NCBI RefSeq assembly: GCF_020253525.1
Contig: NZ_JADCBK010000037.1
Location: forward strand, 1-55,130
Direction: 5' to 3'
Source of the DNA: Aquidulcibacter sp.
GTDB lineage: Bacteria > Pseudomonadota > Alphaproteobacteria > Caulobacterales > Aquidulcibacteraceae
Length of the DNA stretch: 55,130 bases
Shown here: in pieces, positions 1 through 55,130 of the stretch
Numbering within the stretch: the first letter of the stretch is position 1
How the letters are laid out: each line of letters begins with the position of its first letter
Notes under the pieces: generated by a model
What the model saw: the letters and a program-made list of their open reading frames with translations, nothing else
Told to the model about the DNA's origin: nothing
The model's database searches: none
Made by a program: the position numbers and the translations under genes

Positions 1-2
1 GC

Positions 3-827
3 GACCGCTATGACCCGGCTATGGAAGCGCTTTTGGCGAACCTGCCCCTTTTGGCGCGCCATGATCTGAAGAGCTTGTACGACATTTGCGGCGTCGATGG
101 GGCCGATCTGGCCGATATGATTGCCGAAATCCGCGCCCTAACCCCCAAGCCCGGGGCGACCTTTGGCAGTGCGGAATCAAGCGCCATCATCCCAGACGTT
201 TTCGTTCGCGAAGGGCCGATGGGCACCTGGCTGATAGAGCTAAACTCTGACACTTTGCCCCGCGTGCTGGTCAATAATGCTTATGCCGAAAGCGTGTCGC
301 GACAGGCCCGCTCGCAGGATGAGCGTTCGTATCTGGCCGAAGCCCAAGCCGATGCCAATTGGCTGGTCAAAAGCCTCGATCAACGCGCCCGTACCATCCT
401 GAAAGTGGCGAAGGAAATTGTGCGCCAACAAGATGGCTTCTTGACCTATGGCGTCGCGCATCTGCGCCCGCTCATTCTCAAGGACGTGGCACGTGCGATT
501 GAGATGCACGAATCCACGGTTTCCCGCGTCACCAGCAATAAATTTATCTCAACCCCACGCGGCGTGTTTGAGCTGAAGTATTTCTTCACCACCGCTATTC
601 ATGCCTCCGATGGCGGCGAGTCGCACTCGGCAGAAGCCGTCCGTCATCGGATCAAGAGCCTGATTGATGGCGAGATGGTTGAAGCACCCTTGTCGGATGA
701 TCGTATCGTTGAAATCCTGCGCGAAACCGGTGTTGATATCGCGCGCCGGACCGTGGCGAAATACCGCGAAGCCTTGCGGATTCCCTCCTCTGTGCAGCGC
801 CGCCGCACCATTAGCCGGGTTGGCTGA
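3..827 (+). CDS. rpoN: RNA polymerase sigma-54 factor, C-terminal part (cut by window edge)
   Basis: Sigma-54 directs RNA polymerase to -24/-12 promoters that need an enhancer-binding ATPase. The frame is open to the left edge, so the N-terminal activator- and core-binding regions are outside the window. What is visible is the core-binding/DNA-binding half: the DRYDPAMEALLANLPLLARH stretch, the helix-turn-helix around STVSRVTSNKFISTPRG, and near the C-terminus the RpoN box ARRTVAKYRE that reads the -24 element. The end RIPSSVQRRR is typical of the family. hpf and ptsN follow on the same strand, the conserved rpoN neighbourhood of proteobacteria. Identification is secure; only the start is missing. 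Confidence 0.97.
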   Translation, partial: DRYDPAMEALLANLPLLARHDLKSLYDICGVDGADLADMIAEIRALTPKPGATFGSAESSAIIPDVFVREGPMGTWLIELNSDTLPRVLVNNAYAESVSRQARSQDERSYLAEAQADANWLVKSLDQRARTILKVAKEIVRQQDGFLTYGVAHLRPLILKDVARAIEMHESTVSRVTSNKFISTPRGVFELKYFFTTAIHASDGGESHSAEAVRHRIKSLIDGEMVEAPLSDDRIVEILRETGVDIARRTVAKYREALRIPSSVQRRRTISRVG

Positions 828-1031
828 TCGGCGAGATTGTTCGACTGACGGTTTAGTTGATCAAGCCATTTAATCTTTTGATAAATATATTATTTATCTC
901 GAAGTTATCGGTCAAATTGCCTTGATCTTGCCGCACTTCAGCGCAAAATCATCTTCCCAAAGCAAAGTTCCAGTGCAACACTGATGTGACGGTGGATCTA
1001 CACCGCACCCAGTTATAGGGAGGCACCTCAG

Positions 1032-1634
1032 ATGGGCAATCTCACAGTCAGAGTCACAGGCCGCAACATCGATGTGGGGGAAGCTTTACGGGGCAAAATC
1101 CAAGAAGATCTTGAGGTCGGCGTGGGGCGTTATGTGTCGCGCGACGGCGAAGCGATTGTGACCTTGGACAAGCAACGCCACCTCTATCATGTTGAAACCA
1201 TCGTCCATCTCGATTCGGGCATTACGCTAGAAGCTAATGGGGAGGCCTCAGAGCCACACGCCGCTTTTGCCGCCGCTTTAGAGAAGATTGAAAAGCGGGT
1301 TCGCCGCTATAAGCGCCGCTTGAAGGACCATCACGCCAAGCACCATGCGCCGCTGCCACGCGAAGAAGTCAGCTATAATGTCATTGAGCCCGATGATCTG
1401 GATGAGGGCGATGATGGGCAAGACGCAGGCATTCCTGCCGGCCCCGCCGTGATCGCGGAAACCAAAACCGTGATTCGCACCATGCCTGTGGCAACCGCTG
1501 TGATGCAGCTAGAGCTGGGTGAAGCACCGTTTCTGATGTTCAGAAACCCCAGATCCAGTGCGCTAAACGTTGTTTATAGGCGCGCAGATGGGAATATTGG
1601 TTGGATTGATCCAGCCCCTAGTGTATCGGGCTGA
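1032..1634 (+). CDS. hpf: Ribosome hibernation-promoting factor, long form
   Basis: This protein binds the 30S decoding region in stationary phase and pairs ribosomes into inactive 100S dimers. At 200 residues it is the long form. An S30AE fold fills residues ~1-100 (start MGNLTVRVTGRNIDVGEALR, basic stretch KRVRRYKRRLKDHH). After an acidic linker comes a C-terminal dimerisation domain, ~residues 145-198, with EAPFLMFRNPRSSALNVVYR and GNIGWIDP. A purine-rich GGGAGG site lies about 8 nt before the ATG. The 204-bp gap after rpoN suggests its own promoter. In this gene order it belongs to the rpoN-hpf-ptsN stress and nitrogen-control cluster. Confidence 0.95.
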   Translation: MGNLTVRVTGRNIDVGEALRGKIQEDLEVGVGRYVSRDGEAIVTLDKQRHLYHVETIVHLDSGITLEANGEASEPHAAFAAALEKIEKRVRRYKRRLKDHHAKHHAPLPREEVSYNVIEPDDLDEGDDGQDAGIPAGPAVIAETKTVIRTMPVATAVMQLELGEAPFLMFRNPRSSALNVVYRRADGNIGWIDPAPSVSG

Positions 1635-1703
1635 TGACGACGACGTATTTTTTCAAACCAGTCGGCTTGTGCGGGGGCGCAGGTCGACTCGAGAAAAGAC
1701 CTT

Positions 1704-2171
1704 ATGCCAGATCTTGCAGACCTTATCCGTGCTGACGCCATCGTTTTCCGGATCAAAGCACAGACAAAGAATGAAGTCCTCTTGGCCCTTTCCGAGGCGG
1801 CTGTCGCAGCCTATGGGGTCGATTTGTCGGCCACGTTGGAATCGACGCTTGAGCGGGAGCGTTTGGGCAGCACAGGCGTTGGCGAAGGCGTGGCCATTCC
1901 CCATGCCCGCCTGAAGGGCTTGAAGGCCCCAGCCGCGGTTTTGGCCTTATTGGATCCGCCGGTTGACTTTGAAGCACCCGATGGTCGGCCTGCCGATATT
2001 GTTGTGCTGTTGCTTTCGCCCGAAGAAGCAGGTGCCGATCACTTAAAGGCGCTGGCGCGCATTTCCCGCTTTCTCCGCCGTCAAGATGTACGCGATGGCT
2101 TGCGCGCAGCCCGCTCTGCGGCCGCCATTCACGCCTTTACCACCCAATCGTCGGCCTCTGAAGCCGCATAA
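1704..2171 (+). CDS. ptsN: Nitrogen-PTS EIIA component
   Basis: EIIA-Ntr is the terminal phosphoacceptor of the regulatory PTS (PtsP-NPr-EIIANtr), which in alphaproteobacteria affects potassium transport, the stringent response and carbon/nitrogen balance. The 155-residue product is a single PTS EIIA type-2 domain. The phosphorylated histidine is in GEGVAIPHARLKGLK (~residues 63-77), after the conserved LGSTGVGEG. The start ATG follows GAGAAAAGACCTT, a weak ribosome site. It lies 69 bp downstream of hpf on the same strand and is probably co-transcribed. The call rests on the IPHAR motif plus the rpoN-hpf context. Confidence 0.95.
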   Translation: MPDLADLIRADAIVFRIKAQTKNEVLLALSEAAVAAYGVDLSATLESTLERERLGSTGVGEGVAIPHARLKGLKAPAAVLALLDPPVDFEAPDGRPADIVVLLLSPEEAGADHLKALARISRFLRRQDVRDGLRAARSAAAIHAFTTQSSASEAA

Positions 2172-2173
2172 AA

Positions 2174-2204
2174 AGGTCGGCCACAGCGCATGCTGGGCCG
2201 ACCT
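2174..2204. terminator. Bidirectional hairpin terminator between ptsN and the DUF533 gene
   Basis: A perfect 9-bp GC-rich stem (AGGTCGGCC paired with GGCCGACCT) is preceded by AAAAA and followed by ATTTGTT. It sits between two convergent genes, so it can end transcription from both sides. Confidence 0.75.
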
Positions 2205-2227
2205 ATTTGTTACCAAGCACCGCAAGC

Positions 2228-2908
2228 TTAGGCCGGCAGCAATGCCTCATCATGCACTTTTGCAACCAGTGCCGGCTCCAGCTTCAAGCGGGTCGCTAAA
2301 TCTGCCAAATAGGCCTTTTCAGCTGGGCCTTGGGTGTTGATCGCCACCAGAGAGGCCGCATAAATCTCCAGCGCCAATTCAGGCGACGTGGCATCGGCCA
2401 CCACTTGCCCAATGTCCAACGGCTTGGCCAATTCATCAAACAAGAAGGCCTTTTCACTGTCGGACAAGTCGATCTTGGCCAAATGGTCAAACAATTTAGC
2501 CTTTTCAGCCGCCTCAATTTGACCATCTGCCTTCATGGCCGAGATCATGGCGCGAATGGTTGCCTTGCCCACGGCTTCTTGATCTTGCGCATTGCTGGGC
2601 AGAAACACACCGCTGGGCGCAGTCTCCGTCCCGGCCTTACCTTGATGTTTCTGATAGGCATTATAGGCCAAAGTGCCCAAAGCCGCGAGGCCGCCCAAGG
2701 TTGCCGCTTGGCGACCAAACTTACCCGCAACGCCCGACAACAAGAGCCCACCCAAAACGCCAGCCGCACCAGCGCCCAGGGCAATATTTTTAGCATCTGC
2801 ATCGGTCTTGACGCGATCCACACCGGCCTGCCCCTCGGTCTTGATGGCAGAGATGGCTTTAGGCAGCTCGCTTTGCAGCGCAGCGAAAATCTTATTGGCG
2901 TCAAACAT
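2228..2908 (-). CDS. DUF533 / TerB-like inner-membrane protein
   Basis: 226 residues of the DUF533 (YebE-like) family. A short N-terminal helix (start MFDANKIFAALQSELPKAIS) leads into a glycine-rich hydrophobic segment, ~residues 45-85, containing AAGVLGGLLLSGVAGK, probably membrane-inserted. The C-terminal ~120 residues (from QEAVGKATIRAMISAMKADG) match a TerB-like all-helical domain. GGAGACATGAG lies just before the ATG. YebE-type proteins are linked to envelope stress in enterobacteria, but the function is not established and nothing nearby adds to it. It is convergent with ptsN across a terminator. Confidence 0.85.
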   Translation of the reverse strand: MFDANKIFAALQSELPKAISAIKTEGQAGVDRVKTDADAKNIALGAGAAGVLGGLLLSGVAGKFGRQAATLGGLAALGTLAYNAYQKHQGKAGTETAPSGVFLPSNAQDQEAVGKATIRAMISAMKADGQIEAAEKAKLFDHLAKIDLSDSEKAFLFDELAKPLDIGQVVADATSPELALEIYAASLVAINTQGPAEKAYLADLATRLKLEPALVAKVHDEALLPA

Positions 2909-3091
2909 GTCTCATGTCTCCTCGGGGCTGGCACTCATTCCAAGCCATGTTCCATAGATTGGGAGGCTGCGCCTTGCATGCAAGAGCGTGTTCACGAACA
3001 GTTGCTCAAACCCCTGCGTCGTTGTATCAGGCCCCATCTTTTGCCCTCAATCAGCAAAAGCCAGACGTGGGCCCACCCACATCAAAAACGT

Positions 3092-3167
3092 GCCGCAATA
3101 GCTCAGTCGGTAGAGCACATCATTCGTAATGATGGGGTCGCAGGTTCGAATCCTGTTTGCGGCACCA
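3092..3167 (+). tRNA. tRNA-Thr (anticodon CGT)
   Basis: A full cloverleaf can be drawn by hand: acceptor GCCGCAA/TTGCGGC with 7 pairs, D-stem GCTC/GAGC, anticodon stem CATCA/TGATG with loop TTCGTAA (anticodon CGT at 3125-3127), T-stem GCAGG/CCTGT and T-loop TTCGAAT. The CCA end is encoded (3165-3167). A run of T follows directly. It marks the left border of the accessory region. Confidence 0.95.
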
Positions 3168-3914
3168 GTTTTTTCTTAAAAATCAATTATCTACAGCCGG
3201 GATCAAGCTTCGAAATAGGTGGGATTATATACCTATTTTTGGTTTGCTACCAATTTGCTACCAAGGTTTGGAGGCCTTGGTGGGTAACGGGGGCTGCAAA
3301 TAAATCTGCAAGTCGAGCATATCCCGCGCATTCAAAGTGTGACTTACGATGACCCTTGTCGGTTTATTGCGAAGTGAATTGGTCAACCATGGTGCCAGCA
3401 ATCGGCTTGGCAATTTTGTCTGGTTCGATAACGCACGGAAAATGCAATCCTATCTCAGCACAGCTACGGCTGATTTATCCTAGCTAAGATTGGCAATCAT
3501 TGGCCGATTGCGGAAGGGACGGTTTGGAGTTCCGAAAGTCAAATTGCGGCCGCCGCTTTGACCTAGTTGACGCTATGACGCACGAGCAATCAGATACCCG
3601 ATCCTACAATGGCAAGAGCGCCTTATGCATTAATCTTATCAAGCTATCGTCCAGCGATCGAATTTCTGCTTCTTTTGGTAAAGCTGGCTAAACTTCAACA
3701 TATAGCTGGAGCAGAAGGGCTACATTGGCCCCGACCCGATTTACTAACATTACCTTCCAGTGACGATCTCGCGACCTTTACGCTCTGCCAATGCTTTATT
3801 GACCTATTATATAATAGAGATTGAGTAGCTTAGATTTCTGGAGTAGAACGCTGCCAAAGAGACTATGGCGTGCGCTGTTAAAAACCCGCCCAAATTGGAA
3901 ACAGTCAAGCAAGA
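3168..3914. other. Non-coding stretch between tRNA-Thr and the accessory genes
   Basis: About 750 bp without a convincing gene. The open frames here (for example 3500-3691 and 3609-3824) have no recognisable domain and no ribosome site. Apart from the repeats near the tRNA I see nothing functional. The stretch is locally A+T-rich, as expected at the edge of acquired DNA. Confidence 0.6.
3213..3264. repeat. Tandem 11-bp repeat and inverted repeat beside the tRNA (possible integrase arm sites)
   Basis: TTTGCTACCAA occurs twice back to back at 3243-3253 and 3254-3264. Just before it, AAATAGGT (3213-3220) and ACCTATTT (3231-3238) form a perfect 8-bp inverted repeat with a 10-bp spacer. Short direct repeats this close to a tRNA 3' end look like the arm-type sites bound by tyrosine integrases. 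No integrase gene is present, so this is inference. Confidence 0.45.
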
Positions 3915-4781
3915 ATGATCATTGGCGTTCACCACATAGGCTTAATGGTCGCAAAACGCTTGCATGCGCCGTGGCTTGAGCACATCTGCACATTTGTAGC
4001 CGATGGATGGTGTGTTGGCCCAAACATTCATCTCAAACTTGAGGTCAACCATAACCCAATTGCACAACCGACAATAAGCCGGCCGGTAAACATGCCGGGG
4101 ATAGCGCACATATCCCTTCAGTCCCGTGATATAGACGAAGGGCTAGCGCGCGGTTTGCAGGCTGGACTGGTACCTTTATCCGAGCCAGTCGATCTAGGGA
4201 CGCCTTTTCGTTACCTTTACGCCCATACCGATGACGGTATATTGCTGGAATTAGAAGGCGCGCCATTTGTTCGCGACGCCGACCCTCGTTATTGGATTGG
4301 ACACATCGCTTTTGTTGCACGCGATATCGAGCCCCTGGTTGGATTTTACGCACGAGCACTTGGGTTAAAAGCCAGCGCGGTTTTGAGGCTGCAGGCCAAT
4401 GCAGGTGTGGATAAAGTGGCTGGCCTGAAAGATGTTGACCTCAGCGCCATGTGGCTGCCTGGTTTGAATTTGGGCCTCGAGTTTTGGCAATATCATAATC
4501 CCGTCCCAGCCCCTGACCTAACGCAAGTAAGCACAGGGTTTCAGTATTTATGTTTTGAATGCACCGATTTCGAGGCTGACTACGCTCATGTCGTGAGTCA
4601 GGGTGGTGTGCCCGACACACAATATCATTTAGAACTGACAGCCTGCAAAAGTGCAGCCTTCAAGGACCCGGAAGGCAATGGCTTTAGGCTGATTGCTTTT
4701 GATGATGCCGATGATCCCATGGCGATCAAAAACTTACCTCACAGAGACATTTTGGCGCGAGTCAGCTCTCAGTTAGTTTAA
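3915..4781 (+). CDS. Two-module VOC (glyoxalase/extradiol-dioxygenase fold) protein
   Basis: 288 residues with two vicinal-oxygen-chelate modules. Module 1 opens with GVHHIGLMV, continues with MPGIAHISLQSRDID and ends with DDGILLELEG, so an H/H/E metal set is possible. Module 2 opens with WIGHIAFVARDIEPLVGFYA, but the second histidine position reads GFQYLCFEC and the usual glutamate position reads GFRLIAF, so its ligand set appears lost. Module 1 is shorter than module 2 by roughly 25 residues after GLMV. Such proteins include ring-cleavage dioxygenases and lyases or isomerases of aromatic breakdown. Next to two SDR genes and an epoxide hydrolase, a catabolic role is likely; the substrate is unknown. 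It may be partly degenerate. Confidence 0.75.
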   Translation: MIIGVHHIGLMVAKRLHAPWLEHICTFVADGWCVGPNIHLKLEVNHNPIAQPTISRPVNMPGIAHISLQSRDIDEGLARGLQAGLVPLSEPVDLGTPFRYLYAHTDDGILLELEGAPFVRDADPRYWIGHIAFVARDIEPLVGFYARALGLKASAVLRLQANAGVDKVAGLKDVDLSAMWLPGLNLGLEFWQYHNPVPAPDLTQVSTGFQYLCFECTDFEADYAHVVSQGGVPDTQYHLELTACKSAAFKDPEGNGFRLIAFDDADDPMAIKNLPHRDILARVSSQLV

Positions 4782-4782
4782 C

Positions 4783-5550
4783 TTAAAAGTTGGCACTTTT
4801 CAGGGCGGCTCCATCAATGCGCAGATTTGCGCCCGTGATGTAACTTGCTAGTGGTGAACACAGAAAGGCGACCGGATCGGCTACTTCCTCGGGCGTCGCG
4901 TGTCGGCCCAGCGCTGCTAAGCGCGCGGCGGCAGCAAATAATTGTGGTGCCCCAGTCCTCACCTCATCCCAGAATCCGCCCTCAAACATCACCGGTCCCG
5001 GCGACACCGCATTGACGCGTATGCCTGCTGGACCGTACTTGGCAGCCAATTGACCGGTCAGTGAGATCACACCGGCTTTCATCGCGCCGTACGCATCCTC
5101 TCCCGGTGGCAACTGGGTTAGGCCTGAGGCAATGGAAGCGATAAACACTAATGAGGGGTCCTTGCCTTGCTTGAGGTATGGGATAGCCGCTGTAGCGATC
5201 CGAACGTGCTGGAGAAGATCAACTTCAAAGCTCTCGCGCCAGGCTTCTTCGCCTCCTTTAGTTGGCCGCGTGGACACATTGCTGACGACAATGTTGAGGC
5301 CGCCAAGGTTCTTCACAGCCGCTTCGAACCATGTGCCAAAAGCACTTTCATCACGAACATCTAAAGCCTGTCCAAAGGCGCGGACCCCGAGGTTGGCAAA
5401 CTCTGCTTGGGCTTTGTCAACACCACCTTGCGAACGTGCACAAAAAGCAACATCACAACCTTCGCGCGCTAGTCGATGCGCAATAGCATAGCCAATGCCG
5501 CGCGTTGCGCCGGTAACAACAGCGCGTTTTCCTTTCAGATTGAGGTCCAT
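4783..5550 (-). CDS. Short-chain dehydrogenase/reductase
   Basis: A 255-residue classical SDR, an NAD(P)-dependent alcohol/ketone oxidoreductase. The cofactor glycine motif TGATRGIG is at ~residues 13-20. The catalytic serine is in FIASIASG, followed by the YxxxK pair in DAYGAMKAG. The usual NNAG motif reads VSNVST, an unusual variant at a position that normally helps hold the Rossmann fold. The C-terminus SYITGANLRIDGA is typical. It is the last gene of a minus-strand set (epoxide hydrolase, SDR, SDR), 21 bp after the upstream SDR and convergent with the VOC gene with 1 bp between them. Substrate unknown. Confidence 0.9.
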   Translation of the reverse strand: MDLNLKGKRAVVTGATRGIGYAIAHRLAREGCDVAFCARSQGGVDKAQAEFANLGVRAFGQALDVRDESAFGTWFEAAVKNLGGLNIVVSNVSTRPTKGGEEAWRESFEVDLLQHVRIATAAIPYLKQGKDPSLVFIASIASGLTQLPPGEDAYGAMKAGVISLTGQLAAKYGPAGIRVNAVSPGPVMFEGGFWDEVRTGAPQLFAAAARLAALGRHATPEEVADPVAFLCSPLASYITGANLRIDGAALKSANF

Positions 5551-5571
5551 GAACGTGTGTCCTTTCGTGGT

Positions 5572-6378
5572 TTAGCGCGCCACCATGCCACCATCGATGG
5601 GTAGCGAGACGCCGGTGATGTAAGAGGCCGCGTCGCTGCACAGCCACAAAGCTGCCTCAGCGACTTCTTCAGGTTCACCATAGCGGTTCATTGGGGAATT
5701 GGCGGCAAAAGCCGCACGAATAGAACTGGGATTATCGGGGGCCAATTCGCGCTCTAGCTTAAACATCATTTCAGTTGCTGTCGGCGAAGGACAAACAGCG
5801 TTTACACGTATGTTATGTGCTGCGAGTTCAACGGCTGCAGCTTTGGTTAAACCAATCACGGCATGTTTGCTGGCGGTATAAGCGTTTATGTTACGCCCGC
5901 CTGTAAAGCCGACAATCGACGATGTGTTTACAATGGCGCCTTTGCCACGTGCCTTCATGGCCAGACCAGCGTGCTGGATTCCTAAGAATACACCACGCAC
6001 ATTCACTGCCATCACGCGATCAAACTCAGCCTCTGGGTAAGAGAGAATGGATGCGCGTGGACCTGTTATGCCAGCGTTGTTAAATAGCGCATCCAGTCCG
6101 CCGAAGTCGTGCTCTGCCAATGCTAGGGCACGGATCCAGTCCGCAGTTTTCGAAACGTCGCCGCAGATCGTTGCTAATGCCTCGTCTTTTCTAGCGGCGC
6201 GCAATGCCTCAAGCCCTTGTTCATCCATATCAAAGGCAATCACGCGGGCCCCATGCCTCATAAACAAATTGACCGCCGCCAAGCCAATGCCACTGGCCGC
6301 GCCTGTGATCAGGACGGTTCGGTTTTCAAGGCCCAAGTTTGGCAAATTAGTGGATCGATTCACAGATTTCCTCGTCAC
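5572..6378 (-). CDS. Short-chain dehydrogenase/reductase
   Basis: A 268-residue classical SDR. It has the cofactor motif VLITGAASGIG (~residues 23-33), intact NNAG in ALFNNAGITG, the catalytic serine region VNTSSIVGFTGG, YTASKHAV as the YxxxK site, and a C-terminal SYITGVSLPIDGG. A different SDR lies directly downstream. Paired SDRs in catabolic clusters often carry out successive oxidations, which fits the epoxide-hydrolase relic upstream because diols are typical SDR substrates. That link is inference. The family call is secure, the substrate unknown. Confidence 0.92.
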   Translation of the reverse strand: MTRKSVNRSTNLPNLGLENRTVLITGAASGIGLAAVNLFMRHGARVIAFDMDEQGLEALRAARKDEALATICGDVSKTADWIRALALAEHDFGGLDALFNNAGITGPRASILSYPEAEFDRVMAVNVRGVFLGIQHAGLAMKARGKGAIVNTSSIVGFTGGRNINAYTASKHAVIGLTKAAAVELAAHNIRVNAVCPSPTATEMMFKLERELAPDNPSSIRAAFAANSPMNRYGEPEEVAEAALWLCSDAASYITGVSLPIDGGMVAR

Positions 6379-6445
6379 TTCATTTCCTATTATACATATC
6401 GTCGATAACGAAGATCCGGCTCAAGTCAAGGTATGTTGCCGCCGC

Positions 6446-7335
6446 CTAACAACACTGGGACAAAAATCCCTCTACGAGTTGGGCGCAGAAGGTAGGACGT
6501 TCGCGAAACACGCAATGTCCTGCGCCCTCAATTTCGCTGATCTCACAATTTGGAGCAATCTCTCCAAGGCCCAACAGGGTAGATGGCGCGAAGAGTGCAT
6601 CATTCGTACCCCAAACCAAAAGTGTCGGACTTATCACGGGTTTAGGAGGTTGGCGGCGTTGACTTGGGTTACCGCTATAGTCGAACCTGGCCGCACGATA
6701 CCAATTAAGCATAGCTTCCCATGCGCCATCTTGTTTCCATTGAGCAATCTGAATGGCCTTGTCGTCTTGGCTCAGGAGCCCTTCAGCGAAGTCTTTGCCA
6801 AAGATAGCGTCCCATGTTTCGCTGTCAGTTTTCGCTTCAAAGGCCTTGTGGGAATCGGCTTGCGCAAACTGCGCAGCATAAGATGACGCAGCGCGCTGTG
6901 CGAGGTCGGTATCGAGCGCCAACTGCAAGCAATAAGGGTGAGGCGCGTTAAAAATCACCATCTTGCGCACAAGGTCGCGATGGCGGCTCCCAAAATGCCA
7001 AGCAACTAGCCCCCCCAGTCATGGGCAACAATATCCACCTGCTGATAGCCATAGGCAGCAATCAAATTGGCAATGTCATCTGCGAGAAAGTCTACTCTAT
7101 AGTCATTCTGGTCACGTGGTCGTGACGATTGGCCAAAGCCGCGTTGGTCTGGCGCGATGCAATGATGGCGTGAGCTTAAGGACTTCATCATTGGGCTAAA
7201 GGCGCGCCAATGTTCTGGGAAGCCGTGCAGAAAAACAACCGGCGGCCCCTCTCCAATCGTGCCGACATTCAACGTGATAGCACCACAAACTATCGGCTTT
7301 TCATCGAACCCTAAGGGAGTACACAGAGACGTCAT
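6446..7335 (-). pseudogene. Epoxide hydrolase-like alpha/beta hydrolase, frameshifted at a G7 tract
   Basis: Two minus-strand frames make one alpha/beta hydrolase. The 5' part (7335-7006) carries the oxyanion motif HGFPEHW and the nucleophile elbow VAHDWGG, with Asp as nucleophile as in epoxide hydrolases, then stops at TAG. The 3' part (from about 7010 to 6446) carries the acid region LLVWGTNDALF and the catalytic His region GAGHCVF. The break is in a run of seven G (C7 on the plus strand, ~7010-7016). Adding one G restores DWGGLVAWHFGSRHRDLVRK across the junction. Either the gene is inactive, the tract is phase-variable, or there is a sequencing error. It lies upstream of two SDRs and is divergent from the TetR gene. 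Confidence 0.85.
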
Positions 7336-7435
7336 CTCTACTTATTGGAACATTCGTCAATTGCTTGCAAGTCAGAGGTTCACAAACTGTCAGAAAGCCG
7401 TTATTAGAAAAATAAATTCACAGGTTTAATAAGGT

Positions 7436-8092
7436 ATGCCTTTGACCCAAACTGCCAAACCGCGCCGGACACGTCTTGCTCCTGAAGAGCGTAGTCAATT
7501 GATCCTCGATGCGGCGGCCCAAATTGTCGTTAATGAGGGCGTTAGTGCTGTAAACATGGATCGGCTCGGCCGTGATGCGGGGATTAGCAAAGCGCTGGTT
7601 TACAATTATTATCCCAACCGCAGTGAGTTGTTGCGCGCTTTACTGTTGCGCGAAGTACGTCTGTATCAAGCCCAACAGCTCAGCGCGGCTGAAAGCGCCC
7701 CTGACGTTGAGTCGCTCATCCGGATAACGACGCGGGCCTATCTTGATCATATCGCCAAAAAAGGCGTGTTGATCGAACGTCTCATGAGCGAGCCTTCAAT
7801 TGCTCAAGGTATGGGTGAAATGGAGCGGCAAGGGCGAGCGCGCACGGTTGAGTACTTTGCCATCAAACTCAAAGAAGGCCTTTCAATGCCGATTGAGCTT
7901 GCGCGCATGTTGACAGAGCTTGGCATGGGTCTGACAGGTGCTGGAGGAGCTTATTTGGACCGTACTGGCTGCAACATTGATTTGCTTGAAGATATGATCG
8001 TTTCGATGCTAATGGCCAATATCTCAGCCGTTGAGAAGGACTACGCCAACTGGCGAAAGGTTGAAACGGCGGGATTACGTCTAAGAACTTAG
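7436..8092 (+). CDS. TetR-family transcriptional regulator
   Basis: 218 residues. The N-terminal ~60 carry a TetR helix-turn-helix (RSQLILDAAAQIVVNEG, then GISKALVYNYYPNRSELLRA). The rest is the variable ligand-binding and dimerisation region. It is transcribed away from the epoxide hydrolase/SDR set and towards the transporter-receptor run, so it is the obvious candidate regulator of both. The effector is probably the pathway substrate (inference). AAGG is 1 nt before the ATG, a poorly placed ribosome site. I found no clear palindromic operator in the 100-bp divergent gap. Confidence 0.9.
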   Translation: MPLTQTAKPRRTRLAPEERSQLILDAAAQIVVNEGVSAVNMDRLGRDAGISKALVYNYYPNRSELLRALLLREVRLYQAQQLSAAESAPDVESLIRITTRAYLDHIAKKGVLIERLMSEPSIAQGMGEMERQGRARTVEYFAIKLKEGLSMPIELARMLTELGMGLTGAGGAYLDRTGCNIDLLEDMIVSMLMANISAVEKDYANWRKVETAGLRLRT

Positions 8093-8115
8093 ACCTTAAC
8101 AGATTGCAGCAGTTC

Positions 8116-8135
8116 TAGGAAGTAGCGTCTTCCTA
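8116..8135. terminator. Hairpin terminator between the TetR gene and the transporter
   Basis: A perfect 7-bp stem (TAGGAAG / CTTCCTA) with a 6-nt loop, followed by AGTTT, lies between convergent genes. It includes the stop codon of the transporter gene. Confidence 0.5.
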
Positions 8136-9581
8136 AGTTTCACGCCCGAGGGCTTTGGCTATCTGGTCATGCCGAGCGCGCGTAATCCCATAAGAAGCTA
8201 GGATAATAAGCGAAATAGTTGCAATCACTGCTGGAACGGGTCCCCAGATAAGTACCAAGAGGTTCTGCGTCGAGTCCGGGACAACTTCAGAACCCGGCTT
8301 GCCGGCGCTGCTTGGAAACTTGATCAGGTCAAGCGCGACGCCTGCAACCATAACACCCAGTCCAGTGGCCGCTTTGTTTGCAAAGCCAAGACCCGCAAAA
8401 TAGAGGCCTTCACGACGACGGCCAAACAGTTGCTCGTGCTCATCAGCGGCATCAGCCATCATGGACGGATAAGCGACGGCTATGAACCCAAATCCGATCC
8501 CGGCAACAAAGGAGTTGAACTGCATCGGTGGAAGTGCCGCGTCACCAAGCGGGTGGTAAAGGCCCGCAAGCATCGCGCCTTGAAGGACCAGCCAGTTGGC
8601 TATCAGCAACGCGAAGCCGATAATGACAACATTTTTCTTCTCCATCCGCCTTTGGAAAGCCGGCGCAAAAACCACACCAAGCAAGATACCAACCAAAAAC
8701 GCATAGCTTATGAACTGGATCTGTTCACTTTCGATCTGCCACACGAAAACAAAGGCATGGCTATTCAGGCTGGCGTTTGCACCTGCGGCCACATAGATGA
8801 TGACAGCAGAAAGGAACAGCAACCGAAACGAACGATTACTGAAAATCTCCTTCACCTCGCTAGGCAGCCTTCGCAGCATTGATCCTGGCACTTGTTCGGG
8901 TTGGGGCAAAGCCGCTGCGTACTTGCGAATACCAATGCAACAAATCGTCAAGCAAAAGAAAATCAAGGCAGCAACTGACCATCCAAAGCTTGGGTATCCA
9001 TCAGGCTTTTGAAGGCCACCATTTGCGAAATAGATCGAATAGCCGATAGCGGTCACCACGACACCAGAACAAATTCCAGTAAAGGCCCGATAAACGACGA
9101 CACTGGTTCGCTCGGCGTAGTCGGTCGTCAATTCCGCACCCAACGCAATATAGGGCACGTTGAACAATGAGATAAAGCTTCGGACCGCAACCGACATCAC
9201 AGCTAGCCACGCGAATAAACCGATCTGACCAAGGCCTATTGGGGGTGAAAACAGCAATCCCAAGGATAATGCGATCAGCGGCACAGAGATAGCCATAAGA
9301 GGCAATCGACGACCATATTTAGACTTGAGGTTATCCGACCAAGACCCGATCACAGGATCGACAGAGGCGTCTGCCGCCAAACCGACAGCCAAAGCCGCAC
9401 CGACCAACGTACCCGACAGCCCAAGGACCGCAGAATAATAAAAGAAGATGAACGCAACGGCTGCATCAAAACCACCGTTTTGGCCTGCCTGACCTAAGCC
9501 GTACGCAAGCTTCAAAGGGATAGTCAACTTCCGCTTTTGCTCGGTCATTGCCGGGCCTTTAGGCTGTTCTAGAGTTGCCAC
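8133..9581 (-). CDS. MFS transporter of the GPH (MelB-like) cation symporter family
   Basis: 482 residues with about 12 hydrophobic segments. The N-terminal region reads like GPH symporters: LKLAYGLGQAGQNGGFDAAV, then DASVDPVIGSWSDNLKSKYG, which is the family's D-P-x-x-G-x-x-S-D signature between helices 2 and 3. These carriers couple solute uptake to H+ or Na+ in the inner membrane. An internal ATG (MTEQKRK, residue 12) is an alternative start. It is the last gene of the minus-strand TonB-receptor run and probably moves the substrate or a product across the inner membrane. Substrate unknown; many GPH members in catabolic clusters do not carry sugars. Confidence 0.88.
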   Translation of the reverse strand: MATLEQPKGPAMTEQKRKLTIPLKLAYGLGQAGQNGGFDAAVAFIFFYYSAVLGLSGTLVGAALAVGLAADASVDPVIGSWSDNLKSKYGRRLPLMAISVPLIALSLGLLFSPPIGLGQIGLFAWLAVMSVAVRSFISLFNVPYIALGAELTTDYAERTSVVVYRAFTGICSGVVVTAIGYSIYFANGGLQKPDGYPSFGWSVAALIFFCLTICCIGIRKYAAALPQPEQVPGSMLRRLPSEVKEIFSNRSFRLLFLSAVIIYVAAGANASLNSHAFVFVWQIESEQIQFISYAFLVGILLGVVFAPAFQRRMEKKNVVIIGFALLIANWLVLQGAMLAGLYHPLGDAALPPMQFNSFVAGIGFGFIAVAYPSMMADAADEHEQLFGRRREGLYFAGLGFANKAATGLGVMVAGVALDLIKFPSSAGKPGSEVVPDSTQNLLVLIWGPVPAVIATISLIILASYGITRARHDQIAKALGRET

Positions 9582-9599
9582 TTTTCATCCCCCAGCTAT

Positions 9600-10439
9600 T
9601 TATGTCTCTTTGTTTTCAAGCAGAAATTTACGTATCTCAGCTAGATAAGCAGGGAAATTCTCGCGGCGGATATTGTGTCCCGCTTGTTGAACCTCGACAG
9701 ACTGAACGCGCGGGTTAACCCTCATCGCTTCAGCGGCAACTTGGGGTGTCACCAATCCGCCGCGTGCCTGCTCTCCATAGACTAGCAAGGTTGGCACAAG
9801 AATTTTCTCGATCACAGCTTGCCACAATGGAAATACGACCGGCATGGCGTCAGGGTCGACTTGCCGCTTGGCGAGAGTCCAGGCTGGAAACTCATCATCG
9901 TGCCAGTCGGGTGTTGCTTCCTTGCCCATCTGGGTGATTTCGGCGTCCGACATGCTTTGCAAACGCAAGACTTGAAGGCGAAACTTCTCTTTGCGACCCA
10001 TTCGTGACGATAAGTCAGAAGCGGGAACAAACGGTGGGTCTTCTAAAATGACTCTTGAGACGAGGTGGGGATAGTCAGCGGCAAAGGTTGCTGTCGCGAG
10101 CGCACCAATAGAATGACCCATTACGATTGGCGTTCTCAAGCCAAGAGCCTCTACTGCTTCGGCAATGTCTCGACCAGCGTTGAAATGCGCGCCGTCTGGC
10201 AATCGCGAACTTGTCCCATGCCCTCGCGCATCCAGCATGACAATGTCAAAGTCGTCTTCCAAGGCTCTAGCAAGTCTGCTCCAACACAAACCATTGTCAG
10301 TCAAACCATGCGACAGAACCAGTACTGGTCCAGAGCCTCCCGTGCGGTGGTATGCCAAGTACCCGCCAGACACTGAAACCTGCCCTGATTGCCAATCGCT
10401 GCTCGTGTTGGCGGAGTTGGGGGGTTCAGCGCCTACCAT
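9600..10439 (-). CDS. Alpha/beta hydrolase
   Basis: 279 residues with an alpha/beta hydrolase fold: oxyanion strand LVLSHGLTDNG, nucleophile elbow VMGHSIGALA (serine nucleophile, GxSxG), an acid region after LLVYGEQ, and catalytic histidine in VQQAGHNIRRE. The serine nucleophile points to an esterase, lactonase or C-C hydrolase rather than an epoxide hydrolase. Its start ATG overlaps the end of the aldo/keto reductase gene by 7 nt, so the two are translationally coupled. It lies 18 bp upstream of the transporter. In this run it may open an ester, lactone or ring-cleavage product; the substrate is unknown. Confidence 0.88.
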   Translation of the reverse strand: MVGAEPPNSANTSSDWQSGQVSVSGGYLAYHRTGGSGPVLVLSHGLTDNGLCWSRLARALEDDFDIVMLDARGHGTSSRLPDGAHFNAGRDIAEAVEALGLRTPIVMGHSIGALATATFAADYPHLVSRVILEDPPFVPASDLSSRMGRKEKFRLQVLRLQSMSDAEITQMGKEATPDWHDDEFPAWTLAKRQVDPDAMPVVFPLWQAVIEKILVPTLLVYGEQARGGLVTPQVAAEAMRVNPRVQSVEVQQAGHNIRRENFPAYLAEIRKFLLENKET

Positions 10440-11413
10440 GCATAAGCTTCAGGCGCTGAGCCGCAAGGTGGAAAAATAGTATCTATTTTCAATAGAATAT
10501 CAGCGTTCAAAACGATGTTGGGTACATGTGCGATTGAGGTCAGTTGTTCTTTGTTGCTCGGGCCGATTATGGTCGCGGCGATACCTGCTTGATGCAATGT
10601 CCAAGCCAAGGCGACTGCGCTTGGGGCCTCTCCTATTTCGGCGCAAACCTGACTGAAACGCGTAAGCTGATCCTGCCTCGCTTCCCTTGCCGTTCTGATT
10701 GCATCTGACCGCCGTCGTCCGCCATCCTCGCCTGAATCGAGCGACAACAGGCCCCCGGCAAGCGGGCTCCAAGAAATCACGCTTAAGCCATATTCTAGCG
10801 CGGCCGGGATGACTTCTAGTTCTGCGCGTCGTTCGATCAGATTATAAAGGCTTTGCTCTGAGATCAGTCCAAGACGGTTTCTGACTGCCGCCTTTTCATT
10901 CATCTGAGCAATCTTCCAACCGGGAAAGTTACTCGACCCGGCATATGTGATCTTGCCTTGGGCGATTAGCCGATCAGTAGCCTGCCAAATCTCTTCGGGC
11001 GGCGCATTTCGGTCGATATGGTGGAACTGGTAAAGATCGATGTGATCGACTTGCAAGCGCTTCAAGCTGGCGTCGCAGGCCTTTTGAATATGCCGGGCTG
11101 ACAAGCCACGATCATTAATGTCACTCGACATGGGCTCATAGACTTTAGTTGCCAGTACCAGATTGTCGCGGCGTCCACTTTTGGCAGACAGCCACTTGCC
11201 AAGTATGGTTTCCGTCGCTCCAACGCCCAGATGGCCCCCATATTGGTTCGCAGTATCGATGAAATTGATGCCTAGTTCGACGGCTTGGTCCAGAATTTCA
11301 TGGCTCTCCTTTTCTGGGGTCCGCGGCCCGAAATTCATCGTGCCCAAGCACAGTTCGCTGACTTTTAGCGCGGTTTTGCCAAGCCGACGGTACCTCATAG
11401 TCGCGAACGCCAA
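10433..11413 (-). CDS. Aldo/keto reductase
   Basis: 326 residues with the (beta/alpha)8 aldo/keto reductase fold, an NADPH-dependent carbonyl/alcohol oxidoreductase. The catalytic tetrad is visible: Asp and Tyr in INFIDTANQYGG (~residues 49-60), Lys in NLVLATKVYE, and His in LYQFHHIDRN. A cofactor-binding C-terminal part includes AATIIGPSNKEQL. The product is of the YghZ/Tas type by general layout. It overlaps the next gene by 7 nt and lies 7 nt after the dioxygenase gene, so it belongs to the same operon. Substrate unknown. Confidence 0.92.
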   Translation of the reverse strand: MAFATMRYRRLGKTALKVSELCLGTMNFGPRTPEKESHEILDQAVELGINFIDTANQYGGHLGVGATETILGKWLSAKSGRRDNLVLATKVYEPMSSDINDRGLSARHIQKACDASLKRLQVDHIDLYQFHHIDRNAPPEEIWQATDRLIAQGKITYAGSSNFPGWKIAQMNEKAAVRNRLGLISEQSLYNLIERRAELEVIPAALEYGLSVISWSPLAGGLLSLDSGEDGGRRRSDAIRTAREARQDQLTRFSQVCAEIGEAPSAVALAWTLHQAGIAATIIGPSNKEQLTSIAHVPNIVLNADILLKIDTIFPPCGSAPEAYAW

Positions 11414-11420
11414 GCTGAGG

Positions 11421-12386
11421 TCACGGTGCCCATAAGGTCGCCTCCGTCTTCAATGGCTCGCTAGAATCCGCAACACAGAATCGCGAGAGGAATTGGGCGC
11501 GCTTGGATAGTTTCTTGTGATCGGAATAGCTAATTCCTGGAACGATCGGCTCACGGAACCATGGCGCGTAAAATTCGAGATTGGGAATTGCCCGCATCTT
11601 ATCTGATATATTGGGCGTGCCGCCATGCCAGGCGCGCACATCGCGGATCATGATGGCCCCTGCAGGTGCTGGGCAAACAGTGCTCAACCGCATCCATTCA
11701 GGTTCGTCCTCAAGTGTTGGGATCGGAACACGTGAATGCTGAGTTCCAGGAATTTGCCGGGTTGGCCCATTGAGACGTGTAACATCTTGAGGCAAAAAAT
11801 TCACGCAAACATAGGGGCACGGTAGGTCGCGAATTGTCAGTTGGCCACGTGGATCGTGAAATGAGCTGAAACGAGACTTTGTCGGGCTAATCCAGTCGCT
11901 TACATCTGAATGAAGTGGCTGATAGCCGGTTGCACCGGGCAAACAAAAATCACCACTCGCAGCGCGCAGCGAATAATCACCCGAACCGAATATCGCCGTC
12001 ACAAGCTCGTCTACCACCGCAATCTCGAGTAACATTTGCCATTCGGGGCGGTGAAGCTGGCTGCGAGTCAGGCTTGAACCACCAAAGGAATAGCGATGCG
12101 AACCGCGATTACCGCTGCGCTCGTGATCCAAAGCGAGTATTTGGGCTGCGACCTCGCTGCAACCATTGGCCAAAAACCTTGTCTGCTCTTCATCCAACAC
12201 GTTAGTGACAACCACAAAGCCATCGCGCTGGAACAGCTTGACCGCTCTATCTACCTCATGTGGTTGGAGCAGCTCTAGCCCCTTTATGCCATTATTGGCT
12301 TCCAAGTGTGTACGCAACGCGACGGTTTCAAAGCTTTCAACCACAGTTTTCATCATACCTTCCTGAAGCGCGGAATCAGACGTCAT
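11421..12386 (-). CDS. Phytanoyl-CoA dioxygenase-family Fe(II)/2-oxoglutarate oxygenase
   Basis: 321 residues of the PhyH family, which hydroxylates aliphatic carbons using Fe(II), O2 and 2-oxoglutarate. The HxD part of the iron triad is in YQPLHSDVSDW (~residues 157-167) and the distal histidine in DVRAWHGGTPN. AGGAAGG sits just before an internal ATGATG (12356/12353), so the real start may be there, about 10 residues in. PhyH proteins oxidise fatty acyl chains, ectoine, or diverse secondary metabolites. Behind a TonB receptor and before an AKR, substrate activation is the likely job (inference). Confidence 0.88.
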   Translation of the reverse strand: MTSDSALQEGMMKTVVESFETVALRTHLEANNGIKGLELLQPHEVDRAVKLFQRDGFVVVTNVLDEEQTRFLANGCSEVAAQILALDHERSGNRGSHRYSFGGSSLTRSQLHRPEWQMLLEIAVVDELVTAIFGSGDYSLRAASGDFCLPGATGYQPLHSDVSDWISPTKSRFSSFHDPRGQLTIRDLPCPYVCVNFLPQDVTRLNGPTRQIPGTQHSRVPIPTLEDEPEWMRLSTVCPAPAGAIMIRDVRAWHGGTPNISDKMRAIPNLEFYAPWFREPIVPGISYSDHKKLSKRAQFLSRFCVADSSEPLKTEATLWAP

Positions 12387-12497
12387 TGTTAGGTCTTACC
12401 CGGCCTTCCTATGAAGACCCAACATATGAGGGTTTCCCGCATTTTCATTGTATTGGCCCGAAGAAGATATCTTTGATATCACCACGTCACAATTGTC

Positions 12498-14864
12498 CTA
12501 GAATTTTTTCTCCAAGATCACACCAAATGTTCTGGGTTCTAGCAAACGGACATTCCGGTAACGACCAACCAGCGCATCCTCGATGATGATATTGGTGATA
12601 TTGTCTTCATCACTGACGTTTTTGACGAAAGCCCGAATCGAGAAACCTTCTTCGCGATTATCCAGGCGAGCTTGCAAGTCAATCACGCCCCAAGCATCAA
12701 TCCGGTCAGTTGGACTGTTGTACTCGCGGGCGAAATACTTGTCTTGCCAAACGGCATCTAAACGGAAAGTTGCAGTCCAATTGGTTGCAAACGCGGCAGT
12801 CGTATATTGACCGCCCACTTTGATCTTGGACTTTGGTGCGTGGGGCAGTTCATTTCCTGCCAGATTGACCGCCACGGTGGGTGTCGTTGCGGTCAGGCTT
12901 TGCGCCGGATTAGCGGCGTCTTCTGAGACGAAGTTGGCAATCTCAGTATTGAGATAAGAAAGGTTCATATCAAACAGCCAATTGCGGCTAGGTGCGTAGA
13001 GGAATTCGCCCTCTAGACCCCAGATATCGGCATCAGCATTACGCGTCACCACGCCGCCATTAATCCGCTGCCCAAGTTGAAGGCCGGTATATTCATAGAT
13101 AAAGCCCGTTACATTCGCCTGTACGCGCCCGCCAACTAGAGTGTTTTTGGCACCAACTTCGTAGGCGATGACCTCTTCTGGACCATAAGTCGGCGCGGAG
13201 TTCGAGTTATTCAACCCGCCACCTTTGTAGCCCGTCGAATAAGAACCATAGATCAAAGTCTGGTCAGTGAAACTCAAGTCGGGTGTCCAATCGAGCGCCA
13301 CTTTGCCAGTGGCCTTAGACCCCGAAAAGCTAGATGCAACCCAAGGACCAACCGGTGCCAAGACGATTGAGCGCGACTCGCCAGAGCGTTTCTCGTCTGT
13401 TTGGCGTGCGCCCAGTGTCAAACGCAAAGTATCGGAAATTTTGAAATACGCCTCTCCAAATACCGCGTCTGTGCTGTTTTTGCCATTGCGCGACAAAGCC
13501 GATACCCGCCAAGACTCCTCTGGTCGACCATTGGCTTTTTGGAAAAGCTCAATAGATGGGTGCCAAGTTTCAAAGCCGCCAGCGCTTTCACCATCGAGGG
13601 TAAACAGACCGATTAAGAAGTTGAAACGTCCCTCAAAGCTGCTTGCTAAACGGATTTCGCCTGTTTGGGTTTCCGTCTGCGACGTGAAGCTGTCAGTTGT
13701 GATCAATTGGTCTGTGGTGATTACCTGACCGCGTGCGGCGGTGTAAGTAATCGGTCGAGTGAAACGAAATGGCAGTTTCGCATTATCCCAGTCGGTATTT
13801 TGCTCAGTGCTGCCCTCAGACCAAGCGAAGATACCCGATAAAGTGAAGTCATCAAAATTGTGTTCTACATTCAATGTCGCGAAGGTTTGATCTAGCTTGT
13901 AACGAGGGTCGGTGTCGGCGTTTACGGCGCGCAAGTCCGATGGATTAGGCGCACCCGCATAAATATTGCCACCAGCCGGGAATGGCGTGAAAATGCGAGA
14001 TAATGTCTGGAGAATCGTTGTGTTAGCGTCAGGTGAATCAAACCCTAGCTCGCGCGGATCACAACCCAAAACCGGATGGGCTTTGCATAGCCTTTTTCCT
14101 TCACGGGCGCGGCTGGAATCTTCTTCGTACTTACCGTAAACGAAGGTAATGTCAGTGTTCTCGCCTAAATCGAATGTTGTTGTCCATCGTAAAGCCCACT
14201 GATCGCGACCATCAATCCCGTTACCCGTCCCTTGGTTGTCCGTATAGCCCTCACGGCTCAATCCATAGCCCGACAAACGCGTTGCGATACGTTCGCCCAA
14301 GGGGATGTTGATTGCTCCACCCGCACGAATGCCGCCATAATTGCCGAGTTGCAAACTAGCTTCACCGCCCCATTCTGCCTTGGGCTTTTGCGTAATCACA
14401 TTGATCGCACCGCCAGTTGTGTTTCGGCCATAAAGCGTCCCTTGTGGACCGCGCAGAACCTCTAAACGCGCGAGGTCAAAAAACTCATTTTGAGGCAAAT
14501 AACCAATTGCTGCTCCATTAACGAAGGATTGCACACCTAGATCAGAAGAGCCTAGAGCATTGGTGCCTATGCCGCGCAAGGTGAACCGGTCATTGCCGGT
14601 CAAGACAGCATTGGGAATCGAGAACTGGATGTCCGTCGCATCTTCGATCTGAGCGCGCTCTAGTGTAGCGGCAGAGAAGACCGACAAGGCGATGGGCACA
14701 TCTTGCGCGGCTTGCTCGCGCTTTTGGGCGACAACGATGATGGTCTCAATCGCCGGATTATCAGTTTGAGGCGCGCCCTGAGCCAAAGCAGGACCTGAGA
14801 AACCCAACGTCGCAATCAGTACCAACAAGGAAGGGCTTACAGCCCGTGCTTTTGCCTGTTTCAT
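12498..14864 (-). CDS. TonB-dependent outer-membrane receptor
   Basis: 788 residues. A signal peptide (MKQAKARAVSPSLLVLIATL, cut near ALAQ) is followed by a plug domain with NDRFTLRGIGTNA and LARLEVLRGPQGTLYGRNTT, then a 22-strand-type barrel ending in an aromatic residue (ILEKKF). Such receptors import large or poorly diffusible molecules using TonB energy, and expanded sets are typical of Caulobacter and sphingomonads. It heads a minus-strand run with PhyH, AKR, hydrolase and GPH carrier, so it probably imports that pathway's substrate rather than iron. No siderophore gene is nearby. Confidence 0.95.
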   Translation of the reverse strand: MKQAKARAVSPSLLVLIATLGFSGPALAQGAPQTDNPAIETIIVVAQKREQAAQDVPIALSVFSAATLERAQIEDATDIQFSIPNAVLTGNDRFTLRGIGTNALGSSDLGVQSFVNGAAIGYLPQNEFFDLARLEVLRGPQGTLYGRNTTGGAINVITQKPKAEWGGEASLQLGNYGGIRAGGAINIPLGERIATRLSGYGLSREGYTDNQGTGNGIDGRDQWALRWTTTFDLGENTDITFVYGKYEEDSSRAREGKRLCKAHPVLGCDPRELGFDSPDANTTILQTLSRIFTPFPAGGNIYAGAPNPSDLRAVNADTDPRYKLDQTFATLNVEHNFDDFTLSGIFAWSEGSTEQNTDWDNAKLPFRFTRPITYTAARGQVITTDQLITTDSFTSQTETQTGEIRLASSFEGRFNFLIGLFTLDGESAGGFETWHPSIELFQKANGRPEESWRVSALSRNGKNSTDAVFGEAYFKISDTLRLTLGARQTDEKRSGESRSIVLAPVGPWVASSFSGSKATGKVALDWTPDLSFTDQTLIYGSYSTGYKGGGLNNSNSAPTYGPEEVIAYEVGAKNTLVGGRVQANVTGFIYEYTGLQLGQRINGGVVTRNADADIWGLEGEFLYAPSRNWLFDMNLSYLNTEIANFVSEDAANPAQSLTATTPTVAVNLAGNELPHAPKSKIKVGGQYTTAAFATNWTATFRLDAVWQDKYFAREYNSPTDRIDAWGVIDLQARLDNREEGFSIRAFVKNVSDEDNITNIIIEDALVGRYRNVRLLEPRTFGVILEKKF

Positions 14865-15390
14865 TTTTCCGCCCTTTTTTGCGCAACGCGCTTATAATAG
14901 ATTTAGTCAATAAGGTAATCGCAAAAAAGAGGTGGCGTCAAGCGCTATTACGTAAATCGTCAACAAGAGGCTCTGTCCAATTGGACTGATGAGCGCGGGG
15001 GAAAGGAACAGGCCCTGTTCCTCTTCTTGAATGTAAGCAGATGCGACCTGAGGGACTTCCCATCCTGTCGCTCAATCAGCACATTGAGTCATTGATATAA
15101 ACAATCCGATTGAACGGCTCAAAGCATGTAAAGTTTGGCCCGCAAGTAAGCGTCGTATAAGGGCGATGCTGTCTAGATGTCTGCTATGCGGGAGGCCAAA
15201 CGAACTTCAGCATAACCAACTTTAGCGCATTTGAGACTGTCCGCATTTTGGCTGAACTTGGCCGAAAGGGGATGGTCGGGTTTGGGGGGGCGTGGGGGCG
15301 AAAGCGGACGTTTTGACGCGTTCCAAATTCACTGGATGAGTTTTGGCACGCTTGGCGCAGCGCTCAACAAATCAGAATAACTTGTCATAA
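14865..15390. other. Intergenic region upstream of the TonB receptor with a dispersed-repeat copy
   Basis: About 525 bp without a gene. On the minus strand the 80 bp before the receptor start contain TTGACT and TATAAG, but the spacing is too short for a confident promoter. At ~15250-15309 there is a repeat that recurs at ~22756-22814. Nothing else is visible. Confidence 0.6.
15250..15309. repeat. Dispersed non-coding repeat, copy 1 (core GGGGCGAAAGCGGAC)
   Basis: TTGGCCGAAAGGGGATGGTC and GGGGGCGAAAGCGGAC are separated by a G-rich stretch. A near-identical block lies at ~22756-22814. Shorter pieces (CGAAAGCGGACATTCCC near 19030 and CAATGTCCGCTTCTGG near 16336) look like relics of the same family. 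Confidence 0.6.
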
Positions 15391-16074
15391 TCACAACCCC
15401 CACTTAAAATTTTCACGGCTAACTTTAGTTAATATTTCATCTGGACTTTTGGGTGGGCTATAGTCAAAAGGGCCGGATCTAATGTTCTCGATCCAAGGCA
15501 AGGTTTTCTTGATTTTACCCCGTGTTAGCCAGTCGTTCGTCGGTTCGGATTTGATCGACACGAGCGCGACACCTTTGCCAAAGACTTGGCTAAATGCATT
15601 TGGCCGAACTAGTTCAACCGTCATCCGATCATTCAGATCTCGAAATCTTACAAACATCGGCGCTTTTTCAAACGGCACGCTCCATGGCTGTTTTGGATTT
15701 GACTTGGACCTTCCAGCCTGAATGGCTCCTGGATAATACTCTGGATCGAACCCATCCTGCTCATTGCTCGAAAGCAGCATAAAAGCCCAACCCTTATCGC
15801 CAATCTTGATCGGGATAGCTTCCGCCTTGAGGTCACAGCCGCCAATCGACATTCCGCCCAATGCATTATTCGTCTCGGTACACGTCCATTGTTGGACCGC
15901 TGACCCGGTATAAATCGTGCCGTTATCCTCAACCGTAACCGTGACCTTGATCCGCTGGGTCATGGAAGGTGCACACGCCGCCAGCACGCATGACAGCATC
16001 AACGTAACCATCAAAGCCAGCCGTTTGGCAATTCTCGAAAGGGTCGACTCTGGTGCAAAGAAGCGGTCGCGCAT
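15391..16074 (-). CDS. Lipoprotein of unknown function
   Basis: 227 residues. A hydrophobic segment ends in a lipobox, CVLAAC, at ~residues 28-33, so the mature protein should be lipid-anchored. The C-terminal half has a pattern often seen in unnamed proteobacterial lipoproteins: FVRFRDLNDRMTVELVRP, then VFGKGVALVSIK, then KKTLPWI. Two cysteines (TCTE and IGGCDL) may form a disulfide. There is no partner gene in the neighbourhood, and the function is unknown. If the first ATG is right the signal peptide is long; a start closer to the hydrophobic segment is possible. Confidence 0.7.
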   Translation of the reverse strand: MRDRFFAPESTLSRIAKRLALMVTLMLSCVLAACAPSMTQRIKVTVTVEDNGTIYTGSAVQQWTCTETNNALGGMSIGGCDLKAEAIPIKIGDKGWAFMLLSSNEQDGFDPEYYPGAIQAGRSKSNPKQPWSVPFEKAPMFVRFRDLNDRMTVELVRPNAFSQVFGKGVALVSIKSEPTNDWLTRGKIKKTLPWIENIRSGPFDYSPPKSPDEILTKVSRENFKWGL

Positions 16075-16419
16075 TAGAATACCCCGCCCCAGCCATGTTC
16101 ATTGGTACAGGCCAAATTAAATCCGCGATCACGCCCCTCACGCTTTGGATCGCGCACTATCTGGAATAACTCTTGCACCAAACCAGCCCCATCAAATCAG
16201 GTCGAGAGAACCACAACCTAAAAGATCGGTCAATGACAACTAGTCCTCGATTGATTAGACCAATAGATGATCTGATATCTATATTTGATGGATCTACAAT
16301 TGGCTTGAAGCGGCACCAATGGCCGACTTCCGCAATGTCCGCTTCTGGGGTTCCGTGAATTGCCCGCTATTGACCTAGTTTGGCGCAAAGCAGACCCAAA
16401 GGCACAGATCTTCTCCGCC
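16075..16419. other. Non-coding relic region beside the conjugation remnants
   Basis: About 345 bp with no supported gene. It contains a fragment resembling the dispersed GAAAGCGGAC repeat in opposite orientation (near 16336). In related elements trbB would follow the CopG gene; no trb sequence is recognisable. Confidence 0.5.
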
Positions 16420-16779
16420 TCACCCCCGCACCCCACGCGCCACCTCATCAAGAAGCGCATCAAACAGCGCTTCAGCCTGATCATCGTCGTCCTGGCGTTC
16501 GAGAGGCCCTGCATAGGTGAATCAGACACGGACAAACGCGAGAAGGGTTTCGCGCTGGATAGCCAACTCCCGCCCCCGCGCCAGATCGCGCTGATCCAAC
16601 TGATCAAGCCGCGCCTTGATCGTGTCGGCGATGGCGTCGGCGCGGTCATGGATGAGGACGCGCTTCAGAGCATCGTTGGCGGCGCGTGAGAGGGTTAGGC
16701 CGCGCAGCTTGGCTTCGTGATCAAGGGCGCGGGCTGTTGAGTCATCGAGGTGGAGGGTGAGTTGCTTGCGCGTGGTCAT
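16420..16779 (-). pseudogene. CopG-type ribbon-helix-helix gene with in-frame TGA (traG-trbB spacer gene)
   Basis: The first 85 residues (MTTRKQLTLHLDDSTARALD, then ETLLAFVRV) form a ribbon-helix-helix DNA-binding domain plus a helix. TGA at 16522-16524 then stops the frame, but the same frame continues for 33 residues with FTYAGPLERQDDDQAEALFD and ends at 16420. In the CopG-family proteins found beside traG in alphaproteobacterial conjugative elements, the LLxFVR segment runs straight on into a TAPLP-like stretch. So the TGA looks like a nonsense mutation (from TGG or CGA). The truncated 85-residue product could still bind DNA. It lies 10 bp after the coupling-protein-like gene. Confidence 0.7.
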
Positions 16780-16789
16780 GGGTGTGCCC

Positions 16790-18193
16790 TCAGATCAGCC
16801 GTGCTTGGGAGGGTGACGTGCCACCGACCCGCTTCGCCAGCGCCCGCTTCAGGCGGGCAGTCCCAGAAGCGAGATCATCCTTGGTCACCAGCGGCTCGGA
16901 CTTTGACGCTTTGGGTGGCGTGCCCTGGCTCGCAGTGACAGGGACAATCTCCTGTCGCTTTGTCACCTTTTGCTTGGGTATCTTCACCACTACCTGCTTG
17001 GGCAGACTTGCGCCCAGCGGATAGATGACCGCAGGCTCACTCCAAGGCTCCGGCCTTTGGACTGGCTCGGTCGGGGTATAAGAAGCCATTGCGAGCATGT
17101 CAGGCTCTGCAGGATGCAAGCGCACCGGCTGACGACCAGCCTCCGCGATCAGGATCTCACCACGACGAACATGCCTGACCCCTTCACTCGAGATCGCATA
17201 ATTATCCACTACCTCGATAAAGGTCATGTAATCAGGCTCAGTCATGATGACGGTGTCGAAGATGGAGCACATGGGTTCTTTGCCCCCAAGCTTGAAGGCA
17301 GCACGTATGTCCCTGGGTGCTCTCGCGTGCACGAGGAAAGAGACCCCGCTGCGCTTGAGATCGGCGTGGACCGCCTTGATCATCCAAGCCAGATCATCTG
17401 GCATGTCGGGCTCTAGCGCGATCAACATAGAGCGATTGCCAGACGTCAGGGCATCGCGGAACAAGATACGAAGCTGTGTGATCGCATGCATCATGGGCAG
17501 GCTCACGGGATCGAAGTCATCTCGGGTGTTCTTAGGTCTCATTTCTATAGAGAGAGCCCGTGGCCCGTACTCACAGATGTTGGCCAATGTGGGCAGAGTT
17601 GCCCAGCCCAAATTGAAACTCCACCCCTTCTGAGTGGCCCACAAGCGCTCGGGGATGAGCGCCAGATCCTCAGCGACTTGCTCTTGAGACTGTGCCCAGA
17701 AGGCGAGCAAGGCTGTCACTTGATCATAGGCGGCAGGCTTCAAGATCTCTGTCCCAGCTAGCCAACCGTGGAGACGCGCATAGAGCTGATCGGAACTGGG
17801 TAGCTTTGCCATGACCCCGACAAAGGTCCGCTCATAGGGAGGAGCTGTCTCAAGCCCATGAACCAGAAGAGCGGTTGCTAAAAGTCGCTGGCGCTCTGTG
17901 AAGCCACACGGCGACAGCATCGCCCATACATCCCCCCATGCCAGAACACCGGTTCGGACCTGCCGCAATGGATCAAGCGGGAAATTGGCGATGGCGCCTT
18001 CAGCCACTCGTAAAACTTCACGGTCATCAATCAGGCCACCCAAGAGCCTTTCCTTACCAAAGCGCAGGATCGCGCCATCAAAGCTTTTAAGCGCTGCTTG
18101 GAGCACGCCTGTTGCCATCGGCCCCGAGCCCAGAACCAGAATGTCCGTAGACGGACCAAGCCTGACAAGGTCTGGCATCTTCTGCCAAGGCAA
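16790..18193 (-). CDS. Diverged TraG/VirD4 coupling protein-like gene without Walker A
   Basis: 467 residues. The order of blocks resembles VirD4/TraG coupling ATPases: an N-terminal strand DILVLGSGPMATGV where a P-loop would sit, ANFPLDPLRQVRTGV (compare the NPL-x-x-I-R segment), a helical all-alpha-domain-like middle, SMLIALEPDMPDDLAWMIKA at the Walker B position, and SGVSFLVHARAPRDI after it. Neither Walker A (GxxxxGKS/T) nor the acidic DE pair is present. Neighbours support the call: a CopG gene downstream and a DUF3363 relaxase tail beyond its 5' end. Family assignment is moderate. It is either a decayed gene or a non-ATPase relative. Confidence 0.5.
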   Translation of the reverse strand: MPWQKMPDLVRLGPSTDILVLGSGPMATGVLQAALKSFDGAILRFGKERLLGGLIDDREVLRVAEGAIANFPLDPLRQVRTGVLAWGDVWAMLSPCGFTERQRLLATALLVHGLETAPPYERTFVGVMAKLPSSDQLYARLHGWLAGTEILKPAAYDQVTALLAFWAQSQEQVAEDLALIPERLWATQKGWSFNLGWATLPTLANICEYGPRALSIEMRPKNTRDDFDPVSLPMMHAITQLRILFRDALTSGNRSMLIALEPDMPDDLAWMIKAVHADLKRSGVSFLVHARAPRDIRAAFKLGGKEPMCSIFDTVIMTEPDYMTFIEVVDNYAISSEGVRHVRRGEILIAEAGRQPVRLHPAEPDMLAMASYTPTEPVQRPEPWSEPAVIYPLGASLPKQVVVKIPKQKVTKRQEIVPVTASQGTPPKASKSEPLVTKDDLASGTARLKRALAKRVGGTSPSQARLI

Positions 18194-18202
18194 GCCCTTC
18201 GC

Positions 18203-18979
18203 ATGGCCCTTGATCGGGATATCCTTACCAAGGGGTTCAATCGGCTAGATAAGGCCCTTGCAGCAGAGCTTGATGGACGGGGTAAGGAATTTGTTGGTGA
18301 GGTTGTCGGCTTTGAGAAGCGATCCACTGGAAACACTGTCCTGATCCTTGATACCGGCAACAAGACCAAAACCATGGTCAATACCAAGTCGCCCTTAGCG
18401 GATCATCTTCAGAAGGGGTCTTGGGTTCATGTCGATGAGACGGGCCATCTCTCGCGCCTCTCCTATCACCCACTCGAAGATCAGCTTGGGGCAACAGCCT
18501 TTACCGCCCTTGATCGGGAGCTGGACCGGATCGGGCGCGGGGAAGAGCGCTTCTTTACCGGCAATGCCCGCATCGATCAGGCCCTCGCCTCACGGGCGCA
18601 AGACCATGTCAGGGCAGGGCTTGGGGCTTGTGATCAAGACGGGGTCTTCTCGTTCCATGACGGGGCAAAGGATGCCCTTCAAGCAGCCGAGATTAATGCT
18701 TTCAGTGAGGCCTTCGCCGAACAAGGACGTGGCACCCTCACCGCTCCAAGTCACACAGTCTATGACGGCTGGCGGGTTGGCTCGTTTGAAGAACTACACG
18801 CTGGCCGCGTCGCACTCCTCGAACGTGCCTCTGGCATGGGCAATCATGTGGTGATGGTCCCAACACCCATCGAGAGCGCGATCAATATCGGCGACAATGT
18901 CAGCCTCAGCAGCCTCGGGCGCGGCGGTGCCGTGCAGGTCGTGCAGGACCTCAGCCTTGGGTATGGGTTGGGGCGGTAG
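18203..18979 (+). pseudogene. DUF3363 relaxase, C-terminal fragment
   Basis: About 258 residues matching the C-terminal (DUF3363) half of VirD2-like relaxases of alphaproteobacterial conjugative elements: ELDGRGKEFVGEVVG, then LGATAFTALDREL, then ARIDQALASRAQDHVRAGLG and FEELHAGRVALLERASG. The N-terminal nuclease part with the Tyr and histidine triad is absent. Upstream DNA belongs to the divergent coupling-protein-like gene, which starts 9 bp away, so the relaxase gene was cut here by deletion or inversion. An ATG at 18203 could start translation. No nicking activity is expected. Confidence 0.7.
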
Positions 18980-19103
18980 GGGGTCTGCTTTGCGCCAGTG
19001 GTTGCCATTTGGGGCGGGTTGACCGTTGCTCGAAAGCGGACATTCCCACGCCTCGACGAAGCTTGTATTATGAGAGCAGTACTTATGGGCGGCCAGTCCA
19101 GAA

Positions 19104-19319
19104 ATGCTGCTGAAAAAGTATCGCCTTCAGATAGGATCAGTCCTAATCTTAGTGGGGCTACTGATGCTGGCCTTTCTTTCATTTTGCCTTACCAACTACA
19201 TTTTCCTCCTTTATCTTTCAATGGTCCCGTTCGGAGAACCCTTGGCGATGATCTGTTATTATGGAGTTGTGCCCATAATTCTGGTCGGGCTTTATCTTGT
19301 TTTCAGAAAGGCACCATAA
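19104..19319 (+). CDS. Small two-helix membrane protein, unknown
   Basis: 71 residues, almost entirely hydrophobic. One segment spans ~residues 10-40 (IGSVLILVGLLMLAFLSFCL) and a second ~48-67 (MICYYGVVPIILVGLYLVF), with a basic end. The hydrophobic pattern favours a real small membrane protein over chance. No clear ribosome site precedes the ATG and I recognise no family. It lies between the relaxase fragment and the first copy of the 175-bp repeat, so it is probably accessory DNA. Confidence 0.4.
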   Translation: MLLKKYRLQIGSVLILVGLLMLAFLSFCLTNYIFLLYLSMVPFGEPLAMICYYGVVPIILVGLYLVFRKAP

Positions 19320-19391
19320 GCGCCATGTTTAGGGGGCAGCCTGATCGACCTGCACCCCCATGAGCTGTGGTTCCGATCTTGGCTATTTCTA

Positions 19392-19566
19392 CTTGGACAG
19401 CCTTTGCCGAAGGCTCTGCTTAGGCAAAGGCTTTGCTCGAGTTTGGGCGCGCAAGATAGGGCGTCAACAAGCGCGCCTTAGGCGCGTCGGCGGAGCCGAT
19501 TTCACCTCTTGACTCCCCATCTTGCGCAATAAGAATTGTCGGATGGCTTCAAGGCACGCGGAGCGC
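19392..19566 (+). repeat. 175-bp palindrome-rich repeat, left copy
   Basis: It holds hairpin A (19399-19432, AGCCTTTGCC with GGCAAAGGCT) and a larger palindrome B (19449-19527, ends GCGCAAGAT and ATCTTGCGC). A conserved tail GGCTTCAAGGCACGCGGAGCGC overlaps the beginning of the next ORF. The same unit occurs inverted at 23933-24109, with hairpin A and the ends of B conserved exactly. Function unknown. Confidence 0.8.
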
Positions 19567-19760
19567 ATTGCTATAAGCAGTTTAGTTCGCCGACTGGCAC
19601 TGCCGCTGTCAGGCGTGAGATGGTACCAATTTTCAGGCCACAGGGGCGTGTTGATTTTGAGACTACGTTCGGCGTAGCTGTGGTTACCAGGCCAGACCCG
19701 ACAATGCCAGGCGGAATCCGTGTATTTACCGCCTTTCCAACAATTCCATTTTCACGGTGA
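19536..19760 (+). CDS. Orphan C-terminal toxin tip (candidate, CdiA-CT/RNase A-like)
   Basis: 74 residues from a TTG; an in-frame TAA lies just upstream, so this is a detached fragment. It begins with SDGFKARGAHCYKQF, inside the conserved tail of the repeat. Its end, VAVVTRPDPTMPGGIRVFTA followed by FPT, resembles the last strands of bacterial CdiA-type RNase A-like toxin domains. The family call is from memory of the pattern and is tentative. A small gene overlaps its stop (GTGA), as toxin/immunity pairs do. Without a delivery domain it is probably an inert displaced tip, or a donor for recombination. Confidence 0.35.
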   Translation: MSDGFKARGAHCYKQFSSPTGTAAVRREMVPIFRPQGRVDFETTFGVAVVTRPDPTMPGGIRVFTAFPTIPFSR

Positions 19761-20062
19761 AAGAGCCCATGACAAACCTTACTGTGCCAAATGCTTGGGT
19801 CTTCTTTATGCTTGGCTTTATGAACTACATCCCGGCCCATGGAAGTATCGGTGCGGCAATTTGCGCATTTAAGGAGTCACAAACATTAGAGGAAAAGGCT
19901 GAAGTAACAGTCTTTTTGAGACTTGCGGCGCAATCAGGCGACGACGCAATTAAAGCTGCATATGCAGAACTTGATCCCATCACTTACCAACATTTGCCGT
20001 ATCTGGAACCTATAGCAGCAATGCATATTGGATTCTGGGAAGCTTGGCAGAAGTGCCCTTAG
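19757..20062 (+). CDS. Small protein, candidate immunity partner
   Basis: 101 residues from GTG 19757, or 97 from ATG 19769 (MTNLTVPNAWVFFMLGFM). GAAAGAG lies 3 nt before the ATG. The protein is mostly helical, acidic and tryptophan-containing, ending HIGFWEAWQKCP. I recognise no family. The overlap with the preceding toxin-tip-like ORF and the small acidic character are what one expects of an immunity protein. That is inference from layout only. Confidence 0.5.
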   Translation: MKEPMTNLTVPNAWVFFMLGFMNYIPAHGSIGAAICAFKESQTLEEKAEVTVFLRLAAQSGDDAIKAAYAELDPITYQHLPYLEPIAAMHIGFWEAWQKCP

Positions 20063-20474
20063 CAGACCGGACCTGAGCCCCGATTGGTCCGTCATTTGAA
20101 AGGAGAGCCCATCAAGTGGATGCTCTGCCACCTGAAACTTGGACCATTTGGAATTAGAGTTTTTTGCCGTAGTTTTCCTTCGCTCGACGAGGAGGTTTGG
20201 CATGAAAGCATCGAAGTTCACGGACGCGTAGACAGCGTTCGTCGTTCCCTCGTAATGAGAGGACGTTCCCTTTTAAATGTTAGCTTACCGGCCGTTCCAG
20301 TCCCAAACCCACCAGTCTCTTGTCGGCCAGTTATTGCCAAAATCGGACTGCGTTGGAATGGTCAACATTAGTCGTTTAGGCGCGTTCCTTGGAGCCACTT
20401 TGGCTCGCCGCTCGCCGCTCTCAAAAGCTGGCGCAAAACTTGCTCCTTGCTCAGTCCGAACACGGAGATGTCTG
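20063..20474. other. Relic DNA with the IS3 fragment
   Basis: About 410 bp without an intact gene. The IS3 orfA relic (20202-20245) is the only recognisable content. Confidence 0.5.
20202..20245 (+). pseudogene. IS3-family transposase orfA, 5' relic
   Basis: GAGGAGG precedes an ATG that reads MKASKFTDA, then TAG where IS3/IS407-type orfA proteins have Gln, then TAFV. These proteins start MKxSKFT-x-x-Q-K-AF. Nothing of the remaining transposase is recognisable downstream. It is a short remnant of an insertion sequence. Confidence 0.5.
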
Positions 20475-20849
20475 ATGGGAAGACGGCTCAAGGCAGATGT
20501 GGATCAGCGCCAGCTTGGTTTGTTTGGCGAGAGTTTGGCGCTTGGCCAGAAGCCGAAGGTTGAGAAGACATTGCCTACTGGTCCCAGCCAATTCCGAGAG
20601 CCTGATGCTTTGCCCAACAATGTACCCTCGCGAGTCAAAGTCGAACCAGTCCCGCGCAAGAGCCTCAGCACTCTTCCGTCCGAAGTCGTGCGACCCGCAG
20701 AAGCAGCATTGGTTCTTTCAGTGTCATTGAGCTTGCTGAAGAAGTGGCGAGCCGAAGGTGCTGGGCCTCGCTTTGTTCGGCTTGGTGGACGGGCTATTGG
20801 CTATCGCCGGGCTGATTTGTCAGACTGGATTGCCGCCAGGGTCAGTTGA
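20475..20849 (+). CDS. Helix-turn-helix (MerR/AlpA-like) DNA-binding protein
   Basis: 124 residues starting at ATG 20475, chosen because GGAG lies 8 nt upstream; the frame is open further up but has no support. A polar N-terminal half (GRRLKADVDQRQLGLFGESL) leads to a C-terminal winged helix-turn-helix (VVRPAEAALVLSVSLSLLKK, then GPRFVRLGGRAIGYRRADLS) of the excisionase/AlpA type. Such small proteins sit in integrative and conjugative elements and act in excision or regulation of transfer. The element's integrase is missing here. Confidence 0.7.
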   Translation: MGRRLKADVDQRQLGLFGESLALGQKPKVEKTLPTGPSQFREPDALPNNVPSRVKVEPVPRKSLSTLPSEVVRPAEAALVLSVSLSLLKKWRAEGAGPRFVRLGGRAIGYRRADLSDWIAARVS

Positions 20850-21154
20850 TTTTTGCAGTGGCACCGAATTTTCTGCAGCCAATTGGGCTTTTGAGCGCTT
20901 ATGCCCCACCCAAATTCCCCTATCACGCGCATTGTGGCGATGGGCCATGGCGGGTCATATTTGGCTAAGCTGGTGCGTGCTGGAACCCTTCGAAACAGAT
21001 CGATCCATCTGTGGATATCAGGTGGATAAGTCCTCGTTTTGGGGCTTCCCGATTTTGGTGAACATGCTGGATTAGTGTGGTTTTTATGAGTTCTCTTGGT
21101 CTTGCGAGATCGCAGTTCTGCGATACTTGTCGAGCCTGAGAGAGGATGAAACTC
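20850..21154. other. Gap between the two helix-turn-helix genes
   Basis: About 300 bp. A short frame from ATG 20947 (MGHGGSYLAKLVRAGTLRNR) ends at a stop within 30 codons and may be a gene relic. Nothing else is supported. Confidence 0.4.
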
Positions 21155-21358
21155 ATGAATACCGATACACTTCTAACCGTCGAAGATGCCGCCGCCCATT
21201 TGAAGATTTCCAAGCACACGCTAAACCGTTGGCGTGTAACAGGGGAAGGCCCTCCATTTATCAAATACGGCCCCCGGCTTGTCCGTTACCTTGTCACGGC
21301 GCTTGATGCTTGGGCGTTGGATCGCTTGTATGCCAACACCAGCCAATATGGGCGGTAA
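21155..21358 (+). CDS. AlpA/HTH_17-type excisionase-like regulator
   Basis: 67 residues from ATG 21155, preferred over ATG 21146 because GAGAGG is then 9 nt upstream. The whole protein is one helix-turn-helix of the DNA-binding excisionase type: LLTVEDAAAHLKISKHTLNR, then EGPPFIKYGPRLVRYLV. These proteins control excision or expression in integrated elements. It is the second such gene in 700 bp and differs in sequence from the first. A cluster of hairpins starts 28 bp after its stop. Confidence 0.8.
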   Translation: MNTDTLLTVEDAAAHLKISKHTLNRWRVTGEGPPFIKYGPRLVRYLVTALDAWALDRLYANTSQYGR

Positions 21359-21385
21359 TCTCTTGCACTACCGAGCTTCGCTAAG

Positions 21386-21534
21386 TGCCAGAGGGCTTGG
21401 GCGCGTCAAGGTAACCTTCTTGAAGGGGGCTTCGCCCACCTTGACCCGCCCTTCGCGCTCTGGTGCACCATTAGGTGTCGGGACGCGGGGCGCGTCCCGT
21501 CATCACTCTTCGACCTTGCCTCTGGCAGGTCGAA
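21386..21534. repeat. Cluster of three palindromes between the AlpA-like and nucleotidyltransferase genes
   Basis: Palindrome 1 is long and imperfect (arms 21386-21412 and 21438-21467, with GTCAAGGT against ACCTTGAC). Palindrome 2 is GGGACGC (21480-21486) with GCGTCCC (21492-21498). Palindrome 3 is TTCGACCT (21509-21516) with AGGTCGAA (21527-21534). Palindrome 1 has the same plan as the 175-bp repeat: an outer arm enclosing a TCAAGG/CCTTGA pair. Confidence 0.65.
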
Positions 21535-21574
21535 CACGGGGCTGGTGGCCACAGATTAAGGCAACTATCGACTT

Positions 21575-21602
21575 TATCGGCAAAATGTGAGATTTGCCGA
21601 TA
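21575..21602. promoter_or_regulatory. Perfect 10-bp inverted repeat ending at the nucleotidyltransferase start codon
   Basis: TATCGGCAAA (21575-21584) and TTTGCCGATA (21593-21602) are exact inverted repeats around an 8-bp spacer. The right arm ends one base before ATG 21603. As DNA it would suit a dimeric repressor; as RNA it would hide the start region. There is no Shine-Dalgarno sequence. Confidence 0.65.
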
Positions 21603-22631
21603 ATGACTGCTATAGCTACATTTCCGATTGCTCTGCAGACGCTCTACGCAGAGCTGCTAGACCAATTGCGACTGGCAGAAGTCGGCGATCTACCCGCTGG
21701 CACAAGTTTTCGAAAACAGACCCTTTCAAATCGTGAATACTGGTACGCACAACCACCTACTACGCCAACGGGGCGACCAAAAGAGATTTATCTAGGGCCA
21801 GATAGTCCAAAGCTGGCAGACTTAATCGCCCAAACCAAAGCAGCAGGCGTTGCCCGCAAGGCCAGACGCTCAATTGTTCGTTCTTTGCTTTCGGCTGGCT
21901 ACTTTGCGCCTGATGCGCTCACAGGCGATTTGGCCGATGCATTGGCAAAAGCTGGACTATTCCGCCTGCGTGGCGTCCTTATCGGCACATCAGCATTTCA
22001 AGCCTATGGGCCTTTGTTAGGCGTGCGTTTGCCCGGTTCAGCCGTCAGGACTGCCGATCTAGACCTCGCCCAGGACTATGGTGTGTCCCTGGCATTAGGT
22101 GACACCATCGACCCGCTTTTGCTGGAAGCTTTGCAAAGCGTGGATCCAAGTTTCCGTGCCATACCCGACACCTTCAACCCCGCCCTACCGCTTGCTTATG
22201 TCAACGCCGACCAATTTCGCGTAGATGTTCTGACAACCAATCGCGGCGCGCCATCTCGGGGTGGGAGTGCTTTGCCCAGCCTCGGGACAGGGGCAGTCGC
22301 GTTGCGCTTCTTAGACTTCCTATTACGTGATCCGATCGAGGCAGCGCTGTTGCACCGTTCAGGTGTTTTGGTGTCAGTCCCCAACCCCGCCCGTTATGCA
22401 GTCCATAAACTGATAGTCGCAATCGACCGAAAAGGCCCCGGTGCAATTAAAGCTGCAAAGGACATCACCCAAGCAGAGCTTCTAATCCAAGCCCTCACCC
22501 AAGCCCGGCGACAACACGAATTGCTTGAGGTGTGGGAGGAAGCTTTGGACAGTGGCGAAGGTTGGAGAACACGCCTACATCAAGGGCACGCACGATTGAA
22601 CGACCAAGCCCAAGCACTATTGCCAATGTAG
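21603..22631 (+). CDS. GSU2403-family nucleotidyltransferase-fold protein
   Basis: 342 residues from ATG 21603; a TTG at 21594 is possible but lies inside the inverted repeat. The family (NTP_transf_8) has a nucleotidyltransferase core. Here it is seen as LIGTSAFQAYG followed ~20 residues later by RTADLDLAQDYG, giving the GS/GT helix and the two metal-binding aspartates of a DxD pair. The N-terminal ~120 residues are basic and helical (KAAGVARKARRSIVRSLLSA). The C-terminal part is helical. The biological role is not established; related folds include toxin/antitoxin and defence enzymes. It stands alone in mobile-element debris, behind a strong operator-like repeat. Confidence 0.82.
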   Translation: MTAIATFPIALQTLYAELLDQLRLAEVGDLPAGTSFRKQTLSNREYWYAQPPTTPTGRPKEIYLGPDSPKLADLIAQTKAAGVARKARRSIVRSLLSAGYFAPDALTGDLADALAKAGLFRLRGVLIGTSAFQAYGPLLGVRLPGSAVRTADLDLAQDYGVSLALGDTIDPLLLEALQSVDPSFRAIPDTFNPALPLAYVNADQFRVDVLTTNRGAPSRGGSALPSLGTGAVALRFLDFLLRDPIEAALLHRSGVLVSVPNPARYAVHKLIVAIDRKGPGAIKAAKDITQAELLIQALTQARRQHELLEVWEEALDSGEGWRTRLHQGHARLNDQAQALLPM

Positions 22632-23068
22632 CCGGCAAGGCAAGATTTTGTTGCAATTTTGCTTGGCAGGTGATTGCCAGTTCAGACAGGCTCAGATGTT
22701 GTTCAACTAGTCCGCAAACTCAAAAGCCAATGGATGGTCTGGCACACCAGTTATCGGCCGGGTTTGGCCGAAAGGAGATGGTCTGCTTTGGAGGGCGAAG
22801 GGGCGAAAGCGGACCTTCAGAGGCGGTCCAAAGCGAATTTGTCTGTCGTCAGTGGCATTGGCAAAGGCACCGGGCGCGGTTGTTGCATGGGCCGCTTGAC
22901 GCTCTCTTTACACTCCCGGTCATAGTGAACGCATCACCTTGGCCCGAACGTTTACACACCAATGGGGCGGCTTGACCGATGCCCTAGGCGGGGGGATGCC
23001 CTACAAAAAAACACAGAGCATCCCAAAGCACTCAAGGAACAGGAGCTGGCACTCCTTTTATCTTGCCA
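22632..23068. other. Non-coding region with repeat copy and hairpin
   Basis: About 437 bp. It holds the second copy of the GAAAGCGGAC repeat (~22756-22814). Near 23013-23024, GGGATGC and GCATCCC flank a stretch with an A7 run, which on the minus strand could end transcription of the DUF4272 gene. No gene is supported. Confidence 0.5.
22756..22814. repeat. Dispersed non-coding repeat, copy 2 (core GGGGCGAAAGCGGAC)
   Basis: TTGGCCGAAAGGAGATGGTC and AGGGGCGAAAGCGGAC match the copy at ~15250-15309 in order, spacing and orientation. Confidence 0.6.
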
Positions 23069-23689
23069 TCACGTATCGAGGCTTACCATATCCCACGCGT
23101 CTTCGCTGAACATCCATTCAAGGGCACGCCTGCGCTCAATAACCACATAGGGCTTCAGATCGGGAGGGAACTGGTCGCCCTTGATCAAGGCTTCGCGGAT
23201 GATCCAATGAAGGCAATAGGACAAATCGCAGGCCGCAATGATTTGGTCACTAGCGCGCAGTTCCGCTTGGCCCATCGTCCGCGTAACACTCTCCCCCGTT
23301 TTCAGGTTTGGAAGAAGGGTCACAAAGCCTGAGTTGCAATCACGCCAAAAGTCGATCTCAGGCACGATATTAACCGCCCATGCTAGCGCCCACATTCCTT
23401 CAATTTGGACTTTAAATGCATCGCGGTCGCCCTTTCCATGCTCCAAAAAGCAGCGCTCAGGCTGGGTAAGTTCTTCATCTAATTGCTCTTGATGAAGCCA
23501 AGAAATCGCTTTGGTTGAGTCAAGGCCGTACGACGTGGCGGCAACCGCATTGAGGCAAAAAAGTCGATTTAAAATTTCCCTGAATGAACGCAGATTTGCC
23601 ACGTCGAGGGCCGGAAGGCCGTCGGGAACAAATAGGCCATGCGCAGTTAAAACGCTGCGCGAGCTATCGCGGATATCGTCAATTACCAT
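23069..23689 (-). CDS. DUF4272 protein
   Basis: 206 residues of the DUF4272 family, recognised by LSYCLHWIIREALIKGDQFP, then VVIERRRALEWMF and the terminal EDAWDMVSLDT, which match the family's C-terminal signature. A central tryptophan-rich stretch (MWALAWAV) fits the same family. The molecular role is unknown. Here it follows a short ORF that lies just inside the inverted 175-bp repeat, the mirror image of the toxin-tip/partner arrangement at 19536-20062. An immunity role is a layout-based guess. Confidence 0.85.
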   Translation of the reverse strand: MVIDDIRDSSRSVLTAHGLFVPDGLPALDVANLRSFREILNRLFCLNAVAATSYGLDSTKAISWLHQEQLDEELTQPERCFLEHGKGDRDAFKVQIEGMWALAWAVNIVPEIDFWRDCNSGFVTLLPNLKTGESVTRTMGQAELRASDQIIAACDLSYCLHWIIREALIKGDQFPPDLKPYVVIERRRALEWMFSEDAWDMVSLDT

Positions 23690-23909
23690 AGAAGTTTCTG
23701 AACCCTCCGATGCCCTCTGGATGCAGCACTGGCAGTAGCCTTGGATAAGTATGCTCCGTCTTGCACAGCAGCTGCGCTAGCCCCCGTGGTCTCTGCAGGA
23801 TGGTGCCATACAGGATAGCAATGCACTCCGCGCGATAAGGTACATTCCAACAATGGAATGCACCATGGTCAAGCAACCTCATAGATCGTCGATACTGGGC
23901 CGTAGTCAA
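23679..23909 (-). CDS. Short ORF upstream of DUF4272, unknown (possible second toxin-tip remnant)
   Basis: 76 residues from a TTG, overlapping the DUF4272 start by 11 nt. The sequence (RLLDHGAFHCWNVPYRAECI and a tail ending GIGGFRNFYGN) has no recognised domain. Its only support is position: between the right repeat copy and DUF4272, overlapping the latter as a coupled upstream gene would. It may be a chance frame. Confidence 0.25.
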   Translation of the reverse strand: MTTAQYRRSMRLLDHGAFHCWNVPYRAECIAILYGTILQRPRGLAQLLCKTEHTYPRLLPVLHPEGIGGFRNFYGN

Positions 23910-23932
23910 ATCACTTGGAACGGTTCAAGGCC

Positions 23933-24109
23933 GCACTCCGCTTGCCTTGAAGCCGCACGACGATTGTCTCTGCGCAAGATATGACGTCAAGGGGTGCAAT
24001 CGGCTTCGCCGACGCGCCGCAGGCGCGCCCCTTGACGCCAGATCTTGCGCGCCCAAACTCAACCTAAGCCTTTGCCCAGGCAGAGCCTGCGGCAAAGGCT
24101 GTCCCAAGA
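23933..24109 (-). repeat. 175-bp palindrome-rich repeat, right copy (inverted)
   Basis: Reverse-complement counterpart of 19392-19566. Hairpin A is at 24067-24100 and palindrome B at 23972-24050, with TCAAGGGG paired to CCCCTTGA inside it. The conserved tail (GGCTTCAAGGCAAGCGGAGTGC on the minus strand) is at 23933-23954. Here the inner palindrome pairs better than in the left copy, so this may be the less decayed version. Confidence 0.8.
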
Positions 24110-24204
24110 GAAAAAACCAAAACCAAACCTATCGGGAACGAAAAAGGTGCATGCCTTGCAGAACCCACCCCCAAGCGCGACGCAAAATGGGAAAGCCCAA
24201 TCGG

Positions 24205-24609
24205 CTATTTCGCGGCGGATTGGGTGGCCGTCATGGCGGTGCAGACTTTGCGCATGGTCTCGACGCTGTTGGCGTTGAGGGTCCGGCCTTCGATGCCGGA
24301 ATAAGCGGCGGTGTCTTGGCAGGAATCGGCAAAGCCGTTCCAGCGGGCGGTGAGGTCGGCGCGATAGGCGTCGCAATGGGCGCGCATGGCGCGGTTCCGC
24401 AGGGCGACTTTGTCGGCGGCTTCGCCAACCAAAAGGTCGAGGTGAATGCCGTCAAACTTAGCGTCTGCTGCCTGCAAGCAGCTGGTATAAACGGCTTGCC
24501 GCTCTGGCGTGATGGCGTGATCGCCCGAGGTCTTTACCCCGGCAACAGCAAATCCTGCTGCCAAAGTAACGGCGACGAGTGCTGTGGCGACGATGACTTG
24601 TTTGCGCAT
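24205..24609 (-). CDS. Exported small protein of unknown function
   Basis: 134 residues from ATG 24609, chosen because GGAG is 8 nt upstream; a GTG three codons earlier is the alternative. A signal peptide (MRKQVIVATALVAVTLAAGF, cut near AVAG) precedes a ~110-residue helical domain with three cysteines (TSCLQAA, AHCDAYR, DSCQDT) and a fourth in KVCTAM, enough for two disulfides in the periplasm. I recognise no family. It lies just outside the right repeat copy and is probably the first core gene on that side. Confidence 0.7.
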   Translation of the reverse strand: MRKQVIVATALVAVTLAAGFAVAGVKTSGDHAITPERQAVYTSCLQAADAKFDGIHLDLLVGEAADKVALRNRAMRAHCDAYRADLTARWNGFADSCQDTAAYSGIEGRTLNANSVETMRKVCTAMTATQSAAK

Positions 24610-24888
24610 TTTCTTCACTCCAAATCAGGGCCCGAGACACCGCCAACGGCATATGTGTCTGTTTGGGACAAGCCTATCTGGAGAAGCGATTCCCGTGCCA
24701 CGCGAGTCTTTGGGACCTTGCGCGACCGCTGATGGTGTCAGGCTTCGACCCCCCAAATAAGCTAGGGCGCAAGAGAGGGCACGTGTTACAAGAGGCCCAC
24801 AAATGCCATGCAGAAATCGGTTGCATAGGCGCTAAATTGCTTTCACCTTTCGAAAGGCCACGTCAAAGGCCAGATGGAGAGGATAGCC

Positions 24889-26169
24889 ATGGTTGAGGGT
24901 CCAAACCGAAGACAGGCCTTGAGCTGGATGGCTAAAGGCGTTGCCGGTGGATTGGCCGGAACTGGCGCGCTGGCGCTGTCGGCTTGTGGGCCAAAGAAGC
25001 CGACTTTGCGCCCCAATCTGATAATTTGGCATGGCTTTCGCGGGGCCGAGAAAGCTTCACTTGAAAAGCTGGCGGCGATTTATTCCAGCCGACTAAAACC
25101 CGGCCAACGCCCGGTCCGCGCCGTGGCCATCCCCAGTGATGCGATGGCGGATAAGATTTCAGCCTCGGTTCCACGCGGCAAAGGGCCAGACTTGTTTATC
25201 TTTGGCCATGATCGGCTGGGCGGCTGGGCCGAGGTGGGCGATACGATCACACCGCTAGACTTCTTTCTGGATGAGGCAACCAAAGCTGCCTTTCTGCCCA
25301 ATATGTTTGAGGCGGTGACCTATAAGGATGCGGTCTGGGCCCTGCCCTTCAATTATAAATCTGCTGCTTTGCTCTATAATAAGAAGCTGGTCGCCAAACC
25401 GCCTGAGACCATTGAAGAGATGCAGGACTTGGCGATCAAACTTACCGACCAAGCCCGCGGGCGATTTGGTCTTGCCTATGCCTATGACGACTTCTTCTTC
25501 CATGCGGCCCTGATGAATGGCTATGGCGGAGGGGTGTTTGATGCCAATGGCACGCTGATGCTGGATGATCCCCGCAATATTGCAGCCTCGGATCTGGTTC
25601 AGCATTGGCGGCGCGATTTGGGTATTTTGCCCGATGACCCGACCTCGTCACTCGTCGCTTCGCTATTCAATTCAGGCCGAGCCGCTATGATCTTTAATGG
25701 CCCATGGTTTCTGGGCGAAATCGCGCCAGAGATTGAGTATGGCGCAGCCGTTTTGCCAAGGATTACGGCCGCGAATAATCGGCCAATGGCCCCCTATATG
25801 GCCGTGGAAGCCATCTTTATGAGTGCGGGCACCCATGACCCAGCCGAAGCTTGGGCGTTTGCAAAATTCCTAACCAGTGTTGAGGCGGCAAAAGTCATGG
25901 CCGTTGAAGGCGGGGAATTGCCGACGCTGCGCGCGGTCTATGACGTGCCCGAGGTCGCCCAAAACCCGATTGCGCAGGCCTATAAGGCACAAGCCCTGTC
26001 GGCCATCGCCATGCCCAATTTGCCAGAAATGACGATGGTCTGGTCGCCAGCTGACAAGGCGATGAAGCGGGTCACCAAGCTGGAGACGACTTCTGAAGCG
26101 GCGTGGCAGGATTGCCAACGTGAAGTGCAAGCCGCCATCCTGGCCCTGCGTGACGGCAAAGCGAGCTGA
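24889..26169 (+). CDS. ABC-type sugar-binding lipoprotein (MalE-like), Tat signal
   Basis: 426 residues from ATG 24889, with GGAGAGG upstream; an ATG five codons earlier is less likely. The N-terminus has a twin-arginine motif (PNRRQALSWM) and a lipobox (LALSAC), so it is probably exported folded and lipid-anchored. The mature part is an extracellular solute-binding protein family 1: AVWALPFNYKSAALLYNKKL, then YAYDDFFFHAALMNGYGGGV and AAMIFNGPWFLGEI, all typical of maltose/oligosaccharide binders. The expected permease (MalF/MalG) and ATPase genes are absent on both sides, so it either serves a distant transporter or acts alone. Confidence 0.9.
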   Translation: MVEGPNRRQALSWMAKGVAGGLAGTGALALSACGPKKPTLRPNLIIWHGFRGAEKASLEKLAAIYSSRLKPGQRPVRAVAIPSDAMADKISASVPRGKGPDLFIFGHDRLGGWAEVGDTITPLDFFLDEATKAAFLPNMFEAVTYKDAVWALPFNYKSAALLYNKKLVAKPPETIEEMQDLAIKLTDQARGRFGLAYAYDDFFFHAALMNGYGGGVFDANGTLMLDDPRNIAASDLVQHWRRDLGILPDDPTSSLVASLFNSGRAAMIFNGPWFLGEIAPEIEYGAAVLPRITAANNRPMAPYMAVEAIFMSAGTHDPAEAWAFAKFLTSVEAAKVMAVEGGELPTLRAVYDVPEVAQNPIAQAYKAQALSAIAMPNLPEMTMVWSPADKAMKRVTKLETTSEAAWQDCQREVQAAILALRDGKAS

Positions 26170-26174
26170 CGGCC

Positions 26175-26963
26175 CTACTTCTTAAACCCGGCAATGAGAT
26201 CGACAAGCGGCTGTTGGCTGACTTTGATCGTGCCTGTTGCCGGGCGGTCGAGGTCAAAGATGGTGACGAGCGACAAGGTCAGCAGCAAAAACAACAAGCC
26301 ATTGCCAATCCGCTGCACCAGACTGGGCATGGCTTGCGAATAGCCCAAAACAAAGGCTGCGATAAATGCATAGCCGACCAGCATCGCCACCACACTGGTG
26401 GGCACTTTGGCGAGATTAATGGCTTCGCGCGCGCTTCCCACATCAATCACCTCGTTCACGCTGGCCATGACGGCAGGACCCATTGGGGCAGAGGCGACGC
26501 TTTGGGTAGCCGCAATTCCAAGGCCTGCCAGAGCCGCGCGTTGGCGTTCGGATTCTGCGGCCAAGGGTGGCTTGTCATGAAAGGCAGCCTGCCCATAGGC
26601 CAATCGGGTTTTGGCATAAGCCTCTAACTGATCGCGCAATTGGCTCTGCATGGGTTCGGCGGCAAAGGCGGTGCGAATATGGGCGGTGCCAATCGCATTG
26701 GCTTCTTGCACCACCAAGTCACGACGCGATTCATAGCGGTCCAACGCCATGCCGAAGGTGAACGCAATCAAGAGGCCCAAAAGCGCAAAGACACTAGAGA
26801 GCAGATAATCAATGCCATCTGCCGCAGCGTCCGCCCCTGCCCCAGCACGACGGCGTAGAAATTGGCGCAAGGCACGACCCAGAACTTCAAAAACAACCAG
26901 ACTGACCAGCAAGATCACGCCTAACAGCCACAAAGGCTGATTTGCCACCAAAGAGTCCAGCAT
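26175..26963 (-). CDS. DUF4239 (bestrophin-like) membrane protein
   Basis: 262 residues of the DUF4239 family. Two hydrophobic segments occur near the N-terminus (LWLLGVILLVSLVVFEVLGR and YLLSSVFALLGLLIAFTFGM), followed by DRYESRRDLVVQEANAIGTA, the family's conserved stretch. A cytoplasmic helical middle and two C-terminal segments (VVAMLVGYAFIAAFVLGYSQ; GLLFLLLTLSLVTIFDLDRP) complete it. The role is unknown, although the layout resembles bestrophin-like channels. It is convergent with the sugar-binding protein gene, 5 bp apart. Confidence 0.85.
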   Translation of the reverse strand: MLDSLVANQPLWLLGVILLVSLVVFEVLGRALRQFLRRRAGAGADAAADGIDYLLSSVFALLGLLIAFTFGMALDRYESRRDLVVQEANAIGTAHIRTAFAAEPMQSQLRDQLEAYAKTRLAYGQAAFHDKPPLAAESERQRAALAGLGIAATQSVASAPMGPAVMASVNEVIDVGSAREAINLAKVPTSVVAMLVGYAFIAAFVLGYSQAMPSLVQRIGNGLLFLLLTLSLVTIFDLDRPATGTIKVSQQPLVDLIAGFKK

Positions 26964-27174
26964 GTGTTGTCGTCTCCGCCCCGCGCGCTTTGGCTGCTAC
27001 CAAGGGGTGAGTATCGGTTATAGTTTAGAATGCGGTCAAGCCATGTTCGGGCGGCAAAGCCCGTGCCGAGACGTGCTGTGAAAACTCTCGCTGCAATGGT
27101 TGTCGAATGCCAGTGGTCACTTTAGCGTGATCAGACGGTTGCGCAGATAACCCGTCAAATCTGGGGGAAGAGAC

Positions 27175-28767
27175 ATGGACACGCTGCAAGCATCTATGGC
27201 GAGCTTGGACTGGATCATTGTCATCGGCTATATGGTGGGCATTATCCTGTTGGGACTGATCGCCTCGCGCGGGCAGACAGATGCCAAGGATTATTTTCTC
27301 GCTTCCCGCTCTGCAACCTGGCCAACCATTGGCCTTGCGCTCATTGGCTCTAATATTTCGGCCACCACACTGATCGGTCTGGCCGGGGCGGCCTATACGA
27401 TTGGCATTTCGGTGTTCAATTACGAGTGGATGGCTACGGTAATTCTGGCCATCTATTGCGTTTTTGTGTTGCCGGCGGTGCTGCGCAGCCAAGTCTATAC
27501 GATGCCAGAATTTCTAGAACGGCGTTACTCTAGCTCGATCCGGCTCTATTTCTCCGGCCTAACCATCTTTCTCAACATCGTTGTGGATACCGCGGCGACC
27601 CTATTTGGTGGCGCCATCCTGTTTAAACTCTTATTCCCCAGTCTCGCCTTGTGGGAGATTGCGGCCATTTTAGCGGTTACGGCAGGGCTTTATACCGCGC
27701 TTGGCGGGCTACGCGCCGTGATGGTGACCGAAGTTGTTCAGACGATCCTGCTGCTCGGGGCTTCTGTCTTCATCGCCTATTTTTCCTTTGAGAAAGCAGG
27801 CGGCTGGCATGCGGTGATGACCCAAGTGGACCCAGAAAAGCTCAGCCTGATCCGCCCCAATGATGATCAAGGTGTGCCGTGGTTCGGGCTGATAACGGGC
27901 GTGCCGCTGTTGGGCTTTTATTTCTGGTGTACCAACCAATTCATGGCCCAGCGGGTGATGAGCGCCAAAACCCTCGACCATGGGCGGTGGGGCAGTTTGT
28001 TTGCCGGGGTCTTGAAGCTGCCAATCCTGTTCTTGATGGTTCTACCCGGTACCGCCGCAATCTTGATCTATCCCGACCTGTCCAAGGGCGACATGGTCTA
28101 TCCAACCCTGATCTTTGATCTCTTGCCGGTTGGGATTGTTGGGATTGTGATTGCGGGCTTTTTAGCGGCGATCATGTCGTCCATTGCCTCGACCTTCAAC
28201 TCCGCCTCCACCCTTGTGACGATGGATTTTGCCCGCAAGATCGCACCGGATTTAAGCCAAACGGCACTGGTGCGCATTGGACGTATCACGACTTTGGTGT
28301 TGATGGTGTTGGCGATTGCTTGGATCCCCGTCATCGAAAAACACGCAGACTCGCTGTGGCAATATATCCAAGCGGTGCTGGCCTATGCTGTGCCCCCCAT
28401 CGTGGCCTTGTTTGTGTTGGGCCTGTTTTGGAAGCGCGCCAATGCGACCGGGGCCCGCATCGGCCTGACCTTGGGCACGTTGTGCGGCATTTATCTCTTC
28501 ATCGTGATTGCCCTTCTGGGCACGCTGAAGATGCACTTCTTGATTGCGGCTGTGGTCATCTTTGCAGTCGCCTTGGTCGCAACCGTGTTAGGCTCGCTGC
28601 TGGCCCCCGCGCCAGAGCTTGCCCAGATTGAAACCCTGATGTGGCGCAAGGCCGATTATGACGCCGAGACCGAGCATTTGCGCACCCGTCCGCTCTGGCA
28701 GAATTACCGCCTGCAAGCTGCCGTCTTGATTGGGATTACCGCCGTCTTGGTCTGGATTTGGCGCTAG
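27175..28767 (+). CDS. Sodium:solute symporter (SSS family, SGLT-like)
   Basis: 530 residues with ~13-14 membrane segments. Family features: VIGYMVGIILLGLIASRGQT, then KDYFLASRSATWPTIGLALI and GSNISATTLIGLAGAAY near helix 1 of the inverted-repeat core. An SGLT signature follows at VIAGFLAAIMSSIASTFNSA, which contributes the Na+-site serines. It couples Na+ to uptake of sugars or similar solutes. The closest relatives by pattern are sugar transporters, and the sugar-binding protein nearby agrees. The first codon follows GGGGAAGAGAC. It is preceded by a 211-bp non-coding gap that presumably holds its promoter. Confidence 0.93.
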   Translation: MDTLQASMASLDWIIVIGYMVGIILLGLIASRGQTDAKDYFLASRSATWPTIGLALIGSNISATTLIGLAGAAYTIGISVFNYEWMATVILAIYCVFVLPAVLRSQVYTMPEFLERRYSSSIRLYFSGLTIFLNIVVDTAATLFGGAILFKLLFPSLALWEIAAILAVTAGLYTALGGLRAVMVTEVVQTILLLGASVFIAYFSFEKAGGWHAVMTQVDPEKLSLIRPNDDQGVPWFGLITGVPLLGFYFWCTNQFMAQRVMSAKTLDHGRWGSLFAGVLKLPILFLMVLPGTAAILIYPDLSKGDMVYPTLIFDLLPVGIVGIVIAGFLAAIMSSIASTFNSASTLVTMDFARKIAPDLSQTALVRIGRITTLVLMVLAIAWIPVIEKHADSLWQYIQAVLAYAVPPIVALFVLGLFWKRANATGARIGLTLGTLCGIYLFIVIALLGTLKMHFLIAAVVIFAVALVATVLGSLLAPAPELAQIETLMWRKADYDAETEHLRTRPLWQNYRLQAAVLIGITAVLVWIWR

Positions 28768-28982
28768 TGGATCGTCGGGGCGTCACGGCCGAGGCGACCT
28801 TCTAGCACGTCTTCCAAAACCGACCGCAGGCCGCGCCAAGCATCGGCCACCACGGGGGAGCCTTCGCTTTCTAGTTCGTGGATGGTGCGGTCGGCCACGC
28901 CCAAGGCCTCTGGTCCATGGGCATCTACAAGCGCCCAAGCAATACGGGTCAGACTATCGACGGGAAGTAGTTCGAGACGCAT
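28764..28982 (-). CDS. Small helical protein (DUF6961-like)
   Basis: 72 residues: RLELLPVDSLTRIAWALVDA, GPEALGVADRTIHELESEG, AWRGLRSVLEDVLEGRLG. It resembles the small DUF6961-type proteins of sphingomonads and caulobacters (AL-x-x-x-x-HG-x-A-x-x-x-A-x-x-R-I-x-x-L); the assignment is tentative. It overlaps the 3' end of the symporter by 4 bp on the opposite strand. A perfect 11-bp hairpin directly precedes its ATG and holds the likely ribosome site AGGA. Confidence 0.6.
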   Translation of the reverse strand: MRLELLPVDSLTRIAWALVDAHGPEALGVADRTIHELESEGSPVVADAWRGLRSVLEDVLEGRLGRDAPTIH

Positions 28983-29010
28983 ATGAGACCATCCTGTTCG
29001 ATGGTCTCAT
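28983..29010 (-). promoter_or_regulatory. Perfect hairpin abutting the start codon of the small gene
   Basis: ATGAGACCATC and GATGGTCTCAT pair over 11 bp with a 6-nt loop. On the minus strand the right arm ends immediately before the ATG at 28982. The AGGA of the ribosome site lies across the loop and arm. It could be an operator or a translational switch. Confidence 0.6.
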
Positions 29011-29082
29011 TTCAAGAAGCGTGCCAGCCAAATGCTTGATAAATTCAGCTATTTTGAAGCCAACTTGTCATGTGGCTAGGCA

Positions 29083-29108
29083 ATTCGTGCCGCTTGCGCG
29101 GCACGAAT
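29083..29108 (-). terminator. Hairpin downstream of nrdB
   Basis: ATTCGTGCCGC and GCGGCACGAAT form a perfect 11-bp stem with a 4-nt loop, 17 bp past the nrdB stop. There is no T-run, so it may act as a terminator or only as a 3'-end stabiliser. Confidence 0.55.
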
Positions 29109-29124
29109 GGTCAAACAGAGGGTC

Positions 29125-30162
29125 TTATAGGGCGCCTTCGGCGGCGCGCTTTTGCAGCATGCGGTCAAACATCGACCACACGCCATCATCGCCATGCCAA
29201 TCACCCTTAGTCGCGCCTTTGGAATATTCCGTGGCACGGGCTTCAAAGAAGTTTGCATGCTCCACCCCGTTCAACATGGGGCTGAGCCAGGGCAGCGGAT
29301 GCTCAGTCACGCCATAGACGGTTGGCAGCTCAAGCTGGGTCAAGCGCCAATCGGCGATATAGCGGATGTAGGATTTGATATCTTCGGGCACCATGCCTTG
29401 AACGGGGCCCATTTCGAACGCCAGATCGATGAATTTGTCTTCCAGCTTTACCACCGTCTTGCAGCAATCGACGATATCGTCCTTCACCGAAGCAGACAGC
29501 TTTCCGGTCTCGCGGGCATAGGTGTGGAACAATTTCACCATGCCTTCGCAATGCAGGCTTTCATCGCGGACCGACCAAGACACGATCTGACCCATGCCCT
29601 TCATCTTATTGAAGCGGGGGAAGTTCATCAGCATGGCGAAGGAAGCAAACAGCTGCAGGCCTTCGGTAAAGCCGCCAAACATGGCCAAGGTACGCAGCAC
29701 GTCTTCTTCGGTATCGACGCCGAAGTCCTGCATATAGGTGTGCTTGTCGCGCATGGCTTCATATTCCATGAAGGCCGAGAATTCTGAATCGGGCATGCCG
29801 ATGGTTTCAAGCAGCAGCGCATAAGCGGCGATATGCACGGTCTCGATGTTCGAGAAGGCCGACAACATCATCTTCACTTCAGTCGGCTTAAAGACGCGGG
29901 CGTAGCGCTCCATATAATTGTCGTTCACCTCGACATCGGACTGGGTGAAGAAGCGGAAAATCTGGGTCAGAAGGTTGCGCTCATTATCGTTCAGACGGGT
30001 TGCCCAGTCTTTGCAATCTTCGCCCAGCGGCACTTCTTCTGGCAACCAGTGAACTTGCTGCTGGCGCTTCCAGAATTCATAGGCCCATGGATACCGAAAT
30101 GGCTTGTAACTATGAGATGGTGTGACCAACCCGACGCCCGTACCATTATCACCAAATGCCAT
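29125..30162 (-). CDS. nrdB: Ribonucleoside-diphosphate reductase, beta (radical) subunit
   Basis: 345 residues. R2 holds the diiron site and the tyrosyl radical that starts ribonucleotide reduction in R1 (NrdA). Ligands and radical residue are visible: FTQSDVEVNDNYMERY, then SNIETVHIAAYALLLETIGM (Glu, His three residues on, Tyr four further, as in E. coli E115/H118/Y122), and SVRDESLHCEGMVKLFHTYA with the last Glu/His ligands. The radical Tyr is therefore present. nrdA is 1.4 kb away on the same strand with two unrelated genes between. Two NrdR boxes lie directly upstream. Confidence 0.97.
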   Translation of the reverse strand: MAFGDNGTGVGLVTPSHSYKPFRYPWAYEFWKRQQQVHWLPEEVPLGEDCKDWATRLNDNERNLLTQIFRFFTQSDVEVNDNYMERYARVFKPTEVKMMLSAFSNIETVHIAAYALLLETIGMPDSEFSAFMEYEAMRDKHTYMQDFGVDTEEDVLRTLAMFGGFTEGLQLFASFAMLMNFPRFNKMKGMGQIVSWSVRDESLHCEGMVKLFHTYARETGKLSASVKDDIVDCCKTVVKLEDKFIDLAFEMGPVQGMVPEDIKSYIRYIADWRLTQLELPTVYGVTEHPLPWLSPMLNGVEHANFFEARATEYSKGATKGDWHGDDGVWSMFDRMLQKRAAEGAL

Positions 30163-30168
30163 TGATCG

Positions 30169-30215
30169 CCCCTATATCGTGTGTGTTTCGTGCTGTGCGC
30201 CCCTATATATAGATC
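30169..30215 (-). promoter_or_regulatory. Tandem NrdR boxes upstream of nrdB
   Basis: Two 16-bp sites resemble the NrdR consensus ACACWATATATWGTGT: 30200-30215 (CCCCTATATATAGATC) and 30169-30184 (CCCCTATATCGTGTGT). Their starts are exactly 31 bp apart, the three-turn spacing usual for NrdR pairs. The proximal box ends 6 bp before the nrdB ATG and overlaps its AGGGG ribosome site. Confidence 0.8.
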
Positions 30216-30288
30216 GGGGCTTGGTTAAGACCAGCTTAACAACATCGCGCGAACACGAAACAATGATTCCCCGTTTCTGGCGACTTGT

Positions 30289-30789
30289 TCACAGACTTTT
30301 CTGCAAAATCACGACATCCAAATAGCGGCCAAACTTATGGCCGACATCGCGCAGCACGCCGACATCGCTAAAGCCCATGGCCCGATGCAGACCAATCGAG
30401 GCTAAATTGCCACTATCGCCAATTACCGCCAGCATTTGGGTATAGCCAGACCGGGTGCATTGGGCGATCAATTCGGCCAAAAGCGCGCGACCGACGCCAT
30501 GGCCGATGGCTTCTGGTGCCAAATAGATGGAATCCTCCACCGTACAATCATAGGCCGGCCGCTCGCGAAATGCCCCGGCATAGGCATAGCCGATGATCGT
30601 GCCTGCTTCGCTGCAGGCCACCAGCCAAGGGCTGCCGCGCTTTAAGATTTTGTCCATGCGCGCCTGGATTTCTGCCAAGTCAGGCGGGTCCAGCTCAAAG
30701 GTGCCGGTGCCTGTTTTGACATGGTGGGCATAGATTGCTTGAATAGAGGCTGCATCCTCTAACGTGGCAGGTCGAATTGAATAGCGCAT
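30289..30789 (-). CDS. GNAT N-acetyltransferase (phosphinothricin acetyltransferase-like)
   Basis: 166 residues from ATG 30789 (MRYSIRPATLEDAASIQAIY); the frame opens 12 codons earlier without support. The GNAT fold binds acetyl-CoA through GHGVGRALLAELIAQC (the R/Q-x-x-G-x-G/A loop). TGTGTFELDPPD and EDSIYLAPEAIGHG match the Pat/Bar/YncA branch, whose members acetylate phosphinothricin, methionine sulfoximine or similar amines. The natural substrate is unknown. Its 5' end overlaps the divergent 30777 gene by 13 bp. Confidence 0.88.
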   Translation of the reverse strand: MRYSIRPATLEDAASIQAIYAHHVKTGTGTFELDPPDLAEIQARMDKILKRGSPWLVACSEAGTIIGYAYAGAFRERPAYDCTVEDSIYLAPEAIGHGVGRALLAELIAQCTRSGYTQMLAVIGDSGNLASIGLHRAMGFSDVGVLRDVGHKFGRYLDVVILQKSL

Positions 30790-31529
30790 CGCAAGAGACT
30801 GCCACAAGCAAGACCGAAGGCGCAACCAAGCAGCGGCGCGGCAAAGTCATTTTGATGACCTTGCTTGCGATTTTGGCGTGGATTGTCTTGAATTTAGGCC
30901 TCGTCGTGGCTGCTTGGATGCGGTCCTATTATGCACCGATAGAGCCTGTGCCGCGTGCGGCTTCGCTTGATCTGCGCACCGATACATCTGTGCCCGGTCG
31001 CGTCATCACCATTATTGCCACCAAGCCCACCCCGTCTAAGGGCGATTTTATCGGCCATTTATGGCTGGAGTGGCCTGAAACGCCGCCTTTGGCAAAGCCC
31101 GGCACGCGCGAGGGCGGCTATTATGCACAAGACCAGATCCAAGCGATCAAGGCGATGGCCGCGGCACTGATCCTGCCTTGGGGCGCGGTGACGGGTCAGG
31201 ACTTTGTGCCGGGCCTGATGAAGGTGGATGATGGCTGGTGGCGGCATTTGCAAGTTCATGTCCGCGTCGATGAAGCCCGCTATCAGGCAGCCCTGGCTGT
31301 GGATCGGCGCTGGCGCGCTGAAAACCGCTATCGCCTGCGGCCCAGCCTGATCGGCCCCGACAAAGGCAAGACCTTTGGCTGTCAGGACTATGTGTTTGAT
31401 GTGGCCGCAGCCCTAGGCCTTGATACCGCCAACCGCAGCTGGACCGAATTCCCAATGGGCTCTTTCTTGCGCTTTGCGCGGATCAATAAGATTGCGATAG
31501 GCCCACAAGCAAACGGGCCCGCCCGATAA
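30777..31529 (+). CDS. Membrane-anchored protein with possible permuted papain-like (NlpC/P60) fold
   Basis: 250 residues from TTG 30777, or 224 from ATG 30855; the true start is uncertain. One N-terminal membrane segment (VILMTLLAILAWIVLNLGLV) is followed by an exported domain. GHLWLEWP (His ~94) and, 108 residues later, TFGCQDYVFDVAAALGL (Cys ~202) give the His-before-Cys order of permuted NlpC/P60 or YiiX-like hydrolases. I recognise no exact family. A peptidoglycan- or lipid-directed hydrolase is possible. It is convergent with nrdA. Confidence 0.7.
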   Translation: MNSASQETATSKTEGATKQRRGKVILMTLLAILAWIVLNLGLVVAAWMRSYYAPIEPVPRAASLDLRTDTSVPGRVITIIATKPTPSKGDFIGHLWLEWPETPPLAKPGTREGGYYAQDQIQAIKAMAAALILPWGAVTGQDFVPGLMKVDDGWWRHLQVHVRVDEARYQAALAVDRRWRAENRYRLRPSLIGPDKGKTFGCQDYVFDVAAALGLDTANRSWTEFPMGSFLRFARINKIAIGPQANGPAR

Positions 31530-31566
31530 GGACAGACCCGCTTTTAAGACTCTCAGTGTAAAGCGC

Positions 31567-33468
31567 TTATTGGCAGGCCAAACACTCATCATAATTGGTG
31601 GGCGCGCTGCTTTCCATGTCGACCACGTCTTCGCCCTTATTGGCTGAACCCGCGATTTGGGCGCGCTGGATGGACTTAGAGCGGCAGTAATACAGGCTCT
31701 TAATGCCCTTTTCCCAAGCCGACCAATGCAGCATGTGCAGGTCCCACTTATCCACATCGCCTGGAATAAAGACGTTGAGGCTTTGGCCTTGGCAGATATA
31801 GGGCGTGCGGTCTGCTGCCAGTTCAATCACCCAGCGCTGGTCCAATTCAAAGGCGGTCTTGTACACCGACTTCTCCAAGTCCGTCAGGCAATCAAGGTGC
31901 TGGACCGAACCTTCATTCTCAAGAATCGAGGTCCAAGTCGCATCATTATTGCGGCCCTTGGTCTCCAACAGTTTTTCCAGATACGGGTTCTTCACCGAGA
32001 AGGAGCCCGACAAGGTCTTGTGGGTGTAGATATTGGCGGGGATAGGCTCAATGCCCGCACTGGTGCCGCCGCAAATGATCGAGATCGAAGCCGTTGGCGC
32101 AATCGCCAGCTTGTGGGTGAAGCGGGCCATCACGCCTTGTTCGGCGGCGTCTGGGCAGGGCCCACGCTCTTGCGCCAATTTGACCGAAGCCGCATCGGCT
32201 GCTTGGCGGACTTGTTTGAAGATCCGCATATTCCAGCTTTTTGCCATGGCGCTTTCGAAGGGAACACCTTGGGCTTGCAAGAAGGAGTGCAAGCCCATGA
32301 TGCCCAAACCGACCGACCGCTCGCGGAAGGCCGAATAGGTTGCGCGCTCCATCTCGTCGGGTGCGCGCTGGATGAAGTCTTCCAACACATTGTCGAGGAA
32401 ACGGAAGATGTCCTCGATGAAGTTTGGATCGTCCTTCCACTCCATATAGGTTTCCGCATTGAGCGAAGAGAGGCAGCACACGGCCGTGCGGTCTTTGCCC
32501 AAATGGTCCTTGCCCGTGTGCAACATGATCTCGCTGCACAGATTGGACTGGCGAACCTTGAAGCCCAACTTGCGCTGGTGCGCTGGCATGGCTTTGTTGA
32601 CGGTGTCGACAAACAGCAAATAGGGCTCGCCGGTTTGCAGGCGCAGGTCCAAGATTTTCTGCCAGATTTTGCGCGCCTTAACAGTGCGCACCACTTCCTG
32701 GGTCTTGGGGCTGATCAGACTGAAATCGCCATCATTGCGCACTGCTTCCATGAAGTCATCGGTGATGTTGATGCCATGGTGCAGGTTCAAGCTCTTGCGG
32801 TTGAAGTCACCGGAAGGTTTGCGAATTTCGAGGAATTCTTCGATCTCTGGGTGATGCACATCGAGATAGACGGCAGCCGAGCCGCGGCGCAGCGAGCCTT
32901 GAGAGATCGCCAGCGTCAAGGAATCCATCACGCGAATGAAGGGGATGATGCCGCTGGTGTGACCATTGGCCCCGATCTTTTCCCCGATAGAGCGCACGCC
33001 ACCCCAATAGGTGCCAATGCCACCGCCATTAGAGGCGAGCCAGACGTTTTCGTTCCAGGATTGCACGATGCCATCCAGGCTATCGTCCACCGAATTCAAG
33101 AAGCAGGAGATGGGCAGGCCGCGCTCTGCCCCGCCGTTCGACAAGACAGGCGTTGCGGGCATGAACCACAATTTTGAGATATAATCATAGAGGCGCTGGG
33201 CGTGGGCAATATCGTCGGCATAAGCGGTGGCGACGCGGGCAAACATGTCCTGATAGCTTTCGCCCTGCAGCAAATAGCGATCTTCCAGCGTGGTTTTGCC
33301 GAAATCGGTCAAGAGGGCATCGCGCGACCGATCTACTTTGACGCTTTCAACGATCCGCAGCTGAACGGCCTTAGGCTTACCCCGATGGACGGCACGGCGC
33401 GCAAGTGCCGGTGCTGCGCTGGCGACAGCTTCAATGGCATTAGCGGTAGCTGCATCATTCCCGTTCAT
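31567..33468 (-). CDS. nrdA: Ribonucleoside-diphosphate reductase, alpha (catalytic) subunit
   Basis: 633 residues from ATG 33468 (MNGNDAATANA), chosen because GGAGCAGGAAGA lies directly upstream; a TTG five codons earlier opens the frame. It reduces NDPs to dNDPs. Catalytic features: PISCFLNSVDDSLDG (first redox Cys), RQSNLCSEIMLHTG (the N-x-C-x-E active site), SLYYCRS (the radical-transfer Tyr pair), and the C-terminal shuttle Cys pair DECLACQ. The start goes straight into the catalytic domain: there is no N-terminal ATP cone, so dATP overall-activity control is absent. That is usual for this alphaproteobacterial group. Confidence 0.97.
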   Translation of the reverse strand: MNGNDAATANAIEAVASAAPALARRAVHRGKPKAVQLRIVESVKVDRSRDALLTDFGKTTLEDRYLLQGESYQDMFARVATAYADDIAHAQRLYDYISKLWFMPATPVLSNGGAERGLPISCFLNSVDDSLDGIVQSWNENVWLASNGGGIGTYWGGVRSIGEKIGANGHTSGIIPFIRVMDSLTLAISQGSLRRGSAAVYLDVHHPEIEEFLEIRKPSGDFNRKSLNLHHGINITDDFMEAVRNDGDFSLISPKTQEVVRTVKARKIWQKILDLRLQTGEPYLLFVDTVNKAMPAHQRKLGFKVRQSNLCSEIMLHTGKDHLGKDRTAVCCLSSLNAETYMEWKDDPNFIEDIFRFLDNVLEDFIQRAPDEMERATYSAFRERSVGLGIMGLHSFLQAQGVPFESAMAKSWNMRIFKQVRQAADAASVKLAQERGPCPDAAEQGVMARFTHKLAIAPTASISIICGGTSAGIEPIPANIYTHKTLSGSFSVKNPYLEKLLETKGRNNDATWTSILENEGSVQHLDCLTDLEKSVYKTAFELDQRWVIELAADRTPYICQGQSLNVFIPGDVDKWDLHMLHWSAWEKGIKSLYYCRSKSIQRAQIAGSANKGEDVVDMESSAPTNYDECLACQ

Positions 33469-33645
33469 TCTTCCTGCTCCCAAATCGTTACCGGCCCGTC
33501 AGCCGTTCAGAACACCCGATTCCCCAACCTTTGAACAGCCCCTAATGTGGCGGTGCACACAAGTTCGTTCGCGCGACTCACATGTTTGCGCAGATTGAGA
33601 TGATTCGGCATTCTGCCTAGAATTTGCGCCCGCCCCCAGAGCAAG

Positions 33646-33661
33646 ACACCATATATAGTGG
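33646..33661 (-). promoter_or_regulatory. NrdR box upstream of nrdA
   Basis: ACACCATATATAGTGG matches 14 of 16 positions of the NrdR consensus. It lies ~180 bp before the nrdA ATG in the 348-bp gap 33469-33816. A second box at the usual 31-bp spacing is not clear. The rest of the gap shows nothing else recognisable. Confidence 0.75.
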
Positions 33662-33816
33662 ATGTGGCTTGGCAGAACGGTCAATGGGGTTTTTCACGCA
33701 AAATGTATTTTTCAGTTAATGACTGATTAACGCGCACAAGCAGCCGCTAGGGATTCTTCATGAAGATGAAGAGAAATCCCGCGATTCTAGTCGCTTTATT
33801 GGGGTAATGGTGGGCC

Positions 33817-35061
33817 CTAGGGCCGGGTCACATTTGGAAAGGCATCCACAATTGGTTGCAGCCACGCATCCAACGTATCCCAGCCTGATTCGTCCGTCAT
33901 CAAACCAAGGCGGACAATCACCAGATCCTTGGAGGGAATCACCCCGATCCATTGTCCTTGGAAGCCGTGCGCTTCAAACGAATCATAGGGGCCGTTCTTC
34001 AGCGTGCCCTGCTTGTTTGGCAGGCTCAGCCACCAATGCGCGCCATAGCTGGTGGCCCCTTCTGCCGTGGTGGGCGTGCGCAGGAAGTCAACATAGCCCT
34101 CGGGCAGGATGCGCTTGCCGTCCCAAACCCCGTCGCGCAAATGAAGGAGGCCGAAGCGGGCCCAATCTTGCGCGGTCGCATGCACGAGGGAAGAGGCGTA
34201 AAAATTGCCCGCCAAATCAAATTCGGCTGCCACATTATTCATGCCGATGGGGCGGAACAGCCGATCATACATGAAATTGCGATAGCCCTCTGCACCCGTC
34301 GGGTCTTTGAGACTGCGGGGCGACACCGCACGGGCGACAGCGGCCGAGATCAAATTGGTGGTGCCAGAAGAATAGCGCCACTTCTCGCCGGGCTTAAACT
34401 CCGTCGGACGATCGGCGACATAGGCCACGATGTTTTCCCGCCCCGGGCCAAACAACATCTTGGCGGCATCATTGGAAACAGGGTCTGAATAGCCATCTTC
34501 CCGCCAGCGCAGGCCATCACTCATATGCAGCGCCTGACGAATGGTGATGTTGCGGCGAGGGTCGCCATCATCCCACAGCGGGTCGTTCAAGGGCTGGTCC
34601 AGTTTCAGCTTGCCATCCAGCATCGCAATACCGACAAGGCTGGAGGTTACGCTTTTGGCCATCGACCACGATATGAGCTTCGATTTCTCGTCAAAGCCGG
34701 TTGAATAACGTTCGGCAACGATCCGGCCACCTTGAACGATGATCACGGCGCGGGTCTGCCCCATGGGAGAGCTTGAGTCGTTAAAGGCCTTATCAAACTG
34801 GGTCTTGATCACCTGGGCAGCGGCTTCGGGCGCTTCCCCTCGTGGCCAAGTCTCGGTCGGGAAAGGCACACCCTTGGGCTGGGGCGGCAGAGGCACCAAT
34901 GGGGCCTTGGCATAGGCTGCCATTTGCGCCTTTTGACTGTCTTGCGCGACCACAAATGTACCCACGCCGGTCGCAATTGCTGCGCAAGCAGCAAGGCAAA
35001 GCCAGATTGGGCGGGAAAGTGTGGGGAAATTTCTGCTTGGACGCATGGCGCGGCGCATCAT
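33817..35061 (-). CDS. Beta-lactamase-family serine hydrolase (class C fold)
   Basis: 414 residues. An N-terminal hydrophobic anchor or signal (IWLCLAACAAIATGVGTFVV) sends it to the periplasm. The serine nucleophile is in LISWSMAKSVTSSLVG (SxxK), the second motif is the Tyr of KWRYSSGTTNL, and the third is EAHGFQGQWIGV, an HxG-type version of KTG. Family members include esterases, D-aminopeptidases and penicillin-binding proteins as well as beta-lactamases, so resistance should not be assumed. It is divergent from the small gene at 35072, with a 10-bp gap. Confidence 0.9.
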   Translation of the reverse strand: MMRRAMRPSRNFPTLSRPIWLCLAACAAIATGVGTFVVAQDSQKAQMAAYAKAPLVPLPPQPKGVPFPTETWPRGEAPEAAAQVIKTQFDKAFNDSSSPMGQTRAVIIVQGGRIVAERYSTGFDEKSKLISWSMAKSVTSSLVGIAMLDGKLKLDQPLNDPLWDDGDPRRNITIRQALHMSDGLRWREDGYSDPVSNDAAKMLFGPGRENIVAYVADRPTEFKPGEKWRYSSGTTNLISAAVARAVSPRSLKDPTGAEGYRNFMYDRLFRPIGMNNVAAEFDLAGNFYASSLVHATAQDWARFGLLHLRDGVWDGKRILPEGYVDFLRTPTTAEGATSYGAHWWLSLPNKQGTLKNGPYDSFEAHGFQGQWIGVIPSKDLVIVRLGLMTDESGWDTLDAWLQPIVDAFPNVTRP

Positions 35062-35071
35062 TAGCCTCTAG

Positions 35072-35491
35072 ATGAACAGGACAGACCGGATTAGGCTGGT
35101 CTCTAACGACTCTCTTTATAAGGTTCTATGGCCAGTGCGCAAACTGCCTTCTTTTTCCACGATCGTTGGCATCGTCCTTGTTGCCATATTCATCATCGTG
35201 CTGGCGGTTGGCTACCAAGCGCGCAAATATGGCGAGATTGGTGCAGGCTTTATCGCGCGCCAAATGTGTAGCTGCCTCTACGTGCAAAACAGAGACGAGA
35301 AGGCTTGCCGCGCCGAAATCGGGCCTCAGATCGAGGGTGCCCAGATCGTTTATATGGACGAGCGGGTGATCGTGAATTTCTCGGGCCTCAACCAAGCCGA
35401 AGCGCGCCTAAAGCCCGGTTATGGCTGTAATGTGCAGACCTTTGTTGGCACCATGCCTGCCCCCGTCTTGAAAGAACCCGTGAACGACTAG
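35072..35491 (+). CDS. Small membrane-anchored protein, unknown
   Basis: 139 residues. One membrane segment (STIVGIVLVAIFIIVLAVGY, ~residues 29-48) is followed by a ~90-residue exported domain with four cysteines (QMCSCLYVQ, KACRAEIG, GYGCNVQ), probably two disulfides. It is transcribed divergently from the serine hydrolase with the starts 10 bp apart, so the two probably share a control region. No known family is recognised. The pairing suggests an accessory role to the hydrolase, but that is only context. Confidence 0.65.
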   Translation: MNRTDRIRLVSNDSLYKVLWPVRKLPSFSTIVGIVLVAIFIIVLAVGYQARKYGEIGAGFIARQMCSCLYVQNRDEKACRAEIGPQIEGAQIVYMDERVIVNFSGLNQAEARLKPGYGCNVQTFVGTMPAPVLKEPVND

Positions 35492-35525
35492 GGCACCAGC
35501 CCCACGATGATTGAAGGAGCTTAGG

Positions 35526-35846
35526 ATGATCGTAACAACAACTGATTCCGTAGAGGGCCGCAAAGTGACCCATTATCTGGGCGTGGTCGCGGGCGAAGCG
35601 GTTATCGGGGCCAATGTTTTCCGCGATCTATTTGCTGGCATTCGCGACGTCATTGGCGGGCGCAGTGGCGCCTATGAAAAAACCCTGCGCGAAGCACGCC
35701 AAGTGGCGATTGATGAGCTGATGATCGAAGCCAAAGCCCTTGGCGCAGATGCCGTAATTGGCGTGTCCATCGATTTTGAAGGCGGCGTCCACCAAGGTAC
35801 GATGATGATGGTGGCCGCCAGCGGCACCGCCGTGCGCCTTGGATAG
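35526..35846 (+). CDS. YbjQ / UPF0145 family protein
   Basis: 106 residues from ATG 35526, chosen for GAAGGAG 8 nt upstream. The family signature is clear: [20 protein letters not shown]-type middle ([18 protein letters not shown]), [16 protein letters not shown] and [15 protein letters not shown]. YbjQ proteins are small pentameric beta/alpha barrels annotated as putative heavy-metal-binding; their function is not established. Uridine kinase starts 5 bp downstream, so they are probably co-transcribed. Confidence 0.93.
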
Positions 35847-35851
35847 AAGGC

Positions 35852-36508
35852 GTGAGTAATCCCCCCTTTTTGGTCGCGATCAGCGGTGGTTCCGGCTCTG
35901 GTAAGACGACAACGGCAGCGCAATTGGTGGCCTTATTGCGCCCCTTGACCGCGCGCATTGTCAGCCAGGATGATTATTACAAGGACAGCCGCTCTCTGCC
36001 AGGCTTTGACCCGGCGACTTATGACTTTGACACCCCCGAAGCGCGTGACCATGTGCTGCTGGAGCAGCATTTGAAGGCGATCAAAGCAGGCGAAGCTGTC
36101 GATGTGCCCATCTATGACTTCACCATTCATGGAAGACGGGAAGCAACCCACCGCCTGCCACCCTGCGATGTGGTGATCTTAGAGGGCACCCACACCCTGT
36201 GTGACAGTGCGATCTACAATCTGTGCGACCTCAAAGTATTTGTCGACACACCCTCTGATATTCGATTGCTGCGTCGTCTCTTGCGCGACATTCATGAGCG
36301 CGGGCGCACGCCAGAAACCGTGGCGGCCCAATATCTGTCGACTGTCCGGCCCGCCTATGAGCGTTGGACAGGGCCCAGCCGGTTGAATGCAGATTTGATC
36401 GTCTCCGGCGGCACAGGCGTGCAGGGCTCACAATCTGAAACCGCCTTTGGGGCAGCGGCGCAAATTGCCGCCGCTATTCGCAAGGCACTCGGCCTACCGC
36501 CACTGTGA
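35852..36508 (+). CDS. udk: Uridine kinase
   Basis: 218 residues from a GTG. It phosphorylates uridine/cytidine to UMP/CMP for pyrimidine salvage. Walker A is at ISGGSGSGKTTTA (~residues 10-22), the substrate region at SQDDYYKDSRSLPGFDPATY and YDFDTPEARD, the second acidic motif at VVILEGTHTL, and the lid at RLLRRLLRDIHERGRT. It is 5 bp after the YbjQ-type gene, and its 3' end overlaps the convergent membrane glycosyltransferase by 15 bp. The N-terminus lacks the extra domains of eukaryotic UCKs. Confidence 0.92.
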   Translation: MSNPPFLVAISGGSGSGKTTTAAQLVALLRPLTARIVSQDDYYKDSRSLPGFDPATYDFDTPEARDHVLLEQHLKAIKAGEAVDVPIYDFTIHGRREATHRLPPCDVVILEGTHTLCDSAIYNLCDLKVFVDTPSDIRLLRRLLRDIHERGRTPETVAAQYLSTVRPAYERWTGPSRLNADLIVSGGTGVQGSQSETAFGAAAQIAAAIRKALGLPPL

Positions 36509-38074
36509 CGGGCAGGTGGCCGCGATAGGGATTGGCTTTACCTGTCGCCAAACTTGGAAATCCTCAAGTCGGGATTCAGGGCGATAATGCTGCGCAATCC
36601 AGCGATCCACGACGGGGTCTTCGCGGAGGAAACCCATCCCGTCGGTCTGGATCGGCCTTAGACCTTCAAAGCGCTCACTTTGGGAGATCAAAATGGCGGG
36701 GGCAAAGCACTGGATATCTTCCAGATAATCCCGGCGCACGCGAGCCAGTTGATCTTGGGCCGCTTTCGCCACTTTCGGATCTTCTGCCCGAACCATCAGG
36801 CCCGGAACCATCCACATGGAATAATGGCGCGAACCAAAGCTGCGCCCTTCCCGAACCAAAACATAGAAGCTGTTTTGGGGGACAGTTGAAAGGATCATGA
36901 TGCGGTTTGAAGCCGGCTCTGCGTTGATCAGCTGACGCAAATTTTCTGAGACAGGTGTCGCCCCGGTGGTCACAACAACAACCAAGGGGCTGATGACCAT
37001 CGAAATGAAATAGCCCAACAGCCCAAGCCGGACCAAAAGACTGTCGAGCTTGGGCAAGGGCGCTTCGCGAACACTCCACAGGATCAAGAGGAGGACGCAC
37101 GTCCCTTTCAAGGCGATGTAATGATAGAAAAAGCCCTTCATCTGGACGACGATGATCAGCAGGAACAACAGGCTCAGGCCAAGAAGGCCCAAAACAATCG
37201 GTCGCGTGTCTCTTAACCGAAGTGCCAGAACCAATGGAACCAAGATAAATTGGGCCGGCCCCACAATCATCAGAAGCGCAAACCAAGCTGGCTTTCCCGT
37301 CCACGCATTGAAAGCATCATAGGATATGGCCGCCATCGGGGCGATCTGCGTCAAGAAGTCCGGCGCAAGGCGAAGCACAGCCACCGCATAGGCCAGTGCA
37401 AACACCGCCAAGGCTAAGGTCTCGGGCCGGAAGGGTCGCCACTTCTTGCCAAGGCGCAGCGCCAGAACCGCTTCCATGACAATCGGAATGAGAACAAAAT
37501 AGTGCTTGAGGGCAAAGCCATAAGCGCTAAAGCCGGCAATGCCGAGGGCGAGGGGAAGCGAGACGGGAAGCTGCGCGTCGCGGCGCAGCGCAAGTACCAG
37601 CCACAAAAGGCTGGCCACTAGGGCCGATTGTTCACGCTGGCCAACATCAGCGACCGCCACCCACACTATTGCGATCAAAAAGCCCAGTATGGCAGGGCCT
37701 TGTTCGGCCTTGGAGATTAGCCCATCCACGCCCTTGGCAAACATCCATACGGCAAATACCGCACCAAGATGGGCCAGCGTCATGGCGACGACATGTGTGC
37801 CAACCCCAAAAATCTGCCCAAGCCAAACGCTGGGAATGGCCGCCCAAAACCAGAGTGGCGGGTTAAGGTCGATTATATCGCGATAAAGCGTCTTGCCTTG
37901 CAGAATCTCGCCCGCAATATGGCTGCGCCACGTAATGTCGGTCGTCGGCTCTAAAAGCAGGCCGATAATCAAACTACTTAGCCAAGCCAAACTCAGGCAA
38001 GCGCCCAAGAGTTTGGGCTTGGCGAGGTAATCTGAAAGCTTCTGTCGCGTCATAGGGTTCTCAGATACGCTCAA
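36494..38074 (-). CDS. Membrane glycosyltransferase-like protein (GT39/PMT-type)
   Basis: 526 residues with about 10-11 membrane segments. After the first helix comes TTDITWRSHIAGEILQGKTL, then YRDIIDLNPPLWFWAAIP. This D-x-x-W...G-x-x-x-Y-x-D-x-x-x-NPPL pattern is the first periplasmic loop of polyprenyl-phosphate-sugar-using transferases (ArnT/PMT type), whose catalytic Asp lies there. The soluble C-terminal part has five cysteines and no clear family. It probably adds a sugar to a cell-envelope glycan or lipid; donor and acceptor are unknown. Confidence 0.7.
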   Translation of the reverse strand: MSVSENPMTRQKLSDYLAKPKLLGACLSLAWLSSLIIGLLLEPTTDITWRSHIAGEILQGKTLYRDIIDLNPPLWFWAAIPSVWLGQIFGVGTHVVAMTLAHLGAVFAVWMFAKGVDGLISKAEQGPAILGFLIAIVWVAVADVGQREQSALVASLLWLVLALRRDAQLPVSLPLALGIAGFSAYGFALKHYFVLIPIVMEAVLALRLGKKWRPFRPETLALAVFALAYAVAVLRLAPDFLTQIAPMAAISYDAFNAWTGKPAWFALLMIVGPAQFILVPLVLALRLRDTRPIVLGLLGLSLLFLLIIVVQMKGFFYHYIALKGTCVLLLILWSVREAPLPKLDSLLVRLGLLGYFISMVISPLVVVVTTGATPVSENLRQLINAEPASNRIMILSTVPQNSFYVLVREGRSFGSRHYSMWMVPGLMVRAEDPKVAKAAQDQLARVRRDYLEDIQCFAPAILISQSERFEGLRPIQTDGMGFLREDPVVDRWIAQHYRPESRLEDFQVWRQVKPIPIAATCPSQWR

Positions 38075-38125
38075 ACGGATCAGGAAAACCCTTGTCTTAG
38101 AGGGATCAGTTTAAGATTTCCCTCA

Positions 38126-39532
38126 TCATAATGACTTCACGATAGCTTCCGTCATCTTCTTGGCATCGGCAAACAACATCATAGTGTTGTCGCGGAAGAA
38201 GAGTTCATTCTCCACCCCCGCATAGCCAGAACCCATGCCGCGCTTGATGAACAAGACCGTCTTGGCCTTTTCCACGTCCAGGATCGGCATGCCGAAGATG
38301 GGGCTTTGCGGATCGGTCTTTGCGGAAGGATTGGTCACGTCATTGGCACCAATGACATAGGCCACATCAGCCTGACCAAATTCTGAGTTGATATCTTCCA
38401 ACTCAAATACTTCGTCATAGGGCACTTGGGCCTCGGCCAAGAGGACGTTCATATGGCCCGGCATGCGGCCCGCAACGGGGTGGATCGCATATTTGACCTC
38501 AACGCCTTCGGCTTTCAGCTTGTCGGCCATTTCTTTCAGCGCATGCTGAGCCTGCGCCACCGCCATGCCATAGCCCGGCACAATGATGACACGCTCTGCA
38601 TTTTTCATGATGAAGGCCGCGTCATCGGCGCTGCCTTGCTTCACGGGCCGGGTCTCAATCTTGCCACCCGCGACTGCGGCGCCATCGGCAGCACCAAAAC
38701 CGCCCAAAATGACCGAGATGAAGCTGCGGTTCATGCCCTTACACATGATGTAGGAGAGGATCGCCCCTGACGAACCAACCAAGGCCCCGGTGATGATCAG
38801 GGCATTATTCTCAAGCGTGAAGCCCAAGGCTGCTGCCGCCCAACCTGAGTAGGAGTTGAGCATCGAAACAACGACCGGCATGTCGGCCCCACCGATGGGG
38901 ATGATCAAGGTGACGCCCAATAGGAAGGACAGAGCAACCAGCGCCCAGAAGGCCCAAAGCGCTGCACCATGGCTTGCGATCAAGATGCCAATCAGGGCGA
39001 TGATCCCGACCAAAATCAAGATGTTCAGCAAATGGCGGGCAGGCAGAATGATGGGCGCGCCACTCATATTGCCATTTAGCTTGGCAAAGGCGATCAGCGA
39101 GCCGGTAAAGGTGATTGAGCCAATGGCAATCCCAAGGCCCATTTCGACCAAGGATACGGTCTTGATACCGCCGCCTTCCGCCGCAATGCGAAAGGCTTCG
39201 GGGCTATACATAGCCGCACCCGCGATCAGAACAGCGGCCAGACCGACAAGCGAGTGGAAGGCTGCTACCAATTGCGGCATGCTGGTCATGGCGATCTTGC
39301 GCGCCAGAACCGCCCCGACGCCACCGCCAACAGCGGTTGCGGCGAGGATGAGGCCAATCGTCGTCACATCCAGTTTGACGGCAAGCAAAGTCGTGACGAC
39401 CGAAATCGCCATACCGACCATGCCATACATATTGCCTTGGCGGCTTGTCTCTGGGCTCGAAAGCCCTCGCAGGGCTAGAATGAATAGGACCCCGGAGACG
39501 AGATAGAGAAGGGCTGCAATGGATGGGGTCAT
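38126..39532 (-). CDS. pntB: NAD(P) transhydrogenase, beta subunit
   Basis: 468 residues. PntB contributes membrane helices for proton passage and the NADP(H)-binding domain III. The N-terminal ~270 residues are hydrophobic with NGNMSGAPIILPARHLLNI. Domain III starts near ERVIIVPGYGMAVAQAQHAL (the GxGxxV/A NADP loop) and includes YVIGANDVTNPSAKTDPQSP and the end region VLFIKRGMGSGYAGVENELF. Its start lies 1 nt after the pntAB stop, so the three pnt genes form one operon. It supplies NADPH using the proton gradient. Confidence 0.97.
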   Translation of the reverse strand: MTPSIAALLYLVSGVLFILALRGLSSPETSRQGNMYGMVGMAISVVTTLLAVKLDVTTIGLILAATAVGGGVGAVLARKIAMTSMPQLVAAFHSLVGLAAVLIAGAAMYSPEAFRIAAEGGGIKTVSLVEMGLGIAIGSITFTGSLIAFAKLNGNMSGAPIILPARHLLNILILVGIIALIGILIASHGAALWAFWALVALSFLLGVTLIIPIGGADMPVVVSMLNSYSGWAAAALGFTLENNALIITGALVGSSGAILSYIMCKGMNRSFISVILGGFGAADGAAVAGGKIETRPVKQGSADDAAFIMKNAERVIIVPGYGMAVAQAQHALKEMADKLKAEGVEVKYAIHPVAGRMPGHMNVLLAEAQVPYDEVFELEDINSEFGQADVAYVIGANDVTNPSAKTDPQSPIFGMPILDVEKAKTVLFIKRGMGSGYAGVENELFFRDNTMMLFADAKKMTEAIVKSL

Positions 39533-39533
39533 C

Positions 39534-39881
39534 TTAGTGGCCGCCCTTTCCAGGAGCTGTACGCTCCTTCTTTTTGTACATGGCCAACATGCGTTGGGTC
39601 ACGAGGAATCCGCCGAAAATATTGACGGCGGCCAAGGCCACAGCAACAGCACCCATGCCACGAGACACCCAGGTCGCGCCATCCGCCCCGCCATCTGGCA
39701 GGGTGGCGGCAGCTGCGATCAAGGCACCCACGACAACGACCGAGGAAATCGCGTTGGTCACGGCCATTAAAGGCGTATGCAGGGCGGGAGTCACACTCCA
39801 CACCACATAATAACCAACAAAAATCGCCAACACGAAAATGGCGAGGCGGAAAACGGTGGGATCAACGGCTTCCATGTTCAA
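39534..39881 (-). CDS. pntAB: NAD(P) transhydrogenase, alpha subunit part 2 (membrane)
   Basis: 115 residues carrying three to four membrane helices, equal to the membrane tail of the long E. coli PntA. Typical segments: FVGYYVVWSVTPALHTPLMA, then VTNAISSVVVVGALIAAAAT, and a C-terminal FGGFLVTQRMLAMYKKKE. Splitting alpha into two genes is usual in alphaproteobacteria. It follows pntAA by 3 nt and precedes pntB by 1 nt. Confidence 0.96.
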   Translation of the reverse strand: MNMEAVDPTVFRLAIFVLAIFVGYYVVWSVTPALHTPLMAVTNAISSVVVVGALIAAAATLPDGGADGATWVSRGMGAVAVALAAVNIFGGFLVTQRMLAMYKKKERTAPGKGGH

Positions 39882-39884
39882 TCC

Positions 39885-41021
39885 TCATGCTGCTGTCAGG
39901 GAGGGGTGCACCACCGCGCCATCGCGGGTGAGCAGCATGCCCTGAATGATATCGTCGTCGAAATGGGGGGCGAAGGCTTTGGTTTCTGCGTCTGTCAACA
40001 AAGGCAGAAGATTGAGCAAATTCTTCGCATAAAGCGCGCTGGAATCCGCAGCCAAGCGACCGGGCAAATTGGCAAAGCCCGCAATGGTCACGCCATTTTC
40101 GGTGATCACCAATTCATCGGCCTTGGACAATGGGCAATTGCCCCCTTGCTCCACCGCCAAATCCACGATCACGCTGCCGGGCTTCATGGCGGCGACCATT
40201 TCAGGCGTCACCAAAACAGGGGCGGGGCGGCCGGGGATTAGGGCCGTGGTGATAACCACATCTTGCTTGGCAATATGATCGCCAACAAGGACAGCTTGCT
40301 TGGCCTGATATTCCGCACTCATGGGCTTGGCATAGCCAGCGGCGGTCTCGGCGGCTTTAAACTCTTCATCCTCAACCGCGATGAACTTGGCCCCCAGTGA
40401 CGCAACTTGTTCTTTGGCGGCTGGGCGCACATCGGTTGCCGTGACGATGGCCCCCAAGCGACGCGCGGTTGCAATGGCCTGAAGACCGGCCACGCCTGCC
40501 CCCATGACAAAGCATTTGGCGGCGGCAACCGTTCCTGCTGCCGTCATCATCATCGGAAAGCCCCGACCATAGAGCGCCGCACCTTCAATCACGGCGCGAT
40601 AGCCTGCCAAGTTTGCTTGCGAGGACAAAGCATCCATGGCCTGCGCGCGGGTGATACGCGGGGTGAATTCCATCGACAACGCAACCACGCCAGCCTTGGC
40701 AGCCGACTCAATCAGCGCTTTATCGCCATGGGGATTCCAAAAAGCCACAACGCCCGCGCCCTTCGGCACCAGCTTCAGCTCAGCCGCACTGGGGCGACGC
40801 ACCTTCAACACAAGGTCAGCGCCCTTCAGGGTCGCCTTCGCATCGGCAGCGATTTCAGCGCCAGCTTCGACGAATAGACGGTCTGGCGAAGAGGCCTGAT
40901 CCCCGGCACCGGTTTCGATCACGATCTGATGGCCCGCTGCGGTAAGTTTCTTGATCGTTTCTGGCGAGGCCGCCACCCGGGTTTCCCCGTCGCGCGTTTC
41001 CTTCAATATGGCTATTCGCAT
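39885..41021 (-). CDS. pntAA: NAD(P) transhydrogenase, alpha subunit part 1 (NAD-binding)
   Basis: 378 residues. This soluble domain I binds NAD(H) and resembles alanine dehydrogenase. It begins MRIAILKETRDGETRVAASP. The NAD-binding glycine loop is at CFVMGAGVAGLQAIATARRL (~residues 166-185), followed by VTATDVRPAAKEQVASLGAK; GSVIVDLAVEQGGNCPLSKA is also typical. GGGGAGA lies ~10 nt before the ATG. It is the first gene of pntAA-pntAB-pntB. Confidence 0.96.
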   Translation of the reverse strand: MRIAILKETRDGETRVAASPETIKKLTAAGHQIVIETGAGDQASSPDRLFVEAGAEIAADAKATLKGADLVLKVRRPSAAELKLVPKGAGVVAFWNPHGDKALIESAAKAGVVALSMEFTPRITRAQAMDALSSQANLAGYRAVIEGAALYGRGFPMMMTAAGTVAAAKCFVMGAGVAGLQAIATARRLGAIVTATDVRPAAKEQVASLGAKFIAVEDEEFKAAETAAGYAKPMSAEYQAKQAVLVGDHIAKQDVVITTALIPGRPAPVLVTPEMVAAMKPGSVIVDLAVEQGGNCPLSKADELVITENGVTIAGFANLPGRLAADSSALYAKNLLNLLPLLTDAETKAFAPHFDDDIIQGMLLTRDGAVVHPSLTAA

Positions 41022-41117
41022 GAAGCTTAATCTCCCCTGAGCCCCTGCACGTGCTTTGTTAACACGATGGCTGACCTACCGCGTTGACGCAAGCCTATTC
41101 GTCGCACGTGCGTTAAA

Positions 41118-42218
41118 TCAACTGCGCCACTTCAAGCTTTGTGGACGGATAGGGTTAGAAAAGGGCCGCCCCTCAGCCCGACTTTGCGCCCATTCCCGCT
41201 TGAGTTTGTTGTACCACTTAGCTTGTACGTCGATGTCGTCAATCCAAAGCATGCCTTTGGTAAATGGCAGGCCTTTATTCTGCAGGTCCACCATGCGGCC
41301 ATCTTGGTCCAGAAATTCGCGGGCTGCGGGGATTAAAATCGGCTTGATCAGATCGAGCAGTGGGGCCGCCGTCCAATAGCTAATTTGAGTAATCAGCGTC
41401 GATTTGCCGTCGATTGGCGTGAGACAGGTCAGCGTAAAGAATTGGCTCTTGTCATTTTCCACCACTTCCCAGCGAAAGCCCGGCACCATGAACACAATCT
41501 CGGTCGTCACCCCTTCCCCGAACAAGAGGCGATAGGCCAGAGAGTTTGACGACGGGGCGTGCCGCGCAATGGCCCAGCCATACAGCCGCGGCTCAAATTG
41601 CTTTTCCTTGATCTTGAGGCCAACAGACGGCGGCCGCCACCACCATTGATTATGCACAAAGGGCACGTGGGCCGGGTCCATCAGCCCCACCACCGCATTG
41701 TCCATATGGGCTTCAAACACCCGACTGACCACGAATTTGGGCTTATCCGCTTTAATCCCGAAATCTGGTGGGGGAAGGTCGGGCGTGCCGTCAAACCGGG
41801 GGTCGGACGAGAGATAGATAAAGACGAGGCCATTGCGCTCTGCATGGGGATAGCGCCGGACCTTCACTTTGGACGGGTCATAGGGTTGGCCTTCGACCAA
41901 GGACGGCATCAGCTTGCAAACGCCATCGCCGCCAAAGCGCCAACCATGATAGGGGCATTCAATGGTGGCTTGGCCATTGGTCTCAACTTGACGCCCAGCC
42001 GACAAGGGCACCGCGCGATGCGGGCAGACGTCGCGGATCGCCAAAACCTCACCCTGTGCGGTTCGGCCCAAAAGCACGGGCTCGCCCACAATCATGCGCC
42101 GGAATTGCTTGCCCGCCTTCAGCTCTGCCGACGTCGCGGCAAAATACCAGCAATCTAGCAACAGCCCATCAGAAGTGATGGATTGCGCTGTCGAGAGGGG
42201 GGAAACGTCATCAGCCAT
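41118..42218 (-). CDS. Rieske non-heme iron oxygenase, alpha subunit
   Basis: 366 residues. The N-terminal Rieske [2Fe-2S] domain has its ligands in DVCPHRAVPLSAG (CxH) and IECPYHGWRFGGDG (CxxH), ~residues 64-96. The C-terminal domain carries the mononuclear iron site near NAVVGLMDPAHVPFVHNQWW. By layout it belongs to the single-component-oxygenase branch that includes vanillate demethylase and pheophorbide a oxygenase-like enzymes. It needs a separate reductase, and none is nearby. It lies upstream of pntAA on the same strand, with a 96-bp gap. The substrate is unknown; a chromosomal aromatic, lipid or sterol-like target is possible. Confidence 0.88.
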   Translation of the reverse strand: MADDVSPLSTAQSITSDGLLLDCWYFAATSAELKAGKQFRRMIVGEPVLLGRTAQGEVLAIRDVCPHRAVPLSAGRQVETNGQATIECPYHGWRFGGDGVCKLMPSLVEGQPYDPSKVKVRRYPHAERNGLVFIYLSSDPRFDGTPDLPPPDFGIKADKPKFVVSRVFEAHMDNAVVGLMDPAHVPFVHNQWWWRPPSVGLKIKEKQFEPRLYGWAIARHAPSSNSLAYRLLFGEGVTTEIVFMVPGFRWEVVENDKSQFFTLTCLTPIDGKSTLITQISYWTAAPLLDLIKPILIPAAREFLDQDGRMVDLQNKGLPFTKGMLWIDDIDVQAKWYNKLKREWAQSRAEGRPFSNPIRPQSLKWRS

Positions 42219-42340
42219 AGCAAATCCTATAGACTAGTTTTGCCAACACGAAAAATATCATCCCATGCGGAAATCTGGCGCATCCAAATCCTCGGGCAGT
42301 GGCGTCTTATCTGTATCCAACCAACAATAAGGATACCAAC

Positions 42341-42751
42341 ATGAAAACCCTCCCCCTGATCCTCGCCACCGGCCATTTTTGCTTGAGCCTAGGCCTCGCA
42401 AGCCCCGTATTTGCAGCCATTCCGCAGGCGAAAGCCAAACCACAACAGGTCGTCACCCCCCTAAAGCCTGCCCAATTGGCGTGGGCAAAAGACTTAGCTC
42501 ACCCCGTCAGCCGACATACCTTGTGCCAACCCACGGGCCGCCAAGCCTTTAGTGCCAAGACCTGCTCAATCCTAACCCAGCTGTCGCCGAAACCGACGGC
42601 GGAAGGCCAGGCCATCGATATCAAGGCCTTGAAAGCCAATCGTGCGGTTTGGCTGTCCTTGCCCTTAAGCGTACGAGAGCGGCTAGAGACCTATGATCTG
42701 GTGGTGATTGCCACCGCCTCGGCCCCCGCCCAAGCCACGCTTGCTCGTTAG
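42341..42751 (+). CDS. Exported protein of unknown function
   Basis: 136 residues from ATG 42341, chosen for AAGGA 7 nt upstream. A signal peptide (MKTLPLILATGHFCLSLGLA, cut near VFAA) is followed by a ~115-residue domain with two cysteines (HTLCQPTGR and AKTCSILTQ) about 17 residues apart, probably a disulfide. A C-terminal WLSLPLSVRERLETYDLVVI helps place it as one folded unit. No family is recognised. It is divergent from the Rieske oxygenase. Confidence 0.65.
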   Translation: MKTLPLILATGHFCLSLGLASPVFAAIPQAKAKPQQVVTPLKPAQLAWAKDLAHPVSRHTLCQPTGRQAFSAKTCSILTQLSPKPTAEGQAIDIKALKANRAVWLSLPLSVRERLETYDLVVIATASAPAQATLAR

Positions 42752-42760
42752 TCCTAAAGA

Positions 42761-42821
42761 ATGCAGCTTGGCTGCATCCAAATCCAGCTGCGGCGGCGTC
42801 ACCTATTTTTGCCGTCGCCGC
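42761..42821 (+). terminator. Two hairpins between the exported-protein gene and the DUF6249 operon
   Basis: ATGCAGC/GCTGCAT (42761-42777) and GCGGCGGCG/CGTCGCCGC (42790-42821, one G-T pair; the loop has T5). They follow a stop codon and precede a new operon, so one or both may end the first transcript. Confidence 0.45.
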
Positions 42822-42842
42822 ACATGAGAAAAGGAATAAAAA

Positions 42843-43241
42843 ATGGAAAATGTTGGTGAATTCGTCCCCTTCATGCTCTTCTTCTGCATCACCGTCGGGG
42901 TACTCGCGACGCTCTATTGGAACGCCAAAGTCCGCGAAGGCCAGCAAGAAACCCTGCGCCAAGTCATCGCCTCTGGCCAAAAGCTGGATGAGACCACGCT
43001 AAAGCTCATGGTGAAGGCCCCCAACTCGCCAGAAATGGACCTTCGCGCTGGCATTATCAGCCTGATGATGGGCTTGGGCTTTTGTGTTGCAGGTGGAATT
43101 GTGATGCTAACAGGCAATGACGAAGGCTTCGGCGTGGGCACAATCTTGATCCTGATTGGTGTTGTTTTGGCCTTTACCGGCGCAGGTCAGCTTTTGAGCT
43201 GGCGCTTGCGCCGCCCTGCTCCTTCGTCTGAACCGCAATAA
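42843..43241 (+). CDS. DUF6249-type membrane protein
   Basis: 132 residues with three membrane segments: VPFMLFFCITVGVLATLYWN near the N-terminus, then AGIISLMMGLGFCVAGGIVM and GTILILIGVVLAFTGAGQLL. The cytoplasmic stretch between the first two (VREGQQETLRQVIASGQKLD, ending DLRAG) matches the DUF6249 pattern. AAGGA lies 8 nt before the ATG. It is the first gene of an operon with an ECF sigma factor and a small membrane protein; this set recurs in Caulobacterales and suggests envelope-stress or membrane-state signalling (inference). Confidence 0.8.
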   Translation: MENVGEFVPFMLFFCITVGVLATLYWNAKVREGQQETLRQVIASGQKLDETTLKLMVKAPNSPEMDLRAGIISLMMGLGFCVAGGIVMLTGNDEGFGVGTILILIGVVLAFTGAGQLLSWRLRRPAPSSEPQ

Positions 43242-43266
43242 GACGAGGGGAAACGCGAACTCGGTC

Positions 43267-43884
43267 ATGACCATGCACACCAGTCAAACGCTTGTCAGCG
43301 ATATTGATGAAGCCTTGGTCAAGCGCGCCCGCACGGGTTCCTCCAACGCGTTTGACCAGCTGGTGCGCCGTCATCAAGCCGCCGTTCGTGGCTTCCTGTG
43401 CCGGATGGTCCAAGAGCCAAGCTTGGCCGACGATCTGGCACAGGAGACTTTTTTGAAAGCTTGGAGAAATCTCTCGCGTTGGCGCGGGGCAGACCAAGCG
43501 GGGGGCAGTTTTCGGGGTTGGCTGTTTTCCATCGCCGTCAATGCCGCCCATGACCAACGTCGCAGCCAAGCCCGGTCGCAAAAGCGCGACACCGATTGGC
43601 TCGCCGATCAAGACCAAATTGGCACCCAAGAAGCAGGCCTCGCCGCCAAGCTCGACCTCGATAAAGTGCTAGAAGCCCTCTCCCCCGATCAGCGATTGGT
43701 GGTTTCCCTCTGCTTCGGGGCTGGCCTGTCCCATGCCGAAGCCGCCCAAGCTTTGTCCATGCCGCTTGGCACCGTCAAAAGCCACGCCCAGCGCGGGCGA
43801 GAACGCGCCCTCGAAGTCATGCGGGACTTGCGCCCCGCGGCCCCAACGGCCAAATTCGATCTGTCAGAAAGCCATCAGCCATGA
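43267..43884 (+). CDS. ECF-type RNA polymerase sigma factor
   Basis: 205 residues with sigma region 2 (SSNAFDQLVRRHQAAVRGFL, then LADDLAQETFLKAWRNLSRW) and region 4 (LEALSPDQRLVVSLCFGAGL, then EAAQALSMPLGTVKSHAQRG). Region 3 is absent, as in all ECF factors. It should direct polymerase to a small stress regulon. The product lies between the DUF6249 gene and a small membrane protein whose start overlaps its stop (ATGA). That downstream protein is the candidate anti-sigma factor. Confidence 0.93.
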   Translation: MTMHTSQTLVSDIDEALVKRARTGSSNAFDQLVRRHQAAVRGFLCRMVQEPSLADDLAQETFLKAWRNLSRWRGADQAGGSFRGWLFSIAVNAAHDQRRSQARSQKRDTDWLADQDQIGTQEAGLAAKLDLDKVLEALSPDQRLVVSLCFGAGLSHAEAAQALSMPLGTVKSHAQRGRERALEVMRDLRPAAPTAKFDLSESHQP

Positions 43885-44210
43885 ACCAAGACGATCTCGC
43901 TCTCAAATCCTTATTCTTGGAAGCCCAGGCTTTTGAAGAAGCTGCCTCTAACGAAGCCTTTGTGGCGGGCGTCATGAAGGAAGTTCAAGCCGATATCGCG
44001 CGCAAACAGGTTTGGCGCGACGTGACTGGGATCATGCTCATGGTGATCGTTTTGAGCCTGCTTGCCTATCTGGCCCCCACGGGTCTGCCCATTATCCAAT
44101 CGGCCGTTCTGGGAAGTGCTGCTGCTTACGGCCTCAGCCAACAGGCCGTCCTATTGACCCTGGTGCTGGGCCTCAGTTTTGGCGGCTGGTGGTTGGCGAC
44201 GAAAAACTAG
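43881..44210 (+). CDS. Small membrane protein, candidate anti-sigma factor
   Basis: 109 residues. A polar N-terminal ~50 residues ([20 protein letters not shown]) is followed by two membrane segments, [20 protein letters not shown] and [19 protein letters not shown]. The start overlaps the sigma factor stop by 4 nt, so translation is coupled. A cytoplasmic head followed by membrane helices is the usual anti-sigma layout, but no zinc-binding HxxxCxxC motif is present. The function is inferred from position. Its 3' end overlaps rimO by 4 bp on the other strand. Confidence 0.65.
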
Positions 44211-45535
44211 ATCGCTTCGCCAACCAGATCATAATCACCCGCATCTACCACGCGCGCCCGCACGATATCGCCGGGCTTGGCCTTCTTAAAGCCGTGCAGC
44301 TCAATCGCGCCATCCACTTCTGGCGCATCCCAAACCGTACGGCCAATCGGGCCTTCATCATCAACCTCATCAATGATGACATCGACTTCTTTCCCGATCT
44401 TGGTGGCCAAACGCTGTTCGGAGACTTCGCGGGCGACTTCCATAAAGCGGTGCCAGCGTTCTTCCTTCACTTCCTCGGGCACTTGGCCTTCAAGGTCGCG
44501 CGAGGCGGCATGGACGACATTTTCATATTTGAAACAGCCAACTCGGTCGATTTGGCCTTCGCGCATGAAGTCGAGCAAGAGGCTGAAATCTTCCTCCGTC
44601 TCGCCGGGGAAGCCAACGATAAAGGTCGAGCGGATCGCAAGATCAGGGCATTCTGACCGCCATTTGGCAATGCGGGCGGCCTGCTTGTCTTGATTGGCAG
44701 GGCGGCGCATCGCCTTCAACACACGCGGGCTTGCGTGCTGAAACGGAATGTCGAGGTAAGGCAGGATTTTGCCCTCTGCCATCAGATGAATGGCTTCATC
44801 TACATGGGGGTACGGATAGACATAATGCAGGCGCACCCACGCACCCAAACTGCCTAAGTCCTTGCAGAGATCATAGAATTTCGCGCGATACTCGCGGTCC
44901 TTCCAGCTGCTGGTGGCATAGCCAATATCGAGGCCATAGGCGGAGGTATCTTGGCTGATCACCAAGAGTTCTTTCACGCCTGCGCCCACCAATTTCTCAG
45001 CCTCTGCCATGACATGGGCGGCGGGGCGCGACACGAGATCACCGCGCAGCTTGGGGATGATGCAGAAGGAACAGCGATTGTTGCAGCCCTCAGAGATTTT
45101 CAAATAGGCATAATGGCGCGGCGTCAGCTTAACCCCGCCTTCGGGCACCAGATCCAAGAACGGGTCATGGCTGGGCGGCAGCGCGGTGTGCACCGCCGAC
45201 ATCACGCTCTCATATTGCTGCGGGCCGGTGATCGCCAAAACCTTTGGATGACGCTCGCGGATCACATCCGGCTCTGCCCCCAGACAGCCGGTGACGATGA
45301 CTTTGCCATTTTCGGCAATCGCCTCGCCAATGGCATCCAAGCTTTCTTCGCGTGCCGAGTCGAGAAAGCCACAGGTATTCACCAACACCAGGTCTGCCCC
45401 GCTATAATCGGGGGCAATCTGATAGCCTTCAGCCCGCAAGCGCGTGATAATCCGCTCACTATCCACCAGCGCCTTCGGGCAGCCCAGCGATACAATGCCA
45501 ACTTTGGGAATGGTTTTTTCAAGTGCGTCTGTCAT
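44207..45535 (-). CDS. rimO: Ribosomal protein S12 methylthiotransferase
   Basis: 442 residues. RimO adds a methylthio group to an aspartate of ribosomal protein S12 using radical SAM chemistry. The N-terminal UPF0004 domain has [12 protein letters not shown] and [20 protein letters not shown] with further cysteines at VTGCLGAEP, binding the auxiliary cluster. The radical SAM cluster is at [18 protein letters not shown] (CxxxCxxC). A C-terminal TRAM domain begins near [12 protein letters not shown]. All motifs are intact. RimO rather than MiaB is favoured by CPKALVDSE. Confidence 0.96.
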
Positions 45536-45603
45536 CGGCTGGCTTTAGCGCGCGAGGCCTTGTGGGGCAAGGCGCGGGGTTCGCCTTGATGACACCAAGG
45601 GCG

Positions 45604-45696
45604 ATGTCATCCCGGACGGCGTAGCCGATCCGGGATCTCCTGCCGCAAAGTCCCCTGAGGTCTCCGCTCTCCACTTCGTTCCGGTGGGGATGACAT
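45604..45696. repeat. REP-like palindromic element
   Basis: Outer arms ATGTCATCCC (45604-45613) and GGGATGACAT (45687-45696) are exact inverted repeats. Nested inside, ATCCCGGA (45609-45616) and TCCGGGAT (45629-45636) form a second hairpin. The element sits in the 300-bp gap upstream of rimO, and similar TCATCCCGGA elements are common between alphaproteobacterial genes. Confidence 0.75.
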
Positions 45697-45835
45697 TGTT
45701 TTGGGTGGTGGTGTGGGTGTTGCCATCCGGGTCCACCAAACACAAAAATATGTCCGCCGGAACAGTGGTTAACCCTTGCCGAATGCGGCGCTTGCGCGCA
45801 TGTTTAGCCTTGGGACGGGCAAGTGGAGAGATGAG

Positions 45836-46483
45836 ATGAAAACGCTTGTAACTTTGATTGCCCTTGCTGCGACGGTCGGCCTATCGGCCTGTGCCACAAC
45901 GACGACGAAGTCAGGACCAACGCCTTATCAGGCCGCAGCAACAGGCAAATTTGGCTTCACGGATCAACGGATTGAAGCCAATCGCTATCGCATTACGTTT
46001 GAAGGCAATAGCAAGACGACCCGCCAACGGGTTGAAGATTCGCTCTTGCTACGCGCTGCCGATGTGACCATTGATAACGGCTATGATTGGTTTCAGATTG
46101 CCCAACGCGCGACCGATCCCAAGACCTATAGCCGCCCTCAATTGAGGTCGCGATGGGCGTTTGGCGGCGGATTTGGCTATTCTTCCTTCCGGACCTTCCA
46201 TCCCCGCTATGGCTGGGTCAGCTATTATGATCCCTTCTGGTCTAACGGCTTTTATGATCCGTTCTTCGATCGGTTTGACACCGAAGAGATCACACGGTTT
46301 CAAGCCACCGCAGAGATCATCCTTGGCAAGGGTCCAAAACCAACAGACCGCGCCGATGCTTATGATGCGCGGGATGTGAAGACGAATTTGGCCCCACGTA
46401 TTATCCCGCCCCCGGCCCCGGTGCCAACGGTGGCTCCAGCTCCGGCCGCGCCGTCCCCCGCTTCCACAGCCGCGAAGACCTGA
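45836..46483 (+). CDS. CC0125/CC1285-family lipoprotein
   Basis: 215 residues from ATG 45836 (MKTLVTLIALAATVGLSACA); the frame is open 20 codons further up without support. The lipobox is LSAC. The mature region has the family pattern GFTDQRIEANRYRITFEGNS, then DSLLLRAADVTIDNGYDWFQ. An aromatic/glycine-rich stretch follows (RYGWVSYYDPFWSNGFYDPF), and a proline/alanine tail ends the protein. The family is named from Caulobacter proteins and has no assigned function. It shares TGATG with the cupin gene, so the two are co-translated. Confidence 0.85.
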   Translation: MKTLVTLIALAATVGLSACATTTTKSGPTPYQAAATGKFGFTDQRIEANRYRITFEGNSKTTRQRVEDSLLLRAADVTIDNGYDWFQIAQRATDPKTYSRPQLRSRWAFGGGFGYSSFRTFHPRYGWVSYYDPFWSNGFYDPFFDRFDTEEITRFQATAEIILGKGPKPTDRADAYDARDVKTNLAPRIIPPPAPVPTVAPAPAAPSPASTAAKT

Positions 46484-46839
46484 TGCGGATCATCCTGTTT
46501 CGCGATGCGGTGGAACCAGTCGAACCCTGGCAGCCTGCGCCGGATCGTGTGGTGCAGGCTGGGGCGGCAGGGGGAACGCAGAATTTATATGAAAGCCCTG
46601 ATGGACGGGTCTTTGCTGGCATTTGGCATGCCACACGTGGCGCGTGGCGGGTTGTCTATGACGAGATGGAATATTGCCACATCACCAAGGGCCGCGCGCG
46701 TCTAACATCGTCTGCGGGCGAGGTCATTGAGGTGCAAGCCGGAGATGGCTTTGTCATTCCTAACGGGTTTGAGGGCGTGTGGGACGTGCTGGAAGATATG
46801 GAAAAGCACTATGTGATCGTGCTTCCGCCGCAGGTTTAG
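46483..46839 (+). CDS. Cupin-domain protein (DUF861-like)
   Basis: 118 residues forming one small cupin barrel: GRVFAGIWHATRGAWRVVYD, then EMEYCHITKGRARLTSS (the E/H-x-x-x...G motif) and VIEVQAGDGFVIPNGFEGVW. This is the Cupin_3 (DUF861) type, related to ureidoglycolate-pathway and unknown cupins. The metal-binding residues appear reduced compared with classical cupins, so activity is uncertain. It overlaps the upstream lipoprotein stop by 1 nt. Confidence 0.85.
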   Translation: MRIILFRDAVEPVEPWQPAPDRVVQAGAAGGTQNLYESPDGRVFAGIWHATRGAWRVVYDEMEYCHITKGRARLTSSAGEVIEVQAGDGFVIPNGFEGVWDVLEDMEKHYVIVLPPQV

Positions 46840-46869
46840 CGGGGTGTTTGTTTCGACTCGTCTGGACAT

Positions 46870-46901
46870 GGCTTTGGTACGGCCTATGCCTCACCAAAGC
46901 C
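46870..46901. terminator. Hairpin between the cupin gene and the superoxide dismutase gene
   Basis: GGCTTTGGT and ACCAAAGCC pair over 9 bp around a 14-nt loop, between convergent genes. A T-run is lacking, so termination is likely but not certain. Confidence 0.5.
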
Positions 46902-46939
46902 TTCCACGTGTCGTCTATAAATCAGCCTCACTCTGAACC

Positions 46940-47677
46940 CTAAGGCTTTACGGCCTCCGCATAGAGTTTGGAGACTTGGTTCCAGTTAATCAGGCTCCAC
47001 CACGCATCGACATAATCGGCGCGCTTGTTTTGGTACTTCAGATAATAGGCGTGTTCCCACACATCATTGCCAAGGATCGGCTTGCCGCGGAAATCGCCAA
47101 TATCCATCAGAGGATTATCCTGATTGGGGGTAGAGCCGACCGCCAATTTGCCGTCTGGCTTCACGATCAACCAAGCCCAACCAGAGCCAAAACGGCCCAT
47201 GGATGCCGCGCGGAACTGGGCCTTAAAGGCATCCAGCGAACCAAAGTCGCGGTTGATTGCGGCGGTCAGTTCGGGTGAAGGCGCGCCGCCCGTACCCACA
47301 GGGGTCATGATCTTCCAGAAAAAGCTGTGGTTCCAATGCCCGCCAGCATTATTGCGGATGGCGGCTGGCGCGGTAGAGGCCGAGGCCAGCAGTGCTTCTA
47401 AGCTTTTGCCTGCATAGGCTGGATTGGCACTGATAGCGGCATTGAGACCCGCGACTTGTGCGCCATGGTGACGCTCAAAATGGAGGCGCATGGTGGCTTC
47501 ATCAATGATCGGCTCCAGAGCGCCATAAGCATAGGGCAGAGCCACTTGCGTGAAGGCCGGTGCAGCAGGTGTCACAGCTGCGGCAGGGGCTGTTGGTGCT
47601 GTCGCGGGGGTAGGGGTTTGGGCCAAGGCGGCAGACGATAGCAGGCTCAAGGCAGAGAGGGTCAGGACGAGGCGCAT
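46940..47677 (-). CDS. Exported Fe/Mn superoxide dismutase
   Basis: 245 residues. A signal peptide (MRLVLTLSALSLLSSAALAQ) and a ~20-residue Pro/Ala/Thr linker precede a complete Fe/Mn SOD domain. Metal ligands: His in MRLHFERHH, His in GGHWNHSFFW, and Asp/His in NDVWEHAYYLKYQNKRADYV. Most SODs of this family are cytoplasmic, so a periplasmic form is notable; it would protect the envelope from external superoxide. Whether it uses Fe or Mn cannot be settled by eye. It is a single-gene transcription unit. Confidence 0.93.
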   Translation of the reverse strand: MRLVLTLSALSLLSSAALAQTPTPATAPTAPAAAVTPAAPAFTQVALPYAYGALEPIIDEATMRLHFERHHGAQVAGLNAAISANPAYAGKSLEALLASASTAPAAIRNNAGGHWNHSFFWKIMTPVGTGGAPSPELTAAINRDFGSLDAFKAQFRAASMGRFGSGWAWLIVKPDGKLAVGSTPNQDNPLMDIGDFRGKPILGNDVWEHAYYLKYQNKRADYVDAWWSLINWNQVSKLYAEAVKP

Positions 47678-47811
47678 AAATTCTACTTTCCTAAAGGGAT
47701 GGTGCGAACATGGTCTGAGGCGGCGGCAGAAACAAGGCGGCTTGTGCTGACAATAATGTCACCCATTCAGCAATCTTGCTTTAAGAGCAGGGCATAAAGA
47801 GGGCAGGAAGT

Positions 47812-48015
47812 ATGGAAGAACGCGTGGAAGCCTTAGAAGTTCACGTCATGCATTTGATGCGCACCGTTGAAGAGCTGTCGGACCTATCCCATCAGCAAGC
47901 CGATGAGATTAAGCGCCTCAACCGTCGGCTGGAACTCCTGTTAGAGCGGGAGGCGCAGCGCCAGCACGACAGCTCAGAACCGCCACCGCCGGATCAAAAG
48001 CCACCGCATTATTGA
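47812..48015 (+). CDS. slyX: SlyX-family protein
   Basis: 67 residues. A heptad-patterned coiled coil (MEERVEALEVHVMHLMRTVE, then QQADEIKRLNRRLELLLERE) ends in a polar, proline-rich tail with PPHY, the SlyX hallmark. AGGAAGT lies just before the ATG. The function is unknown. It is convergent with the DUF2332 gene. Confidence 0.9.
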   Translation: MEERVEALEVHVMHLMRTVEELSDLSHQQADEIKRLNRRLELLLEREAQRQHDSSEPPPPDQKPPHY

Positions 48016-48027
48016 GGTGAGTTCGCT

Positions 48028-49101
48028 TTAGGCCCCATGCCAGTGCACAAAGCGGCCATGGGGATCAATATCTGCCAGCACCCGCTTGCGCCCAGACGGC
48101 CACTCGATCAGTTCCAGAGTCATGCTGGCACCATCTTGAGCCCGTCCCAAAATCCCACCGGGCTCATACCGTAACCACGCCAGCGGGGCCTCAGGCGTGG
48201 CGCGTGCGCCTTCGGTCTCAATGGCCAGCGTGATGGCATCGCGTACGGCTTGCGGCGGATATTGGAAGAAGACGGAATGATAGATGACCGTCAAAGCATC
48301 TTTCGCGCGGGCCGCAAGCTTGGCCTTAATCCAGTCACCTGCATCGCCTTTGTCGGGTGTGATGGACTGAGCCGCGGCAATTTCCATCGCCGCATTCAAC
48401 CGCTCTAACCGCTCGGGCTGGTCAGGCCAGATATAGGCGCGTAAGCGCAAACGGTCTTCTGGCAAAGCCGCGTTCAGGGGGTTTTGGTCGCAGGCCGCGC
48501 GGTTGCGGATGGCGGCATGGGCTGGAAAGCGCGGAGCAGGGCCGCTCCACTGGGTTGAGAGTTCGACGCGCGGTCCCGCGATGGGGCTGTCCCACTGCCA
48601 GCTGCCAAAATCATAATGAAAGCGGTCCATGCTGAGATTGAGCCCGGCCGATGCCCCAAGCTCCAGCACGTCTATCGGCCCGTCAAAAGCCTCAGCGGCG
48701 GCACACAGGCCGGGCCACAGGCCCATAGCGCGGCGCACTTCATTGGTCTGTGGTGGGGACTTTAGAAATTCGCGCACCCACGCCCCTCGCATGCGCAGGC
48801 TTTCCACCGCGACCGGCCAAGCTTCCGCCATAGACCAAGGGCGGCCTTGCTGCGGCCAGACTTGCGCCAAACTGCCATCAGGATCGGTCAGGACAAGGGC
48901 ATGCAGGGCACCTGCCAAGCGCAGCGCCAAAGCATCTTGGATCGGATGGGTTATCCACGCCTGCGTCAAGTCTGCGATGATGCCACCCGCTTCAAAGTCC
49001 GCGGCCATGATGTCGCAGAGCTGGGCTGTAAAGGGGGAGTCGAACGCTTTGCACCAAATGGCTTGTTGTCGCAGAGCCTCTGGGATTGTGACATCTACCA
49101 T
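48028..49101 (-). CDS. DUF2332 protein
   Basis: 357 residues of the DUF2332 family. The N-terminal part has LRQQAIWCKAFDSPFTAQLC. The centre has PIDVLELGASAGLNLSMDRF, a glycine-rich loop like the SAM-binding motif of methyltransferases, and ALTVIYHSVFFQYPPQAVRD lies further on. A methyltransferase-like fold is therefore plausible, though the family is uncharacterised. Its start overlaps the upstream CoA-transferase stop by 1 nt, so it is the last gene of the vapB-to-DUF2332 run. Confidence 0.85.
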   Translation of the reverse strand: MVDVTIPEALRQQAIWCKAFDSPFTAQLCDIMAADFEAGGIIADLTQAWITHPIQDALALRLAGALHALVLTDPDGSLAQVWPQQGRPWSMAEAWPVAVESLRMRGAWVREFLKSPPQTNEVRRAMGLWPGLCAAAEAFDGPIDVLELGASAGLNLSMDRFHYDFGSWQWDSPIAGPRVELSTQWSGPAPRFPAHAAIRNRAACDQNPLNAALPEDRLRLRAYIWPDQPERLERLNAAMEIAAAQSITPDKGDAGDWIKAKLAARAKDALTVIYHSVFFQYPPQAVRDAITLAIETEGARATPEAPLAWLRYEPGGILGRAQDGASMTLELIEWPSGRKRVLADIDPHGRFVHWHGA

Positions 49102-50270
49102 CAGATCGCACCACGCGCCTTCAAGGCCGCAATTGCGCTGGCATCAAGGCCTGCCTCTGCCGCCAAGCTTTCCGAATCGGCCCCATAGTCTGGCAAGGTC
49201 AAGCGCGCTTCGCCCGGCTCATCACGGAAGCGAATGGGAATGCCCAAATGCTTATGTCCGTCTGCATCGGTCAGCACCATGCCGCGCGAGATTGTATAGG
49301 GGTCTTCCATCGCATCCTTTAGGCTGCGCACGGGGGCCCAGCACAGATCGACGTCCTTTAGAAAGTCGCTCCACTCGTCCAAGGTCTTGCTGGCAAAGGT
49401 TTCCTCAAAATAGCGCTTGAGCGGGTCTTGGCCGGGGCCGGGCTCAAGCTTGGCATAGTCGAACAGATCAGGCCGGCCCAACGCGTCGAGCAAGTTTTTC
49501 GCGAAATGATGCTCGGACCCACCCAAGACCAAGAACTTTCCATCCTTGGTCTCATAAGGCCGATACATGGCCGCGCCACCAAATGGCCGCATCTCCTTTG
49601 CTACGGGATGGGCATTATCGGCAAAGACGGGCCCAAGAACATTGGGCGTCCAAGCCAGAAGGGCATCATACATAGAAAGATCGATATAATCGCCCTTGCC
49701 CGTTTCTGCGCGGCGATAGAGGGCCATCATGATCGCGGCAAATGCCATCAGGCTCGCGGCCATATCCGCCGCCGGGATAGACGGGCTGGCGGGCTTATTG
49801 TCGGTCAGGCCCCGGTTCAGATCAACCAGCCCCGCCATGGCTTCCATGGTGAGATCATGACCGGGTTTGTTCACATATTTGCCGTCTTGGCCAAAGCCCG
49901 CGATAGAGCAGTAGACGATGCGCGGATTGATCGCGGCAATCGTGTCATAATCCACGCCAAGCCGCTTCACGACGCCCGGACGGAAAGCTTCAACAATCAC
50001 ATCCGCCTCTGCGGCCAGCTTCAAGAACAGCGCACGCGCCTCAGGATCTTTCAGATTGATCTTCAGGCTGCGCTTGCCCCGCGCGATATTGCGAAACCAG
50101 ACCGACACGCCGTCTTCGGTCTTATAGCCGATCACGCGGGTCGGTTCGCCCACGCCATTGGCAGGCTCTACCATCACCACATCGGCCCCATGGTCAGCCA
50201 TCATCATGGTCATATGGGGCCCTGGCAAAAAGGCGGAGAGGTCCAGAACTTTGAGGCCTTGGAGTTTCAT
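49101..50270 (-). CDS. CaiB/BaiF family III CoA-transferase
   Basis: 389 residues. Family III enzymes move CoA between carboxylic acids (formyl-, succinyl- or acyl-CoA). Signature stretches: KLQGLKVLDLSAFLPGPHMT, then ADHGADVVMVEPANGVGEPT, KINLKDPEARALFLKLAAEA and PRIVYCSIAGFGQDG. The catalytic Asp is in the KPGHDLTMEAMAG region (~residue 137). By pattern it is close to alpha-methylacyl-CoA racemase or other CaiB proteins. A second family member directly upstream (3 nt apart) is not a duplicate. A role in acyl-CoA breakdown fits the acyl-CoA dehydrogenase ~4.5 kb away. Confidence 0.92.
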   Translation of the reverse strand: MKLQGLKVLDLSAFLPGPHMTMMMADHGADVVMVEPANGVGEPTRVIGYKTEDGVSVWFRNIARGKRSLKINLKDPEARALFLKLAAEADVIVEAFRPGVVKRLGVDYDTIAAINPRIVYCSIAGFGQDGKYVNKPGHDLTMEAMAGLVDLNRGLTDNKPASPSIPAADMAASLMAFAAIMMALYRRAETGKGDYIDLSMYDALLAWTPNVLGPVFADNAHPVAKEMRPFGGAAMYRPYETKDGKFLVLGGSEHHFAKNLLDALGRPDLFDYAKLEPGPGQDPLKRYFEETFASKTLDEWSDFLKDVDLCWAPVRSLKDAMEDPYTISRGMVLTDADGHKHLGIPIRFRDEPGEARLTLPDYGADSESLAAEAGLDASAIAALKARGAI

Positions 50271-50273
50271 CGC

Positions 50274-51407
50274 TCAATGTTCTCCCATTTTGGGTGCCCG
50301 TTTTCCAACGGGCCGCTTGCCATTGACTTTGATCGGGCTGGCCAGCATGCGCAAGCGGCCACCCGGTGCGTCGGGATGGTCGACCGCATCGGTCATGCCA
50401 ATGGCCTTCACATGGGTGCTGTCGAGGGCTTGGCCGATGTCATAAATGGGCGCGACAGGGACGTGGCCGCCCAAAAGCGCGATCCACGCAGCCGTTGTAT
50501 CTCTGCCCAGCACGTCATCCAAAACCGCTGTCAAATCCGCCAGATTCTGGCGTCGCGCCGGGATGCTGGCAAAGCGGGGATCGGTAAGCAGGTCTGGGCG
50601 GCCGACTTTGGCGCAAAAAATCTCCCAGAATTTGGGGGTCTGGCACATCAGCATCAACCAGCCATCTTGGGTCTTAAAGGCTTGGCTGGGCGCAATGGAC
50701 GGGTGCGCTCCGCGCGGCAAGCGGCCCACTTCGACGCCCTCATTCAAATACCACGTGGCGGGATAGGAGAGTTGGTGAAGCGCGGTATCAAACAATGCCA
50801 CATCGATGTCACAGCCTTGACCGGTACGGTGCGCACCCAAAATGCCCGCCAGAAGGCCCACGGCCAATTGGCTTCCAGTGTGAAAATCAATGATCGACAG
50901 ACCGCACCGAACCGGTGGGCCATCGGGTTCGCCACTCATCGACATTAGGCCCGCTTCGGCCTGCATCAGATAATCATAACCGGGCCAAGATGCCCGCTCA
51001 TTATCCCGTCCGTAGGCGGAAAGATGTGCGCAGACGATCTTGGGATTGATGGCTTTCAAATCTTCATAGGTGATGGCCATCTTGGCAGGCTGATCGCCAC
51101 GCAGATTATTGGCCACAGCATCGGCCTCTTTGACCAATGCCTCAAACTGCGCCCGGCCTTCGGCAGTCTTGATCTCGAGCGCGATGGAGGATTTGCCGCG
51201 CGAAAAGGTCTGATAGAATTGGCTGTCTTGCTCGCCCAGAAAGTAAGGGCCTGTCGCGCGGCTCACATCGCCGCCCATGCTGGGTGCCTCAATCTTGATG
51301 ACTTCGGCACCCAGATCCGCCAGCAACATCGTGCCATAGGGGCCTGCGCCATATTGCTCAATCGACAGGATTTTAATGCCCGTTAGGGGAAGGCCAGATG
51401 TCTGCAT
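50274..51407 (-). CDS. CaiB/BaiF family III CoA-transferase
   Basis: 377 residues of the same family: LPLTGIKILSIEQYGAGPYG, then LLADLGAEVIKIEAPSMGGD, SSIALEIKTAEGRAQFEALV and PKIVCAHLSAYGRDN. The active-site Asp lies in SWPGYDYLMQAEAGLMS (~residue 155). Its stop is 3 nt before the next CoA-transferase, and its start overlaps the lipocalin stop by 1 nt. Two different CaiB proteins side by side may form a heteromer or act on successive acyl-CoA esters. Confidence 0.92.
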   Translation of the reverse strand: MQTSGLPLTGIKILSIEQYGAGPYGTMLLADLGAEVIKIEAPSMGGDVSRATGPYFLGEQDSQFYQTFSRGKSSIALEIKTAEGRAQFEALVKEADAVANNLRGDQPAKMAITYEDLKAINPKIVCAHLSAYGRDNERASWPGYDYLMQAEAGLMSMSGEPDGPPVRCGLSIIDFHTGSQLAVGLLAGILGAHRTGQGCDIDVALFDTALHQLSYPATWYLNEGVEVGRLPRGAHPSIAPSQAFKTQDGWLMLMCQTPKFWEIFCAKVGRPDLLTDPRFASIPARRQNLADLTAVLDDVLGRDTTAAWIALLGGHVPVAPIYDIGQALDSTHVKAIGMTDAVDHPDAPGGRLRMLASPIKVNGKRPVGKRAPKMGEH

Positions 51408-51964
51408 TAGGGCTGAACCGTCTCTTTGAGGAGGTCTGTGCGAAAGCCATTGCGCTCTGCTGCTGCATTCAACGCGGCGCGCTGCTCGGCGGTGATGGTC
51501 TTGGTGCGGGCCAATAGCCAGAGGTAAGCGCCATTAGGGCTGCCAACCAAGGCCGTCTGATACTCGGGGTCGAGATAAATCACCCAATAATTGCCTTGCC
51601 CCTTTGGCAGGGGAATCGGCGCGAAATTGACCGCCAGCTTCGCATTGTTCGAGCCCGCAATGACCGCGGCCACCCCTTGCGCGCTGCGCGGTTTGCCGTC
51701 GCTGGTGCCTGTCGCACAGGTGTTGGTGACGCTGACCCGACCATCGGGGCGCAGGGCATATTCGGCGGTCACGCCCTCGCACTTTTTCTGGAAACTATTA
51801 GGGTAGCGGGCAATCTCATACCATTTGCCAGCATAGCGATTAAGATCAACAGCGGCGACCGTGGTGGGGGGTGCGGCATCCTTTGCCCGCCCCATGGTTC
51901 CGGCAATGCAGCCCGATAGTGCAACGCAGCCCGCCAGAATGGAGGCCAAAAGTGAAATTCTCAT
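51407..51964 (-). CDS. Bacterial lipocalin (Blc-like lipoprotein)
   Basis: 185 residues. Signal peptide with lipobox (LASILAGCVALSGC). The lipocalin barrel follows: DLNRYAGKWYEIARYPNSFQ (the GxW motif), then CEGVTAEYALRPDGRVSVTN and NYWVIYLDPEYQTALVGSPN. Blc-type lipocalins bind lysophospholipids or fatty acids at the outer membrane. The start overlaps the GFA gene stop by 4 nt. Lipid binding would suit the CoA-transferases next to it (inference). Confidence 0.93.
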   Translation of the reverse strand: MRISLLASILAGCVALSGCIAGTMGRAKDAAPPTTVAAVDLNRYAGKWYEIARYPNSFQKKCEGVTAEYALRPDGRVSVTNTCATGTSDGKPRSAQGVAAVIAGSNNAKLAVNFAPIPLPKGQGNYWVIYLDPEYQTALVGSPNGAYLWLLARTKTITAEQRAALNAAAERNGFRTDLLKETVQP

Positions 51965-52374
51965 GCTGTTTCCCCTTCCGTGGGTGGAGCAGACTTATGG
52001 GCCAGTTTGGCGGCATTGGCTTCCCAATTCTGACCATCAAAGGGCACAATCGAAAGGACAGGCGCTTGACCGGGATCAAAGCAATTAGCGTTGACGCTGA
52101 CCCCATCGGGGTTAGAGCGCGGGGTATAGAAAGCTTTCACGCCACATCGGGTGCAAAAGGTATGATTGGCGACTCCGGTGTTGAACCGATAAGACGTCAG
52201 CTTATCCGCGCCAGCCGTTAGCTCAAAATGCGCCATCGGCACAATCAGATGTACAAAGCCCGTCCGTGTACAGATGGAACAATTGCAGGCTTCGGCTTCA
52301 ACCGCATCGGAGGTGAACACGCGAAAGCGCACGTCGCCACAATGGCACGAGCCGGTGCGCCAAGTCTTTACCAT
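51961..52374 (-). CDS. GFA-family (CENP-V/glutathione-dependent formaldehyde-activating) protein
   Basis: 137 residues. Zinc-binding motifs of the Gfa fold: TGSCHCGDVRFRVF, then EACNCSICTRTGFVHL and TFCTRCGVKAFYTPRSNPDG. Gfa helps formaldehyde react with glutathione, but most family members are uncharacterised. It overlaps vapC by 7 nt on the 5' side and the lipocalin gene by 4 nt on the 3' side, so its translation appears coupled to both. Confidence 0.93.
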   Translation of the reverse strand: MVKTWRTGSCHCGDVRFRVFTSDAVEAEACNCSICTRTGFVHLIVPMAHFELTAGADKLTSYRFNTGVANHTFCTRCGVKAFYTPRSNPDGVSVNANCFDPGQAPVLSIVPFDGQNWEANAAKLAHKSAPPTEGETA

Positions 52375-52760
52375 CCCAACACCTCTAAGTCCGTGATTTC
52401 TTCAAAGTCTTGCGGATTGAGCGTCACCAATGTGGCCTGTGCATTTAGGGCTTGGGCAGCAATCATCCGGTCTAGGATTTTGCGACGTGAAAACCCACGT
52501 GATCGTAAGATGAGGCCATATTTCTCGGCGTCTTTTTCTTCGAAGGGGAGCACGGGCATGAAGGAAAGGAATACATCAAGTCGCTGTCGCCTAAGTGCTG
52601 CGGACGATGGCTCTCGGTGTACGCCACCCTCAAGCTCAACACGCGTGATGACAGAAATCGCAAGCCGCCCGCTTAAACTTTGCAGCTTATCTAGAATGTC
52701 CCGACTGCGATCGCGAACTTCAAGGGCAACGCTGGTATCGAGCAGGTAAAGCGGGCTCAT
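52368..52760 (-). CDS. vapC: PIN-domain toxin of a VapBC-type pair
   Basis: 130 residues with a PIN ribonuclease domain. Acidic residues of the active site: Asp in YLLDTSVALEV (residue 8), Glu in ISVITRVELEGGVH, and Asp residues in RKILDRMIAAQALN and TLNPQDFEEI. VapC toxins cut tRNA or rRNA and stop growth unless bound by the antitoxin. The start overlaps the antitoxin stop by 4 nt (ATGA). It is unusual in being followed without a gap by metabolic genes. Confidence 0.9.
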   Translation of the reverse strand: MSPLYLLDTSVALEVRDRSRDILDKLQSLSGRLAISVITRVELEGGVHREPSSAALRRQRLDVFLSFMPVLPFEEKDAEKYGLILRSRGFSRRKILDRMIAAQALNAQATLVTLNPQDFEEITDLEVLGW

Positions 52761-53008
52761 AACCCCTCGCGTTCAGGAAAGATATCGGGATCGCGCGCTT
52801 CAATGTCGGCGACGTCAGGCAGGTTACGGAGCTCTGCTAGCATTTGTTGGAAACTAATCTTGCCGGACCGCGGGGTTGGTCGCAGGGTAATAACATCCCC
52901 TTCGCGTTCCATCTCCAGCTCCGTGCCATCCGGAAAGGCCAGCGCCTTTGGCAAGCGAACCGCTTGGCTATTGCCGCTTTTGAAGGTCTTGGTTCTGTAG
53001 GGTGCCAT
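52757..53008 (-). CDS. vapB: AbrB/SpoVT-type antitoxin of a VapBC pair
   Basis: 83 residues from ATG 53008 (MAPYRTKTFKSGNSQAVRLP), chosen for GGAGG ~8 nt upstream; the open frame begins 10 codons earlier inside the operator. The N-terminal ~50 residues form a swapped-hairpin DNA-binding fold (KSGNSQAVRLPKALAFPDGT). The C-terminal tail (LRNLPDVADIEARDPDIFPE) is the toxin-binding part. It neutralises the PIN toxin and represses its own operon through the palindrome just upstream. Confidence 0.9.
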   Translation of the reverse strand: MAPYRTKTFKSGNSQAVRLPKALAFPDGTELEMEREGDVITLRPTPRSGKISFQQMLAELRNLPDVADIEARDPDIFPEREGL

Positions 53009-53029
53009 GGTCCTGTCCTCCAATGGTCG

Positions 53030-53045
53030 TATATACATGTATATA
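53030..53045 (-). promoter_or_regulatory. Palindromic operator of the vapBC operon
   Basis: TATATACATGTATATA is a perfect 16-bp palindrome ending 22 bp before the vapB ATG. It fits a VapB dimer site for autoregulation. Confidence 0.7.
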
Positions 53046-53097
53046 CATGATTGCCGGGTTAGGGGCTACGGGTGAGAAATCTTATTAGGATAAGCCG

Positions 53098-53631
53098 TCA
53101 AACATGGCGCTCCCGCTTCAAATACGCGTCTCGGGTTTGGCCCCATTTGTCATTTTGGACTTTGTCATAGGGGGGCGGCAATTGGACCGGCCCTAAATTT
53201 CTGGATCCGATTTTCGTCGCGATGGCACAAGAAGCAAGATTTTCAGGACGAATCGTATGGATAATGTGGGGCCATTTCAGGACATCAAAAATCCAGTCAC
53301 GACACGCGCTTGCGGCCTCGACGGCATAGCCCTGACCTTGGTAACGCGGCGCAATGACCCATCCGAGTTCTCGGTCTGGCCAGCCATAGGGCTTATGAGG
53401 TCCAACACGGCCAATGAATGACCCACTTTCCCGCTCAAAAACCCCAAACACGCCATAGCCACGCAGATACCAAGACCCAGCCGCCGCCGCAAACGCACGC
53501 CAAGCTTCAGGGCCAGTTACTGGCTTTTCGCCCTCTTCAAGCAAGTCTGGATCGGCCAAAAGGGCGGCCCAAGCCTCAAAATCCGCTTCGGCGGGAGGGC
53601 GCAGAATTAGCCGGGCGGTCTCTAGGATCAT
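53098..53631 (-). CDS. GNAT N-acetyltransferase (RimJ/RimL type)
   Basis: 177 residues. Start MILETARLILRPPAEADFEA is typical of the RimJ/RimL branch. The acetyl-CoA loop is at APRYQGQGYAVEAASACRDW (Q-x-x-G-x-A), preceded by ELGWVIAP, and followed by IHTIRPENLASCAIATKIGS, the usual N-x-x-S region. RimJ/L proteins acetylate ribosomal or other N-termini, but many relatives act on small molecules; the target here is unknown. It lies alone just left of the duplicated acyl-CoA dehydrogenase end. Confidence 0.9.
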   Translation of the reverse strand: MILETARLILRPPAEADFEAWAALLADPDLLEEGEKPVTGPEAWRAFAAAAGSWYLRGYGVFGVFERESGSFIGRVGPHKPYGWPDRELGWVIAPRYQGQGYAVEAASACRDWIFDVLKWPHIIHTIRPENLASCAIATKIGSRNLGPVQLPPPYDKVQNDKWGQTRDAYLKRERHV

Positions 53632-53636
53632 TGCGG

Positions 53637-53714
53637 TCCACCCCCCTAAATCGGATTGCGGGCCACCAATTGCTTGGCGATGATGATGCGTTGCATTTCG
53701 TTGGTACCTTCGCC
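53637..53714. repeat. Direct repeat, left copy: duplicated 3' end of the acyl-CoA dehydrogenase gene
   Basis: 78 bp identical to 54686-54763 except for one base (A instead of G at 53706). It encodes, on the minus strand, a severed tail EMQRIIIAKQLVARNPI with its stop and 9 bp beyond. The offset between copies is exactly 1049 bp. Confidence 0.95.
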
Positions 53715-53722
53715 TTCAGACA

Positions 53723-54685
53723 TCATGGGTTTGGGACACCTGCCTCACGTTGTAAGCGCTGCAAGGCAATCTTCTCTAAACATAATGAAGTCAGTGACCC
53801 AGTCGTCTCCGGCATCAAGGGCCCACCGCTACCAAGGCGCGAAATTGGTGAGAAGCACCCAAGAGGACGGCTAGGATCAATAGACTGAATACGGAGCATA
53901 ACGGGCTTGCCAATCTCGGAAGGCCGCAAGAGTTCAATTGTCACACCACCGAAGCGTTGGGTAATTGTTTGATCGGTTTCGTTCCATTTGAACGGTAATA
54001 AGCCAAATAGCTCCTCATCACCATTTTGGTTCTTGAAACCCCAGTGGAGGCGATAGTCCCACTTTACATATCCACGCTCAACTTTGAACCAAATGGTATC
54101 GGGTGTGAACGCCTCGCGACCGATAGGGCGGTATGTGGCCCGATTTTTAGCATCGATATAGATACATAATCCGACGCCCATAGTGCCAAATTGCATTCTT
54201 GCCGGCAACCAGGATGTCTGAAATGTGCCTCCACCTTTCGTCGTGCAAACATAATCAAGGGTGCCGCTATTCTTCGAATCGCCAAAACATCGGCGCACGG
54301 TCGAGCTGAACCGCGTATCGCAATAAACTGTAGCATTACTTCCGCCACGCACTTTGGCGAGCCTTGTTCCAATCGGCAAAGCTGGGTCAAGAAACTCTGC
54401 GCCCTTTGGCGACGTTAACTCGACCCCACCGTCAGGGACGACATTAACTTCAACAATTGGTTGACCTTCGCTTTCATTGGTTGCCGCGGTGCCTTCATTG
54501 ACCGGCAAAATCCATAACAATGGCAGGACGGGTGACAAATCCCGATCGCTTGGCGCCACAATTCGATCAGAAGCAGCACCGCTTAAAGGCACTAGCGATC
54601 CAATCAGCAACAAAGAGTACGCTAAATTCCTCATGACAAGAGCCCTAAGAATTGAGGGTGGCTTCATCCGCATTCGCTCTTTCAT
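53723..54685 (-). CDS. Exported protein of unknown function, sole gene of a 1049-bp insertion
   Basis: 320 residues. A hydrophobic signal (RNLAYSLLLIGSLVPLSGAA) follows a basic start; ATG codons at residues 1, 5 and 7 all precede it. The mature part (VEVNVVPDGGVELTSPKGAE, TVYCDTRFSSTVRRCFGDSK, YVCTTKGG, GLCIYIDA) has several cysteines and a beta-rich pattern. I recognise no family. Its first codon abuts the right repeat copy and its stop is 8 bp from the left copy, so the gene fills the inserted unit. It is locally more A/T-rich than the neighbours. Confidence 0.75.
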   Translation of the reverse strand: MKERMRMKPPSILRALVMRNLAYSLLLIGSLVPLSGAASDRIVAPSDRDLSPVLPLLWILPVNEGTAATNESEGQPIVEVNVVPDGGVELTSPKGAEFLDPALPIGTRLAKVRGGSNATVYCDTRFSSTVRRCFGDSKNSGTLDYVCTTKGGGTFQTSWLPARMQFGTMGVGLCIYIDAKNRATYRPIGREAFTPDTIWFKVERGYVKWDYRLHWGFKNQNGDEELFGLLPFKWNETDQTITQRFGGVTIELLRPSEIGKPVMLRIQSIDPSRPLGCFSPISRLGSGGPLMPETTGSLTSLCLEKIALQRLQREAGVPNP

Positions 54686-54763
54686 TCCACCCCCCTAAAT
54701 CGGATTGCGGGCCACCAATTGCTTGGCGATGATGATGCGTTGCATTTCGTTGGTGCCTTCGCC
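54686..54763. repeat. Direct repeat, right copy: native 3' end of the acyl-CoA dehydrogenase gene
   Basis: Covers the last codons and stop (54695) of the acyl-CoA dehydrogenase and 9 bp beyond. It pairs with 53637-53714. In this copy the reading frame is continuous with the gene. Confidence 0.95.
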
Positions 54764-55129
54764 GATGCACATCAAAGGCGCGTCGCGATAGAGGCGTTCG
54801 ATGACATATTCTTTGGAATAGCCATAGCCGCCATGGATGCGCATGGCTTCCAGCGAGACTTCGACAGCGGTTTCCGAGGCGAAGAATTTCGCCATGCCTG
54901 CTTCCATGTCGATCCGCTCACCCCGGTCAAAGGCGGCAGCGGCATCCTGGGTCAGAAGTTCGGCGGCGCGTGTCTTGGCGGCCATTTCGCCCAGCTTCAG
55001 CTGGATGGCCTGATGCTCACAGATCGGTTTGCCCATGGTCTTGCGCATTTGGGCATATTTGACGCTTTCGGCCAAAGCGCGCTTGGCGATCCCGACCGAG
55101 CGGGCTGCGATATTGACGCGACCAATCTC
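54695..55129 (-). CDS. Acyl-CoA dehydrogenase, C-terminal part (cut by window edge)
   Basis: About 144 residues to the stop; the frame is open to the right edge, so the N-terminal two-thirds are outside. It catalyses FAD-dependent alpha,beta-dehydrogenation of acyl-CoA. Visible: EIGRVNIAARSVGIAKRALA, RKTMGKPICEHQAIQLKLGE (FAD-binding region), MRIHGGYGYSKEYVIERLYR with APLMCIGEGTNEMQRIIIAK. The GYG and the Glu of EGTNE (the catalytic-base position in short/medium-chain enzymes) are present. The 3' end is duplicated 1 kb downstream. Confidence 0.96.
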   Translation of the reverse strand, partial: EIGRVNIAARSVGIAKRALAESVKYAQMRKTMGKPICEHQAIQLKLGEMAAKTRAAELLTQDAAAAFDRGERIDMEAGMAKFFASETAVEVSLEAMRIHGGYGYSKEYVIERLYRDAPLMCIGEGTNEMQRIIIAKQLVARNPI

Positions 55130-55130
55130 A

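What the first reader, a model, noticed from the sequence alone, without database searches (positions are those of the whole stretch)
53637..54763. Single-gene insertion flanked by a 78-bp direct copy of the acyl-CoA dehydrogenase 3' end
The last codons, stop and flanking bases of the acyl-CoA dehydrogenase gene are present twice, 1049 bp apart, with one mismatch in 78 bp. Between them is exactly one gene for an exported protein, starting at the base after the right copy and ending 8 bp before the left one. The dehydrogenase frame remains intact, so the inserted DNA carried a replacement 3' end, as integrative elements do at tRNA genes. There is no integrase or transposase. Possibilities are a cassette mobilised in trans into the 3' end of a protein gene, or a lateral duplication of a larger locus. 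I know of no described element of this form.
Basis: partly seen in the sequence, partly recalled or inferred. Interest (0 to 1): 0.8.

Follow-up and report, generated by a model that had tools for sequence, protein, structure and literature searches.

The report
Orphan gene inserted, target end duplicated
In one freshwater bacterium a stray gene with no known relatives sits between two neighbouring genes, flanked by a 78-letter copy of the end of the upstream gene, which looks like a recent one-off insertion of a kind already described in other bacteria rather than a new mobile element.

Summary
The last 22 codons, stop and next 9 bp of an acyl-CoA dehydrogenase (ACAD) gene occur twice (53637-53714, 54686-54763), 77/78 identical. 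Between them lie 971 bp with one 320-codon orphan gene. The genus is Aquidulcibacter. Seven of eight congeners hold the locus; none has the orphan gene. Three show a true empty site (ACAD, one copy, then the acetyltransferase GNAT), three have neither gene, one has other small cargo. The orphan protein has no credible relative in the searches made and looks foreign (low GC, marginal codon usage). Both copies share a 9-base post-stop string found at this place in no congener, so the duplicated DNA is the recipient's own target, not an imported 3' end. No recombinase adjoins it, the genome has no Ku, 80 ACAD loci elsewhere lack a second copy, and no other gene-derived direct repeat passed the filter in 1.06 Mb sampled from two genomes. 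The pattern matches 'insertion with long target duplication' (Nobusato et al. 2000, Helicobacter pylori). Most likely it is a one-off repair- or replication-coupled insertion that left both neighbours intact: a clean new example of a known, poorly explained pattern, not evidence for a new cassette system.

The parts
54686..54763 (-). right repeat copy: last 22 codons, stop and 9 bp after the ACAD stop, continuous with the ACAD gene
53637..53714 (-). left repeat copy: same 78 bp with one mismatch, continuous with the acetyltransferase gene start (ancestral ACAD-GNAT junction)
53715..54685 (-). inserted segment, 971 bp, GC 50.4% against 55.3% for the window; no DNA match in 59 other genomes of the family
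53723..54685 (-). orphan gene, 320 aa, hydrophobic N-terminus then six Cys; no credible relative in Pfam, PHROGs, NCBIfam, PDB, plasmids, phages, or (close relatives only) viral and genome contigs, nor in the genomes searched
54695..55129 (-). acyl-CoA dehydrogenase, C-terminal 144 residues (PF00441); N-terminal part on contig C144
53098..53631 (-). GNAT acetyltransferase (PF13302), directly after ACAD in three relatives
52757..53038 (-). MazE-type antitoxin (PF04014), conserved downstream synteny
52368..52760 (-). PIN-domain protein (PF01850), conserved downstream synteny
53715..53728 (.). last 14 bp of the insert at the left junction; 13/14 inverted match to 54209-54222 inside the orphan gene
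54209..54222 (.). internal partner of the terminal 14-bp inverted match

Best explanation
A one-off insertion with long target duplication. A roughly 1-kb piece of foreign DNA carrying most or all of one orphan gene entered the boundary between the ACAD and GNAT genes. The 78 bp of recipient DNA at the target were copied so that one copy stayed with each neighbour. Most likely route (inferred): repair or replication synthesis left the ACAD 3' end, copied or joined the foreign fragment, and resumed on recipient DNA 78 bp upstream; a staggered break with 78-nt ends filled in would give the same product. Because the copied unit holds the ACAD stop and the GGGGGGTGG ribosome-binding-like stretch before GNAT, ACAD keeps its own end, GNAT keeps its own leader, and the orphan gene sits in the operon behind a copy of that leader. 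Shown: repeat, empty sites, duplicated DNA of the recipient's own lineage, no relative found. Inferred: the enzymology, co-transcription and function.
For: Empty site: in G003, G007 and G008 ACAD is followed within 14-18 bp (stop included) by GNAT, with one repeat copy and no orphan gene. Orphan gene in 0 of 8 congeners searched, 7 of which hold the locus. Both copies share the post-stop string GGGGGTGGA, found at this place in none of 7 congeners; the mismatch base of the ACAD-side copy (C) is that of 5 of 7 congeners, the GNAT-side T that of 1 of 7. Insert GC 50.4% against 55.3%; 18 of 520 sampled ORFs are lower in GC than the orphan gene, and 27 of 344 score lower by codon usage. No Ku in the genome. 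The 78 bp do not fold better than shuffles. The same pattern is named in print from H. pylori strains. Amarir-Bouhram et al. 2011 confirmed inserts with 109-950 bp duplications of the target in E. coli by sequencing 14 clones.
Against: No donor sequence was found, so the donor side of the junctions cannot be read. Only three of the seven congeners carry GNAT here, so the post-stop string is strictly comparable in three. The hints of template switching are weak and found afterwards: a 6-bp in-register match (TGATGT) five bases before the left junction, and a 13/14 inverted match of the insert's last 14 bp to its own interior, a score reached by 5 of 1000 shuffles. A circular donor carrying the 78 bp would give the same product. 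One H. pylori paper considers such an insertion possibly site-specific (PMC4978471 passage). No reads were available to check the contig or to see whether the unit is tandemly repeated.
Confidence: 0.65

Rival explanations
1. Single crossover of a circular (or circularised) molecule that held the orphan gene next to a 78-bp piece of the ACAD 3' end. Integration by homologous recombination leaves the insert between two copies of the shared piece.
For: Gives exactly this structure in one step. Experimental precedent: 56 of 60 Lac- clones gave the PCR product diagnostic of a duplication, and sequencing of 14 confirmed 109-950 bp duplications. A like model is preferred for Arabidopsis genes flanked by genic repeats.
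Against: The donor must already have joined the orphan gene to the recipient lineage's own ACAD end, including the 9 post-stop bases found at this place in no congener, which needs an earlier event. No such donor found in plasmids, phages or viral contigs.
Confidence: 0.2
2. A non-autonomous single-gene element moved by a recombinase in trans into an attachment site at the ACAD 3' end, as e14 does at icd but without its own integrase.
For: Duplicated protein-gene 3' end with the frame kept, as in e14/icd. The spot is variable in the genus. A site-specific insertion with long target duplication has been considered for one H. pylori system.
Against: No second 3'-end copy downstream at 80 ACAD loci: only exact matches of 13-15 nt in 5 of them, against 78 nt in the window as control; none at the 7 congener loci (3 of the 80 are congeners too). 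The 78 bp do not fold better than shuffles. Both copies are of the recipient's own lineage. No adjacent recombinase; the rest of the genome was not surveyed for one.
Confidence: 0.06
3. Assembly artefact near a contig end.
For: The repeat-bounded unit lies 367-1493 bp from the contig end, in a genome of 167 contigs; no reads were available.
Against: The contig end is in ACAD sequence outside the repeat, and the next contig follows after about 3 bp. Both junctions join DNA that is not repeated in the sample. A false join inside the repeat would still need a real orphan-gene/ACAD-end fusion. No second allele of the site was found in the assembly.
Confidence: 0.07

Closest known systems
Insertion with long target duplication (Nobusato, Uchiyama, Ohashi, Kobayashi 2000, Gene 259:99; original not held, seen in passages of PMC1643837, PMC3031569, PMC2749054, PMC4978471)
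   Same: Insertion seen against an empty site in a close relative, flanked by a long direct copy of the target; insert of low GC, as PMC2749054 says of the R-M cases.
   Different: Cargo is an orphan, probably exported protein, not a restriction-modification gene; host is an alphaproteobacterium; compared between species, not strains.
e14 prophage in icd of E. coli (PMC6379469, passages)
   Same: A protein gene's 3' end is duplicated around the insert and the gene keeps a working end.
   Different: e14 is a prophage integrated site-specifically that supplies the icd end and duplicates 163 bp; here no integrase adjoins, the cargo is 971 bp, and the copies are of the recipient's own lineage.
Duplication-forming single crossovers in E. 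coli conjugation (Amarir-Bouhram et al. 2011, PMC3240628, section 12 and passages)
   Same: Foreign DNA accompanied by a duplication of part of the target gene.
   Different: The donor there was built with homology to the target; here no donor homology is known. Duplications there were 109-950 bp.
Transposed genes with flanking genic repeats in Arabidopsis (PMC2869330, abstract and passages)
   Same: Single genes flanked by direct repeats of genic target sequence; three of the repeat lengths seen in the passages are 79-80 bp.
   Different: Eukaryote; the authors favour circles from tandem repeats.

Membership tests
Insertion with long target duplication | Insertion relative to an empty site in a close relative | tested here: met
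   G003, G007, G008 have ACAD-GNAT with one copy and no orphan gene
Insertion with long target duplication | Long direct duplication of target sequence flanking the insert | tested here: met
   78 bp, one mismatch, each copy continuous with its ancestral neighbour
Insertion with long target duplication | Often a restriction-modification gene as cargo (frequent association, not required) | tested here: not met
   orphan protein without any Pfam, NCBIfam or PHROGs match
Integrase-mediated integrative element | Linked or recognisable recombinase | tested here: not met
   seven proteins at 51407-55129 tested, none a recombinase; the whole genome was not surveyed
Integrase-mediated integrative element | Recurrent use of the site by other elements | tested here: not met
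   no second 3'-end copy downstream at 80 ACAD loci (3 of the 80 are congeners, 3 have under 1 kb of downstream DNA) nor at 7 congener loci
Integrase-mediated integrative element | Excised circle or empty attB in the same strain | not testable with these tools
   no reads or strain
IS or transposon | Transposase, terminal inverted repeats, short target duplication | tested here: not met
   no transposase among the seven proteins at 51407-55129; the best inverted matches of the two insert ends are internal, not to each other; duplication is 78 bp
Integron gene cassette | attC site that folds, linked integron integrase | tested here: not met
   78 bp fold z-score 0.64, 139 of 200 shuffles at least as stable; no linked integrase

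The most novel reading that the evidence does not exclude
The orphan gene with its 78-bp repeat is a minimal single-gene cassette mobilised in trans, using the 3' ends of protein genes as sites, with the copied unit carrying both the stop of one gene and the ribosome-binding site of the next so that insertion never harms an operon.
Probability: 0.05. Interest if true: 0.75.

Novelty: new member of a known kind. Interest (0 to 1): 0.32.

Why it matters
Insertion with long target duplication has been known since 2000, chiefly from H. pylori restriction-modification genes, and I saw no settled mechanism in the passages read. This is a case with a clear empty site, one mismatch in 78 bp (so probably recent), in a genome without Ku and with a non-restriction cargo. 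It suggests the pattern may be a general way for single genes to slip into operons without harming them.

Tried and rejected
Weak protein hits to the orphan gene were rejected as chance. One search gave six genomes of the order sample at E 0.002-0.009; five of their loci gave short alignments (one lies in a RadA-like frame, a recalled name; the others lie antisense to a gene, cross stops, or span 11 residues) and L025 gave none. The hit (E 7e-4) crosses stops and lies antisense to a cysteine-desulfurase-like frame, and that (E 3e-4) is a flagellar hook-like protein (both names recalled). PDB gave six matches at E 0.38 or worse. The genome contigs and viral-contig scans reach close relatives only. 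A recalled 'C..D.(D/N).(D/N)G.(F/L)D' motif idea found only the gene itself in the fetched DNA. A single-sequence structure prediction was poor (pLDDT 40.6), so no fold search was made.

Other direct repeats in the sampled DNA were considered as sister cases. Eight pairs in 663,316 bases of G000 (one is the finding) and three in 400,000 bases of G004 passed the filter (40 bp or more, 85% or more identity, spacing 150-8000). The ten others belong to dispersed repeat families, with 5-18 matches each in the sample of their genome, so I count none as a sister case; I looked closer at some of them only. The finding's own repeat has three matches there: its two copies and a 32-bp piece on contig C48.

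Rfam found nothing; the promoter and terminator scans gave no clear excess over shuffles (0 promoters against a mean of 1.3, 3 terminators against 2.0). Paper searches. led to the Arabidopsis paper; others (one animal retrotransposon review; none) were of no use.

Full report
Observation. The repeat is real: 53637-53714 and 54686-54763 are 78 bp with one mismatch, start to start 1049 bp. One search's mechanical extension to 89 bp at 93% takes in a further short in-register match beyond the core. In coding (minus) orientation each copy holds the last 22 ACAD codons, the stop and 9 bp. The right copy is continuous with the ACAD reading frame (PF00441); the left copy is continuous with the start of a GNAT acetyltransferase (PF13302). 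Between them are 971 bp with one ORF of 320 codons.

Setting. The window is contig C99 of a 3.49-Mb, 167-contig genome and ends inside ACAD. Residues 1-252 of ACAD lie at the start of contig C144, about 3 bp away by comparison with G007. Matching contig lengths and titles identify relatives: G008 is Aquidulcibacter paucihalophilus TH1-2, and G007 and G001 are MAGs.

Empty site. Of eight congeners searched, seven hold the ACAD locus and one (G006) has no match at the cut-off. The downstream order MazE-PIN-GFA-lipocalin-two CoA-transferase-like genes (the last name is recalled) is kept in all seven as far as the contigs reach (G001's contig ends within the first of these two genes). G003, G007 and G008 have ACAD then GNAT with a 14-18 bp gap, stop included; G001, G004 and G005 have neither GNAT nor the orphan gene there; G002 has a small DUF2442-like gene there (below the curated cut-off). 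The spot is therefore permissive for small cargo, but self-comparison of the eight loci finds a direct repeat only in the window's genome.

Origin of the duplication. The left copy with the GNAT start aligns to the G007 ACAD-GNAT junction, so each copy sits in its ancestral context. Both copies share a nine-base post-stop string found at this place in none of the seven congeners (strictly comparable in the three that have GNAT next; G005 shares its first five bases). At the one mismatch the ACAD-side base is that of 5 of 7 congeners and the GNAT-side base that of 1 of 7. The duplicated DNA thus most likely came from this lineage itself, and the copy no longer coding ACAD is probably the one that changed. 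One change in 78 bp against 3.7% difference from G007 over 433 bp of ACAD suggests a recent event; gene conversion could make it look younger.

The cargo. The orphan protein has no match in Pfam, PHROGs or NCBIfam and only chance-level PDB matches. It has none in 100 relatives, genome contigs, viral contigs (these two scans reach close relatives only), plasmids or phages. Samples of 398 (order), 385 (class) and 398 (phylum) genomes, own genome included, gave only what I judge chance hits. By DNA it is absent from the other 59 of 60 family genomes searched. Its GC is 50.5%; 18 of 520 sampled ORFs are lower. Its reading frame scores best of six by codon usage, but only 27 of 344 ORFs of like size score lower. 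It is probably a real gene of foreign origin. The insertion may have truncated it: its stop lies in a TGATGT that matches ACAD in register (sequence).

How rare is it? In 663,316 bases of this genome and 400,000 of G004, this is the only two-copy, gene-derived direct repeat that passed the filter; the other ten pairs are members of dispersed repeat families. At 80 ACAD loci found in named genomes (3 of them the congeners above) no second 3' end lies in the DNA held downstream (286,239 bases in all; 3 loci have under 1 kb): only exact 13-15-nt matches in 5 loci, while the window as control gives its 78 bp. The genome has no Ku (the control search found it in B. subtilis), so classical end joining is unlikely.

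Mechanism. Any model must copy 78 bp of recipient DNA to both sides of a foreign fragment without loss. Repair or replication synthesis that leaves and rejoins the recipient 78 bp upstream does this in one step, as does fill-in of a staggered break. The left junction has weak marks that fit template switching (5 of 1000 shuffles reach the inverted match; found afterwards). A single crossover with a circle bearing the 78 bp does it too, with experimental precedent (PMC3240628), but needs a donor already joined to this lineage's ACAD end. A site-specific cassette is least supported here, although one H. pylori paper considers a site-specific route for a like insertion (PMC4978471 passage).

Known kinds. 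'Insertion with long target duplication' was named by Nobusato et al. 2000 from H. pylori (paper not held; seen in passages of PMC1643837, PMC3031569, PMC2749054, PMC4978471 and PMC2869330). Both features I take as defining (empty site, long target duplication) are met; the usual restriction-modification cargo is not. e14 in icd (PMC6379469 passages) shows the duplicated-3'-end idea in a prophage. This case is filed as a new member of the former.

Noticed in passing
window 49101-53631 and L140-L146: Conserved ACAD-MazE-PIN-GFA-lipocalin-(two CoA-transferase-like genes) order in Aquidulcibacter with variable small cargo: GNAT in 4 of the 8 genomes with the locus, a DUF2442-like gene in G002, and extra ORFs between the last two in G003, G005 (DUF3995), G007 and G008.
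   Followed up: partly
window 19379-19566 and 23933-24120: 188-bp inverted repeat (81%) with 4366 bp between the arms; the arms belong to a dispersed repeat family also on contigs C10, C55 and C120.
   Followed up: partly
L155 171-266, window 45601-45694 and others: A second dispersed family, about 96 bp, GC-rich and palindromic-looking (GTCATCCCCG...CGGGGATGAC), with hits on 9 of the 20 contigs sampled and in the window.
   Followed up: no
L154 4747-5553: A 268-aa gene without a Pfam match lies between two dispersed-repeat copies (141 bp, 93%), between a thiolase-like and a TerC-like gene (names recalled).
   Followed up: partly
L141 (G002), just before 4006-4284 on the minus strand: The frame ahead of the DUF2442-like gene appears interrupted by an in-frame stop (sequence).
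   Followed up: no
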